From positions 310,001-374,000 of the forward strand of contig NBAY01000042.1 in NCBI GenBank assembly GCA_002794775.1: 64,000 bases of DNA, in the 5' to 3' direction. Shown one piece after another: positions 1 to 64,000 of the stretch. How positions within the stretch are numbered: position 1 is the first letter of the stretch; each line of letters begins with the position of its first letter. The notes beneath the pieces are model-generated. The model saw nothing but the letters and a program-made list of their open reading frames with translations, was not told where the DNA came from and ran no database searches. The position numbers and the translations under genes were made by a program. The stretch is from Porodaedalea pini (lineage: Eukaryota; Basidiomycota; Agaricomycetes; Hymenochaetales; Hymenochaetaceae).

Positions 1-910
1 GCTTTTCGTTGTGCTTTGTTTATGGATGTTTAGACGATCCGTTGGCCAATCGAACTGTTTTTTCATGCGGACAAGATTTCCATTTTGTGCGTATTAAATT
101 TCTTGTGATGGAGTCCTAGCATACGGCCCGAATGCCAGTCGAGGTTAAGACTAGTACTGGTATTCAGCCACCGGTCAACGCAGCGGCGAAGCGTCTAAGG
201 TCCGCATGACTTACTCCTTTCGCTTATGTACTTGGCCTCCTCAGTTTGCTTCGACAGTTCTAAATCTCTTTGGCTAGATGCAGAACAGAACTGGAATTCG
301 GCGCTTACCCTTTGCAACGTTCAACCGCTAGAATTCAGTTTCTCTTCTTTAAAGAAATTCTCGGATCTAGAACTAGAAGTCTCGTATCCTGCTCATAGCA
401 ATGTGAGTATATCGCCTTGCATTTCCAAGGCATTAATACTCTCCCATTCGAGCGTCTGATGGCTTGTGTAACCAGGAGATCTCTCGTTTCTCCGATCTTC
501 AAGTGCGCCGTGACGGCGTCTCCGAGCCCTTCGTTGGCGGACTTCTTCTAACACGCCAGCTCTCGTAAATTCGCGCACACTCGAACGCTCCGTACAGAAC
601 ATGTACTTCTTTTCGGCAGCTGGTTTCGAAGCATGAGGCAATGCGTTGGAAGAATCTTCGAGACAGTCTTCCGTATAAGAAAACGTCTGAACGAAGCCCA
701 TTATTCGGGATTGCAAGGAAGGTGTCTTTGCAATTGACCACACTCTTTTTATAAGTACTGCTACGCGCTCTTTCCTCCTCGCCGGGCCCTTAAACAAAAC
801 AAAATAAACTCATCTAGCAAAGCTTTTTGACTCGACTCGCTGTAAGTCTCACGCCGATCAATGCCAGAGGTACGATAACCACTAACGATTCAAAATAATT
901 AGATTTTCTA
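1..910. other. gene-free flank with duplicated promoter block
   Basis: No gene is recognised here. The stretch from about 330 to 800 is a diverged copy of 2390-2810: both contain TTCTTTTCGGCAGCTG and a TATA-like TTTTTATAAGTA (746-757 here). It is therefore the duplicated 5' flank of the paralogue pair that follows. A possible 5'-UTR intron (about 841-902) precedes the ATG at 911. The open frame 226-459 matches nothing I recognise and has no supporting signals. Confidence 0.5.
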
Positions 911-2246
911 ATGCAAGCTGGTCCCACTGATCGTGTCCTCGCTAACACGCTTTTCGAAAGACGAATAAAATTCATAAGATGTAGGGAAATTTCTTAGCTC
1001 TGATGAATCCGATCTCATGGTTCTTTTAGACTCTACTACTATACTCCAACTGGCCTTGTTCGTGTTGTCAACGGTGGCGTTGACATACCGCTTTTACAAG
1101 CGATAATCGGAAGCCAGCATACGACCACTGCTTTCAAGTGGAAGTTCTTATGCAACGACCCTGAACTACTCAAAGTCAGAGGTCATTTGGACCTGCGCCT
1201 TATGCAAAGTGCCCGTATACGAATTCCGCTTTCCGATTCAACATCACACTTTTCGAGACTGGCTAAAGCACAAAGTCAAGTGCACATTAATCCAGTTCGT
1301 CGGCAGTGTCCTTCTCACTGCACTACTGTGCTGACCACGAACCATATTTAGAGACAAGCTGCTCGATGAACTTGCTAAACCTAGTGCAGCGTCACCCACA
1401 GCTACGGGGGAGCGAGATTCTCGACCTACGTGCTTCGCCGAAGATAGCGACGGGGACATCCGCCAGATCATAGATACTGATGATGCAAAATCATCTGAAA
1501 CTGCGAATGTAGACGCAAGGCGAGCCGCACTTGAGCATAGCGCACTCGCTGGCGCGGTCGAGCCACATCGGGTTTTCTGTCTAAGATGTGATAAGTGGGT
1601 GCACTTGGCAAAGGGAATGTATCACACCAATAATTGGAGCCAGCATCTCAGAGCCCATGCGAGGTGGAAACGTCGTCAAGGTTCCGATAATGAAGAAGAC
1701 AGCGATCAAAGACATTCGCCACCCGCGACGCGCATGGTTACTCGGACACAAACAGCCTCCCGACGCGCTGGAAAAGACGCGCTAGGAAAAATACACGAAG
1801 GAAGAATTACTCGTTCAAGTAAAGGTACGAGGCGCTCCTCAAATGACATCCAGACATCGGAGGCTGGGCCATCTCGTCCGGCTAGGACATTGAGCATTCG
1901 ACGGATTTTTTCATCACCTCTATCAACAGCGCCAAGCTCGACGGACGAGCACAGAAGCGAGCGCTCGTCCCCGGCAGTTCCAGCTGGAAATCCCAGGGAG
2001 AACACTTTGGAAGCTGCTGCTCATGAGGCTGGCGAAGCCGAAGCTCGGGTCCGTGCTGCCCCACTTGAGGATGAAGAAGTTGGAGACCATGCCGCGCAAA
2101 ATGGTGGACAGAACGACATGGTATTGGACGCGCAGGATGCTGGTGTGGAAGTCGCAGCTCGCGGCAACGCCTCTCAAAGGGTTGAGCTCGATGTTCCTCA
2201 GGGAGTCACCCGCATGGACATCTCGTATCATTTCGGTCTGCCCTGA
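911..2246 (+). pseudogene. C2HC zinc-finger-like gene A, tandem paralogue, frameshifted
   Basis: By comparison with its neighbour at 2914-4245 this has three exons (about 911-980, 1030-1294, 1352-2246). Exon 2 encodes a C-x2-C-x18-W-x2-H-x3-C motif (WTCALC ... WLKHKVKC). Exon 3 encodes a second motif, C-x2-C-x15-W-x2-H-x3-H (FCLRCDKWVHL ... WSQHLRAH), then a charged low-complexity tail ending near QGVTRMD. Exon 1 is one base short for the phase needed by exon 2. Exon 2 has one extra T just before WTCALC (about 1193-1197), so the N-terminal half and the finger are in different frames. These two shifts suggest a decayed copy. Function is unknown; the finger suggests nucleic-acid or protein binding. 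Exon 3 alone is a long clean reading frame, so a shorter product cannot be excluded. Confidence 0.6.
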
Positions 2247-2913
2247 ATGCGGAACCTTTATTAACATGTATTCAGAATCCTGATAAAAGCTACATACCAC
2301 TGTCAACCAAGTTATGAGCTACGAGATGTAGGGTACCACCTTAGAGTAAAATCCAGCCAAGTCTTTTCGTGGAAATGACTTACTGCAATAGAACTTTGAC
2401 GGAAGCTTCCACTGGCAGTTCTATGTTGCGAAAGCGTCAAGAAATAGTAGTGTACGGCCTTGATTCCCTGTAATTTCTCCCGTTCGACCGTAGAAGACCT
2501 CGGTTCTTCGATGTTCCAGTGCCCAGCAGCGGCTTCTCCGAGTCCTTCCTTGTCAGAACGTTTTCAGCATACAAGCTCCCGAAACCTTGCGTACACTCCA
2601 ATGCTCTATATTAAACTTCTGCATTTCTTTTCGGCAGCTGCTATGTGTTGAAAGAGAATATCCAGGTCAGACTTCCACGCCAGAAAACCTCTGATAGAAA
2701 ACATATATCCTGAGGTCCATGGGAATGGGTATCTTGCAATTGAAAACAGCTTTTTTTATAAGTAGCATCTCGGCCTCCTCTCTCCGCGTCCACGCCTCTC
2801 AACAAGGTCTTCTAACAAAGGTCCTTCACTCTAAGTAACTTAGGAGAGTTTAACGCTGATACTATGGGAAATGTGTAATGATCTCTCTTATTTGACGAAA
2901 TTCAGGTCTTCCG
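2247..2913. other. intergenic region with promoter of gene B
   Basis: Spacer between the tandem paralogues. It holds the second copy of the duplicated promoter block (2390-2810), with TTTTTTATAAGTAG at 2751-2764, about 150 bases before the ATG at 2914. No coding sequence seen. Confidence 0.5.
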
Positions 2914-4245
2914 ATGCAAACGCAACCCGCTGATCGTATATTCAAAAGCGCACTTGTCAGAAAGTCGAACAAAATTCAGAAAATGTAGGAACATTAACTT
3001 CACTCCCTTGAATTGACCTCATCATCCTCATAGAGCATACTACGACTTGGATGGGCATGTTTATGTCGATGATGACGGGAATGATGTCTCGATTTTGCAG
3101 GCGATGATTGGAAGCCAGAAAACCTCCAGCGACCATAAGCGGGAATTCATCCAAAATGACCCAGACCTTATTTATGTCGGAGACCACTGGACTTGCGGTG
3201 GCTGCAGGAGGACTGCCTATCGCTCTCCCATACAGCACGATACTCTTCGACGATGGGTGACACACAAGCTTAAATGCTCGTTTATCCAGTTTGTAGATGT
3301 CAACCTTATTATTCAGCGATTCTACTGACTATGAAGCATTATAGAAATAAACTTCGCCGTGAAATTTCTAGGTCTGCCGCTGCGGCACAAGGAACTAAAG
3401 CAACATCAAAGGCCCGACGTACCTTATTCAAAGAAGAGAGAAGTGGCACCATTCGCCAGACTTCGTATGTTGGTGGCACAAACTCGTCTCCGGAATCCGC
3501 AGACGTACGTGCAAGGCGAGCTGTACTTGAGAATAGTGCCCTCGCTGGCACGGTCGAACCACGTCGCGTTTTCTGTCTGGGATGCGATGAGTGGATCCAT
3601 CTGTCATCACGAGCATTTAACGCGCACAACTGGGAAATGCATCTTGAAGCTCACATAGGGTGGGGACTTCGTCAGGATCCTACAAATGGGAAAGGCAGTC
3701 GTCAGAGATCTACTTCGCCCGCAATGCGCTCGACGATGTGCAGACCTGCTCAGACGCGAAAAACTTCCAGACACCCTCCGCCAATCGCAAGAAAAAAAAC
3801 AGCAGGAGAGAGTGATGCCCATCCGGACAGGCACGCCGGAAGTCTCCTACCTGACACTCGGAAATCAACACCTGAGTCGTCTTTCCTGCTTAGAGCTGGT
3901 GCTGATGAGACGACATTGCGATCAGCCTCACCGTATCTGCTACCGGAACCAGTCTTGCTAAACGAGGATAGTAGCGGGAGCCTGTTCCCGACCAGTACTG
4001 CCGGAACTCCAAAGGAGGAAATTCTGGAACTTGCTGCTCATGAGGAAGAAGAATTTAGAGCCAGGGAACGCATCATCCAACCTGCAGATGAAGCTGTGGA
4101 CCCTGTTGCGCGTAATATCGGACAAGATATCGTAGGTTTAGAGGCGCGGGCAGCCGGTGCAGAGTGCGCGGTTCAAAAAGTCGAGTTCAGTGTTCCTCCT
4201 GGAGTCACCCGCATGGCCCTATCGATTCAGTTGATTCGGTCCTGA
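2914..4245 (+). CDS. C2HC zinc-finger-like protein, gene B (about 408 aa)
   Basis: Three exons join in frame: 2914-2984, 3034-3288 and 3345-4245, with both introns in phase 2. Exon 2 encodes a module with DPDLIYVGDHWTCGGC followed by WVTHKLKC, i.e. C-x2-C-x16-W-x2-H-x3-C. Exon 3 carries a second finger-like motif (FCLGCDEWIHL ... WEMHLEAH), then a long Ser/Pro/Arg-rich, probably disordered region and an acidic Glu/Ala-rich helix (about residues 350-380). The conserved end is GVTRMALS. I do not recognise a named family. The exon-2 module is clearly related to those in the five-exon genes at 31.9 and 34.7 kb, which share DPD, CxGC and WxTH. It is a tandem duplicate of gene A, promoter included. 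A nuclear or nucleic-acid role is inference only. Confidence 0.65.
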
Positions 4246-4619
4246 ATGTCGCACATCCTTCAATGTCTCCAGCCGACCAATGTCTGTTGAAATGTGTCTA
4301 TCACTATCAGCCAAGTCGTGAAGCATGAGGGTATGACACGGTCCAGTCGAAAATAATTGCTTGTGTGTTTTACCATAATGACTCGGAATTATCACAGTGG
4401 GATTGTTGATAGGAGCTCAGAGCTTCAGACTGTTCGTGAAAGTTATCCAGAACCAGTACAGAATATTGCATTTCGGCGAATGAACGAGTGGCTGAATTTG
4501 AACCTAAGCTGAGTCTTGACAGAGTGCAACTCACATACTGACAGCAGGTATTTGCGGGTCGTGATCAAGATCAACCTTGTGCTGATGAAAGAAACTTGAA
4601 CTTGAAAAACTTCAAGTTG
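4246..4619. other. intergenic, nothing recognised
   Basis: No coding sequence, RNA gene or repeat identified between gene B and the CRIPT fragment. Confidence 0.4.
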
Positions 4620-4890
4620 AAGCGGGCTGCCTGCGTCGATCATTTTCATGATCGACGCCTTCAATGGCTGTGCTGGTTTATACAGTTTGATTGAGTCAGC
4701 GCATCGGCTTGTCCACTGACCTTCACCGTCGACACAGACCATAGGTCATAGCGTGCACGAGATATGAGGTGTGTATTTCTACCTTCACTCCACTGCAACT
4801 CGAAGCTCATTTGTCACGTTCATTGGCTACAAACTATCGAAGTTCGCAGCACCCGAGTGACCCGACCTATTCACCTCGTCGCTATAACCC
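4620..4890 (+). pseudogene. truncated copy of the CRIPT 5' region
   Basis: This stretch is a diverged duplicate of 7805-8100, the 5' flank, first exon, first intron and start of exon 2 of the intact CRIPT gene. Shared landmarks run in the same order: CTGCGTCGATCATTTTCATG versus the same with TTCCGTG, CAATGGCTGTGC, the ACGAGATATGAGGTGTGT exon/intron junction, AAGCTCATT, and GACC.A.TTCACCTCGTCG. The start codon is lost and the copy stops inside exon 2, so it cannot encode CRIPT. It abuts the 3' end of the decayed C2HC copy on the opposite strand. Confidence 0.75.
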
Positions 4891-4956
4891 TTGCTGGTAT
4901 TGTAATGAGCGTCTGCAATTCATCTCGTACATTTTAACTTCAAAAGTTGCTCTTAT

Positions 4957-6790
4957 CTACTCGAATATCTCCTGGAAAAGCTTTGTGATTTTACAAATCA
5001 TACCAAAACCAACTTGAATCAAGTCATCCAGTGTGTCCGCACTATTGAAGTTTGATCCTGTTGTATCGCTATCCATTTTATGTATCGTCGCCTCGAATCC
5101 ATCGAACATTGTGGTACTGCAAGACTGCTCGGAATCCAAATGTGTCTGCTTTCTCATTTTGGGGGCTCGGGAATGTGCAAACAAGATGTCATCCCCGTCT
5201 TCTTCCGAACTGAAGGCCTCCTTTTGCTTTCGCTTTACTGAAGAGACCCTTTTCAGACAAGCGAGAGATGTGCGTGGGGCAGAGGTCTTGGACATGGATG
5301 CACTGCGAGTGAGGCTCGTGCTAACTTTGTTGGAGTTCTCATTTTCACTTCCACGAGGGCAGTGCGTGGCCGAAATAGGAAGTGTCCTGTGCTTCCTGTT
5401 TCGAACCAATCAGTCTTGTAACACACTAGGAGTGTATGGAACGGAGCAGACTCACTGAAGAACGTGGCATTGAAGACGGTGGGTTAGCCACAAGGCTGTT
5501 CTCTTGATGCTGACCACCTGACCACAACTACGACACACGCAAGTTCCGTCTACTAACGAGAATGTCTCTATGTCTGGATCACTCTTGAACAGTGGTGCTC
5601 AATCCCTGCGGCCTCTTTGAAGTTTCTTCCCATAGAAAACCTCTGATAGCAACTTTTCGTCAAGGCGGATCACTCCGCCCGCCTCCGTATAACGGCTGAC
5701 AATAGAAATGCACCGGACGGTTCGCATATCAATATGAGATCTCTTCATCATGATGCATGATAGACTCACAAGTGCTCAATTTTGTCTCCTACTCGAACGG
5801 AGAAGAGTTCATTCTGCCTGAATGCGCATGACATAACCTTCATTGGACTCATCGGGTTTTGCTCGACTTCGAATTGTCGAGACCACCCGTTGCTATTATC
5901 GCCATCGTCTCCTCCTGAATCAGCAGTTTGTCCTTCTTCGACTTCGCTTGGACGATCTCCCTGCATACTGAGTTCTTCGCGGAGCTTTGATCTGACGGAT
6001 GTTCACTGTCAACGCACGAAATAGGACGTTTTGTACTCAAGCTCACTGGAGATCCCGGCACTTCATCTTATGTTCTATCCAGCGATACAGCTGTGGGACT
6101 TGGATGAACTTTTTGCAGCCTTGGCAATAGCCGGCATTTCCACAACTGTCAGCAAGGATGATGTCCTTGTCTGACCTCATCCTATGTATCCTTTGGTCGT
6201 GATACCTAGACCAAACATCTCAGGCTCCAAAAATCCATATAAGGCTGTCATCGGACGCAGCCCGTTTATCGAGTGTATATGGCTACCGCCAATGGAGGGT
6301 TGCACTTCGCTAAGTGCGTCAAATCGAGGGTCAAAAATGCGGTATAGACAAAGTGCTTTCGAATTGACATACACGTTTACGATCGTATCCTTGATGCGTG
6401 TGAATGCGAATTTCTTCCTCCGAGGGGAGAGGATTGTGCCATCGGATTTCTAGCCTTGCGTTTCTGCAGCTGCTTGGAACGCCTGGACACTACTTCATCG
6501 GAGCTAGCGTGTTCGAAGTCGACTTCCGCATTCTGGCTCCGAGACGCTTTGGACAGTCGAGCGCTGGTCCTGGACGTTGTCGAGAGCATCGGGACATAGT
6601 CCTAGACGGCTGTATTCGGACTCGTTGCCGTCTTCTTCAAAGTCTGTCTCGAACAGAGGGTAGGCAAATGTTGTGGCAGAGCTGGCCCTCTTACGGGTCT
6701 TAGGAAGGCTCTCAAGTAGCTCGGCGAGATGTCGTCGACGTGGCCAAAATTGCCCTCCGGGTCTCCAGAGTCAGATTTAGGGAACGGCAT
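4957..6790 (-). pseudogene. five-exon C2HC module gene, copy 1 (decayed)
   Basis: Reverse-strand paralogue of 31855-33741. The terminal exon is intact (RKHRTLPISAT... to ...KITKLFQEIFE, stop at 4957), as is the MQGDRPSEVEEG exon (about 5760-5990), and the fingers CRSCGQVV...WLTHRLQC and CQGCKKFIQ are visible. Relative to copy 2 it has a 4-nt loss near 6737, a 1-nt loss near 6590, a 4-nt loss near 6420, a 1-nt loss near 6207 and an in-frame TGA near 5612 (RRD then stop). The start ATGCCGTTCCCTAAATC lies at 6790. Several independent lesions make this a pseudogene. Its upstream flank keeps the promoter motif shared by copies 2 and 3. Confidence 0.75.
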
Positions 6791-7257
6791 GACAGTGAGG
6801 AGGAGTTTGCACGCGCAGTCCCTAGTTAATTTTCTCCGAGAGTTGCAAGTTTTATATACAATATCACACACGTGCAACGGCTGAAATTCGCTTGCGTTGC
6901 TTGAAAGCTGGTACAGCCCATCATGCATATGCATGGTCTCAAGCAGCCCTCAAGCTTTTAACGGACTGATCAAGTATAAATTAATATGACTCGCCTTCAT
7001 GAGAGAGTTGCGGCGTGTCAACCGCGATTCGCTTTGGCTCGTTCCAGAAGATGAAGTACGCCCAGAATTCGGAGGTAATCCAAGCCGCACATTTAATCGG
7101 AGGCGGCTTTTCAAGTAGATGAGTCGAGAGAACCTTCGAACGAGAAGCAAGCTTAAGTTGTGCTATCGATCCCATCGCGAATCCTCGAAGCTCACGAAGC
7201 CTGCTCAGCCCTCAGGCTTCCTCTTTCTTTCTCCTACTAGTACGACTTGGGAGCACG

Positions 7258-7273
7258 TTCGAATGTTCGAGGG
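7258..7273 (-). promoter_or_regulatory. conserved palindromic upstream motif of copy 1
   Basis: On the minus strand this reads CCCTCGAACATTCGAA. The same CTCGAACATTCGAA core occurs upstream of copy 2 (31382-31395) and copy 3 (34293-34306). In all three it lies between a GGTTCTAAT-like block and GTACTAG(T/C)AGGA. The position several hundred bases before the start codon and the conservation suggest a shared promoter element; no binding factor is known. Confidence 0.5.
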
Positions 7274-7955
7274 TTTGGAGAACCTAGCGGGACAATTAGA
7301 GCCAGTACGAGACTTTGGTATGCTCACTCAGAATCTGAACATCGTCCGAATGAATCTCCCTGACCTAAATTAATTCATCAAGAATCTACGAAAATAGAAA
7401 CTTGGGGAAAAGACTAACTAGATGAGCGCCCACAAAAAAAAGTTGCTCGGTAAGGACTGGCCTGACTTTCATGGGAGTTTGGTATACTTTTTGCTTACCT
7501 ATACTGCTTACACTTTCGGTTATGGATACATTCATTTGATTATTCCTTAACCGCGAATGAGGTGGTATCAGGGGTTGACCAGGCTCTCGGAGAATGGAAG
7601 GATAATGCAAGACGTAGAAATAAGTTTCGCACCGGAGACGCAAGTAAACACCACAGATACCATAGTACTTAGTCATATGCATGTGAAGTACCAGGTAGCC
7701 AGATGTGGCCTCTGCAGGCATCCGGCTCGACCTCATACATAAATACATTTGCTTGAGCCATGTGCATCATGGAATTCTTTGACTCGGAGTGAGGTTATGG
7801 AAACAGACGAAAGAAAAAGCGGCCTGCGTCGATCATTTCCGTGATCGACGTTCTCAATGGCTGTGCAGCTTGATTAGTAAGTCAGTATATCCAGCCGCCA
7901 CCGAGAGGTCCGACACTCGTCCACCGACCATCACCACCGACTCAAACCACAAGTC
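7274..7955. other. intergenic region with the CRIPT 5' flank
   Basis: Contains the far promoter of decayed copy 1 and, from about 7805, the CRIPT upstream region with a short hairpin (GATCATTTCCGTGATC). The open frame 7386-7748 (minus) has no recognisable protein features. Confidence 0.4.
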
Positions 7956-8606
7956 ATGGTGTGCAAGAGATGTGAGAAGGTGTGTCTTACCATTTTTGCC
8001 TCACTGCAATACGAAGCTCATTCTTTGTATGAATTGCTAGAAACTGTCGAAAGTCGCAGCGCCCGACCCGTTCACCTCGTCGTCAGACAGCATCAAGGCG
8101 GGCTCGCGCAAGGTCGGCGAGTTCAAGCTTGCGAAGAAAGGGAGGTTCTCGGTATGTACCACCTTCTCGTTTCTATTCTGCCCTCCCTCTTCATCGGCTG
8201 TCACCATCTTCATGTCTCTTATGGACTTCGGTTCATGTTCCATTCATTTGCGCCGTTCTTGTCACTCTCTCAGCGTGCTTACTGACTTCTTTTCTGCTTC
8301 TAGCCATATCAGGGGAAGTGTAAGGACTGTAAGCAGCCCACGACACAGAATTCTGCGAAGTATTGCCATGGTACGTGCGCTTACCATGCCTTCCAATTCA
8401 CACTCGCTCACATCGTTCTTTCATACTCTTCTTCCCTTCCCTACCAACGCCCACTTACCGCTTCATCAATATGCCATTTGTACCTTCCTCTCGACTGGCT
8501 ATGTATGCTCTTCGCATGCACAGGTTGCGCGTACAAGAAAGGAGCTTGTGCGATATGTGGAAAGGCCGTCCTCGACACGAGCGGCTATGTCATGTCGAGC
8601 AAGTGA
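7956..8606 (+). CDS. CRIPT: CRIPT-like cysteine-rich PDZ-binding protein (about 94 aa)
   Basis: Four exons: 7956-7979, 8041-8151, 8304-8370 and 8524-8606. The product starts MVCKRCEKKLSKVAAPDPF. It continues with a Lys-rich linker, CKDCKQPTTQNSAKYCHGCAY and CAICGKAVLD, and ends with a short Ser/Lys tail. This matches the CRIPT family: an N-terminal CxxC, then paired CxxC motifs, a CHGCAYKKG block and CGK at the end, with a length near the usual 100 aa. CRIPT is a small conserved eukaryotic zinc-binding protein that binds PDZ domains in animals and has been linked to the minor-spliceosome or U6-associated machinery. Its role in fungi is not settled. The three introns have good GT/AG ends. A truncated copy of its 5' half lies at 4620-4890. 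Confidence 0.9.
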
Positions 8607-10396
8607 CCACTTCAGTGAGAAGGAAGGAACACAGGCCTCGTCCCTCTGCTTGACATGTATCTCATGCACTGGATATAGGGAGGAAGGGGAGAGATGGATG
8701 ATCCGGACTTTAGCGAGTCGAGATATCGGCGATGGTGAGAGGACACCAGGATTGAAAGCCTCGCGATAGCGGCTCGCCCTCGCACGTTCGTCGATTCGAC
8801 TTCTATAATCTACCATGCGCGAAACGCAAATATGTGATTTCTCCATGCAGCTTGCGTCTATCACGTCCATGTATGTACTCTACCGTGTATGACCTGTATA
8901 ATTTCATCTTTCAGATACTCCAGTGCCCGTGATATCATTATCATTATTTACCGTACAGCAAGATTTGCGCGCGCATCTCAACTCAACCGCGACACGATCT
9001 GCCAGACGGCTCGCGACAAACATGCTCCCTGACCTGCTTCAGACGTCTTCACTGTGGCTATCTTGGTATCTATCAACTGAGCCGCAAGTAGGAATTGTGC
9101 AAAGTCTGCTGTTGTTAGTTTTTTTTGTTGAAGACGCTGACTGGAGGTAGAGTCTCTACTGAGAGTCCACTTCTCAATTGCTGCCTCCGAAACGTAGATC
9201 CATAAGGATGTCATTTCAGAAACGGACACGACGCCGAGCTGCTGGCAGACCTCTTTCGACGACCAATACGCCCGTCCGTGGCGTGGCGCCCGCCCTTCCT
9301 CTGTAACCTCCGCGCGTCAGCACCGGAATCAACGTCCAGTCCAATATTAATATAAATGCGCCGATCTTGTTAATTATCATGACATAATCCGGGTATCTGG
9401 GTCCCCCTTTGGTCTTTCCAGTAAAGGAGGTGGCGTGGGCGAGTGCGGCCACACGTTTTGGGCATGGCGGGTCGTGGGTCGTGGATCGTGGATCGCGGAT
9501 CAGGTGAGGACGAATTGAATGATCGCGGTCGCTGCAGCGTTGCGGCACTAGTCTGAAGATCCGGAGCGTATTAGGGGGATAAGACTGCCTTGACGGCTCT
9601 GCGGATAGCTTTCCTCTTGGAGAGACGTTGGGAATGTTAATTGGGCTGCGGCCTGTGTGTATGGAAGGCAGAATGATAATTCGGATCTGGATGTGGCGAG
9701 TGCGCTTCCGTTCTGGGTTCAGGATGGCAGCTGAAGTCTGAGAACTGCGGCTAGAGTCTCCTCGATTGAAGGAAGAAGAGACAGGACGGCCAATTCTGGC
9801 CTACAGTCACCAGCCATTTTCAGATGAATTTGCATCCAGGCCGTCTGGAAATACTATTGTCCTTTACCATATCACCGTGACGTTCTATTTAGAACGAGTT
9901 CAGGATGCGCTGCTGCGGAGAGGGATCAAAAAAGCAGTCCAGGAGATATCATAAGGATCAAGGTGGCAGTTCATATGTTGGAGTACCGTGGAAGAGAAGA
10001 CACGGGCGTGCCAGCACAGAATGAGATTGACAACCTTCGAAGCTCGAGTGATACGCTGCACGTTGTGAACTGAAGGTGCATGTGCATGTGCGGATACGGG
10101 CCCAAGTGTGCATGGAGGCGTGGGCGTCGTGTTCATTGTACCCAACAGCTAAGAACGGAACGAATACCATATTTCCTTTTTCTATCGGAAACAAACCGGA
10201 GATCGACCACGCGGCGGGGCCCATGCCGATTAGCCGACCGCGCAGCCTTTGTGTGCCCCTCGCTTAAAACTGCATCTACAATCACTCTCTCTTATACACC
10301 CACCCTCTTTTCGCTTTTTCTTCCACACTGCCCTTTCTGCCCCGCCCTTTCTTGTCCCCAGTCTCTGCGCGCGCCCTCTCCTAGAACGATCTCACA
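8607..10396. other. intergenic, nothing recognised
   Basis: About 1.8 kb between CRIPT and the GH16 gene, presumably the CRIPT 3' end and the GH16 promoter. Open frames here (for example 9216-9548 minus and 10080-10568 plus) have biased composition and no domain. A direct GTGGATCGTGGATCG-type short repeat lies near 9475-9500. Confidence 0.4.
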
Positions 10397-11725
10397 ATGC
10401 ATCTCTCCTTTGTCCTTGCAGCCCTCCCGCTCGCTGCGCTGGCCGTCAGCGGCCGGCACGTCAACTCGCGCAGGGCACAGACTCACCAGAAGCGCTTCCA
10501 TCGCCGCTCGTCCAACTACACGCTCGTCGACAAGCACCAGGGCGACAGCTTCTTCGAGTGCGTATTAGCCTTTCTCCGAGCGCCTCTTTGGAATGATCCG
10601 CTCAATTCAATAAATTTGCAGTGGCTTCGATTTCTTCACGGGCTCGGACCCGACGAACGGACAGGTCGACTATGTCTCTCAGGGCGATGCGACGAGTGCG
10701 AAGCTCGCCTTCGTTCAGGACGATGGTACGTCTGTGATGGCAGTGGACAACACCTCTCAGCTCTCCGAGGGCGAGAACCGCAAGTCTGTGCGCATTTCGT
10801 CCAAAAAGACGTACTCGACAGGCCTCATCATCGCGGACCTTTACGCGATGCCCCACGGCTGCTCTGTGTGGCCTGCGTACTGGATGGTTGGTGATGACTG
10901 GCCGAACAATGGCGAGATCGATATCCTTGAGGGTGTGAACGGTGAGTTTTTTACGCCGGCTGCCGTTCTCAATGTATGCAGTTCTGTCGGAACGGAAAAG
11001 GCACGTGCTGCGGTGCGAATGACCAATTTGTTCTCACAATATGTGCGGCACCGGAGCTTTACGACCTTGTGCTCCTGAATTAGACTTTGCACTCTTCCTG
11101 GCAACAGAAGCTGATTATTTCGCATAGAAATTCAGTACAACCAATATACCGTCCACACCGGAGATGGATGCACGCTCGACGAGAACCCGTCCGTCGATAC
11201 CGTCAATAAGGCGACAGGCAAGGTCGAGGCGTTCGCCGCGAGCGTGATAGGCACAACGTGTGCGAGCAGTTCTGGCAGCAACTCCGGCTGCGCCTTCCGC
11301 GATACATCGACGACGTCGTACGGCCACGGTACGATCCATCCGCTTCTTCCCTGCTGAGTGCCTAAAGCTGACAGCGATCTACAGGCTTCAACATGGTTGC
11401 CGGTGGAGTCATCGCGACGCTCATCGACGACAGCGGCGTCTCGGTCTACCGCTTCGAGCGCGGCTCGATTCCGTCCGACATCGAGGCGCAGACGCCAGAT
11501 CCGAGCAGCTGGGGCGTGCCAACCGCGCTCTGGAGCTCTTCGACGTGCGACATCGGGAGTCACTTCAAGGACATGAGCATCGTCTTCGACACGACCCTCT
11601 GCGGCGACTGGGCGAACTCTGCGTTCTCGAGCACCTGCTCTGGCACGTGCTCCGCCGCCGTCGCGAATGCGACCAACTTTGATTTCGCGCAGTGGAAAGT
11701 CAACTACGTCGCGGTCTACCAGTAG
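10397..11725 (+). CDS. secreted GH16 endo-beta-glucanase, laminarinase type
   Basis: Four exons: 10397-10557, 10622-10941, 11128-11328 and 11385-11725; about 340 aa. The product begins with a signal peptide (MHLSFVLAALPLAALAVSG) and a basic, possibly cleaved pro-segment (QTHQKRFHRR). The GH16 fold follows: GFDFFTGSDPTNGQVDYV, then SVWPAYWMVGDDWPNNGEID with the catalytic GEIDILEG (E-x-D-x-x-E; nucleophile and acid/base glutamates). The C-terminal part is Cys-rich (CSGTCSAA) and ends VNYVAVYQ. Fungal relatives hydrolyse mixed-linked 1,3(4)-beta-glucans and are secreted for wall remodelling or polysaccharide use. No carbohydrate-binding module or GPI signal is visible. The gene looks intact and stands alone. 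Confidence 0.9.
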
Positions 11726-12211
11726 GCTGGCTTCGCCTCCGAATCACGGTCTGCTCGCTGCAGACCCGTATGACCTTCATGAGCCGCGTCGTTACCCATC
11801 ACCTACTACCTCGCCTCACTTCACACCTCTTCTATCAGCTCTATCAATTAATCTTAGGTAGACCCCTCCATTCTTTCACATAGACAGGCTAGACAGCCTC
11901 GATGGCTCTCTTCACTCCGTGTTTGCCATACATTTCGTGATCCCCCTCCTCCGTCCTCCCTCTTCTTCACTCACCCGCACTAAGGCATCACCCATCTCCT
12001 CACGTGTCGGGGAAGAAAGCTTATTAATCTGGTTATTACTACTTATATCCCCCGCTGGCACGCACGCACCTTGTTTTTAAGTGTTCATTTTTCATTTCCA
12101 TTCCGCTCCTTTTCTTAGGTCGCGTTTACCACTGGGCAAGTCAATAGGGCAAATGAATTAGATTTGTGTATGAATCGTTGTGATTTTCTGAATGAGTTGT
12201 ACGATGTATGT
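11726..12211. other. GH16 3' flank
   Basis: Pyrimidine-rich 3' flank of the GH16 gene leading to the palindromic element. No coding sequence seen. Confidence 0.4.
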
Positions 12212-12218
12212 ATTTTGG
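12212..12218 (+). repeat. left target-site duplication of the palindromic element
   Basis: ATTTTGG lies directly before the first base of the palindrome. The same seven bases follow its last base at 25363-25369. The match extends to eight (ATTTTGGC) if the first C of the left arm is counted as host sequence. Confidence 0.8.
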
Positions 12219-12289
12219 CACTTCAGGCTACCCCTCTGAGCAGACCAAGTAGGTCTATTCGTACACACAACTAATTGACCATTTAGGTA

Positions 12290-12570
12290 TTGAGCCTGGG
12301 TGTGCCCAATCCGCTGGGCACTCCCAGTGGGTGCGGGTTGGGTGTGCCCAATTTTTTTTACTGTGGGAAAGTTGGGTGCACCCAGATCATTTGGGCACTC
12401 CCAACTGGGCCTGCCCAGTTTTTGGGCACTCCCAACCGGGCCTGCCCAGTTTTTGGGCACTCCCAACCGGGCCTGCCCAGTTTTTGGGCACACCCAGTGG
12501 GAGTGCCCTGGGAGTGCCCAGATATGTCACTGTCACTGACTGTCTGGGGGACTTTTGGGCACACCCAATT
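12290..12570. repeat. outer GGGCAC/GTGCCC array, left arm (mirror 25011-25291)
   Basis: A cluster of TGGGCAC and GTGCCCA motifs, including three near-perfect 31-bp units (GCACTCCCAAC.GGGCCTGCC plus CAGTTTTTGG). It sits about 75 bases from the element terminus in both arms, as expected of subterminal repeats that bind a transposase. The open frames crossing it are repeat artefacts. Confidence 0.75.
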
Positions 12571-13454
12571 TGTTTTTGCCATAAAATCTAGGGGCTTTAT
12601 AAATGTTGTATTTTATTGTTTTTGATCCTACAATTTAGTGATCTTGCTATTGACCATTGGCATGAATTGAATTTTGGTCAAGATTAGTCTGCATCAGACA
12701 GGAAAGAATGCTGAGCATGCTAGACACACAGGACAAAAAGATATTTGTTGCTATTAGAAAGACTAAGATAATAAAAATAATAGAGATAGTATTGAACAGT
12801 TCTATATACTGTAAGACAAATGGAGAAATAGGGAAATTGTACAGCAGTATAAGAGAAATGAAAATAAATATGAGTCAGCTAAAAGTGTAATGACTACTTA
12901 AGAAATCATTAATGATATTCTAACATTAAACATTGGGAATCAAGCTTCAGCATTCTAACTATATTAGAGAGATTATATGTCATAGGCTCTATGAGAAGTT
13001 CTAACTAGAGTGACATAGCTGCACTGGACACTTAAGTAGAGCAATTGAAAACTGAACAAGTGCAAAGGTCTGATACATTAGGATTAGTTTGAATGCCCAA
13101 GTAGAATAGAGAGTATAAACTAAGAGGGAAACTGAGATAGAAATGTAGAAAGAGTGTAAGTCCACTAGAGCATTCTTATCATTTCTAACATGTTGCTGAC
13201 CTTCTGAACATCATAACATAACTTTGAGATACTAAGCATCTAACACTCTGAGATACACAAAGTATCAATACAGTGTAAAATCCTAGGATGAAGAGAACAA
13301 GAAAGGGAAGAGATTTGAAGTTAAAATGAAAGAGAGACTTGAAAGCAGTCAGACTTGAGCTGTGCTCAAATATCAGGCCTGGACTACTAAGCTTAAAAGA
13401 TTAGATATGACTAGTTGACTGTATCTAAATCTTTTACAGGTACCTAGTTGAGTA
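12571..13454. other. AT-rich filler, left arm (mirror 24127-25010)
   Basis: AT-rich sequence without coding potential, RNA gene or internal repeat that I can recognise. Confidence 0.5.
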
Positions 13455-14090
13455 TACTCAGTATACCCAACTATTTGGGAGTGCCCAATTATCTGGGGGT
13501 GCCCAATTGGGCACACCCAACTATCTGGGGGTGCCCAGTTGGGAGTGCCCAACTATCTGGGGGTGCCCAGTTGGGAGTGCCCAACTATCTGGGGGTGCCC
13601 AGTTGGGAGTGCCCAACTATCTGGGGGTGCTCAGTTGGGAGTGCCCAACTATCTGGGGGTGCCCAGTTGGGAGTGCCCAACTATCTGGGGGTGCCCAATT
13701 GGGCACACCCAACTATCTGGGGGGGGCCCAGTTGGGAGTGCCCAACTATCTGGGGGGGCCCAATTGGGCACACCCAACTATCTGGGGGGGCCCAGTCAGG
13801 AGTGCCCAACTATCTGGGGGTGCCCAGTTGGGTGCGCACAACTATCTGGGGGTGCCCAGTTGGGTGTGCCCAACTATCTGGGGGTGCCCAGTTGGGTGTG
13901 CCCAGTTGGGTGTGCCCAACTATCTGGGAGTGCCCAGTTGGGCACACCCAATTATCTGGGGGTGCCCAACTGGGTGCACCCAACTATCTGGGGCCCAACT
14001 GGGTGCACCCAATTATCTAGGGGTGCCCAGTTAGGTACATCCAATTATCTGGAGGTGTCCAGTTAGGTACACCCAAATGTCTGAGAGTAC
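13455..14090. repeat. inner 32-bp tandem array, left arm (mirror 23491-24126)
   Basis: About 18 head-to-tail copies of a 32-bp unit, roughly AACTATCTGGGGGTGCCCAG then TTGGGAGTGCCC, with variants toward the inner end. The unit contains short inverted TTGGGCAC/GTGCCCAA words. It is open in all three forward frames only because its length and composition lack stops. Confidence 0.9.
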
Positions 14091-15340
14091 CTAGCTATAT
14101 AAGGTCTTTTTTGATTCCTGCCTTAGAATCATTTTTTAAAATGCAAAAAATCATTATGTCATGAAAATTAAATAAGTCTAGAATGGAAGCCTTAATAATT
14201 CTATAGATAATTTCTCAAGCATTTTGTTCTAGACTCTGCATCTTGGCAGCTTTGCTCTGAAGACAAATCAATACACTACAATCATTGACCCGACACCAGA
14301 GCTTCCACAAGATTAAGGACAAGAAAGCATAAAACTTCATTTTGAAGAGATTACCACCCTGCTCCTCAATAGTGCTCTGTATCTTCTCAATTGCATGCTC
14401 AAGACACTCAATTGCTGCATACCGCAAACTCAAAATAAGTATAGAGTGAGACAATTATAACAAACACAGTGCACATTGTCAGTAGCATTTGTACCCAGCA
14501 CACAGAGAGGCAGTGAAATGAGCTTTGCCTTGATAGGTACCACCTCAGTGCTCACCACCTCACCTGTCTGATAATATCAATGCCCATGTCCATATAGCAC
14601 ATTAACTCAATGTCTGCATGCAGCTTGATTGGCTACAGTAGTTGGCCACCACATGATCATCACCATCAGCTGTGCGAATGTTGCCAGTAACAGCAAGTTC
14701 AACAGCATTGTGAAGACCTTCTCCAGCTCCATCAGTATGAGCTTGAATGCATCATACAGATGGCCATATGTCTTGCCTAGCAGCCACCATCACTATTTCC
14801 TTCTTGTCCTCACCTGTTGCCTCCAGTTTTGCAGGTGTGGTGCTGGACTGGCCCTCAGAGATCTCCTCTGACAAAAGTTTGGATGCAACATGTCATAATA
14901 TGGATGCAACCATCTTCTCTTCACATTTTGTAATGTCCTCCAGTGATACACAACACTTACTCAGATCAAAGTATCCTTCAAGGATAACAAATGAATGACT
15001 GAGACTGATACAACAGATACAACAAGAGACAGACCCTTCCCCTTGTCCACATGTAGGATGACAATGATCTCTTTCCTTCCAACACAGATCAGCCTTTGAA
15101 TTGAACAAGTTCACCTGCAAGAAAGCTCTGAGAGTAGAATCATCCCCTTGATGTTGTCACATTCAACCTGTATATATCATGAATGACAGTCAGTATTAAG
15201 TCGCATCGGCCTCTGACCCGACACTCAAGCCCAAGTTGGACAAATAGTTCAAATCTGTACTCCATGCGGGACTCCACACACCATTAGTACTGTTATTGAA
15301 GTTATAGCTATAATGATAGCTACATGACACCACACACAGT
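14091..15340. other. AT-rich region with unidentified coding remnants (mirror 22241-23490)
   Basis: Short open frames such as 14215-14454 (minus; AAIECLEHAIEKIQSTIEEQ) and 14893-15120 (minus; VNLFNSKADLCWKERDHCHP) look like pieces of former exons. I do not recognise a family. They may be remnants of an original transposase or further captured DNA. Confidence 0.35.
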
Positions 15341-15353
15341 ATCTCAAGCATTG

Positions 15354-16085
15354 GTTCACCAAGTGAGAGTGGCAAGTACAAAAAGCACACTGTCAGCTCT
15401 TCAAGTGGGACAGGCATCGGGTCAGACGACAATGGTGTCTGACGGAAAGCGGAAAAAGCAATGTTCGTTGTGCACTGAGTGCCGCGTGCTGGTGAGCTGC
15501 AATGATCGTGAGAGGGCGGCACACTCCGCACGGCTGCGCCATCTGGCAGCGTAGCAGCACACCTGAGCTCTGTTCGCGAACCCTGCCTTTGTCTGCGTAC
15601 GGCCAAATTCCGGACTATTTGCATCGGACAAGGGTGGACTCGGGAAGTGCATCGCGTCGCGTGCTGCAGATTGTTGGCAGTGAACCAAATGCGATTGTTG
15701 ATTCACCAAGTGAGAGCGGCGAGTACGACAGGCAGAATGTCAGTTTTTTGAGCGGAACGGGCATCGGTCAGACAACAATGGTGTCTGTGATGCAAGCGCG
15801 GAAGAAAGGAATGTTTGCTGTGCACTGAGCGCCGCAATGACCGCGAGAGGTGGACCAACAAACGAGAACGGCAACGATCCTGGGGATCAATAGTGGGGCA
15901 GCACGCTCCGCACGGCCGCATCACCTGGCAGCGTCGCAGCATGTCTGAGGTACTCCGTTTGCCATCCCTGCCTTTGTCTGCGCGCGGCCAGACTTCAGAC
16001 TTGCGCCTGCATCTGGCAAGGGTGGACTCGGGAAGTGCCCCGCGTTTGTGCACTGCAGAAACCGGAGACGATCCAAATGCATTCG
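15354..16085. repeat. direct duplication of a ~350-bp GC-rich unit (mirror 21496-22227)
   Basis: Two units starting at about 15354 and 15701, both with TTCACCAAGTGAGAG. Each continues through GGGCATCGG.TCAGAC.ACA, a GTGCACTGAG.GCCGC block, CCGCACGGC, CCCTGCCTTTGTCTGCG and CAAGGGTGGACTCGGGAAGTG. The units have diverged by many substitutions and small indels. Origin unknown. Confidence 0.7.
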
Positions 16086-16140
16086 TACCCTCGCTTTTCG
16101 TGCGTTGCATGTTGCGTGACTTCTCTTCCTGCGGCAGCGT

Positions 16141-17305
16141 AGTGCTCTTGCCGACCCAGAGACACCACCCTAGGGCATCGCCCAATGCGCGTTAGCAGCG
16201 TTCAACCACGCGTGATGGGACCGGAGAGCTTTGCCCATGCTCGATTCAAATAGCATCGATCCTGTAAGAATCTTGATACCACAACGAGTGCGGCGACGAA
16301 AGTGCGCCGCGGGCGAAGAAGCGGCGATGACAGAGGTGACAGCGGTGTGAACGGTTTTCCAAGGATCTTACGACGCTTGTCGTTAGACTGCCCTTGAGTC
16401 TGCATCTGCTGAGTTAATGGAAGCGAAGTGTCCATATGGTAGACTGTCGGCACGCGCGATGTGTCGGAGGGGTCCATTGACGTCAGCTCTGTCGGAAGAC
16501 CGCAGGGGTTGGACGTGTCCGAAGAGGTATTTGCCTTTGACGAGAGAGACGCCTCGCCTTCCCTCTTATCCAACTCCGGCTCGCCCCTCACTCCCGTGCT
16601 GATCTTCTCCTTCTCCGCGAGCCCCGTCACCTTCCCCCGCACCACCCCGATGTAGCAGAGCGCCGACTGCAGGACGCTACGTCTCGTGCGTGAACGGCGA
16701 GGCGAGTGCGATGCAGTGCGTATGCGACGAAGTGCGCAAGCGTATTCGGTATCACTGGTGCCCCTCCTGATCCTGCCGTTGCGGTAGCGGGGGAACGCGA
16801 GACGACTGCGGTCGAGGACGATGTGGAAGAGGTGGAGGACGACGGAGGAAGGATCTCGGGGCAGTCGAAGGTATGGCTGACGAAGCGCGCGCAGAGCTTG
16901 CTGATGTCTTCGTGCCCGTAGTAAGTGTCGACTGCCGGTGGGGGTGCTGCTGGCGCGGGGTGGTGCGAGTGGTGTGCGCGCGGGACTGCCGATGACTGTT
17001 TTTTTGTCGAGCGTTTTCGGCGCGGTCGGAGGGAAAAAAAAGTGATAGAGAAAAAGACACCGATCAACAGCCGCTCATCACTCAAGTATCAGAGATCGGG
17101 GGGAAAGAGGGGGGATGCTTACAGAACTCGAGGTAGACGCTGCGGCAGCGGCGGACGCAGAAGACGATTTCGCAGGTGGAGGCGGGGCGTACGTCGCGCG
17201 GTGCACGCGCCGGAAGGGCGAGTGGTTCGAGCTGGCACTCGACGGTGATATCGAATGCGGATGCGGATGGGGGTGGGGATGGCGCGGGGCGTGGACGGTG
17301 GCCAT
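16141..17305 (-). pseudogene. captured Pho80/PCL-type cyclin gene fragment, left arm
   Basis: Mirror of 20276-21440, read on the minus strand. See the right-arm entry for details. Confidence 0.7.
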
Positions 17306-17582
17306 ATTCGCTGCAGCGGGCTCTCTGGCTCTGGACGTTGACGAGCGTCTGTGAGCGTCGAAGGACAGGTGGAGTTGATGCGTGAGAAGAGGTCGCTGCG
17401 AATGTTTTGATCGGAACGAGATCCTTCTCGGACACAACGGTTGCGTCGCGTTCGCCGGACCGCTCAATGAGAAGGGCGGATGGGAAAACGGCTGACGTCG
17501 ATGTTGAAGCGTGTGGATCGTCAAGGGGGGCAGGAGGAAGAGGCGAGGAACACGTGCTGCGTGAACAGGGCGAGGGAAGTTG

Positions 17583-17817
17583 AACCACACCAGTGCGGCA
17601 GAGACGGAGGGAAGAGTGACCAGCAGAAAGGAGCACCCTGCTTCATCGGGAAGCCCTGCTTGTCGTTTCCGCCAGAGACGCGGAAGACGTAGCCCTTGAA
17701 CTCATCACCGAGCAAGTCGCTGGGGACACCTGGGACATCTTCTTGCCGTGGAAAATGCGGTAACGACGCTCATCGTCGATGTTGATCGTCTTTTGCTGGC
17801 CCATCGCCAGGTCAGCG
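17583..17817 (-). pseudogene. captured ribosomal protein S6 fragment, left arm
   Basis: Mirror of 19764-19998, read on the minus strand. See the right-arm entry for details. Confidence 0.75.
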
Positions 17818-18637
17818 ATGTCGACACTTCATGGCCGGTGGTGTCTTGAGGAGCTCGTCGTGTTCTGTCCCTTCAGGCAAGCAAAAAAAATGATGAAAAG
17901 TAATTATTAGTATATTCAAATAGTTTTTATGATTATTTTTTTTGCTTACCTTGAGTGTGTGGCTGGTGGGACAGCCGTGCTCGTCGTCGATGGTGAAGAC
18001 GAAACGACACGAACAACGACGACGCGTTGGTTGTGTTGCCTGATTTGGCTGATCGCCGCGTCTCAAACAAGCAATCAAAGCATTCCGATTCTTTCGGAAA
18101 TCTCAAAAGTCTCAGCTGTTGGCCTCAGACAAATTCTACGGACGCGTTTAAAAATACAAAAAAATATGGAATAGTTTTATTATGTATGTATCTATAGCAT
18201 AGCTAAGAACTACGCGTCCAGCGCGTTTTTTTATGGAGTCATAAATACAACAGTAATCTTGACATGCAGCACCAGGCCTCCAGAAGCATACACAAAAGTA
18301 CAATATACCCTGAAAGGCCTGACACATATTCTATCATGAAGTAAGTGATACATTGTGTATGTATGCAAGGTTTCAAGCCAATCAGACAAGAACTGACTTC
18401 ATGATAGAGAAGGAGGTGGTTTCATGAGATCTTCTGAATCTGAGTGTTTTGTATATCCTGTTCCCAGTTTTTACTTTGAGGGCATATAAAATATTGAGCA
18501 TATTTAGGGATATCGTTTTTATGTCTCTGTAAATTTACAGGTATCCAGCCTCAGTGGTTGGAGCTGGGGGAATTGCAAAACATCGAAAATCTTGGGTTTA
18601 AGAGGTTCAGAGAAAGCATATATTCATGTTGTTGCTT

Positions 18638-18942
18638 GGTTCAAAGTATGAGAAGCTCAACAAATTTAGTTATTTGTATTTAAGTATGGTCCAAGAAAGA
18701 TATCCAACCCTTAGTTTTGTGGGTGAGGGAAAAGTTGGGAATGGGGAGTGAAATGAGAGGTGATGCAGTTCATGTTTTGTGAAACTCGACGCAAATCCAA
18801 GAAACACAGAGCAGTTTTGCATGTATTTCCTCTCCCCCTTCAGAACTTTCCTCTAACTCCGAGATCTAGCACCTGATTACAATTATTGTAGTCATATAAA
18901 GTACTAATATCTATTTTATAGAGCTTCCTGAAGTTTGGAATA
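18638..18942. other. unpaired central spacer of the palindrome
   Basis: 305 nt that break the palindrome and would form the loop. Next to both arms a weak, gapped complementarity persists (for example GAAGCTC on the left side against GGAAGCTC on the complement of the right). The spacer may be an older, diverged part of the same palindrome. Confidence 0.7.
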
Positions 18943-19479
18943 AAGCAACAACATGAATATATGCTTTCTCTGAACCTCTTAAACCCAAGATTTTCGATGT
19001 TTTGCAATTCCCCCAGCTCCAACCACTGAGGCTGGATACCTGTAAATTTACAGAGACATAAAAACGATATCCCTAAATATGCTCAATATTTTATATGCCC
19101 TCAAAGTAAAAACTGGGAACAGGATATACAAAACACTCAGATTCAGAAGATCTCATGAAACCACCTCCTTCTCTATCATGAAGTCAGTTCTTGTCTGATT
19201 GGCTTGAAACCTTGCATACATACACAATGTATCACTTACTTCATGATAGAATATGTGTCAGGCCTTTCAGGGTATATTGTACTTTTGTGTATGCTTCTGG
19301 AGGCCTGGTGCTGCATGTCAAGATTACTGTTGTATTTATGACTCCATAAAAAAACGCGCTGGACGCGTAGTTCTTAGCTATGCTATAGATACATACATAA
19401 TAAAACTATTCCATATTTTTTTGTATTTTTAAACGCGTCCGTAGAATTTGTCTGAGGCCAACAGCTGAGACTTTTGAGA

Positions 19480-19763
19480 TTTCCGAAAGAATCGGAATGC
19501 TTTGATTGCTTGTTTGAGACGCGGCGATCAGCCAAATCAGGCAACACAACCAACGCGTCGTCGTTGTTCGTGTCGTTTCGTCTTCACCATCGACGACGAG
19601 CACGGCTGTCCCACCAGCCACACACTCAAGGTAAGCAAAAAAAATAATCATAAAAAACTATTTGAATATACTAATAATTACTTTTCATCATTTTTTTTGC
19701 TTGCCTGAAGGGACAGAACACGACGAGCTCCTCAAGACACCACCGGCCATGAAGTGTCGACAT
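19480..19763 (+). pseudogene. unidentified captured fragment with an intron (mirror 17818-18101)
   Basis: A GC-rich piece that reads FVFTIDDEHGCPTSHTLK, then GTAAGC, an AT-rich stretch of about 90 nt and a TTTTGCTTGCCTGAAG acceptor. It looks like the end of one exon and an intron of a host gene. I do not recognise the gene. It runs directly into the RPS6 fragment. Confidence 0.4.
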
Positions 19764-19998
19764 CGCTGACCTGGCGATGGGCCAGCAAAAGACGATCAAC
19801 ATCGACGATGAGCGTCGTTACCGCATTTTCCACGGCAAGAAGATGTCCCAGGTGTCCCCAGCGACTTGCTCGGTGATGAGTTCAAGGGCTACGTCTTCCG
19901 CGTCTCTGGCGGAAACGACAAGCAGGGCTTCCCGATGAAGCAGGGTGCTCCTTTCTGCTGGTCACTCTTCCCTCCGTCTCTGCCGCACTGGTGTGGTT
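19764..19998 (+). pseudogene. captured ribosomal protein S6 (eS6) fragment, right arm
   Basis: Frames around here encode [20 protein letters not shown], then [20 protein letters not shown] and GFPMKQG, followed by a LLSAGHS...RTG block. These are the N-terminal signature segments of eukaryotic 40S protein S6. The reading frame is broken near GKKMSQ and just after MKQG, and the rest of S6 (RKRKSVRGC onward) is missing, so it cannot make a ribosomal protein. It is embedded in transposon sequence with the cyclin piece next to it. A full copy is expected elsewhere in the genome. Confidence 0.8.
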
Positions 19999-20275
19999 CA
20001 ACTTCCCTCGCCCTGTTCACGCAGCACGTGTTCCTCGCCTCTTCCTCCTGCCCCCCTTGACGATCCACACGCTTCAACATCGACGTCAGCCGTTTTCCCA
20101 TCCGCCCTTCTCATTGAGCGGTCCGGCGAACGCGACGCAACCGTTGTGTCCGAGAAGGATCTCGTTCCGATCAAAACATTCGCAGCGACCTCTTCTCACG
20201 CATCAACTCCACCTGTCCTTCGACGCTCACAGACGCTCGTCAACGTCCAGAGCCAGAGAGCCCGCTGCAGCGAAT

Positions 20276-21440
20276 ATGGCCACCGTCCACGCCCCGCGCC
20301 ATCCCCACCCCCATCCGCATCCGCATTCGATATCACCGTCGAGTGCCAGCTCGAACCACTCGCCCTTCCGGCGCGTGCACCGCGCGACGTACGCCCCGCC
20401 TCCACCTGCGAAATCGTCTTCTGCGTCCGCCGCTGCCGCAGCGTCTACCTCGAGTTCTGTAAGCATCCCCCCTCTTTCCCCCCGATCTCTGATACTTGAG
20501 TGATGAGCGGCTGTTGATCGGTGTCTTTTTCTCTATCACTTTTTTTTCCCTCCGACCGCGCCGAAAACGCTCGACAAAAAAACAGTCATCGGCAGTCCCG
20601 CGCGCACACCACTCGCACCACCCCGCGCCAGCAGCACCCCCACCGGCAGTCGACACTTACTACGGGCACGAAGACATCAGCAAGCTCTGCGCGCGCTTCG
20701 TCAGCCATACCTTCGACTGCCCCGAGATCCTTCCTCCGTCGTCCTCCACCTCTTCCACATCGTCCTCGACCGCAGTCGTCTCGCGTTCCCCCGCTACCGC
20801 AACGGCAGGATCAGGAGGGGCACCAGTGATACCGAATACGCTTGCGCACTTCGTCGCATACGCACTGCATCGCACTCGCCTCGCCGTTCACGCACGAGAC
20901 GTAGCGTCCTGCAGTCGGCGCTCTGCTACATCGGGGTGGTGCGGGGGAAGGTGACGGGGCTCGCGGAGAAGGAGAAGATCAGCACGGGAGTGAGGGGCGA
21001 GCCGGAGTTGGATAAGAGGGAAGGCGAGGCGTCTCTCTCGTCAAAGGCAAATACCTCTTCGGACACGTCCAACCCCTGCGGTCTTCCGACAGAGCTGACG
21101 TCAATGGACCCCTCCGACACATCGCGCGTGCCGACAGTCTACCATATGGACACTTCGCTTCCATTAACTCAGCAGATGCAGACTCAAGGGCAGTCTAACG
21201 ACAAGCGTCGTAAGATCCTTGGAAAACCGTTCACACCGCTGTCACCTCTGTCATCGCCGCTTCTTCGCCCGCGGCGCACTTTCGTCGCCGCACTCGTTGT
21301 GGTATCAAGATTCTTACAGGATCGATGCTATTTGAATCGAGCATGGGCAAAGCTCTCCGGTCCCATCACGCGTGGTTGAACGCTGCTAACGCGCATTGGG
21401 CGATGCCCTAGGGTGGTGTCTCTGGGTCGGCAAGAGCACT
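20276..21440 (+). pseudogene. captured Pho80/PCL-type cyclin gene fragment, right arm
   Basis: Starts at a plausible ATG (20276; MATVHAPRHPHPH), with a His/Pro/Ser-rich N-terminus. A retained intron (20459 to about 20583) follows. Then come YYGHEDISKLCARFVSHTFD, PNTLAHFVAYALHRTRL, VLQSALCYIGVVRGKVTGL, RRTFVAALVVVSRFLQDRCY, LNRAWAKLSG and ALGDALGWCLWVGKS, the successive blocks of a fungal PCL-like cyclin box. They lie in different frames, and a TAA interrupts the RC.RALGDA block, so the copy is dead. Such cyclins partner a Pho85-type kinase. Retention of the intron points to DNA-level capture. Confidence 0.75.
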
Positions 21441-24400
21441 ACGCTGCCGCAGGAAGAGAAGTCACGCAACATGCAACGCACGAAAAGCGAGGGTACGAAT
21501 GCATTTGGATCGTCTCCGGTTTCTGCAGTGCACAAACGCGGGGCACTTCCCGAGTCCACCCTTGCCAGATGCAGGCGCAAGTCTGAAGTCTGGCCGCGCG
21601 CAGACAAAGGCAGGGATGGCAAACGGAGTACCTCAGACATGCTGCGACGCTGCCAGGTGATGCGGCCGTGCGGAGCGTGCTGCCCCACTATTGATCCCCA
21701 GGATCGTTGCCGTTCTCGTTTGTTGGTCCACCTCTCGCGGTCATTGCGGCGCTCAGTGCACAGCAAACATTCCTTTCTTCCGCGCTTGCATCACAGACAC
21801 CATTGTTGTCTGACCGATGCCCGTTCCGCTCAAAAAACTGACATTCTGCCTGTCGTACTCGCCGCTCTCACTTGGTGAATCAACAATCGCATTTGGTTCA
21901 CTGCCAACAATCTGCAGCACGCGACGCGATGCACTTCCCGAGTCCACCCTTGTCCGATGCAAATAGTCCGGAATTTGGCCGTACGCAGACAAAGGCAGGG
22001 TTCGCGAACAGAGCTCAGGTGTGCTGCTACGCTGCCAGATGGCGCAGCCGTGCGGAGTGTGCCGCCCTCTCACGATCATTGCAGCTCACCAGCACGCGGC
22101 ACTCAGTGCACAACGAACATTGCTTTTTCCGCTTTCCGTCAGACACCATTGTCGTCTGACCCGATGCCTGTCCCACTTGAAGAGCTGACAGTGTGCTTTT
22201 TGTACTTGCCACTCTCACTTGGTGAACCAATGCTTGAGATACTGTGTGTGGTGTCATGTAGCTATCATTATAGCTATAACTTCAATAACAGTACTAATGG
22301 TGTGTGGAGTCCCGCATGGAGTACAGATTTGAACTATTTGTCCAACTTGGGCTTGAGTGTCGGGTCAGAGGCCGATGCGACTTAATACTGACTGTCATTC
22401 ATGATATATACAGGTTGAATGTGACAACATCAAGGGGATGATTCTACTCTCAGAGCTTTCTTGCAGGTGAACTTGTTCAATTCAAAGGCTGATCTGTGTT
22501 GGAAGGAAAGAGATCATTGTCATCCTACATGTGGACAAGGGGAAGGGTCTGTCTCTTGTTGTATCTGTTGTATCAGTCTCAGTCATTCATTTGTTATCCT
22601 TGAAGGATACTTTGATCTGAGTAAGTGTTGTGTATCACTGGAGGACATTACAAAATGTGAAGAGAAGATGGTTGCATCCATATTATGACATGTTGCATCC
22701 AAACTTTTGTCAGAGGAGATCTCTGAGGGCCAGTCCAGCACCACACCTGCAAAACTGGAGGCAACAGGTGAGGACAAGAAGGAAATAGTGATGGTGGCTG
22801 CTAGGCAAGACATATGGCCATCTGTATGATGCATTCAAGCTCATACTGATGGAGCTGGAGAAGGTCTTCACAATGCTGTTGAACTTGCTGTTACTGGCAA
22901 CATTCGCACAGCTGATGGTGATGATCATGTGGTGGCCAACTACTGTAGCCAATCAAGCTGCATGCAGACATTGAGTTAATGTGCTATATGGACATGGGCA
23001 TTGATATTATCAGACAGGTGAGGTGGTGAGCACTGAGGTGGTACCTATCAAGGCAAAGCTCATTTCACTGCCTCTCTGTGTGCTGGGTACAAATGCTACT
23101 GACAATGTGCACTGTGTTTGTTATAATTGTCTCACTCTATACTTATTTTGAGTTTGCGGTATGCAGCAATTGAGTGTCTTGAGCATGCAATTGAGAAGAT
23201 ACAGAGCACTATTGAGGAGCAGGGTGGTAATCTCTTCAAAATGAAGTTTTATGCTTTCTTGTCCTTAATCTTGTGGAAGCTCTGGTGTCGGGTCAATGAT
23301 TGTAGTGTATTGATTTGTCTTCAGAGCAAAGCTGCCAAGATGCAGAGTCTAGAACAAAATGCTTGAGAAATTATCTATAGAATTATTAAGGCTTCCATTC
23401 TAGACTTATTTAATTTTCATGACATAATGATTTTTTGCATTTTAAAAAATGATTCTAAGGCAGGAATCAAAAAAGACCTTATATAGCTAGGTACTCTCAG
23501 ACATTTGGGTGTACCTAACTGGACACCTCCAGATAATTGGATGTACCTAACTGGGCACCCCTAGATAATTGGGTGCACCCAGTTGGGCCCCAGATAGTTG
23601 GGTGCACCCAGTTGGGCACCCCCAGATAATTGGGTGTGCCCAACTGGGCACTCCCAGATAGTTGGGCACACCCAACTGGGCACACCCAACTGGGCACCCC
23701 CAGATAGTTGGGCACACCCAACTGGGCACCCCCAGATAGTTGTGCGCACCCAACTGGGCACCCCCAGATAGTTGGGCACTCCTGACTGGGCCCCCCCAGA
23801 TAGTTGGGTGTGCCCAATTGGGCCCCCCCAGATAGTTGGGCACTCCCAACTGGGCCCCCCCCAGATAGTTGGGTGTGCCCAATTGGGCACCCCCAGATAG
23901 TTGGGCACTCCCAACTGGGCACCCCCAGATAGTTGGGCACTCCCAACTGAGCACCCCCAGATAGTTGGGCACTCCCAACTGGGCACCCCCAGATAGTTGG
24001 GCACTCCCAACTGGGCACCCCCAGATAGTTGGGCACTCCCAACTGGGCACCCCCAGATAGTTGGGTGTGCCCAATTGGGCACCCCCAGATAATTGGGCAC
24101 TCCCAAATAGTTGGGTATACTGAGTATACTCAACTAGGTACCTGTAAAAGATTTAGATACAGTCAACTAGTCATATCTAATCTTTTAAGCTTAGTAGTCC
24201 AGGCCTGATATTTGAGCACAGCTCAAGTCTGACTGCTTTCAAGTCTCTCTTTCATTTTAACTTCAAATCTCTTCCCTTTCTTGTTCTCTTCATCCTAGGA
24301 TTTTACACTGTATTGATACTTTGTGTATCTCAGAGTGTTAGATGCTTAGTATCTCAAAGTTATGTTATGATGTTCAGAAGGTCAGCAACATGTTAGAAAT

Positions 24401-25362
24401 GATAAGAATGCTCTAGTGGACTTACACTCTTTCTACATTTCTATCTCAGTTTCCCTCTTAGTTTATACTCTCTATTCTACTTGGGCATTCAAACTAATCC
24501 TAATGTATCAGACCTTTGCACTTGTTCAGTTTTCAATTGCTCTACTTAAGTGTCCAGTGCAGCTATGTCACTCTAGTTAGAACTTCTCATAGAGCCTATG
24601 ACATATAATCTCTCTAATATAGTTAGAATGCTGAAGCTTGATTCCCAATGTTTAATGTTAGAATATCATTAATGATTTCTTAAGTAGTCATTACACTTTT
24701 AGCTGACTCATATTTATTTTCATTTCTCTTATACTGCTGTACAATTTCCCTATTTCTCCATTTGTCTTACAGTATATAGAACTGTTCAATACTATCTCTA
24801 TTATTTTTATTATCTTAGTCTTTCTAATAGCAACAAATATCTTTTTGTCCTGTGTGTCTAGCATGCTCAGCATTCTTTCCTGTCTGATGCAGACTAATCT
24901 TGACCAAAATTCAATTCATGCCAATGGTCAATAGCAAGATCACTAAATTGTAGGATCAAAAACAATAAAATACAACATTTATAAAGCCCCTAGATTTTAT
25001 GGCAAAAACAAATTGGGTGTGCCCAAAAGTCCCCCAGACAGTCAGTGACAGTGACATATCTGGGCACTCCCAGGGCACTCCCACTGGGTGTGCCCAAAAA
25101 CTGGGCAGGCCCGGTTGGGAGTGCCCAAAAACTGGGCAGGCCCGGTTGGGAGTGCCCAAAAACTGGGCAGGCCCAGTTGGGAGTGCCCAAATGATCTGGG
25201 TGCACCCAACTTTCCCACAGTAAAAAAAATTGGGCACACCCAACCCGCACCCACTGGGAGTGCCCAGCGGATTGGGCACACCCAGGCTCAATACCTAAAT
25301 GGTCAATTAGTTGTGTGTACGAATAGACCTACTTGGTCTGCTCAGAGGGGTAGCCTGAAGTG

Positions 25363-25369
25363 ATTTTGG
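25363..25369 (+). repeat. right target-site duplication of the palindromic element
   Basis: ATTTTGG, identical to 12212-12218, immediately after the palindrome. Confidence 0.8.
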
Positions 25370-26492
25370 CATCTAGTACAGGTGGTTGTAAGAAGTACTA
25401 GTGACAGTGATCGGCATGGAGTGACTAAAACAGGAAAGTGGGCCTATAGTGTTCAAGTTTTGCATGTAAATATATATATAACCTTATGCAGTAGCATGAG
25501 CAGAGAGTCTGATTAAAAATATCTGTGAGCTTATTATATCCTCAGCTGTATTGTGTAGGTTTTTGACAGTGCAATTTCTTATGCAAACCATTACAGATCA
25601 CATGCTGATCACTCTCACTTCTTACAATATCCTGTACTTAAATGCCCAGTGAAAATTAGAAACTGTGGCAATGAGTCGGGTCGAGTGAAATCTGACCATA
25701 AAATGACATTTGAAGAAAACCAAGGGCATGACACTTTTATGTTATGAAATCAAGCCTCTTCGCGGCCTTGAAATCTGTACTTTTGATGACCGTTTGGTAT
25801 CACAATATTAAACCATCCTATATGAGATTTTCACTCGATGTTGATTTACTGCGAGATCTTACTCGATATGGTTCTATATTGTACTACAATTAATATTAAT
25901 ATTGCTACTTTCCCCTGGGCTTCAAGGATCAAAGTCTCTTCGATCTTTTAGTGACGTCGTGGGTCACATGACTTGTATGCGTCGCGCGCGTCGTCACTCT
26001 TGTGTCGAAACTTAGTTCTCTCGAATCCCATCTCCCATCAACTGTGGCCTATTGCTTTGAGCACAATACTGCACCTGAACGAACCACTGAAGGAAGAGGC
26101 AACATCACGACTCGTTGGCGAATCCACGACGTCTACGTCACTTCCGCCCATGGGTCCAGTTCCTTTCTCCCACCGAAGACATGAGCCGCTGGACTTTCAC
26201 TCACTTTCCAACAATCCACGAGTGGCTAACGGAGGAGCAAAAAATAATGATTAGATAACGATGACAGCATGACGACGACAGGAGTACATTGGCCTAAACC
26301 GACACAGAGCCGCATGGAAATTTCAGGAAAAGGAGAGGAAGGAGATAACCGGGAGGACGATTGGGTTACAGGCGTAGCCGCGAGCATATCACAGCAGACA
26401 CGGTCAAGGCAAGCAGAATGAACGAAGGGCAGCACGAAAGAGCAACAAGGATGCAGTCTCTTTTTTTTCCGGTGGAGAAGGCAGAGCGCCGC
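25370..26492. other. intergenic region right of the palindrome
   Basis: Holds a MITE-like repeat (25645-25920, listed separately) and otherwise no recognised gene. The part from about 26000 may be the 3' flank of the Zn2Cys6 gene. Confidence 0.4.
25645..25920. mobile_element. MITE, CCCAGTGAAAATTAG family, copy a
   Basis: Begins CCCAGTGAAAATTAG and ends with the near complement (CTACTTTCCCCTGGGC). Its interior matches 41222-41544, sharing TGTACTTTTGATGACC.TT and TCACTCGATGTTGATTT. It is internally shorter than that copy. Confidence 0.65.
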
Positions 26493-28691
26493 TTATTTGC
26501 GCTCATCTCGCGTCTCGTTTTCGGCGGCACTCGATTCCGAGGACAGATAATATGCACTGCGCCTCAGCTGAGGGTGCATCCCTATCTGGCCTGTGCTCGA
26601 ACCGGAGGCATCCTGCTGCACAACAGAAGCGGAGGGATCGAAGGGGAAAAAAATCGAGTATCACCAATGGCGTGAACATCCATATATGACGTCAGTATTG
26701 ACTGAAGAAAACGTACGTATGAATGCATAGTCTGAGAAACCGGGACTGTCATTGAGACAGGCAACGCCGTCGGTGCGGGACCGCACGCGCGTTCTGACAA
26801 GCTGCCGAGGCCGGCTCGCTCATCAGACGCGTAGGTCCCGATCCCGACGCCGACACTGTCGGCAAAGTTGGCTGGTGTACTCGCGCTATGTCCTGATTGC
26901 GAGTACGACGGCCCGGAAGGGCGATGATAGTGCGGGATGAAGCCGGTCTGGGCAGAGTAATCGCTTGAATGAGCAGGTGCGTCCATACTGAGGTTGCTCG
27001 CAAGATATCTGTCCAAACCACCTGCACCACCCGCACTTGAGCTCGGCATGCCAAGGCCTGACAGCGCACGTTCTCTCGTGTCGTCATAACGCAGATGCTG
27101 GGGGAAGGGCGTAGGCATGCCCCTGCGCTGCTCTGGCTCTTGGTTATTGAGAGACGCATGGTAATGGAACGGGTTCGTAGAGGATGTCATTTCCGAGAGT
27201 ACGGGCTGCCTGGATTGTTGGTACGGTAGCTCCTGCTGTGCAGAGTAGTTAACCAAGTACGGCATTCTTTCAAGTGCATCAGTAGTCAAGGAGGTATTTG
27301 TAGGAAAAAAGCCATCGGGAGGCTGTTGCGACGTAACACGATGTCCGTATCCCTGAGGACGAGGTTCGTACGAATGAGGGTCTTGGGAATCGACGATGTC
27401 GTTGAATCCAGGAAAACTATACGTCTTGGGCGAAGACGTGTCTATTCAGATAATCAGACTACTGTTGAGGCATCAAAGGGAGAAGACTTACCTGACAGGT
27501 CGCTTTGTCTTTCTTCTGACGTCTGTGATCCAAGAGTGTCATTTAGCATTTGACTGTTGCGCCTTGACTTTCGCGAGTGACAGAATGCACAGTTTCCGGG
27601 TTCCAGGCCAGACTCTGCACAAGTGCAAGTAGGCTCTGTGCACTCGAGTCCGCGCCGCACGCAGACACGACATGGCCTCTCTGGGCCACACTGAACTTTG
27701 TTCCGTCTAAAGAAAGTAGGTTAGGCGGAACAAGGCTGATACTGCATATCTGCTACTGAGTACGTACCTGCAATTCGCGCAAGCCATTTTCACCCTAGTA
27801 CCCCTGGATCCTTTACGTGGAGCATCGGTGCACTCTAAGTTCATGTCCACACAATGACGACATGGCCTGTTATCCTCGCACTTAAGACCGTCGTTCAGAC
27901 GTTATGGAAAGTCATCAAGGGAAAACACTGTTTCGTACCTTTTTATTGTCTTTCCTGCAATTCACGCATCGATGTTTGACGATTTTTGGGCTGCGATCGA
28001 CATGGATGCAATCCTCCATTCTAGATATGCAGCGCGAGCATGGCCGGCTGTCGTCGCATTTCTTGTTGTCTCTACAGAATGAGAAGGCGGGAGATTGTAA
28101 ACGACTTTTGCCACGTTGGCTCCTCGAGTCAGCAAGAGATGCGTACCTTCTGCACGCTAAGCACGCCAATTTGGCTCTGCCCATTGCGACAGAGCGTGAA
28201 GGGCCTGCAGACGGCCTGTGGGCCGCTCCGTCTAAGTTTTGGCTCGGAGAGAGAGGCTCATCCGCACAGTCGATTCCCATTTCCAGACAGCGCCCGCATG
28301 GGTCTCCGCCATCGCATCGGGCGCGAGACCGACGGCAAGGTGGCAGCCATCGATACATTTATCGTCTGATAGACCCCTCCTGATACAGGCTATACAACAG
28401 CAAGACGCCAAGGGAGTCGGGATCGATAGGGTACGTGGAATTTTGGTCAAATATGGGAAAGAAGATCTGGTTCGTTATATTCGCACCTGCACAAGGCCGC
28501 TCGCCGTCACATCTAATCTTGTCCCGCCTTCCGACGACGAGGAAAAGCGACAGTGAATTAGAGATGGTGAGATGAGGAGGAAATGGTAAGATGAGGAACC
28601 TGCAGTTGCAACAAGCCTTGTTCGTGCGCTTCGGCCAAGGTGCATCGGAAATCGGTTTCGGCTGTTCCAGCGAACCCGACGTCGCCATCAC
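26493..28691 (-). CDS. regulator with five tandem Zn2Cys6 clusters
   Basis: Minus strand, start ATG at 28691 (MATSGSLEQPKPISD), TAA at 26493, about eight exons. Five complete C-x2-C-x6-C-x5-C-x2-C-x6/9-C motifs follow one another: CCNCRRDKIRCDGERPC..., CHLCRRSRARCDGGDPC..., CLACRRDNKKCDDSRPC..., CVNCRKDNKKCEDNRPC... and CANCRRNKVQCGPERPC.... Introns cut motifs 1, 3, 4 and 5 at nearly the same point, between the second and third Cys, as expected if exons were duplicated. After the fifth comes a short Cys-rich stretch (CTCAESGLEPGNCAFC). A long Ser/Gln/Pro/Gly-rich tail follows, probably disordered and possibly activating. One base appears missing inside motif 2 (near 28345), which would break the frame; it may be a real lesion or a sequence error. 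Zn2Cys6 proteins are fungal transcription factors with normally one cluster. Confidence 0.7.
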
Positions 28692-31340
28692 GGACTTCTA
28701 CTGGTACGGTTACTGGGAAACAATAATAGGGTATGTCTGATACTAGTGGAAGGATGATGGAAAATAACAAGATCGCGTAGCGGGCGGTGGGTTTATGGGC
28801 GTCGGAGACAGAGTCGCGCTTCTGACATTGCGCTCGAGGAGGATTCACGAAGTTTATATGCATAAGGTTTCGCTCGATTTGGGCATGACGTTCACCAGAT
28901 GGCTGATTAACATTTCGATCTCCGCCCCGCTGTTTAGCTGATCGGCACGTTCTTTTTACTCTCCGGCAGATGGCCGTTGACGGCATCTAATGCGGGTCCA
29001 GCTGAAGCTGCTTAGTTTGATCAAATCTCGCGGAGCTCGACTGCGCTTCTCGGGCTGTGGTTGGCCCACTCCCCACGCGGGCCAGAGTTGAAAGCCGTTT
29101 TTGAACCCCGCTTATTTTTTCTTAGTATTGCACTAGTGTAAACCATCTCGCAGAGCTCCATAGAAGGAGCTCGTTTTCCATAGCCTAAGTAGTCGTCGTC
29201 ACCATTGTCTCGGTGTCGGCGCCTTCTGCATTGCCAACTCTATTACAACAGGCAGCGAGCCAGCTACGGGTGCATTACCACCAGAGTAGGGCCTTCTCTG
29301 TGCCGCTCGAGTCCTTTTTCCTTCGTTTTTTCCCTTTTCGGTCGTGACACATTGACGCGACTCCTATTACGTCATTGTTTAAAACACTTTGCGAATGTGA
29401 GTCCCCTGTCTATATTAGTCATTACTCTAGCTAGAATCGCACTTTCTCGGTCGCCACTTTCACACGCTGCAAGTATGACAGATCCTTCATAACAATTGCG
29501 AGTTCGAGTTGGACGTTTTCCTAGAATAGGCTTGCAGCGAACAGGCATACTCCGAGGTGTGGCACCTTGGGCGGCGAACTGGGATTCAAGACACAAATAT
29601 TTCTATTATTCTAATGCCACCTGATCGACATTCTGAATCGTAACGTTAAATCTGAGATCGCGGCGTCCGTAATTGCCCGTCTGCATTCAGTTCGCGTTAA
29701 CTTACTTGCCTGTAATTGATTCATCCTTATCTCTGCCAGCCAATATTAATGAGTCATGGACACGTCATGCATGAGTGTGGTTGGATCGCCATCCTCTGCT
29801 TTTCTAACGGGCTATCATCTGGTAATGCTTCTACGAAGGTGCCCTGGTTGTATTGTGCCACCGTTCTCCAAGAAGTGCGTATATATACGTGTCCCAATTC
29901 CATTCATTTCAACTACTGCGGATCCCAAAAACTTGTCCATGCTCAATTTTCATCAATTTTTTTCTGCTCGCCTTCCGGAGAATGCCGGATTCCCTTTTGT
30001 GGAATATGCCCAATGCAGAACTCCGCCATCGTACTCCTCTTATAAAATATGTTCTTTCCTGCAGGAGAAGCAAGAGGGAGGAGTCACGGGTAGTAAATAT
30101 GAAGTGTAATGTCCGACTTTGACTTCTAACAGGACTAACTACCGAGGGAGACAACGACCAAGGAGACACCAGAGGCTAGCTAGCCACCGCAAAAGGAAAC
30201 TCACCTTCTTTAAAAGGCAAGAACCTTGGGCAGAAGTTTTTGAGATCTGCTGCACATAGATGCCCCGCAAAATGAAATCCGGACAAATCCGTTCCTTTTT
30301 GCCGACTTATCAATTCTATTGCGAGGAGATCTAGACGCGGCTTTGAGTACCGGGCCCAACGGTCCTGACGTGTAAAGCTCCGTGTCGTATCGGAATGAAT
30401 TTCAATACCGAAAATACAGCCCGTTTTCGTATTATAGTCTCACCTGAGAGCGGTAATAATACGAGTGTCCAGGAAGACGAGCTGAAACGTGTGTAAATCA
30501 ACAGATATGAGCTTTTTTATCAGCCTTACTAACCAAATTAAAGTAAATTAGACGACTTACAGAGTCAAAACCGAGCGCACAGGTACGGCACTTCCGCACC
30601 GTATCGTAATGAAGGTTAAGTGGCAAAATTGTGCTCCGAGATTTGATCGCAAAGTATACGGTGCGGAGCCGTGATCCCGGGCGGTTCAAGCAGAATTTTC
30701 GTCCGCAGCTTCTCCTGCACTCCGGCGAAGCAAGCCCCGGACGTCTAATGGATTACTTTCAGGCTTAAAATTATTCTACAGGCACGCCGCAGCCGTCTTC
30801 TTCGACAGTAAGCACCTCCTCTAGATCTTGCCTAGTCGATCGCCAAATGTTCAGCTGTTGTGGTAATGATCCTCCAGCTTCGTTCGTCGGTCTCAATTTA
30901 TACTCTCTTGGACGGTACATAAATCTAATACTTCGTATTGACTGCGCGCTCCTGGAGTGAAGAAATGATAGTCCTTCCCATCAACCTTGTGAAATAGCTC
31001 CAACCTTCTTCTCTAGGATTTTTACAGCTCATCTGAAAGTACCAGCTAGATGTATACATGCGCGTAGGATAGATATCGTGCGAAAACCTTCAAGTGATAT
31101 TATGGGAAACTATTCCAATGTCGATTGGCACTGTACGTTGTAGCTGATCTGCAGAGAAGTTCCCGTAGAGCTTCTTCCTCTCTTTTTTTTAATGCAGAAA
31201 GTCAAATCATAGGTCAAGGTCGGAGTTCAATTCTGCGCCTCTTGAAAATAGTTATCCGCGGACAGTGAAGCACTGTCATCAACATGTAGTACCTTCACAA
31301 GTTCACACCCTGGAACTTGGACGGTCCAGTTCTTCTGTCC
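28692..31340. other. 2.6-kb intergenic region, nothing recognised
   Basis: Presumably includes the promoter of the Zn2Cys6 gene. Open frames such as 29205-29492 and 29716-30122 (plus) overlap each other in several frames and show no domain. No tRNA, TIR or tandem repeat was found by eye. Confidence 0.4.
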
Positions 31341-31381
31341 TCACGTATCGGTTCTAATCGTCTCTCCGGGTGCGCCGAGCT

Positions 31382-31395
31382 CTCGAACATTCGAA
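31382..31395 (+). promoter_or_regulatory. conserved upstream motif of copy 2
   Basis: CTCGAACATTCGAA, 460 bases before the ATG at 31855, shared with copies 1 and 3. The downstream neighbour GTACTAGTAGGAGAAAG is shared with copy 1. Confidence 0.5.
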
Positions 31396-31854
31396 CGAGC
31401 TCCGAAATTGTACTAGTAGGAGAAAGGAGGGACAGGTCGGACGGCTGAGTAGGTCTTCATTGGCTTCGTGGCTTCTCAATCAGATCGATATCACAACTTG
31501 CTTCTCGTTCGAAAGTTCGCTCGACTCATCTACTTGAAAACGCCGTCTCCGATTAAATGCACATCTAGGATTACCCCCGAGTTCTGTGGGCGTACTTCAC
31601 CTTCTGGAACGAGTCAATGCGAATCGGGGTTGACACGCCGCAACTCTCTCATGAAGGCGAGTCACATCAATTCATACATGTCAATCTACATTCAATCTGT
31701 TAGTAGCACGAGGGTTGCTTGAGATCATGCGTGATAGCGCCGTACCAGCCCTTTCAAGTAATGCAAGCATGAAACAGCCGTTTGCACGTGTGTAAGATAT
31801 AAAACATGCAGCTCTCGCACTAAGAACTCCGTGTGCAAACTCCTCCTCACTGTC

Positions 31855-33741
31855 ATGCCGTTCCCTAAATCTGACCCCGGACACGCGGAGGGCAATTTTG
31901 GCCACGTCGACGACATACATCTCGCCGAGCGACTTGAGAGCCTTCCTAAGACCCGTAAGAGGGCCGGCTCTGCCACAACATTTGCCTACCCTCTGTTCGA
32001 GACAGATTTTGAAGAAGACGGCAGCGAGTCCGAATACAGCCCGTCTAGGACTATGTCCCTGATTCCCCAGACAACGTCCAGGACCAGCGCTCGGCTGTCC
32101 AAAGCGTCTCTGGGCCAGAATGCGGAAGTCGACTTCGAACACGCTAGCTCCGATGAAGTAGTGTCCAGGCATTCCAAGCAGCTGCAGAAACGCAAGGCTA
32201 GAAATCCGGTGGCACGATCCTCTCCCCTCGTCGGGAGGAAGAAATTCGTATTCGCACGCATCAAGGATACGATCGTAAACGTGTATGTCAATTCAAAAGC
32301 ACTTTGTATTTACCGCATTTTTGACCCTCGCTTTGACGCACTTAGCGAAGTGCAACCCTCCATTGGCGGTAGCCATATACACTCGATAAACGGGCTGCGT
32401 CCGATGACGGCCTTATATGGATTTTTGGAGCCTGAGATGTTTGGTCTAGGTAACCACGACCAAAGGATACATAGGATGAAGTCAGACAAAGACATCATCC
32501 TTGCTGACAGTTGTGGAAATGCCGGCTATTGCCAAGGCTGCAAAAAGTTCATCCAAGTCCCACAGCTGTATCGCTGGATAGAACATAAGATGAAGTGCCG
32601 GGATCTCCAGTGAGCTTGAGTACAAAACGTCCTATTTCCTGTGTTGACAGTGAACACCCGTCAGATCAAAGCTCCGCGAAGAACTCAGTATGCAGGGAGA
32701 TCATCCAAGCGAAGTCGAAGAAGGACAAACTGCTGACTCAGGAGGAAACGAAAACGATAATAGCAACGGGTGGTCTCGACAATTCGAAGTCGAGCAAAAC
32801 CCGATGAGTCCAATGAAGGTTATGTCATGCGCGTTCAGTCAGAATGAACTCGTCTCCGTTCGAGTAGGAGACAAAATTGAGCACTTGTGAGCCTATCATG
32901 CATCATGATGAAGAGATCTCATATTGATATGCGAACCGTCCGGTGCATTTCTATTGTCAGCCGTTATACGGAGGCGGGCGGAGTGATCCGCCTTGACGAA
33001 AAGTTGCTATCAGAGGTTTTCTATGGGAAGAAACTTCAAAGAGGCCGCAGGGATCCAACACCACTGTTCAAGAGTGATCCAGACATAGAGACATTCTCGT
33101 TAGTAGACGGAACTTGTGTGTGTCGTGGATGTGGTCAGGTGGTCAGCATCAAGAGAACAGCCTTGTGGCTAACCCACCGTCTTCAATGCCACGTTCTTCA
33201 GTGAGTCTGCTCCGTTCCATACACTCCTAGTGTGTTACAAGACTGATTGGTTCGAAACAGGAAGCACAGGACACTTCCTACTTCGGCCACGCACTGCCCT
33301 CGTGGAAGTGAAAATGAGAACTCCAACAAAGTTAGCACGAGCCTCACTCGCAGTGCATCCATGTCCAAGACCTCTGCCCCACGCACATCTCTCGCTTGTC
33401 TGAAAAGGGTCTCTTCAGTAAAGCGAAAGCAAAAGGAGGCCTTCAGTTCGGAAGAAGACGGGGATGACATCTTGTTTGCACATTCCCGAGCCCCCAAAAT
33501 GAGAAAGCAGACACATTTGGATTCCGAGCAGTCTTGCAGTACCACAATGTTCGATGGATTCGAGGCGACGACATACAGCATGAATAGAAATAGGATGGTA
33601 TCAAATAAGCGTTCCGAAGGATCGATGAATATGGTGTACATCGAAAACTTGAACGGTGCGGAAATACTGGATGACTTGATTCAAGTGGGGTTTGATATGC
33701 TTTGTAGGGTCACGAAGTTTTTCCAGGAGAGATTCGAGTAG
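31855..33741 (+). CDS. five-exon protein with two C2HC modules, copy 2 (about 544 aa)
   Basis: Five exons join in phase 2 throughout: 31855-32282, 32346-32609, 32665-32886, 32961-33200 and 33261-33741. The N-terminus is acidic/Ser-rich (FETDFEEDGSESEYSPSRT), followed by a basic KQLQKRKARNP stretch. Exon 2 ends with a module containing CQGCKKFIQVPQLYRWIEHK, pattern C-x2-C-x11-W-x2-H-x3-C. Exon 4 holds the second module (VDGTCVCRGC, WLTHRLQC) with identical spacing. Exon 5 is Ser/Lys-rich with a probable nuclear-localisation stretch (LKRVSSVKRKQKEAF) and a conserved C-terminal helix (LIQVGFDMLCRVTKFFQERF). No named family is recognised. The same tail and modules recur in copies 1, 3 and 4 of this window. 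A nuclear role is inferred from the basic stretches only. Confidence 0.7.
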
Positions 33742-33946
33742 ATAGGAGTAAGTCGGTTGAAATTTGTGTTGTACGAGAAAGATTGCAGACACTCATAAAT
33801 GTACGAGCAAAAGTCATAGCAGAGGGGAAAAGAGACTACATATATGAGTGTGACGGTGCGTTTGTAGTCACGACGTTGAAATCACGTTCCTAAAACCGGA
33901 AACGCTGCGGTTCCCTCATTCCACCTCTCTGCAACAATCCCTCAGC
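33742..33946. other. short intergenic stretch
   Basis: 3' flank of copy 2; nothing else recognised. Confidence 0.4.
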
Positions 33947-34110
33947 CACAGATATCACCAAAGCCTACCAGGATATCCTCAATCAAAGCGACCTGGACTA
34001 GGCTCTCTTATTCGTCGAGAAAGGTACCGATGACCTCAAGCTGCAGAGCTCCGGAGATGGCAGGCCTGAAGAGCTTGAAGACGAATTCCTCAACGCCAGC
34101 TCTGTTCAAC
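33947..34110 (+). pseudogene. stray fragment of the Abp1 first exon
   Basis: Closely matches 61138-61290, the start of the Abp1 ADF-homology domain: ATATC.CCAAAGCCTACCAG, GAGAAAGGTACC.A.GACCTC, AAGCTGCAGAG.TCCGGAGAT and GA.GACGAATT. It carries an in-frame TAG where the gene has TGG (D-W-A), lacks the start codon and the remaining exons, and continues into unrelated sequence. A dead partial duplicate. Confidence 0.85.
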
Positions 34111-34292
34111 TCAGCATAGCATGCCTCACTCTCTAGTAGTACGGCATCCTGATGTTCCTATTTCGCTACCCTAACCAGACAATATACCTTCCCCCCTTAT
34201 CTACTACAAGCACACTCATCTGGAACTTCGTCGTTCCACTTCTTCTGTTCTTCTGTTCCGGTTCTAATCGTTTCGCTAGACTGCCTCGAGCC

Positions 34293-34306
34293 CTCGAACA
34301 TTCGAA
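34293..34306 (+). promoter_or_regulatory. conserved upstream motif of copy 3
   Basis: CTCGAACATTCGAA with the flanking GGTTCTAATCG and TTGTACTAG blocks also seen before copies 1 and 2. Confidence 0.5.
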
Positions 34307-34653
34307 TGTGATGCGAAGTTGTACTAGCAGGAAGATGTAAGGGCAAGCTTCGCAATCGGATCGGTATTACGAAGCGAGACGACAAGGTTCGAGAGCATGC
34401 GTGGGCGCGCCGCACTGGTGTTCGACTAACGAAAGAACATATTAGAGCGGCGAAACTCTACTCTAGATAAAGACGGCCATCCAGACGTGTGAAAGACACA
34501 AAACCTGCTGCTCTCGGAAAGCTCTGACTAAAGTGTTCCTCATCTAAGCTCTTGACTGGCATACTACTCCCTAAATCTGAGCCTTGCTCAGACTTTGTCG
34601 TCTCAGAATTTGATCCTGGATGTCCAAAGGGCGATCCTGGCCACGAAGATGAC

Positions 34654-36486
34654 ATGCCTCTGGACGACCGACATGAGAGGCATCCCGAGGCCCGCAAAAG
34701 GGCTGACTCTGCTACAACCTTCGCATATCCTCTGTTCGAGACCGATTTTGAAGAAGACGGCAGCGAGTCCGAATACACCCCGTCTAGGACTGTATCTCCA
34801 ATGTCCCAAACAATGTCCAGGTCCAGCGCTCGGTTGATCAGGGCTAAACTCTCGAGGAGCCGGAATGCCGATGTCGACATGGAATATGCTAGCTATGATA
34901 AAATATCGTCTGGGCGCTCCAAACAGCTGCATGAACGCAAGACAAGAAAGTCCGTGGTGCGGTCCTCTCCTCACGTTCGAAAGAAGCAATTCGCATTGGC
35001 ACGCATCGAAGACAATATCATGATGGTGTAAGTCAATTCAATTGCCGCTACTCATTACTGAAAATCTGACATTTGGTTTGACTCGTTCAGCGAAGTGCAA
35101 TCTAGTACTAGGAGTAAACATATACTCTCGATAAATGAGCGGCCCCCGTTGGAGGTCCTATATGGATTCTTGAAACATGATATGTCTGGCCTACGTAACC
35201 ACGACCAAAGGATACACAGGATGAAGTCAGACAGAGACATCATCCTCGCTGACGATTACGGAAGTACCGGCCGTTGCCAAGGCTGCAAGAAGCTCATTAA
35301 AGTTCCACGGCTGTATCGTTGGATAAATCATAAGATGAGGTGTCGGCATCTCCAGTGAGCTTGGGTACAAAACGTCTTTGTTTCGTGCGCTGACAGTCAA
35401 CACCGTCAGATCAAGGCTCCGCGAAGAGCTCAGTATGCAGGGGGATCATCCAAGCGAAGTCGAAAAAGGACCAACTGCTGATTCAGGAGGAAACGATGGC
35501 GATAATAGCAACGGATTGTCTCGACGATTCGAAGTCGAGCAAAACCCGATATGTCCAATGAATACTCTGACAGGCGCATTCAGTCAGAATGAGCTTGTCT
35601 CCGTTCGAGTAGGAGACAAAATCGAGCCCTTGTGAGTCCAATATGCATTACAGCCATGAGGTCCCGTGGTGATGTGCGAACTGATCCGTGCTTTTTTTTG
35701 CCAGCCATTACACCTCAGCGCATGGAGAGATCCGCCTGAATGGGAAGACGCTGTCAGAGGTTTTTTATGGGATGGAACTTCCGAAAGGCGGCGCCCGACG
35801 ATGGTTGCTGTTTAATACTGACCCAGACATGAAGACATTCTCGATGGTAGATCGAACCTGTGTGTGTCGTGGATGTGACGAAAAGGTCAACATTGCGAAA
35901 ACATCCTCTTGGCTAACCCACCGTTTTCAATGCCATATCCTTCAGTGGGTCTACTTTACCCTGCACATTTGCGACGTACTGTGACTGATTGACTCGAGGA
36001 AGAAAGCACAGGGTCCTGCCGGCTTCTGCGCACGGCCTTCTTGAAAGTGACGTTGAGAACACAGAGAGTGTTAGTACTCACCTTGCATCCGCATGCAAGG
36101 CCTCTCCCTCGACCCCACGCGTGTCTTGCGCAAGTCTGAAAAGGAGTTATCCAGCAAAACGAAAGCACAGGGAAGCCTTTAGTGCGGGAAGAGACGAAGA
36201 TGGCACCTTGTTCGTGCCTTCCCGGCAAGGCCCCAAAATGAGAAAGCAGGCGCACCTAAATTCCAAGCAGCCTCGCAACATCAGAATGTACAATGGCCCC
36301 GAGACGACGATTCACCACATGGATAATGATGCAGCAGGATTCAGCGATATTTTCCAAAGATCGACGGACACAGAGTATATCGACGATGGTGCGGAGGCAC
36401 TGGAAGGATTGGTAGTAGGATTCATTCAAGCTAGTTACGGAGTTCTTTGCAAGATCACGCAATTTTTCGACGAGAACTTCGAGTAG
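34654..36486 (+). CDS. five-exon protein with two C2HC modules, copy 3 (about 527 aa)
   Basis: Exons 34654-35027, 35091-35354, 35410-35631, 35705-35944 and 36003-36486 join in phase 2, parallel to copy 2. The ATG used by copies 1 and 2 is ATA here (near 34561), so the likely start is the next in-frame ATG at 34654 (MPLDDRHERHPEARKR). Module 1 has CQGCKKLIKVPRLYRWINHK and module 2 has TCVCRGCDEKV...WLTHRFQC, both C-x2-C-x11-W-x2-H-x3-C. The tail ends CKITQFFDENFE. All fingers and splice sites are kept, so it may be functional despite the altered start. It lies beside an Abp1 fragment upstream and the gene-carrying insertion downstream. Function unknown. Confidence 0.65.
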
Positions 36487-37003
36487 ACGAAAGCTTGTGA
36501 TTTCAAGTTCGAAATGTACGAGGCAGGTTGCAGATATCAGAATATACTGGTACGAGGAAAGAGAGTAAATAATACATATATGTGTGTACACCAAGAACGC
36601 CAAGCAGTAAATTAGACTCGACACGACACACAAAGCGTGATAGTTAATACACATCAGGAAAAACCTCCCCAGCGGAAAATAGCGGAATCGCCGGAATCAG
36701 CCGGTGATTCCGACTGATTCCATACTAGGCAGATTCTATAAGGGTGTTCCGTATTCCGTGGTATTCTAGACTTTCTCTAGTATTCTATGTCATTTATTTG
36801 TGCATTCCAGTAGTTCTTCGTCATTTATTTGTGCATTTCAATTTTTCTTCATTGTTTATTCGTGTATTCCGATTTTCCTTCCTCATTTATTTGCGTATTC
36901 CAAACTTTCATCAATATAAATTATGCTATTCCGTACTCATTCCATACATGTCCGTAATTACTCAACCTACTTAACAAACAGGTCATGGAGCACACCAGGA
37001 AGA

Positions 37004-37527
37004 TCACCGTGAATAATAGCCACAATGCTGATCATAGATATGGCAGTCTCCAGTTCTGTGAGTGCTATTGGCGCCAGACTCGATGGGTGGGTACTGCACC
37101 TGATTGAAGGGAATGGCACACGACTTTGCGCCTGTGGACGGCGCGCGTACGTCTTGTGGTTCCAAGCTATGTAGAATAGAATAATGGTCAGCTCCCTTTA
37201 GCAAAGTGGGGGAAGGAGAGGAGACACGCACTTGCGTCCACTGTGCTCCTTGATGTCGTCTTCGCACACTTTCTCTTCGCACCACGGAAGGACTGCAACA
37301 TATTTGCTGTCGAGTGTCGGCACGACATCGTCCCATTTGGTTACGACACGCAGGTGAGACATATACAGAGTGTACAGAGCCTTCGTGCGCTCGAACATCT
37401 GTTGAATAGTCTTGAGAAGTGCAGGTACGGGAGTCTCCTCCACGCCCATATCACGTCGCACAGAACGTGTTTGCTTCTTCTGGATATCAACCGGACCGAA
37501 TTCAAGGCGAAGTGGAACACCCTGGAC
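37004..37527 (-). pseudogene. C-terminal fragment of a cytosolic prolyl-tRNA synthetase
   Basis: On the minus strand an exon begins after an intron end (TTTTTGTCCAG) with GVPLRLEFGPVDIQKKQTRS. It continues VRRDMGVEETPVPALLKTIQ and KWDDVVPTLDSKYVAVLPWC. After a further intron come APSTGAKSCAIPFNQV. These are the anticodon-binding and C-terminal zinc regions of eukaryotic ProRS/EPRS. The usual Cys-containing end is replaced by unrelated residues, and the catalytic domain is absent, so it is not a functional synthetase. Confidence 0.75.
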
Positions 37528-39315
37528 AAAAAGTCATTTGTAAGTCCACACGAAAACCGAGAAATAAGGAATGATTGAATTTTTGCGCCGACTATTCTCC
37601 GACTTCTCCTGCATGGGCTTCGAACGGGGAAGCAGGTTGAGTCTGGGACACTGAGCAGGTTGGGCAGGTTCCACAGGTGCGTTGTGGGTCAAGTGGACGC
37701 TCGTTGTACGGCTTGACGGGTGACTTGGACGAGACGAGGATGCAGTAGGAGCCTCATTAGCGGCCTCAGCGGCCTGCAGCATCTGGAACATGTTCGTGTT
37801 CGAACTCGTCCTTGAAAGGCTCGCACTGTCGTGCTTGCTGTCTCCCTTCTTCGTGAAGACGCTAGTGGGTTCGAAGTTCATGGTGCCACTGCCCTTCTGA
37901 ATCTTGCCAGAGTTCGTCAGATCACCCGCCTCGTTTGCAGGCCTCGAAGGGCCAGAGAAGACAGCCCATCCGTCGGGACCGACTTGAACATTTCCGTCAC
38001 GATCATGGCCACGGCGTGAACCACCGCGAGACATGGCCGACCGCGCTAAGTTATGTTGCTCCTGTTGCGCCTTCTCTTTCGTGGCCTGTATATTGGTAAG
38101 CTCAAGTGAAATCGAGTAACAAAGCAAGAGCGCGTACCGCCTGAGCGATTGTCGACGGAGCAGCGACCGAGTTGCGGGTAGTCCATTTCCTTTCCCGCAA
38201 TTCAATCACATCCTGTCCAAGAAAGTCAGCTCAACGAAAGGCTAGGAAACAGAGGGTACGCACTTGTAACATGAACTGCATACAAGACGACACGTTGCTG
38301 CTCTTCGCAAGCTCCTTCATCCGACTGAAATAGACGTCCATGTGTCCGCGAGCCTTAAGAGGTATCGAGCGCCTGACAAACACTTGTCAGTAGTTTACAT
38401 ATACTTTTGATCTCTTCCTCCTCGGGATTGTCGACGTTGTTGAGCAGCTTCTTGATGCACTCATGCATGATACGTTCCGTGAGCATCTGAAGATCGAAGA
38501 GCTCACCGATGAACTTGACGAGTCTGAGACCTTGACGCTTGGCCTTCTGTGCAGCGTGGTATCCGTCTGAGTACAGCGCGTTCTCGCAAGCCTCCTTGTT
38601 TTCTTCCTTTTCATTGGCATCCTTAACAGCCTGATCCTCTGTCGCCTTCACGAGAGCCGCTGCCGCCATCGACTCCTTCTGTGTCCAGCCGCGCTCGAAG
38701 TCTTCCTGACAGCGATTCAGAAGGTACTTACGGAAAAGCAGATCACCTGTAATCGGCTTGCCCTCAGCATTGCGGATACCATCATCCTGCACGTTCGGAC
38801 TGGACTGCTCCATCATCTTACGGCATAAGCGAGCATACATCTCACTCCAGGCCGCCTCATCCGTCGCCCTCTCGAACACAAGCCGAATGAGCTGAATGAG
38901 CGTACGCCCATCCTTCACGCTCTCACTTTTGTTTGCCCACGCAATGATCTGGTTTGAGATGGACTACAACTTCTCAATAGTGGGCTTGTTGAGCAGCAAA
39001 TGGACTTTCTTGTCCACAATCTCGGGTGAATCTGTGTCAATTGAGGCCCCACACCTGGACGTGCTGCCCGCGACCCAGCGGTTCGCAGACTGCTCGGCGC
39101 GACGTGTTTGAAGGAGGAAGTAGCATTCACGTTGGACTGATTGGCAGAAGCACTGATACGGTCCGACTCGTTGCGTGTTGAGCAGCCACATTTCCTACGC
39201 GTACGCTTGTTGCCCACAGCGCCCGCGCCACCTGACTGGAAGAGCGAACCATAGGCGATGGACGCCCGCCTGCGAATGGAAGGCCGCCGTGCCCACCACT
39301 CATTGACGTCGAGCA
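37528..39315 (-). pseudogene. eIF4G fragment covering the MIF4G region
   Basis: Minus-strand exons encode, in order, SMSGGHGGLPFAGGRPSPMV, NESDRISASANQSNVNATSS, IDTDSPEIVDKKVHLLLNKP, ISNQIIAWANKSE, WSEMYARLCRKMMEQSSPNV, FRKYLLNRCQEDFERGW, HMDVYFSRMKELAKSSNVSS, DVIELRERKWTTRNSVAAPS and VGPDGWAVFSGPS, all eIF4G signatures. Lesions: TTG TAG in place of the F-D-S codons (about 38967), a one-base insertion at DTS/LKARG (about 38365), and a further shift near 39150-39260. The 5' end and the MA3/C-terminal part are missing. Its 3' end is fused directly to an intron of the synthetase fragment. Confidence 0.8.
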
Positions 39316-39694
39316 CATGAAGCACTTTTCACTTGACAGTTTGTTCAGTGCAGAGAAGTTCAGACTTTACGGTCTTCGGCTTGAAGATGAGCAAGTTGAA
39401 AGTCGGAAGTCGGACGGCGTGTTGCCTGCGGCAGTGAGTGCGTCCCACCAGGCGGCCGGTAAGGCTACTGCTGTGTGCATAATGGTTGCGGTGGGTGTGA
39501 TCGAGGGTATGTTCAGACGTTCTGTAAGGACATCGGCGCCAGACATATTGGAGTGGTAGCAGATGTGAAGGCGATGTGTGGTGTGTCGCATCAAAACCAA
39601 CATACATGTGATCAAGTTCCCACACCTCTTCTGTGGACGACGCATCCAGGTGTGGGAAATTGGACTTAGCAGTTTTTGTCACCTGAAGTGCCTC
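39316..39694. other. unidentified segment in the EPRS/eIF4G element
   Basis: GC-balanced DNA with open frames on both strands (for example minus MSGADVLTERLNIPSITPTA) that resembles exon sequence but matches no family I recognise. Possibly a third captured fragment. Confidence 0.35.
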
Positions 39695-40325
39695 CAAATA
39701 CAAAATACATCATATCTAACTCAATTCTTCACAAAAACTCTTCAAAAAAGTTGCTAAATTTATGTTTCAATGGTTTCAAAAATGTGTTTGAGCTTAGAGG
39801 ACAGAATATGGAATATTGAGGCTGCAGTAGTGGGAATATGTGTTTTTCTAGCAAAACTCCTTCCCTGAATTTCCCTGAGCTCAATTTTGAAGCTAACGGC
39901 ATGAAATGGTTGGAGAATGGTCTGTATAATGTATATTGAATTTTAGATGGCTTATAACAATGCAGGCAATTTTTTGAAGACTGTCTGAGTCAAGCAAATT
40001 TGTGAGTTTCAGCACAACAGTCAAGCAGAACAAGAGGAGACATTAATATTCACTTTAGTTCAGCCCTCATAAAATCAACCATATAATATATAGACCATTC
40101 TCCAACAAGTGTCATGTCATTAGCTTCAAATTTGAGCTCAGTAAAAATCAAGGAAGGAGTTTTGCTGGAAAAACATCTATTCTCACTACTGCAGCTTTAA
40201 TATTCCACCTTCTGTCCACTAAGCTCACAAAATTCTAGAAGCCATCGAAACATAAATTTAGCAACTTTTTTGAACTGATTCTGTGAAGAATTGAGTGAGA
40301 TATAGATTTTATAAGTTTCTGAGGT
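39695..40325. repeat. nested foldback MITE in the EPRS/eIF4G element
   Basis: The left half (39695-39940) is an imperfect inverted copy of the right half (40085-40325). Shared words include CTCAATTCTTCAC, AAAAAAGTTGCTAAATTTAT, TGTTTTTC.AGCAAAACTCC and TTGGAGAATGGTCT. Arms of about 230-245 bp surround a 150-bp centre. AT-rich and non-coding. Confidence 0.75.
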
Positions 40326-40609
40326 GCTCAAATGCTGCATTTGCTATGACATTTTCTGTCTCATTCCACAACTCACCTTGCCGATTCCAGCAAATTCCAA
40401 TACAATTTTATTTTTCTACTCAATTTCGTGCAATTCCACAAACCACCTTGCCGGTTCTAGCAAATTCCAATACAGATCCTTTTTTCTACTCAATTCCGTG
40501 CAATTCCAAGGGGTCCAAATCTATCCTAATGCCATTCCAAACTATTCTACAAATGTCTTTCTATTCTAAAATTATTCTATGATATTCTGTTGGGAGGTTT
40601 TTCCTGATG

Positions 40610-42766
40610 CAAGGGGAATGTTGAGAAAAACTTTACGCCTGAAAACAGCACTGCCTGCTTAGAAGAGTGCGCATCATGTCCAAAAACAGTGCAGAGCATA
40701 CATATACTCAACGGCAGCCTGAAAGTTCCTGCTGTTCTGTATATTTGCAGCGCATGTAGTATATATTCTCGAGTGCTCGAGCATCTCCTATGCAACCGCA
40801 GCAAAAAAAAAAAAGAACCTCATTCTAGACCTGATCCCTTTGATTTTTCAGTAACTTGACGGAACCTTTTCTCCAAGTTGTGACGGCGATCTGCTTCCGA
40901 CTCCAAAATCCTTATAGTGCTTATATTTAGGCATTGCTCTTTCCTTATCTTTTTGGTATGTTGTAATGTAATCCAAGGTCATCTTGTCGAGGCATGAGTA
41001 CGTATTGTCGTTACGCCTTATCTGAATTACGTGCTTGTTTTGTGAGTTAAACTGCTCTGGCGTCTACTTCCCAGTGCTTGGGTTTTTGAAAATTACAGCC
41101 GTAACAATCATGTGATCGTCCCCGTCATGCAGCAAAAGACATGCGACGCAGTCGGCAAGCGCAAGCGCAGGAGAATGATGACAGTTACTTGCTCCTTGAC
41201 AATAAATCCTTGAGTCCTTAGTCCCAGTGAAAATTAGCAATTGTGGCATCGAGTCGGATCGAGTGAAATATCACCATCAAATGAGCATCGAATGAAATCG
41301 AGTGCTGGACGTTTTTATGTTGTGAAATCTAATACCACTCGTAATCACTCGATGTTTGTGATTTGAAAATTGAGTAGAAACGAGTGAAATCGAGCCTCTT
41401 CGCAGCCTTAAAATTTGTACTTTTGATGACCATTCGATATCACAATATGAAAACGTCCCACACTCGATTTCCACTCGATGTTGATTTCTGGTTAGATCTC
41501 ACTCTATATGATTCTATACCACAATTGCTATTTTTCCCTGGGCCTTAGTATGCGGCCAAAGACCCTCGGAGATATGGAAGTTCAAGCATTCGCCTGCGTT
41601 GCATCGCAAACTCGACCTCAAAGGCAACGCCGATTCAGCGAAGCGTCTAGCAAGTCCAAATCGGTTGCTATTCAAAATGAGAGGGGAAATTTTTCAGATG
41701 AGGAGATCGACTGCACGGCCGTGTGGAGGAGTACGTGCCGGAGGCCAAGGCGCAGCGTAAGCATATCGGAGCAATCACTGTGGCTCGTGGAAGTAGTGAT
41801 GGACATGCAGGGACTTGTTGGCGAGCACCTCATCGAGGGCAGGCACGTTGTTGATTGTCCTATTCAGCCCTCACCGTCACCAATAATAATGATATTGTCG
41901 AGACCATCACCGCAGGGTTCTACCACCAATGGATCGCGGATCGACGGAGCTGTAGCTAGTAATTCGTTCCCACACTTTGCAGACGCGCTTCGCGCGTCGC
42001 AGCACATGACCGCGTCCCTCATGCACGCATACACCACGACGCGTGAGTCTGCCGTCTGTCTCTCCCGCACGATCCGCTGGGTACGTCCCAATGTCTCCTA
42101 CTTTCCGTGTTCTCATCACAGAATATCTGAAATTACATTCGCGCTTTCGAATCTCCGAATCACGTTGTACATGTGATCCCAAAATCAGTGCTCTCACTAC
42201 GCAACTTTCAAAGAAGTTTTACTTGTCTATCGGTCTTGATATTTATTACGTTTAGTATTGACATCGTCGTTCCAGTCCTCACTGATAAATTTGACGACTC
42301 GACCGCAATCCCCAGCGCCCCGCACTACGTGGCAAGTTAGTGATGTCCATCACCACGACTATTCTCAATCAAAGTGCAGAACAGTCAGCCACCCTTAACC
42401 TTCGTACGAGGGTCTTCACTGATTGTGTCCCATCGCTACCGTGGACGCGCAACAAGCAATAGATGGACCCCGTTTCTCTTGTCCCCAAAGCTCACTTCAA
42501 ATTCGAGAAGTCTTTCCGAGAGGGAGAGCGGGTGTTTCACGGCTTGCGAGGCTCTAGAGTTTTTAGGTCTGACCAGCGCACACAATCGACGAAGTTTATT
42601 CAGCAAAAGCATATCTCTCGATGCGACCGATCCCCTTACATAGCACTACGCATAGGGCTTTACAACAACAAAGAAACGTAAATCGCGCCCACATGGAGCT
42701 AAGTATTCTACGCATCTGTTTCATATGTTCGTCTAGATTTAGAGTTCATATCTAAGCTTCTAAGGC
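40610..42766. other. intergenic part of duplication unit 1
   Basis: Parallels 54900-57535 of unit 2, with extensive similarity interrupted by insertions. Contains a MITE (41222-41544). The open frame 41508-42176 (plus) starts inside the MITE and has only a decayed counterpart in unit 2, so I do not call it a gene. Confidence 0.5.
41222..41544. mobile_element. MITE, CCCAGTGAAAATTAG family, copy b
   Basis: 323 bp with inverted ends TCCCAGTGAAAATTAGCAAT and the near complement (ATTGCTATTTTTCCCTGGGC). It is flanked by TTAG on both sides (41218-41221 and 41545-41548). Unit 2 has a single TTAG and no insertion at 55683-55686, giving an empty site. Confidence 0.8.
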
Positions 42767-44044
42767 CTACATGAGCGATACAACAACATTCTCTTGCCGG
42801 AGGGACACGTCCTGACTCGACGGGACCACCCTCGGGAGAAGTGGCACCTGGCGGGTCTTCTGGATCTCAAGACCTTTGCTTCCGAAATAGCGTCCGCCTT
42901 CAAAGCTCCAACAGTCCATTCCCCGAGGCCAGTTCGCAAGTCCGTTAAGGTACTGCTGAACCTGGCGGTCCATGTCGGGACCCCAGGAAGGCACGCGTTT
43001 CAGGCCGTCCAAAAATTTCTTCTCGGCATCGCGGTGGTAGTTGAGGACCCAGAGCATAGCGCCCTCAAAGTCGGTCTTCAACTCGCGCATGACCACAGTG
43101 ACAATATTGGAACGGTCGTCACCTGTCGCATGCTCCCTGTTGTACGAAACGATATCCTGCAGTTTATTTAATGCTCGACGCTTTGGTTATGGGTGTAAGA
43201 CTCACGTTACCAAGGAGGATCAAGTCCGAAATGTGTATAGACAGCTCAACGATGATAGGATGGCAGAATACTTCATCTGGGAGATTGAGATCGAGCTCTA
43301 GAGGAACGTACGAAGGTCGACAGCCAGCATTATCGCGGCGAAACTTGAAATAGGATGCAATCGAGTGGTATGTGTTGTTGTCGCGATAGGCTGCCTGCTG
43401 AACGGCGGACTCAAGGAAGTCGATCATGCTTTCGATCATATGGCGCTGGGAGGTCGGACTCGCAGTCTTGATTGCCAGCTCCCAGAACCTGACGAAACGG
43501 CTTAGGAAAATGAATGACTTTGAAGGTTACGTAGACCTACTCACTGCCGTGTAATTTCGCCGAGAACAACCTCTCCCTCAGGACGGGACTTATGAGGATT
43601 GTTGAGAGCGTCGACAATGATGTCAGCCATACCGCGAACTACTGGCTCAGACTCCACATCGGTGTACTCGTCAATGACAAAGACCAGATTCATATAATCG
43701 CAACCAGTACGAAGATGTTCTGCTCAATTACATTTAGTTTCTTAATATTAAATCACTGCGGATATCGCCTACCCTTCGAGAGACGAGGATATGTGAGAGC
43801 GGCAAGGAGAGCTAGTGTCAAATGCTCGTCATTAATGCAAGCAGGAAGGGGCCGGTAGTCAAATTCACTGACCAAAATCACACTTGTCGAAAGCATTCTG
43901 GGACTGGACGGAAAACGCCTTGAAGCTGTAGAACCAAGCGTTGGACTCTGCCTTTACTTCTTCATAGAGTGGGTTGATTTCTCGAGTCCAAGGCCAGTTG
44001 GCCATGGTCTCGGGAAGATAGAGCACCTTGGCTGGGTTGGACAT
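42767..44044 (-). CDS. sesquiterpene synthase 1 (protoilludene-synthase-like)
   Basis: Minus strand, start ATG at 44044 ([20 protein letters not shown]), stop at 42767; five exons, about 350 aa. The metal-binding motifs of class I terpene cyclases are present: the Asp-rich [10 protein letters not shown] (D-E-x-x-D), the NSE motif formed across an intron (N then [16 protein letters not shown]-x-x-S-x-x-x-E), and the downstream R-Y pair (EGGRYFG). The length is normal for fungal sesquiterpene synthases, which cyclise farnesyl diphosphate with Mg2+. Overall resemblance is to the mushroom clade that includes delta-6-protoilludene synthases, but the product cannot be read from sequence. No cytochrome P450 or other tailoring gene is visible nearby. 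Paralogue of 57536-58815. Confidence 0.85.
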
Positions 44045-45020
44045 GGCTGAGTTGTACTAGAGACGAAGAGCTCGATGGTCTGTATTTGTACTCTTGAATA
44101 ATTTTCTAGACAGATTTTTGAAACACATGGCCGCACTCTTGAGCTTTGGGACAGTGGCGTCGAACATTCATGACAGATATCTGATTTGAGATAATATTAG
44201 CACGGTTAGTTTCAGTCAGCAGGAGAGAAGGGAAGCGACAAGAGCGCTGACATGGGCGGGTGTAAGCGTGTCTTCTTTTTCTCGTAGCTGGGTCCGCGAT
44301 ATTTATCTGCACGCTAGCTCGGGTATGACTCGGAGGGAAGCACTAGTACTTACAGTCTGATCGGTGATTGGAATACATAAAGTGAACGATTTTCAACTTC
44401 ACTCGCCGTGCTTGAATCTCATGCTTTATCCAGTTGACGTTAAGGAACACGGAAGGTTCACACATCGAGCCTTGCGGTCGCTTCAAAACGGGAGCTAGAG
44501 AGTCTAAGAGACTCATAAGGTTCGAAACAACCGCTGTAAATCATGTGTCCATCAGACATTTGAAACGCAAATCAAGGATGCGAGCAGTGGACATGCAAGG
44601 TCGATGCCAAAACAAAACAGATGTAAAGGAGGTCTAACGCGAAGCAGCGATAAAAGACGATGGAAGTAGTCCACCTCAGGATATTGTCCAGCCATCAATA
44701 TGAGGAGAGCAGAAAGACGGTGAGGGAAGTCAAGCGACGCGGCTATTCCTTCCATCATGAGTCTGATTGTGATGCATGGCCGGGAGTACCTACCCTTTCC
44801 CGTAGGATAAGATACCATACATTGTAGTTCTCGTCAGCGATGTTCGAAGTAGCAATCCAGCTTGAATTCTTACGCACCTTCGCGTTGATATCCATTTTTT
44901 CGGGCGTTGCGGCGACCCTTGCTGGGAGTACTCATCAGGGCGAGCCCAGGATGAAGTGCTACACATATATGCAATCAGTACTGCTCCTAATGGAGGCAAA
45001 GGACATACGTGACGTGAAGA
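44045..45020. other. upstream region of terpene synthase 1, unit 1 end
   Basis: Promoter side of the synthase; parallels 58816-59882. The similarity to unit 2 ends at ACGTGACGTGAAG, where the sequence passes into a truncated C2HC exon. That point is the junction of the tandem duplication. Confidence 0.6.
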
Positions 45021-46913
45021 CGCAGGGAATCCTTTAGTGCGGGAAGAGACGAAGGTGGCACCTTGTTTGTGCCTTCCCGGCAAGACCCCAAAATGAGTAA
45101 GCAGGCGCACCTAAATTCCAAGCAGTCTCGCAACATCAGAATGTACAATGGCTTCGAGACGACGACTCACCTCATGGATAATGATACAACAGGATTCAGC
45201 GATATTTTCCAAAGATCCGAGTCGACGGACACAGAGTATGTCGACGATGGTGCGGAGGCACTGGAAGGGTTGGTACAGTGTACTACCGCTACTTGAGACA
45301 CTACCACTCTTTGAGACACCCGCCTGTTTGCACCCTTCATCACCTCCGTTTGCCACATAATTTTGTACATAAATTATCTCATGTCCAAGCTAGTGCCAGA
45401 CCAAGTTTGAAGGTAAACAGAGCACTGTACCAGGTTCTACATACAAAATACTGCAAAAAAGGCTAATTTGATCAAAAGAGTGTGTTTGTCTTCACTAAAT
45501 ATTAATTCATTGTTGCTCATATGCAGCACAAATTCTGCACCATGCAATAGCCACAGATTATACCTTTCGTTTCAATGATAAAACATGTTGATCGCTGAAC
45601 ATCTGCCATTACAATTGTGTAAATTGTGCAAATTGAGTGTAAAATGAGCAAATCACGTGCTCTAGTGTGACACAACCAATTTCATCAACTTCTCACTGTG
45701 TAGCCATCAGCTTCTCGTCTGCTTCTCATCAGCTTCTCATCACATTATCCCTACACAGCTCAATTCTCTCACAATGGCATATCATGCCAAGTCATTGGCA
45801 CAAAAGAAGTGTCTTACAAATGCAGCGCAGGAGGTGAAAATGAATAATGCAGTTGCAGAGTACAACATAGAGAAAGCAGCAAACAAGCCTGCAAAGGAGA
45901 AACTTGGTCTACGAGCTATTGCACGGAAACATGGAGTGGACAAGACGACACTGGGAAGGCGAGCTAGGGAGGGAAAGTCTCTAACAGAGTCAAATGGAGC
46001 AAAAAAGAGGTTGTCAGATGCAGAGGAGGAAATCTTGGTGCAGTTGATTCTGATCTCATCAGATTGGAGCGATCCATTGGCATGCAATGATATTGAGAAC
46101 CATGCAAACCTCCTCCTCCATGCCAGGGAAGGTGAAAAGGCTGATCCAGTTGGGCCAACATGGTGTGGACGCTTTCTAGAACGTCACCAGGATCAAATTC
46201 AGACATACTGGAGCAAACCTCTTGATACTCAGTGGGCACAGGGTCTAAATCCTGATGCAGTTGAAGACTGGTTTAGACTCGTGAAGACTGAAATTCATGA
46301 TGCAGGTATCCTACCTTGCAACATCTACAGAATGGACGAAAGCAGCTTTCCACCTTCAGATCAGGGTACATCGTGTGTTGTTGGAAGGCCTGGAAACAAA
46401 ATACAACATAAGCAAGGCAGCAGAAACAGAGAGAATGTTACTGCCCTCGTGTTAATATGTGCAGATGGATCTATCCTTTGTCCTACAATAATATTCAAGG
46501 CAGAACATCTGTTTGCACGTTGGTGTGATAATAATGTCGCAAACGCAAGGTGAGAAACTCACTTTACCTTCATGTATGTATCTATAATGAATTTAAATTG
46601 ATTGCCAGTTTTCGCGAAGTCACCAAATGGCTGGACCGACTGTGACATAGCATATCATTGGCTGATTACAGAATTTGATCCTCTTACCCATGAAAAGGCT
46701 GCTGGAAAAACACGTGTCCTCCTGCTAGATGGGCATGCATCCCATTATTCTCTGCGGTTTCTTCAGTACGCTATTGACAACAACATTAAAGTGATTGGTT
46801 ACCCACCATATTGCACACATGCACTTCAAGGTCTTGACGTCATCTGCTTTGCAAAGATGAAGGCAAAGTGGTGCGAAATGATAACAGTGTTTGAGCAAAC
46901 ACATCTACATGCT

Positions 46914-46918
46914 GTAAC
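46914..46918 (+). repeat. target-site duplication of gypsy element, left copy
   Basis: GTAAC immediately before the LTR; repeated at 53234-53238 after the other LTR. Confidence 0.9.
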
Positions 46919-47365
46919 TGTTAGGCGGAAGTCTGGGTGGAACTCAGACTAGGCAACCTCAACGTGCGGCACCTGACGGTGATGTGGACGTTGTCTGGGA
47001 CGGGCTGTATCTCGAACACAAAGTTTGGGCAACCGGTTTACTCAGACTAGGTCGTCGTGGAGGTAAGAGGATTAATACAAGACTAGACTAATACAAGGGG
47101 GACGAGTCTCACCTAGGTCGTCGCGGAGGTAAGAGGAAAAGCAGAACAAGGAGTTCATGCGATTCCTGAGACCTTATATAGTGACGACCGTGAGACTATA
47201 TTACCTAACATTACATAATGAGTGGGAATGGAACGAATGAAGGTTATATGAAGGGAGTGTGGGAAGTGATTGGAAAGATGGTTAGGGATAATGAAAAGGA
47301 GTGATTAAAAGAAAAGGAAAAGGAAAAGGGGAAATAAAGAAAAGGTAAAAGTTCAAGTTCTGACA
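46919..47365 (-). repeat. 3' LTR (447 bp)
   Basis: On the minus strand TGTCAGAACTTG...CCGCCTAACA, with TG..CA ends. It differs from the 5' LTR by about eight substitutions, all transitions and mostly at CpG, and by one 6-bp GGAAAA unit. Confidence 0.95.
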
Positions 47366-47380
47366 TTACCCCCCCTTCAA
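47366..47380 (-). other. polypurine tract of the gypsy element
   Basis: Minus strand GAAGGGGGGGTAA abuts the 3' LTR, in the position of the plus-strand primer. The pol stop codon (TAA) is its last three bases. Confidence 0.8.
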
Positions 47381-50300
47381 GGTTGGGCGTCCCGACCAAC
47401 CAAGATCGCAGTCGTCTGGCTCGGTGTCAACAAAGAGCAGGCGGAGTCGTGAGCGAGGGATGTCGAGTTTGCGAGGAGCACCAGGGTGTTTGAGATAAAA
47501 CTCAGCGATCGCCTCCTTTGCGTTCTCGCCAAAGTCCTTCTCTGGTTGCCAGGTCGGTTCATTGTACCCGACCCACTTGACGAGGTATTGTAGTTTACCT
47601 CGGTGCAGCCGTGAGTCAATGACCTCCTTGACCTCATACTCTTCCTCGTCGTCGACGATTTCCGGTGGAGGCGGTGGCGGCTGTTTCTGGCTTTCGAAGG
47701 TCGGTTCGATGGCAGGTTTGAGTAGTGCCTTGTTGAAGATGGGGTGGACCTTCTTCCATCGCTTTGGGAGTTTGAGCTTGTACGCGCTCGCTCCAATCTT
47801 GTCAACGATGTTGAAGGGACCATACCATTTGTTGGCAAGTTTCTTCGTGGGTGAATCTGTACTGATGTTTCGCCCGTTGAGGAAAACCTTGTCTCCTGTC
47901 TTGTACTCCACTGATGCTCCTGCCGTCCGGTCATGATAGCGTTTCATGTCCTCAGCCGCCTTAACTAGATTGTCCTTTGCCACGTGATGAGTCTCCTTGA
48001 TGTGCTTCGCGAATTCTTCCGCCGACATATTGGCAGAGGAAGTTCGTATGGTGTCGAAGCTCATAGGGTGACGTCCGGTGTTTGCATAGAAGGGTGACAT
48101 CTTTGTCGCTGAATGTTCGTGGTTGTTGTAGGCGAACTCTGCGAGGGGGAGCCAGTCCTTCCAATCTGATTGCCGATGGTCGACAAAGAGCTGGAGGTAC
48201 TGTTCGAGCTCTTGGTTGACGCGTTCCATTTGACCGTCCGTTTGCGGGTGGTACGCCATTGACGGGTTGCCTTCGATGTGTAGGAGTTTGTACAGCTCCT
48301 TCATCATCGACGCATTGAACTGTGTGCCTCGGTCGTGGATGATCTTCTTCGGTAAGCCATGGAGGCGGCAGACGTGGTCGCGGTACAACTGAGCCATGCC
48401 TTCCGCTGACAGTTTCGTTGTCGTCGGGATTGCATGCATCTGTTTCGAGAATCTGTCCATGAAGACGCAGATCGCATTGTGTCCCTTAGAGTCCGGGAGC
48501 TCTCCGATTAGGTCGACCATGATGATCTCCCAGGGACCTTCAGGGATCGCATTTGGATGAAGTGGTCTTGACCTCGACGTTCTTAAGGCTTTCGTCCGTT
48601 GGCAACGGTCACATCCTCAGACATATGTTCGGACATCGGAGAACATCGACGCCCACCAGAAATCTCGACGTACCAGTTTGACCGTCTTCGACGATCCAGG
48701 ATGTCCTGCCAGGGTCGAGTCGTGGCACTCCCGCAATACCGCTTCCTTCATCGTCGACGGCACGTACACCTTGCCTTTCATCCGCCACAACCCATCGACT
48801 TTCACCATGTTCGTCGGCCTCTCCGACTCATCCTGCGCTCTCTGCGCTTCACCCACTCGTTCCAACACTTCATCACGCGACGTCCTCACCACTCCACGGT
48901 TCAGCCATTTCTCCTTGATGAATACAACATCATCGTTGTCACCCTTGCCCTGATCATAACCCATTTTGCGCGATAGCAGGTCGGCCTTGCCCATCGTCTT
49001 CCCCGGTTTGTGTTCAAGGTGGAAGTCGAATTCTTCGAGTTTGGTTCGCCAGCGAGCTTGTCGGTAGCTCAGCTTCTGTGCCGACTTGAAGTAGGTCAGG
49101 TTGGCGTGGTCGGACCAGATCTCGATCTTGTGTCGGGCGCCAAGGAGGTATTGTCGCCACTCCTTGAGCGCCGAAACGATGGCAAGCATCTCCTTATCAT
49201 AGATTTCGTAGTTTTGTTCTGCCGGTAGGAGCGCTTCCGATCGGTAGGCGATCACCCTCCACTTCCCTTCTTGCTTCTGCAACAGCACACCTCCGAGCGC
49301 GTAGTTCGACGAGTCCGCTTCTACGCGGAAAGGGCCCTCGTCATTGGCAATCGCAAGGACTGGAGGTGAGCAGAGACATCGTCTCAGCTCCTCGAACGCT
49401 TCCTGCTGTTCGGTCTCCCATGCCCAGTCCTTCTTGCCTGTTAACGACGTTAACGGTCAGACCACCTTGCTGTAGTCCTTAATAAACCGTCTCAGCCAGT
49501 TTCCCATACCGAGGAACTGTTGTAGTTCCTTGAGGTTTCGCGGGATAGGCCAGTTCGCAATCGCCTCCGTCTTCGCCGGGTCGGCCCTGATCTCACCGTT
49601 GCCGATGATGTGACCGAGGTATTTGACGACCTTGGCATCGAACTCACACTTCTCCGGTTTCAGGTATAGGCCATTCTCTCGAAGGATCTGGAGGACGCGC
49701 CTCGATGTGTCTATATGTTCCTCAATGGTTTCCGAGAGGATCAGTATGTCGTCGAGGTATACGATGATCAGGTTAGCGTAGATCAGGTCCTTGAAGATGT
49801 GATTGACAAAAGCCTGGAACGTCGCCGGGGCGTTGCAGAGACCGAAGAACATTACTGTCGGTTCGAAGAGACCCATGTTTGTGCGGAACACTGCCTTCCA
49901 CTCGTCGCCTTCGCGGATCCGGATGTTGTAGTACCCCCAGCGAAGGTCAAGCTTAGTGATGTATTTCGCTTTCTTGACCTTGTCGACGAGTTCGTCGATG
50001 AGGGGAAGGGGATACTTGTTCTTGACTGTACCGTCATTAAGCTTTCGGTAGTCCTGGATCGGGCGTGGGACTTGTCGGCTTTCTTGATGAAAAAGAAAGG
50101 CGAGGCCATCGGGGATATTGACCTGCGTATACGACCAGACTTCAAGTTCTCCTCGAGGAAATCCTTCAGCGACTCCTGCTCTGTTGGTGTCAGTGGATAG
50201 ATCTTGCAGTCACTAGGTTTGAAGTCGGGTTTCAAGTCGATGACATGGTCCCATGGGCGGTGTTCCGGCAGTTTCTCGAATCCCTTCTCCAAGAAGACGT

Positions 50301-50970
50301 CGGCGTAATCATCGAGGTATGCGGGCCAGGACGCCTTGTCCATTCGCATCCCACTCACCCTCCTCATCTGCTCCACCACCTCCTTCACCTCACCTAGGTC
50401 CTCCACTGGCTCCCTTTCGATCACACATTCGCTCGGGCAGCGAGTAAAGTCGAGTGTACCTGTCTTCCAGTCGACCTCCGGGTTGTGCCGTCGAAGCCAG
50501 TCGTACCCCAGGAAGATGTTGGATGACACCAGTGAGGTTACCGCCAGGACGATCCGTTCCTTATGGTGACCAATCGTAAGTTCAATGTCAACGTACTCCT
50601 CGATCAACCCGGCTTCGTTGTGTGTGCCGTCGGCATTGAGTACCGCAAGGGGTCGGATATAACGCTTCGTCTCTAGCCCGTACCGTTCAACAAATCTCAC
50701 GTCAATGCACAATCCCGTACATCCCGAATCTACGAGCGCATGTGCGTCCACCTCCCTCACTTCACCTTCCACGCTGTGCCCGACATTCAGGAGAAGGTCC
50801 AGCTGGCGTCCGCCAGTCCCTCTCATGAACAGCTGCTCGTACTCTTCACATCCTTTCACACCGGTGGGGGCTTCGTACTCGGGAAAACCATCGACGTCGT
50901 TTGTATCTACGTATTGTACAGATGGTTGGTTATATTTTAACGAGTCCGGATTCGAAGTCCCTTGTTCTTC
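47366..50970 (-). pseudogene. gypsy pol: PR-RT-RH-INT-chromodomain, broken
   Basis: Minus strand. Protease ALVDSGCTG; reverse transcriptase with [12 protein letters not shown] and YLDDILIL; RNase H with VEADSSNYALGGVLLQ and IWSDHANL; integrase with HHCC remnants (GCDRCQRTK) and catalytic D, D, E in MVDLIGEL, IHDRGTQF and ERVNQEL. The chromodomain follows (EEYEVKEVIDSRLHRGKLQY, LVKWVGYNEPTWQPEKDF). Lesions: a one-base loss near 50066 (ADKS to RPIQDY), TGA at 49457-49459 (KVV to PLTSLTG) and TGA at 48617-48619 (TYV to GCDRC). The pol frame opens after a TGA at 50971-50973, in the -1 frame relative to gag. Confidence 0.9.
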
Positions 50971-50990
50971 TCAGTCAGTCGCCCCGATGG

Positions 50991-52124
50991 CTACGCCTGC
51001 CCACTTGCAAAACCCTGCAAGTCGACAACCTCTTTGTCGTTCTCTCCCTCCTCAACGTATTCTTCCACCGTCGACCTTCGAGTGTCTACGACTTCCTCGA
51101 ATGCCGATTCCTTCATCGCTCCGAGCTCATCGGCGAGGACGCGACATTCACCTGGTGCCATCAGTTCCAGCATACGCTGGATGATCGGTTTCGCCTGTGG
51201 GCACTTGTCCTTAAAGTGGCCCAAACCGCCGCAGATCCAGCACGCGCATCGGCGTTGCGCCTCGTTCATCAAAACGTCCATCGGCTGGCCAGCGCCTCCG
51301 AAGGTAATTCCAGTCGCGTCGCATTTGTCGATGTGCGGGGCCACCACCTGTCGGCGCGCGGGGGGCGCTTGTTGGGGTGTCGGGCGGGGAGTGAATGGTA
51401 ATGTCCTACCTCGTTGGATCGCGCGAATCTGTTGTTCGCCCCGGTCGATTTCGACGGCTTTCTTCTTCCATGCCTCGTACGTCATTGGTACTGGTGTCGA
51501 CCTCAACACCCCGCGGACCACCTCGATGTTCATTGCGCGCTTCAGGCAGTCGCAAATGACGCTATCATCCTTCAGCTCCGCTGCCTTGATGATCACGTCG
51601 AGATCCTGGAAGAACTCGTCGGCAGAGAGGTCCTTCTGGACCTTGTCTCGGAACTTCTTCAACGCCTTCTCCTTCCTGTTCGGGTCATCAAAGGAAGCAT
51701 CCAGTCGTTCCTGAAACTTGGTCCAGTCATCCATGAAGCTCACGATGCCGCCTGTTGTGAATTCCTGGACATAGTTTTGCACCCACGTCGACACGTTGCC
51801 ACCCTTGAGGTAGGAGAGGGCGACATAGATTTTGCTCGACGATGAGGGGTACTTCGTGGGGTTTGCCGAGACAAAGAGAAGGACTTCACGCTTGAAGTCG
51901 AGGTAGTCATCGCCGCCAGCGAATTCGCGTGGCCGGGCGACGTCAATTGAGGGGGCTGGGGCTTGGGCTGCAGGGGCATTCGTTGCGGCGCGGGTAAAGG
52001 CAGCCGCTACGATCGCTGCGATTTCCTGTTGCTGCCTTTGGGTAAAGCCTTCCGACATCACTGGTACTGGCGTGTGCGTTAGGCGTTCAGGGGGTGTCGG
52101 TGGTGACGAGTCTCTGTGGGGCAT
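50991..52124 (-). CDS. gypsy gag polyprotein (377 aa)
   Basis: Intact frame on the minus strand: MPHRDSSPPTPP..., then the capsid-like region (DYLDFKREVLLFVSANPTKY, FMDDWTKFQERLDASF). A single zinc knuckle follows, CWICGGLGHFKDKC (C-x2-C-x4-H-x4-C), near residue 300, and an acidic tail ends at GFASGQA. Gag packages the element RNA into particles. A TAG stop separates it from pol. Confidence 0.9.
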   Translation of the reverse strand: MPHRDSSPPTPPERLTHTPVPVMSEGFTQRQQQEIAAIVAAAFTRAATNAPAAQAPAPSIDVARPREFAGGDDYLDFKREVLLFVSANPTKYPSSSSKIYVALSYLKGGNVSTWVQNYVQEFTTGGIVSFMDDWTKFQERLDASFDDPNRKEKALKKFRDKVQKDLSADEFFQDLDVIIKAAELKDDSVICDCLKRAMNIEVVRGVLRSTPVPMTYEAWKKKAVEIDRGEQQIRAIQRGRTLPFTPRPTPQQAPPARRQVVAPHIDKCDATGITFGGAGQPMDVLMNEAQRRCACWICGGLGHFKDKCPQAKPIIQRMLELMAPGECRVLADELGAMKESAFEEVVDTRRSTVEEYVEEGENDKEVVDLQGFASGQA

Positions 52125-52780
52125 TCGGTATCCTCCTGGTTTGCTGGGAAGGACGACTGACGATGTCGAAATGGTAGGGGACGCTGGGGCGCGAGGGGTT
52201 CGAGGCGCCCACCGAGTTCTTTCGCCTGATGGGTCAGTTGAGTACCAGGCGTGTCTAATGTCACTCCACCAGAGGTTATGGGTGATGTGGTTTCTATCGT
52301 TGGCTACGTACGACTGTCGTTCGGTGTCATAGCGCGACGAATGAGGGAGAGCCTGCTGTTGTTCCTCGGTAAGATCTATGTTGACTAGACCAGGGGGGGA
52401 ACTGGGAGGGGCTGGTTGTCCGGATGAACGTTATGCTGGCGAAGGACAGGTTCGTCGGCGAATTTGATGACCAAACGGAAGGAGGCAGCCGAGAGCACAA
52501 TCGACAACGACGTTGAGGACTGTACACGGTGTGTTACCCACGTCCAGGTCAGATGGTTCCTCCACCAGAGGGAGAGGCGGAGAGCCAGGGTCGGGAAAGG
52601 TCGGGTGTAGGTTTACATAATACACGAACGTCCGAAAACGTCCGGGCAGGGTTGAGGGTTTGTCGTTTAGGGGTTCTACACGTCGAGTCCGTCGAGGGGA
52701 GTGCTCCTCTAGACCGAGTGAAGGCGAGTCGACAGCGACGACGTACGCTGGGGATGAGCCTGGGTGGGGTTCTGCTTTTA
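52125..52780 (-). other. 5' leader of the gypsy element
   Basis: About 650 bases between the 5' LTR and gag without a convincing frame. Contains the primer-binding site at its start. Confidence 0.7.
52769..52779 (-). promoter_or_regulatory. self-priming primer-binding site
   Basis: Minus strand AAAAGCAGAAC, one base inside the 5' LTR. It is the exact complement of GTTCTGCTTTT in the LTR (52999-53009), which sits about 33 bases after a TATATAA box and is the expected first 11 bases of the transcript. There is no TGG start as in tRNA-primed elements. The arrangement matches the Tf1/sushi self-priming mechanism. Confidence 0.75.
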
Positions 52781-53233
52781 TGTTAGGCGGAAGTCTGGGT
52801 GGAACTCAGACTAGGCAACCTCAACGTGCGGCACCTGACGGTGACACGGACGTTGTCTGGGACGGGCTGTATCTCGAACACAAAGTTCGGGCAACCGGTT
52901 TACTCAGACTAGGTCATCGCGGAGGTAAGAGGATTAATACAAGACTAGACTAATACAAGGGGGACGAGTCTCACCTAGGTCGTCACGGAGGTAAGAGGAA
53001 AAGCAGAACAAGGAGTTCATGCGATTCCTGAGACCTTATATAGCGACGACCGTGAGACTATATTACCTAACATTACATAATGAGTGGGAATGGAACGAAT
53101 GAAGGTTATATGAAGGGAGTGTGGGAAGTGATTGGAAAGATGGTTAGGGATAATGAAAAGGAGTGATTAAAAGAAAAGGAAAAGGAAAAGGAAAAGGGGA
53201 AATAAAGAAAAGGTAAAAGTTCAAGTTCTGACA
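52781..53233 (-). repeat. 5' LTR (453 bp)
   Basis: On the minus strand starts TGTCAGAAC and ends CCTAACA. Contains the promoter: TATATAA at 53042-53036 (minus), followed by the presumed transcript start near 53009. Confidence 0.95.
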
Positions 53234-53238
53234 GTAAC
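53234..53238 (+). repeat. target-site duplication of gypsy element, right copy
   Basis: GTAAC, identical to 46914-46918. Removing the element plus one copy leaves the transposase frame continuous (HAV-T-KEDF). Confidence 0.9.
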
Positions 53239-54725
53239 AAAGGAGGACTTTACATACCTCTTTGGCCAGACATTTCTCACATCCATTGATCTCAAGACTT
53301 CCAAGGCAGCATTCAAGTACACTGGTGTTTACCCCTATGACCTGACCGTTATCAAAGCAGGACAAATGAAGCCAGCGGAACTCACCTCAACCCTCAGCAC
53401 CTTTCCGATGCCTCAAGTCAGTCCTGTCTGATGCATCATGGATGTATTTTGCCATCAGCCAGTAACAAGTTTTGATGTTGACATTGATACGCACACTGCT
53501 GCATCACACTCCAAAACTGCAGTCATGTCACAACTGGAACTGGGTGGCATTGATGGAGACGAGGATGTTGCCACATCACACCCAGAAACTGCAATCATGT
53601 CACAAACATGGCTGTCAACACCAACATGTACACATGTTGATCCAGCTGATTACACACCTACAAAACAAATGTGCTTGATGACTGCATCACTGGCAGTCTC
53701 TGAGTCAGGGAGCTTCCTCGTCTCACAAGCAAAGGTTTTGTCAGCACAGAAGGTCTTTGAGCCTGTCATAGAGAAGGCCCCAGTGCTCCCGGAGCCAAAC
53801 TGGGGCCTGACGAAACTCTCTCCTACAGCACGCAGCCAGTTGTCAAGGGCAGATTTGGAACGGTGGGAAGAAGAACTTACCAGAAGTCTACAGCTTGCAG
53901 GACAGCATATCAGAGCTTACCGGACCATCAATGAATCTGCAAATGCACAATTAGTGATTCAGAATTTACATGCACAAAAACTGAATTACGCACTGAACAA
54001 GAAGGAGACAAAGCAATCCCGGAAATGCCTGAAGATCAGTGAGGATGGGAAAGGGGCAGTTTACACAGCTGCAGACGTCTTCCACCATGTTGAAGAGCAT
54101 GAAGGTAGGATGAAAGAGCAGGCATCAGTCAAGAGGAGTAACAAGGATGCTAGGACAGCATATGAAGCAGAGAAGCAGAGGAAGGAAGGCGAGTGGAAGA
54201 AGATACAGGTGACGCATGACAGAGCTGTGAAGGAATGGGAGTGCACTTGTGTCAGGTTGGATAAGAAAGATCACCCACCAAAGCCGAAGAAACCAAAGAA
54301 GCCCACCATGCTGAAACTCCGAGAGATGATGCAGCAAGCTAGAGGTACAAACTGTGGTCAGTCACAGTGTGTGAGCAGTGGAGGAATGACGACAGACGAT
54401 GAATGATAAGGATGACGTGGATGTCACACATTGTCACAGTGTCTCAAGGACCGGTTTTGTCTCAAATTTCATCAGAAACATAGGTTACCTCATATTAATT
54501 CTTCACAATGCTTATCTGCCTCAATTTTTGCATATCATAGCTTTATGTATGTTGTGGATTTCATTTATGAATTTTAATTGCTAAAATATATTCAAATGTG
54601 AGCTCTCTAAGGGGAGCTCAAACCGGTGTCTCAAGTAGCAGTAGTACACTGTAGTAGGTTTCATTCAAGCTAGTTATGGAGTTCTTTGCAAGATCATGCA
54701 ATTTTTCGAGAAAAACTTCAAGTAG

Positions 54726-57535
54726 GCGGAAGCTTATGGTTTCAAGTTCGAAATGTACGAGACAGGTTGCAGATATCGGAACATACTGGCATGAGGTAAG
54801 AGAATAAATGATACATATATGCGTGTACACCAAAAATGCAAAGCAGTAAATTAGACTCGACACAACACATGAAGCAGTGACGATAGTGATAGTCAATATG
54901 AGTTGAGAAAATCTTTACGCCTGAAAACAGCACAGCCTGTTTAGGGCCTGCTCAGTTGCACAGGTTAGCTAATTGTCCCTCAGATTACAGCTGTGATGCC
55001 AAGTAGTCACAGGCACATGATGAAGAGAAGGTTGATGAAATTTCTTTCTTTGGGAATAATATGTCAGAAAAGCTACATATTTGGAGGTGTTGCAGCTGAC
55101 AGAACTTCAGTGATTGGTCAAAGATATCATGCCGTAACAAGACCGTGCATCATGTCCAAAAACAGTGCAGAGCATGCATATACTCAATGGTAACCTGAAA
55201 GTTCCTGCTGTTCTACATATTTGCAATGTATGCTATATATCCTTAAGTACTCAAGCATATCCTATGCAACCACAGCAAAAAAAGAGCCTCGCTCTAGACC
55301 TGATCCCTTTGAATTTTCAGTAACCTGACGGAACCTTTTCTCCAAGTTGTGGTCTGCTTCTGACTCCAAAGTCTTTATAGTGCTCATATTCAGGCACTGC
55401 TCTTTCCTTATCTTTTTGATATGTTGTAATGTAATCCAAGGTCATCTTGTTGAAGGCATGAGCATGTATTGCTGTTATGTCTTATCTGAATTGCATGCTT
55501 GTTTTATGAGTCAAACTGCTCTGGTGTCTACTTCCTAGCATTTGGATTTTTGAAAATTACAGCCGTAACAATCATATTATCATCCTCATTAAGCAGCGAA
55601 AGACATACAACACAGTGGGCAAGCTCAAGCGCAAGAGAAAGGTGATGGTGCACATGTTATTCAACAATAAATCATTGCACCTTTAGTATGCAGTCAAGGA
55701 CCTCAGAGATATAGAAGTACAAGCATTTGCCCATGCCGCATGGTGCCCAGCAAACTTGACCTCAAAGGCGATGCCAATTCAGTGAAGCATCTAGCAAGTC
55801 TAAGTCAGTTACTATTTAAAATGAGAGGAGATGCTTTTCAGATGGGGAGATCGACTGCATGGCCGTGAAGATGGAAGAACTCATGCCAGAGGCCAAGGCA
55901 CAGCGCAAGCGTATCGGAGCAAGCACTGCGCTCTTCAAGTTCGTGCTCCTGGAAGTAGTGGTGGATATGCAGAAACTTGTTAGTAAGCACCTCATCGAGG
56001 GCAGGCACATTAATATTGTTGGTTGTCCCATTCAGCCCTCACCGTCACATAATAATGTTGTTGTCAAGATCATCACTGCAGGGTTCTAAAGTAGGGGAAA
56101 GATAAACTCAATAAGCTGAGTCACATCATAGTCACAGACCCTGAAACATGTACTAACCCTATTTGGAAGGACCCTGAGGCCAAAATCTTGGGCTGGGGAA
56201 AAGTCGGTACTTGAACTTTTACTCTTCAACTTCCCCAAGGTGCTTTGCAAGTCTCTAACTCATATCTACAGGCAATTTGAGGTATAACTACTCAGATCTG
56301 GAGGGTATAAACAAAACTACCTAAATCTGTATATGACAAAGTTTGACAAATTACATAATTACATAATATATTGTCTTATTTGAGTGGCCAAAATCAAGAG
56401 TAAAATTTTTGGACTTGTGCTCAAAAGCATGGAAATGCAATTATGAAGTGTTTGAGAAAAGCAAAGTTTTTTCCATATCAGGTCAATCAAATCTTAATAT
56501 TTTTGAAATCTAAAAACACAGAACTGTAGCTGAGGCCCACCTCTAAAGATCTGTGGCAATAGAATATGCATTTGTAATGTTGTGTCGAGGCAGTTTGCTC
56601 ATCGTCATGTGAAGACAGATTAGGCAAGTAGGGTTAATCACCACGCGCGTCACAGCTTAAGCTTGTCGAGTTATCTTTCCCCCTACCTTACCAACGGATC
56701 GCGGATCGACGGGGCTGTAGCTAGTAGTTCGTTCCCACACTTTGTAGACGCGCGCTTCACGCGTCGCAGCACATGACCGCGTCCCTCATGCAGGCATCCA
56801 TCCATCGAGTCTGCCGTCTGTCTCTCCCGCACGATCCGCTGGGTACGTCCCAATGTCTCCTACTTTCCGTGTTCTCATCACAGAATATCTGAAATTACAT
56901 TCGCGCTTTCGAATCTCCGAATCACGTTGTACATGTGATCCCAAAATCAGTGCTCTCACTACGCAACTTTCAAAGAAGTTTTACTTGTCTATCGGTCTTG
57001 ATATTTATTACGTTTAGTATTGACATCGTCGCTTCAGTCCTCGTTGACAAATTTGACGACTCGACCGTAATCCCCAGCTCCCCGCACTACGTGGCAAGTT
57101 AGTGGTGTCCATCACCGCGACTATTCTCAGTCAAAGTGCAGAACAGTCAGCCACCCTTAACCTTCGTACGAGGGTCGTTCCTTGATTGTGTCCTATCGCT
57201 GCCCTGGATACACAACAAGCAATAGATGGACCCCGTTTCTCTTGTCCCAAAAGCTCATTTTCGAATTCGAGAAGTCTTTCGAAGCGAGATCTACGGAGAG
57301 TACGGCTTGCGAGACTCAGTAGAGTGTTTAGGTCTGACCAGCGCAGAAAATCAATAAAGTTCATTCAGCAATAACACCATCTTTCGATGCGACCGATCCC
57401 GTTATATAACACTATGTACGGGTCTTTACAACAACAACAAAGAAACTTGAATCGCGCCCACACGGAACCAAGTATTCTCCGTATCTACTGTACACATCTG
57501 TCTAGATTTAGAGTTCATATCTAAGCTTCTAAGGC
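54726..57535. other. intergenic part of duplication unit 2
   Basis: Counterpart of 36487-36651 plus 40610-42766 in unit 1. Contains a 600-bp insertion (56089-56688). A decayed frame near 55859-56089 (MEELMPEAKAQRKRIGASTA) parallels 41690-41900 but is not a credible gene. Confidence 0.5.
56089..56688. mobile_element. 600-bp MITE with TA duplication
   Basis: Starts AAGTAGGGGAAAGATAAACT and ends with the near complement (AGTTATCTTTCCCCCTACCT). TA lies on both sides (56087-56088 and 56689-56690). Unit 1 has the uninterrupted site GGGTTCTACCACCAATGG with TA at 41921-41922. AT-rich and non-coding, consistent with a Tc1/mariner-type MITE. Confidence 0.8.
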
Positions 57536-58815
57536 CTACATGAGCGATACAACAACATTCTCTTGCCGGAGGGACACGTCCTGACTCGACGGGACCACCC
57601 TCGGGAGAAGTGGCACCCGGCGGGTCTTCTGGATCTCAAGGCCCTTGCTTCCGAAATAGCGTCCGCCTTCAAAACTCCAACAGTCATTTCCCCGAGGCCA
57701 GTACGCCAGTTCGTTAAGGTACTGTTGAACCTGGCGGTCCATGTCGGGACCCCAGGAAGGCACGCGTTTCAGGCCGTCCAGAAACTTCGTCTCGACCTCG
57801 CGGTGGTAGTTGAGGACCCAGAGCATAGCGCCCTCAAAGTCGGTCTCCAACTCGCGCATTACCACAGTGACAATATTGGAACGGTCGTCACCTGTCGCAT
57901 GCTCCCTGTTGTACGAAACGATATCCTGCAGTTTATTTAATGCTCGACGCTTTGGCTATGGATGTAAGACTCACGTTAAGAAGAAGGATCAAGTCCGAAA
58001 TGTGTATAGACAGCTCAACGATGATAGGATGGTAAAAGACTTCGTCGGGAATATTGAGACCAAGCTCTATAATGGCATACGAAGATCGAGTGCCAGCATT
58101 CTCGCGGCGAAACTCAAGGTAGGACGCAATCGAGCGGTGCGTATTGTTGTCGCGATCGGCCGCCTGCTGAACGACGGCCTCGAGATATGAGGTCATGCTT
58201 TCGATCATATGGTGCTGGGAGGTCAGACTCGCAGTCTTGATCGCCAGTTCCCAGAACCTAATAGAAGGAGTAAGGCAACGAGGTTACTTTGAAGATAAGC
58301 AAACGTTTAACTCACTGCCTTGCAATTTCGCCGAGGACAACTTCTCCCTCTGGGCGGGGCGTGTGGGGGTTCTTCATAGCATCGATAACGATATCCACCA
58401 TCTCGCGAACCACTGGCTGGGGCTCTACGTCGGTGTATTCGTCAATGGCGAAGACCAGATTCATATAATCGCAACCCGTGCGAAGATGTTCTGTTCGATT
58501 ACACTTAATTTCTTAATATTGAATCACTGCGGATATCGCCTACCCTTCGAGAGACGAGGATATGTGAGAGCGGCAAGGAGGGCTAGTGTCAAATGCTCGT
58601 CATTAATGCAAGCAGGAAAGGCTCAATAGTCAGATTTACTGACCAAAATCGCACTTGTCAAAAGCATACTGGGACTGTGCAGAAAACGCTTTGAAGCTGT
58701 AGAACCAAGCGTTGGACTCTGCCTTGACTTCTTCATAGTGTGGGTTAATTTCTCGAGGCCAAGGCCAGTTGGCCATGGTCTCGGGAAGATAGAGCGTCTT
58801 GGTTGGGTTGGACAT
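57536..58815 (-). CDS. sesquiterpene synthase 2 (protoilludene-synthase-like)
   Basis: Minus strand, ATG at 58815 ([20 protein letters not shown]), stop at 57536, with the same five-exon structure as the synthase at 42767-44044. Motifs kept: [10 protein letters not shown] (D-E-x-x-D), N-DIVSYNRE (NSE) and GGRYFG (R-Y pair). The C-terminal half is nearly identical to synthase 1. The segment around exon 4 ([40 protein letters not shown]) carries most replacements. Both copies look intact, so this is a recent duplicate pair that may have the same or slightly different products. Confidence 0.85.
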
Positions 58816-61111
58816 GGCTGAGGGCTTGTACTAAAGAAGAAGAGTTCGATAGTCCGTATTTATACTGTTGAATACTTGTTCAGACCGATTTCTTGAAACG
58901 TATGATCGCACTTTTGTGCCTTGGAACAATGGCACCATATGAGCAAATGTATATCTCGGAGTTGCGACGGCGTCGGAAAAGTTGCGCACTGACGCAGCGC
59001 CCACTCAACGCTCGAACGAATGCGCAGAATGAAGTCAGAGAGGGAACACTCACGCCAACACAGTTATCTGATTTGAGATCAGCACAGCCAGTCTTAATCA
59101 TTAGGGGTAATGAAGACTAAGCCCAGCTTAGTATATGCGTAAGTGCCATGGACGGGCGGGTAAACAAATATCCTTTTTTTTTCCGTAGCGGGAGTCTGTG
59201 TTGTCTGTACGATAGTTTAGATATGGGAGAAGTGCTTAAAGCCTGAACGGAATTTGGATGTTTCTAACCTAAGCGATTTTCAACTTCGCTCGTTGTGTTT
59301 GTAATCTCAAAGAGAATCCGCAGCATAGTAGACCTGAGCTCACTGAGTCCTTTTAGAACCCAGTGGAACCGGCGCTGTGGTCTATTAAGTTTTGCAAATT
59401 GAGGATACGAGCAGTGGACATACAAGGATGATGTCAAATTAAGTCCAAGGTAAAGGAGACCTAACGCGAAGCACCGATAAAAGACAACTGAATTAGTCCA
59501 CTAGGCATACTGTCCAACCATCAATATGAGGAGAACAGAAAGATTGTGAGGGGAGTCAAGCGGCGCGGTTGCTTTCTTCCGTCACTTGTTCCTCAACCAT
59601 CACCCATAAGTCAGACCAAGCTTTGCATCTGGCGATGCTGGACTGCGAGTACCTACCTTTGCCCATAGGATTAAGTACTGTAATTATCGTCAATGATGTT
59701 CGGAGTAGAAATGACCCCGCTTGGAACCAACTGAGATTGCAATCTTACATCTTATCGGCGCGGCGGAAACGCATAACTCGCTGGGAGCGCCCATCGGAGC
59801 GAGCCCGGAATGAAGTGCCACATATATGTAGATGCAATTAGTATTGCTCCTGATGTAGGCAAAGGAGATACGTGACGTGAAGCCATCTTGCAGAACTTTG
59901 GGAGTTGGACAAACCAAATGTGTCATTTATGGCTTGTTTCTATCCCATCTGGCACATTGACGAACTTGCGTCAGCGTGATGGCAAAAAATGAGACAACGT
60001 GAAGCACAAGGATCGAGCGACATTAAAGCGGGTTCCTTGCAACTCACTGACGTGCAAGCTCGCGACCCACGAAAACGTTTTCCATTTCGGACGGTCACAA
60101 TGGAAGCAAATGCGATGAAAATATGAAAGATCTAGACACGTACGAATGCCTATAACGCCTTATAATGATACATTTTATTTTACGCAGGAGCGACCTTGAT
60201 CGAGTTGAAATTGATGTCAGCCGCTTCAACGGTAGGCGCTGTGAATAATACTTGAGGGTTCGTTCCGATGAGAATATCCCGCAGCGACGAGGGCGAGCAT
60301 GAAGGGATGGTGGGGCATAAGGACCTATGACATAGTTCGTAAGTGAATACGTCAGAAGCGCTGAAAGGCTTGTTGTTACTTCAAAATACTCGATCTAAAT
60401 TAAACACCACAGCTCCTGTTTCATTGACTTAGCCCGCAGAGAGCTCAGACTGGTATGCTATATGTCAGCCGGCTACCATAACACGAGAAAGCCCTGAACT
60501 TGAAAAGACTGTGGCTGGAAAGTGGAGGTTTAGTCCTTGCTTTGAATCTTCGGCCAGTAACTTCGTAGGTTTTCCTGCATATATCATGTCGTCCATGGCC
60601 TGCCTGTGCTTATGCTCGCTTCTATCCGCTGTCCTGTTCACCTTACATGATGGTCGGCTCTCTTTCTTTGCGTACTTTTCGAAAACATCCATGACTGTGA
60701 CGCCGCAAGAGTAAACGCCCAGGTTTATTTCATTCTTGATGGTGATCGCGTGCGCAGAAGGATGAAAGACCGATCAGTAGAAGAGGATTAAGGCGAGAAA
60801 AAGTAATAGCTACGTTCCAGCCGCCTGCAGTATCAGGAAGTTTTTCTTCATTTCAGTCTGCAGTACAACCTGAAAGTCGTCAGTAACAAATGACGACAGA
60901 TCTGGATCTAGAGAGGCGAATCTCATATATATTCAGAGGGAAAGTTTATCCTACTTTTACGCTATGTAGTGCGTGATGATCGGTGTTCGGCCATCTCTGT
61001 GACGACGCGTTACGGTGACGATTCACAGTCACGCTGCTATCGCAGTTCCACACCGTGACTGGCAATAACGCCTCTTGCCTCAGTGCTAGCGTGACTCTCA
61101 ATCCACTATCA
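58816..61111. other. intergenic region between terpene synthase 2 and Abp1
   Basis: To 59882 it parallels 44045-45020 (promoter side of the synthase); after that it is unique. A possible exon on the minus strand around 60465-60740 (NLGVYSCGVTVMDVFEKYAK and a Lys/Arg-rich part, ending at 60465) has an AG acceptor before it but no recognised family. It may be a gene remnant. Confidence 0.4.
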
Positions 61112-63648
61112 ATGTCTCTGCAGGTCAATTTGACAGGGACGGATATCGCCAAAGCCTACCAGGATGTCCTCAATCAAAATGGCATTGACTGGGCTCTCTT
61201 CACTTACGAGAAAGGTACCAACGACCTCAAGCTGCAGAGTTCCGGAGATGGTGGGCTCGAGGAGCTCGAAGACGAATTTTCCGACGGCAGGTTTGAACAT
61301 CTCAGCGCCAGATCTCGAAGATAGATGCGCTCATACCTTCTATCTAGAATTCAATACGCATTTGTTCGAGTAAAGGATCCTAATGTGAGTAGCAATTAGG
61401 CGGTATTTCGGGCTAGGGTTACTGAGCGCGCTGCAGACGGAACTTCCCAAGTTTGTGCAGATCAACTGGTGCGGAGATGGTGTCCCAGAGTCCAAGAAAG
61501 GCCTATTCCGTGCGTCAAACCATTCCTCTAATTTATCGGTGTTTATCTGATTTGCTGGTTGAGTGCAGATACGCACTCGAGCACAGTAGCTCGATTCCTG
61601 AACGGGACACATGTCGTGATAAATGCGCGTAACGAGGTGAGAAAATTTGCACGCCCAAGACCAGTGTCTTTCTGACAATAATGCTAGACGGATGTCTCGC
61701 CAGCTCTGATCATGAAGCGCGTGGAGGATTCTTCTGGCTCGAGATACACTGCGCACAAGGAACAAGCGCGTAAATTCGAACCTATCGCGCCCGTTGGCAC
61801 AAGTTACACGCCTGTCGGTAAAGTGGATATCAACGAGTTGAGGAAAGCTACGACAAAGCCAGTTGCAGCAGCGAAACCTGTGAGCAAATCACCTATTCAG
61901 TAATATACGGTCGACTGATCTACCGGGACAGACTCAAGCTCATAGTCCTCCTGCTCCTTCATTGCCTTCTGCTCCCAGGCCTCCTGTATCCTCAAAGCCC
62001 GTTATGCCTTCTTGGGAGGAACCTGTTGCAGCAGCGCTGCCGCCTCCACCTCCTGCTGCGTCTCGTCCATCTCTTCCTACTGCATCTCGGCCGACTGTAA
62101 GCTCCTGCATATCCGTTTCCGGTGTTTTCTTACCAACTTCGAGTAGCCCCTTGCAGCGGCGCCTCCCAAAGAACCCGCTCCCGTCACATCATCAGTCGCG
62201 CCTACAAAACCAGCCGAAGAGGATCGCATTGCACCAGTTGTAAGCGTACGCAATAACATTTTGATTAGCGCCTGATCTCTATTCAGGGCACGAATTATAC
62301 CCCGGTCAATCTTCCTGCGCCTAAGAAGCTTGTGAATCCTTTTGAAAGGGCTTCGCAAGCTTCTTCTCCCTCTGGTTTCGCTCCAAAATCCTCTCCGGTA
62401 GCGTCGAGTGCATCGAAGAAGCTCACGTGGAGTGAGCGCCAGGCTCTGGCACAGAAGCAACAAGCAGAGGAGGAGGAACGTAGCAAATCGGCGTCGTTTA
62501 AGCCGATCTCGCCTGTCACGACTGGTACGAAATGGACGCCGCCCGTACGAAGTGGTGCTTTCGGCGGGGGCGCCTCTGCCCTGGGCACTAGAGGCGCTGG
62601 TGCCGAGGAAGTGCCCGCTTCTCCTGGTGCGCCGCCACTTCCTCCAGCAGCCTCTCGTCCTGTACCCGCTCCAGTAGCAGCAGAACCGGAGCCAGAGCCC
62701 GAAGTCGAGGAGGCAGCTCCTCCGCCTCCTGTAAGCCTTTTTTCCGTCTTTACCTCTGTTACTCATTATTTTCATACATGTTCCAGCCGCCGCCGCCACC
62801 GCCTCCTGTTGCTGAAATGGCCTCACTTAGTATTGAGCCTACCCCTGCGCCGCCGCCGCCGCCTGCTGTTGCTGCAACGCCAGCGTCCAGTGCCGGCGTG
62901 TGTGCAGTTGTTCTATATGATTACGAAGCAGAAGAGGAGAATGAAATGGCTTTGACCGAGGGAGAGACCATAGAGCAGATCGAACAGATCGACGAAGGTA
63001 GGTTCTGTCTTCTACACGTTGGTCTAGTATTCAGTTTAGTTTCGTAGGCTGGTGGTCTGGTGTTGGTGCAGGTGGAGCGAAGAGCGGCCTATTTCCAGGT
63101 GCGTTTTTCAGTGCACTCATGTTCGTCAGGCGCCTCAACTTACCACCTACCATGCAACAGCAAACTATGTCGAAATCATTCAGCAGGCGAACGAGCCCGT
63201 CATTGCAGAAGCAGCGCCGCCGCCGCCTCCAGTGCGTCGAGAGAATTTGATAGACCACGACCGTAACTGAATTCTTATTCCAGCCTCCTCCACCGCCTCC
63301 ACCTCCTGTCGAGCCTGCGGCGCCGCTCGCCGCTCCTGCTCCCCATGCGCCACCTGCGGCCGCGAGTAATGATGGTGTATGCGCCATTGCGCTCTACGAG
63401 TACGTTGTTGTTGCATGCGCTGTTGTGGGAGGTCGCTGACTTGTAAACAGCTACGATCGAGCGGAAGAAAATGAGCTATCGTTCCGCGAGGGAGATCGCA
63501 TCACAGATATCGAAGCTGCCAGTGAGGATTGGTGGCAGGGTCGTGATGCGCAGGGCAACGTCGGACTATTCCCTGGTAAGCTTTCTCTTAAGTTATAAGG
63601 CTTATACTTATGCTGTACGTAGCGAACTACGTCGAGGTGCAAGAGTAA
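61112..63648 (+). CDS. ABP1: actin-binding protein Abp1/drebrin-like, ADF-H plus two SH3
   Basis: About 13 exons from ATG 61112 to TAA 63646-63648. The N-terminal ADF-homology domain: VNLTGTDIAKAYQDVLNQNG, LQSSGDGGLEELEDEF, then IQYAFVRVKDPN, KFVQINWCGDGVPESKKGLF and THVVINARNE, to SPALIMKRVEDSSGSRY. A long Pro/Ala/Glu-rich linker follows with a Glu/Gln-rich helix (KLTWSERQALAQKQQAEEEE) and poly-proline runs. Two SH3 domains end the protein: GVCAVVLYDYEAEEENEMAL...WWSGV...GLFPANYVE and GVCAIALYDYDRAEENELSF...DWWQGR...GLFPANYVEVQE. Abp1 binds F-actin and recruits endocytic partners (Arp2/3, Ark/Prk kinases in yeast) at cortical patches. Budding-yeast Abp1 has one SH3, so two here is a lineage feature. 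Introns of about 45-60 nt have clean ends. Confidence 0.9.
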
Positions 63649-63829
63649 AAGACAAAGAGTGTGAAGGAGCTTGGTCTCGTCAGGAAAGAAGGACTTAAGA
63701 AATAAACATGTAATGAATGTCATCGGAGGAAGTGTACAAAGATAGGTGCTAATATCACAGTCCTTGGAACTAAAGAACCAGAGGGGTGAAACAGCGAATT
63801 CTTCGATTTGCTCCACATAACAAAGACTC

Positions 63830-63849
63830 GGGGGGGGGGGGGGGGGGGG
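63830..63849 (+). repeat. 20-G homopolymer
   Basis: An uninterrupted run of 20 G about 180 bases after the Abp1 stop. It would be poly-C on the other strand and creates a false Pro-rich frame there. The length may be uncertain for technical reasons. Confidence 0.9.
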
Positions 63850-64000
63850 AAGGAACATTGTCTGTTTCGGAAGATCGGAAGATCGCGACCAATGGATAGG
63901 ACATGTCTCGCCCGCGGCCTTCATCCATCTTTGTCCTCTACCCTACCGACATACTGGTGAGAACTCAGCCATGGAACTAGGGCGATATTTTCCTTGAGTA
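63850..64000. other. window end, nothing recognised
   Basis: 3' flank beyond the G tract; no coding or repeat signal identified. Confidence 0.4.

What the first reader, a model, noticed from the sequence alone, without database searches (positions are those of the whole stretch)
12212..25369. A 13.1-kb almost perfectly palindromic transposon flanked by a 7-bp target duplication
Two 6.42-kb arms are inverted copies with only one homopolymer difference seen, around a 305-nt loop. The outer ends coincide to the base with a direct repeat ATTTTGG. Known foldback elements have long TIRs, but a unit whose TIRs make up about 98% of 13 kb and carry host gene pieces is, to my knowledge, not a described class. 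Near-identity implies very recent formation or arm-to-arm gene conversion. Its spread would need a transposase supplied in trans.
Basis: partly seen in the sequence, partly recalled or inferred. Interest (0 to 1): 0.95.

Follow-up and report, generated by a model that had tools for sequence, protein, structure and literature searches.

The report
Giant mirror-image transposon in a fungus
A 13-kb jumping element that is almost wholly two mirror-image copies of one sequence, carrying a piece of a host gene in each half, is one of some fifty such elements in this probably fungal genome, and the two halves of an element stay nearly identical while the elements drift apart.

Summary
Element 12219-25362 (13,144 bp) has arms of 6,419/6,420 bp with one difference (a T-run indel), a 305-nt loop and a 7-bp target duplication ATTTTGG. 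It is not an assembly chimera: the same genome (53.3 Mb, 201 contigs) holds 34 facing pairs of the same ends, 24 with an exact 7-8 bp duplication. A piece of the eS6 ribosomal protein gene lies in 50 facing inverted pairs; the loop was scored in 40 copies, 39 of them centred between such a pair to within 2 nt. Two longer elements with the same ends encode a KDZ (Kyakuja-Dileera-Zisupton) transposase, so the palindromes are most likely non-autonomous KDZ elements moved in trans. 'Very recent formation' is contradicted: loops are 93-100% identical, and in six fully read elements 63 private substitutions lie in both arms, 1 in one arm only. The arms evolve in concert, by gene conversion in place or by re-copying at transposition. 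Foldback transposons such as Galileo show this on a smaller scale. What looks new is the superfamily, the 6.4-kb arms and the symmetric multi-gene cargo (eS6; in sister subfamilies also Hsp90 and fatty-acid synthase).

The parts
12212..12218 (.). left target-site duplication ATTTTGG
12219..18637 (+). left arm, 6,419 nt
   Evidence: alignment with the right arm: one indel, no substitution
12219..12234 (+). conserved terminus CACTTCAGGCTACCCC (CA..TG ends); 45 forward and 42 reverse exact copies in the genome, 0 and 0 for the reversed control
12390..12496 (.). subterminal 31-nt tandem repeats, left arm
13475..14083 (.). minisatellite of 32-nt and related units with TGGG and CCCA motifs, left arm
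17588..17861 (-). captured piece of the host eS6 (RPS6) gene, start codon side towards the loop
   Evidence: PF01092, E 4.9e-11; 81% over 301 alignment columns to the full gene on contig C81
18638..18942 (.). loop, 305 nt, the only asymmetric part; 40 copies scored genome-wide (52 candidates), 39 matching positions 1-305 and one 2-305
19720..19993 (+). captured eS6 piece, right arm copy (coordinates mirrored from the left copy)
   Evidence: mirrored; one search match C42:329854-329952
23498..24106 (.). minisatellite, right arm
25085..25191 (.). subterminal 31-nt tandem repeats, right arm
18943..25362 (-). right arm, 6,420 nt
25347..25362 (-). conserved terminus, right end
25363..25369 (.). right target-site duplication ATTTTGG

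Best explanation
A non-autonomous foldback-type DNA transposon of the KDZ superfamily. The whole element except a 305-nt loop has become terminal inverted repeat. SHOWN by sequence: its termini are shared with longer elements that encode a KDZ transposase; copies are flanked by 7-8 bp target duplications; the same loop sits at the centre of 39 paired copies; the two arms of an element carry the same private changes. INFERRED: all these copies descend from one palindrome; the KDZ transposase acts on the shared ends (perhaps through the subterminal repeats) and moves the palindrome in trans. After one founding event (probably break repair in which one terminal repeat was copied past its inner edge to the other side), arm-to-arm gene conversion, started by breaks near the loop or by gap repair after excision, has kept the arms nearly identical and has also carried large changes such as captured gene pieces from one arm to the other. 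Mutations that have escaped are mostly CpG transitions close to the outer ends.
For: KDZ: PF18758 E 2.4e-60 in element C28 (8-bp duplication ACTTGTAT; first 30 nt of both ends equal the window's) and 8.1e-54 in C2 (TTGCTATC; first 17 nt equal). The centres of C28 and C2 are collinear over about 11.9 kb at 82%, so the transposase belongs to the element and not to a later insertion. Target duplications: 24 of 34 facing pairs exact at 7 bp (13) or 8 bp (11). Single origin: 40 scored loops, 303-307 nt, 93-100% identical, 20 in each orientation; in 39 of 40 the loop lies between two facing eS6 pieces at equal distance (27 exactly, 10 within 1 nt, 2 within 2 nt; the other, C168, is cut by its contig end). 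50 of 57 eS6 loci are facing pairs, 27 spaced 2.12-2.13 kb and 16 spaced 4.26-4.28 kb. Concert: 63 private both-arm substitutions against 1 one-arm substitution in six elements x about 5.7 kb; all six arm pairs are sisters. C25 arms: 0 substitutions in 6,660 nt. Hsp90 pieces lie in 20 facing pairs and FAS-alpha (ACPS) pieces in 7, read by eye from the listings. Outer gradient: 12 of 12 one-arm changes lie in the outer 470 nt against 18 of 29 both-arm changes, Fisher p 0.018.
Against: Nothing here shows movement or recombination directly. Homogenisation is not perfect: C3 has 17 arm substitutions in 6.2 kb, C120, C40 and C50in 3 each, C56 2 and C29b 1 in the outer 1.24 kb (1.17 kb in C56), C28 5 in 4.0 kb, C2 58 in 4.0 kb (many in repeats and near the inner edge). 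The outer gradient is confounded by CpG: all five CpG sites of the 1.24 kb lie in its first 250 nt, and the 29 both-arm cells include sites shared by up to four elements. Nine of 34 pairs have no exact duplication, one has 6 bp. The test for conversion in place is weak: C19 has one LTR difference in 414 nt against 0 arm substitutions in 5.7 kb (by my arithmetic the one change falling in the LTR has chance 0.07), and the retroelement in C45 is too young (LTRs identical over 215 nt). C120 and contig C168, apparently the same locus, give no sign of conversion since they parted.
Confidence: 0.75

Rival explanations
1. The arms are renewed only at transposition: the excised or repaired element passes through a folded state in which one arm is the template for the other, so each new copy starts as a perfect palindrome and then decays.
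For: Also gives 63 both-arm to 1 one-arm changes. One-arm changes look like decay after insertion: 8 of 12 are CpG transitions. C120, with a mutated terminus, keeps 3 arm differences; its apparent second copy on C168 has the same outer arm letters.
Against: Needs many transposition rounds per lineage between symmetric states (3-18 private both-arm changes per element with at most one outstanding). C14b and C25 have no matching target duplication, yet no arm substitution in the parts compared.
Confidence: 0.33
2. Very recent formation: the palindrome arose just now by inverted duplication and has had no time to diverge.
For: One arm difference only in the window copy.
Against: Same loop in 40 scored copies down to 93% identity; 5 symmetric private changes in the window copy itself; same layout in facing pairs whose arm piece differs by 7%.
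Confidence: 0.02
3. Assembly artefact: foldback chimera, or consensus polishing that made the arms alike.
For: Read data and sequencing method not available; several contigs end inside elements (C38, C85, C63, C168).
Against: 24 of 34 pairs with exact 7-8 bp duplications between two different flanks; arm differences are retained where they exist (C3, C120, C40, C50in); insertions into one arm only are resolved (C19, C45).
Confidence: 0.03
4. Two ordinary elements inserted head to head, or a composite of two copies.
For: Two inverted copies side by side are the simplest way to make a palindrome.
Against: In the window copy only the outer pair of termini is present, with none at the loop; the loop has near-constant length in 40 scored copies.
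Confidence: 0.02

Closest known systems
Galileo (P superfamily, Drosophila; PMC2775673 and PMC3573991, passages read)
   Same: Long, internally repetitive TIRs, 7-bp target duplications, many copies that are almost only TIR, TIRs alike within a copy (98-100%) and different between copies (about 7% in D. buzzatii), some copies without matching duplications; TIR growth explained by break repair from the other TIR.
   Different: TIRs 18 bp to about 1.26 kb in D. mojavensis against 6.4 kb here; P-type transposase, not KDZ; no symmetric host-gene cargo in the passages read.
KDZ transposons: Kyakuja, Dileera, Zisupton (PMC12730594, passages read)
   Same: KDZ transposase in the long relatives C28 and C2 (CxC1 cluster in C2); CA..TG termini and 7-bp duplications as reported for Kyakuja, 8 bp as for Zisupton and Dileera.
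   Different: The two Kyakuja families there are said to have no TIRs; here TIRs are about 4-6.7 kb in the elements read whole. No TET/JBP gene among the 14 frames of C28 and C2 scanned with Pfam; not all frames were scanned.
Turmoil-1 (Harbinger, C. elegans; PMC2572040, part 1 of 2 of the text read)
   Same: Pieces of two host genes in both TIRs.
   Different: 760-bp TIRs, one full copy, Harbinger transposase.
Tm1 (Mutator/Foldback, root-knot nematodes; PMC3169594, passages read)
   Same: Foldback-type TIRs with internal tandem repeats.
   Different: TIRs made of 1-9 short repeat units, 93% alike on average within an element, mostly 9-bp duplications.
Pack-TIR / Pack-MULE elements (PMC8277862, passages read)
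   Same: Non-autonomous TIR elements carrying host gene pieces; template switching proposed.
   Different: That pack cargo lies between the TIRs rather than inside both is recalled, not from the passages.
Palindromes of sex chromosomes (recalled; PMC7023750 seen only in a search listing with the start of its abstract)
   Same: Near-identical inverted arms kept so by arm-to-arm conversion.
   Different: Not mobile; not a dispersed transposon family.

Membership tests
KDZ transposon family | KDZ-domain transposase in the autonomous member | tested here: met
   PF18758 2.4e-60 (C28) and 8.1e-54 (C2), CxC1 3.5e-06 (C2), inside elements with the same termini; whether any of these genes is complete was not tested. 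The window copy shows none in the 7 frames scanned
KDZ transposon family | 7-8 bp target duplication, CA..TG ends | tested here: met
   24 of 34 pairs; ends CACTTC..GAAGTG
KDZ transposon family | mobilised by that transposase | not testable with these tools
   needs an excision assay
Foldback-type transposon (structural class) | very long TIRs with internal tandem repeats making up most of the element | tested here: met
   97.7% arms; minisatellites
Galileo / P superfamily | P-type transposase | tested here: not met
   no P-type Pfam family in the 14 frames of C28 and C2 scanned, KDZ instead; not every frame was scanned
Pack-type element | host gene fragments inside a non-autonomous element | tested here: met
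   eS6 in the window copy; Hsp90 and fatty-acid synthase alpha pieces in C3 (Pfam and solved-structure scans) and, by genome search, in C25 and others; the full eS6 gene and longer Hsp90 and ACPS-domain loci lie elsewhere

The most novel reading that the evidence does not exclude
A transposon that lives as an obligate giant palindrome: each round of movement or repair uses one arm as template for the other, so that mutations, kilobase insertions and captured host genes are either erased or doubled; the element is proof-read against itself without a partner chromosome.
Probability: 0.35. Interest if true: 0.9.

Novelty: new variant of a known kind. Interest (0 to 1): 0.78.

Why it matters
Some fifty dispersed palindromes, apparently of one origin, many with flanks and target duplications that fix the insertion, form a replicated natural experiment on how inverted-repeat arms stay identical, a question otherwise studied mainly on sex-chromosome palindromes (recalled). 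They also suggest that a KDZ transposase can move 13-kb near-perfect palindromes, structures usually thought too unstable to last, and that captured host genes can be carried as mirror pairs.

Tried and rejected
Recent inverted duplication: contradicted. Assembly chimera: does not fit the duplications. Head-to-head composite: no inner termini in the window copy. tRNA and Rfam content: none in the window. Empty site for the window insertion: not found. LTR clocks inside arms (C19, C45) to separate conversion in place from renewal at transposition: too young to decide. Swapped target duplications among the nine pairs without a match, as expected after ectopic recombination: looked for by eye in the listing, none seen, not computed. 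Ten elements were read whole (window plus nine) of 34 facing pairs; for the rest only ends or outer pieces. In counting eS6 pairs I dropped 6 of 113 rows: the full gene and five overlapping frame-split rows. Columns with a gap in any arm were left out of the private-change count. The outer C50 pair is doubtful, its two ends being of different end types.

Literature: ten searches. 'giant' with 'palindromic transposon' gave 0 papers; only the open-licence PubMed Central library was searched. That no KDZ foldback or palindromic family is in print is therefore not established.
Full report
OBSERVATION. The element spans 12219-25362. The arms are 6,419 and 6,420 nt and differ by one T in a T-run; the loop is 305 nt; ATTTTGG stands on both sides. 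The arms are 97.7% of the element.

A FAMILY, NOT A SINGLETON. The window lies at G000:C42:310001-374000 of a 53.3-Mb assembly in 201 contigs. The 16-nt end CACTTCAGGCTACCCC occurs 45 times forward and 42 times reverse, its reversed control 0 and 0. I paired these ends by eye into 34 facing pairs 10.7 to 35 kb apart. These include C120, one of whose ends has a mismatch, and an outer pair on C50 that is doubtful because its two ends are of different end types. Target duplications were read for all 34: exact 7 bp in 13, 8 bp in 11, 6 bp in 1, none exact in 9, of which C46 and C49 have one mismatch in 7 (33 pairs; C45). A chance 7-bp match has probability 4^-7 per pair. The inner C50 element has a duplication (TATACTG) that is itself family sequence, so it sits inside another member. 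The ends on C85 and C63, near two contig ends, carry AACAATG on both sides (read from the sequences printed) and look like one element broken by the assembly.

ONE ORIGIN. A search with the 305-nt loop gave 40 scored copies of 52 candidates. Of the 40, 39 match positions 1-305 and one 2-305; lengths are 303-307 nt, identity 93-100%, 20 in each orientation. In 39 of the 40 the loop lies between two facing eS6 pieces, at equal distance from both: exactly equal in 27, 1 nt off in 10, 2 nt off in 2. The exception, C168, is cut by its contig end and is apparently the same locus as C120. The distance itself differs between subfamilies, so length changes in the arms are symmetric too. This is what one palindrome, founded once and then copied, would give.

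CARGO. The window arms hold a piece of the host gene for ribosomal protein eS6 (PF01092, E 4.9e-11). The full gene lies on contig C81. The piece is 81% identical over 301 alignment columns, beginning 29 nt before the start codon, which faces the loop. Of 113 PF01092 matches, one is the full gene and five are overlapping frame-split rows, dropped; the other 107 fall into 50 facing pairs (at most 12.5 kb apart; the widest, 12.3 kb, is the doubtful C50 pair) and 7 single pieces. Spacing is 2.12-2.13 kb in 27 pairs and 4.26-4.28 kb in 16. Counted by eye in the listings, 20 facing pairs carry an Hsp90 piece (genomic gene at C3:769757-771424) and 7 a piece with the ACPS domain, which in C3 is the C-terminus of fatty-acid synthase alpha (best solved relative 7bc4_A, E 2.3e-42; likely gene on C9). 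In most of the listed pairs the two arms score alike. So the kilobase differences between subfamilies are symmetric. C25 and C42 share the outer 2.2 kb (85%), a 0.94-kb middle (94%) and the inner 0.8 kb (94-95%), while what lies between differs.

SOURCE OF TRANSPOSASE. Seven frames from the window arm scanned with Pfam hold no transposase. Two longer elements with the same termini do: C28 (22.1 kb, 4-kb TIRs, duplication ACTTGTAT) has a KDZ domain at 2.4e-60, and C2 (29.6 kb, duplication TTGCTATC) CxC1 at 3.5e-06 and KDZ at 8.1e-54. Their centres are collinear over 11.9 kb at 82%, and C28 shares 414 nt of its left end with the window element at 89% and of its right end at 82%. The genome has 77 KDZ matches, counted exon by exon. 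Kyakuja elements are reported with 7-bp duplications and CA..TG termini but no TIRs, Zisupton and Dileera with 8 bp (PMC12730594, passages). The KDZ assignment is therefore by shared ends, duplication size and enclosed gene; binding and movement are inferred, and completeness of a KDZ gene was not tested.

CONCERTED ARMS. Six elements of the window's type were read whole (C42, C14a, C14b, C19, C29a, C29b). Outside the minisatellite, about 5.7 kb per arm, within-element substitutions number 0, 0, 0, 0, 0 and 1 (plus a few indel columns); between elements 9-35. Private substitutions present in both arms of one element: 5, 3, 18, 15, 14 and 8, together 63; in one arm only: 1. All six arm pairs are sisters in the tree. 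C25 has 0 in 6,660 nt, although it has no matching target duplication; C45 has 0 in 1,904 nt compared. In 12 elements with both outer ends held, 1.24 kb (C56 1.17 kb) was compared: 12 one-arm against 29 both-arm differences from the majority letter; all 12 lie in the outer 470 nt, 8 are CpG transitions, and the five CpG of the segment are all in its first 250 nt. These 12 go against complete homogenisation, as do C3 (17 in 6.2 kb, spread along the arm, with an enlarged 4-kb loop), C28 (5 in 4.0 kb) and C2 (58 in 4.0 kb, many in repeats and near the inner edge). A larger loop may hinder conversion; with one such element this is only a hint.

MECHANISM. Galileo offers the model: break repair of one TIR from the other, with the copied tract running past the TIR and lengthening it (PMC3573991, passages), and TIRs alike within copies but about 7% apart between copies (PMC2775673, passages). 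The same process, carried to completion, would give a 6.4-kb arm and a small loop, and would double any captured piece. Whether conversion acts in place or only at transposition is open: C19's retroelement (one LTR difference in 414 nt, no arm substitution in 5.7 kb) leans to conversion in place (chance 0.07 by my arithmetic), as do C14b and C25 without matching duplications; C120/C168 leans the other way.

HOST. The best named relatives of a window retroelement protein are Sanghuangporus (71%) and Phellinidium (66%) proteins (the best hit, 82%, is unnamed), so a basidiomycete near the Hymenochaetales is likely; this rests on a mobile element and is only a lead.

KNOWN OR NEW. Foldback transposons, concerted TIRs and gene pieces in TIRs are each in print. 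I met no KDZ foldback, no TIRs of this length and no multi-gene symmetric cargo in the listings of ten searches of open-licence papers or in the parts read of seven papers; subscription papers and repeat databases were not searched. Hence a new variant of a known kind.

Noticed in passing
window 46919-53233: A Ty3-type retroelement between direct repeats of about 450 nt (97% alike), with gag, protease and integrase-chromodomain frames on the minus strand.
   Followed up: partly
window 5085-7271 and 31382-33571; 41920-44158 and 56683-58933: Two more repeat pairs of about 2.2 kb in the window, the first inverted at 92.5%, the second direct at 88%; not identified.
   Followed up: no
window 15200-17900 and its mirror: A stretch of about 56-60% G+C inside arms that are elsewhere near 42-47%, with frames up to 290 aa and no Pfam match besides eS6 in those scanned; perhaps further captured host DNA.
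   Followed up: partly
G000 contigs C37, C49, C51, C65, C86, C105: The Hsp90 pieces in these palindromes lie in open frames of 354 residues without stops in the main matched parts, which is unexpected for dead cargo.
   Followed up: no
L034-L035 (C3 element): The element with a 4-kb loop is the one with arm differences spread along the arm (17 in 6.2 kb).
   Followed up: partly
C14:146846 and C54:149323 (L029, L018): Two element ends without an exact partner end share the same flank (99.3% over 1.5 kb); their arm ends differ at a like rate (9 of 1,209).
   Followed up: no
L092 (C45:150700-156100): A retroelement with 215-nt identical LTRs sits 37 nt from the right end of one palindrome; copia-like by eye from its 1,566-residue frame, not tested.
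   Followed up: partly
outer arm, positions 251-1240: No CpG dinucleotide in the majority sequence of about 1 kb of arm, as expected from methylation and deamination.
   Followed up: no
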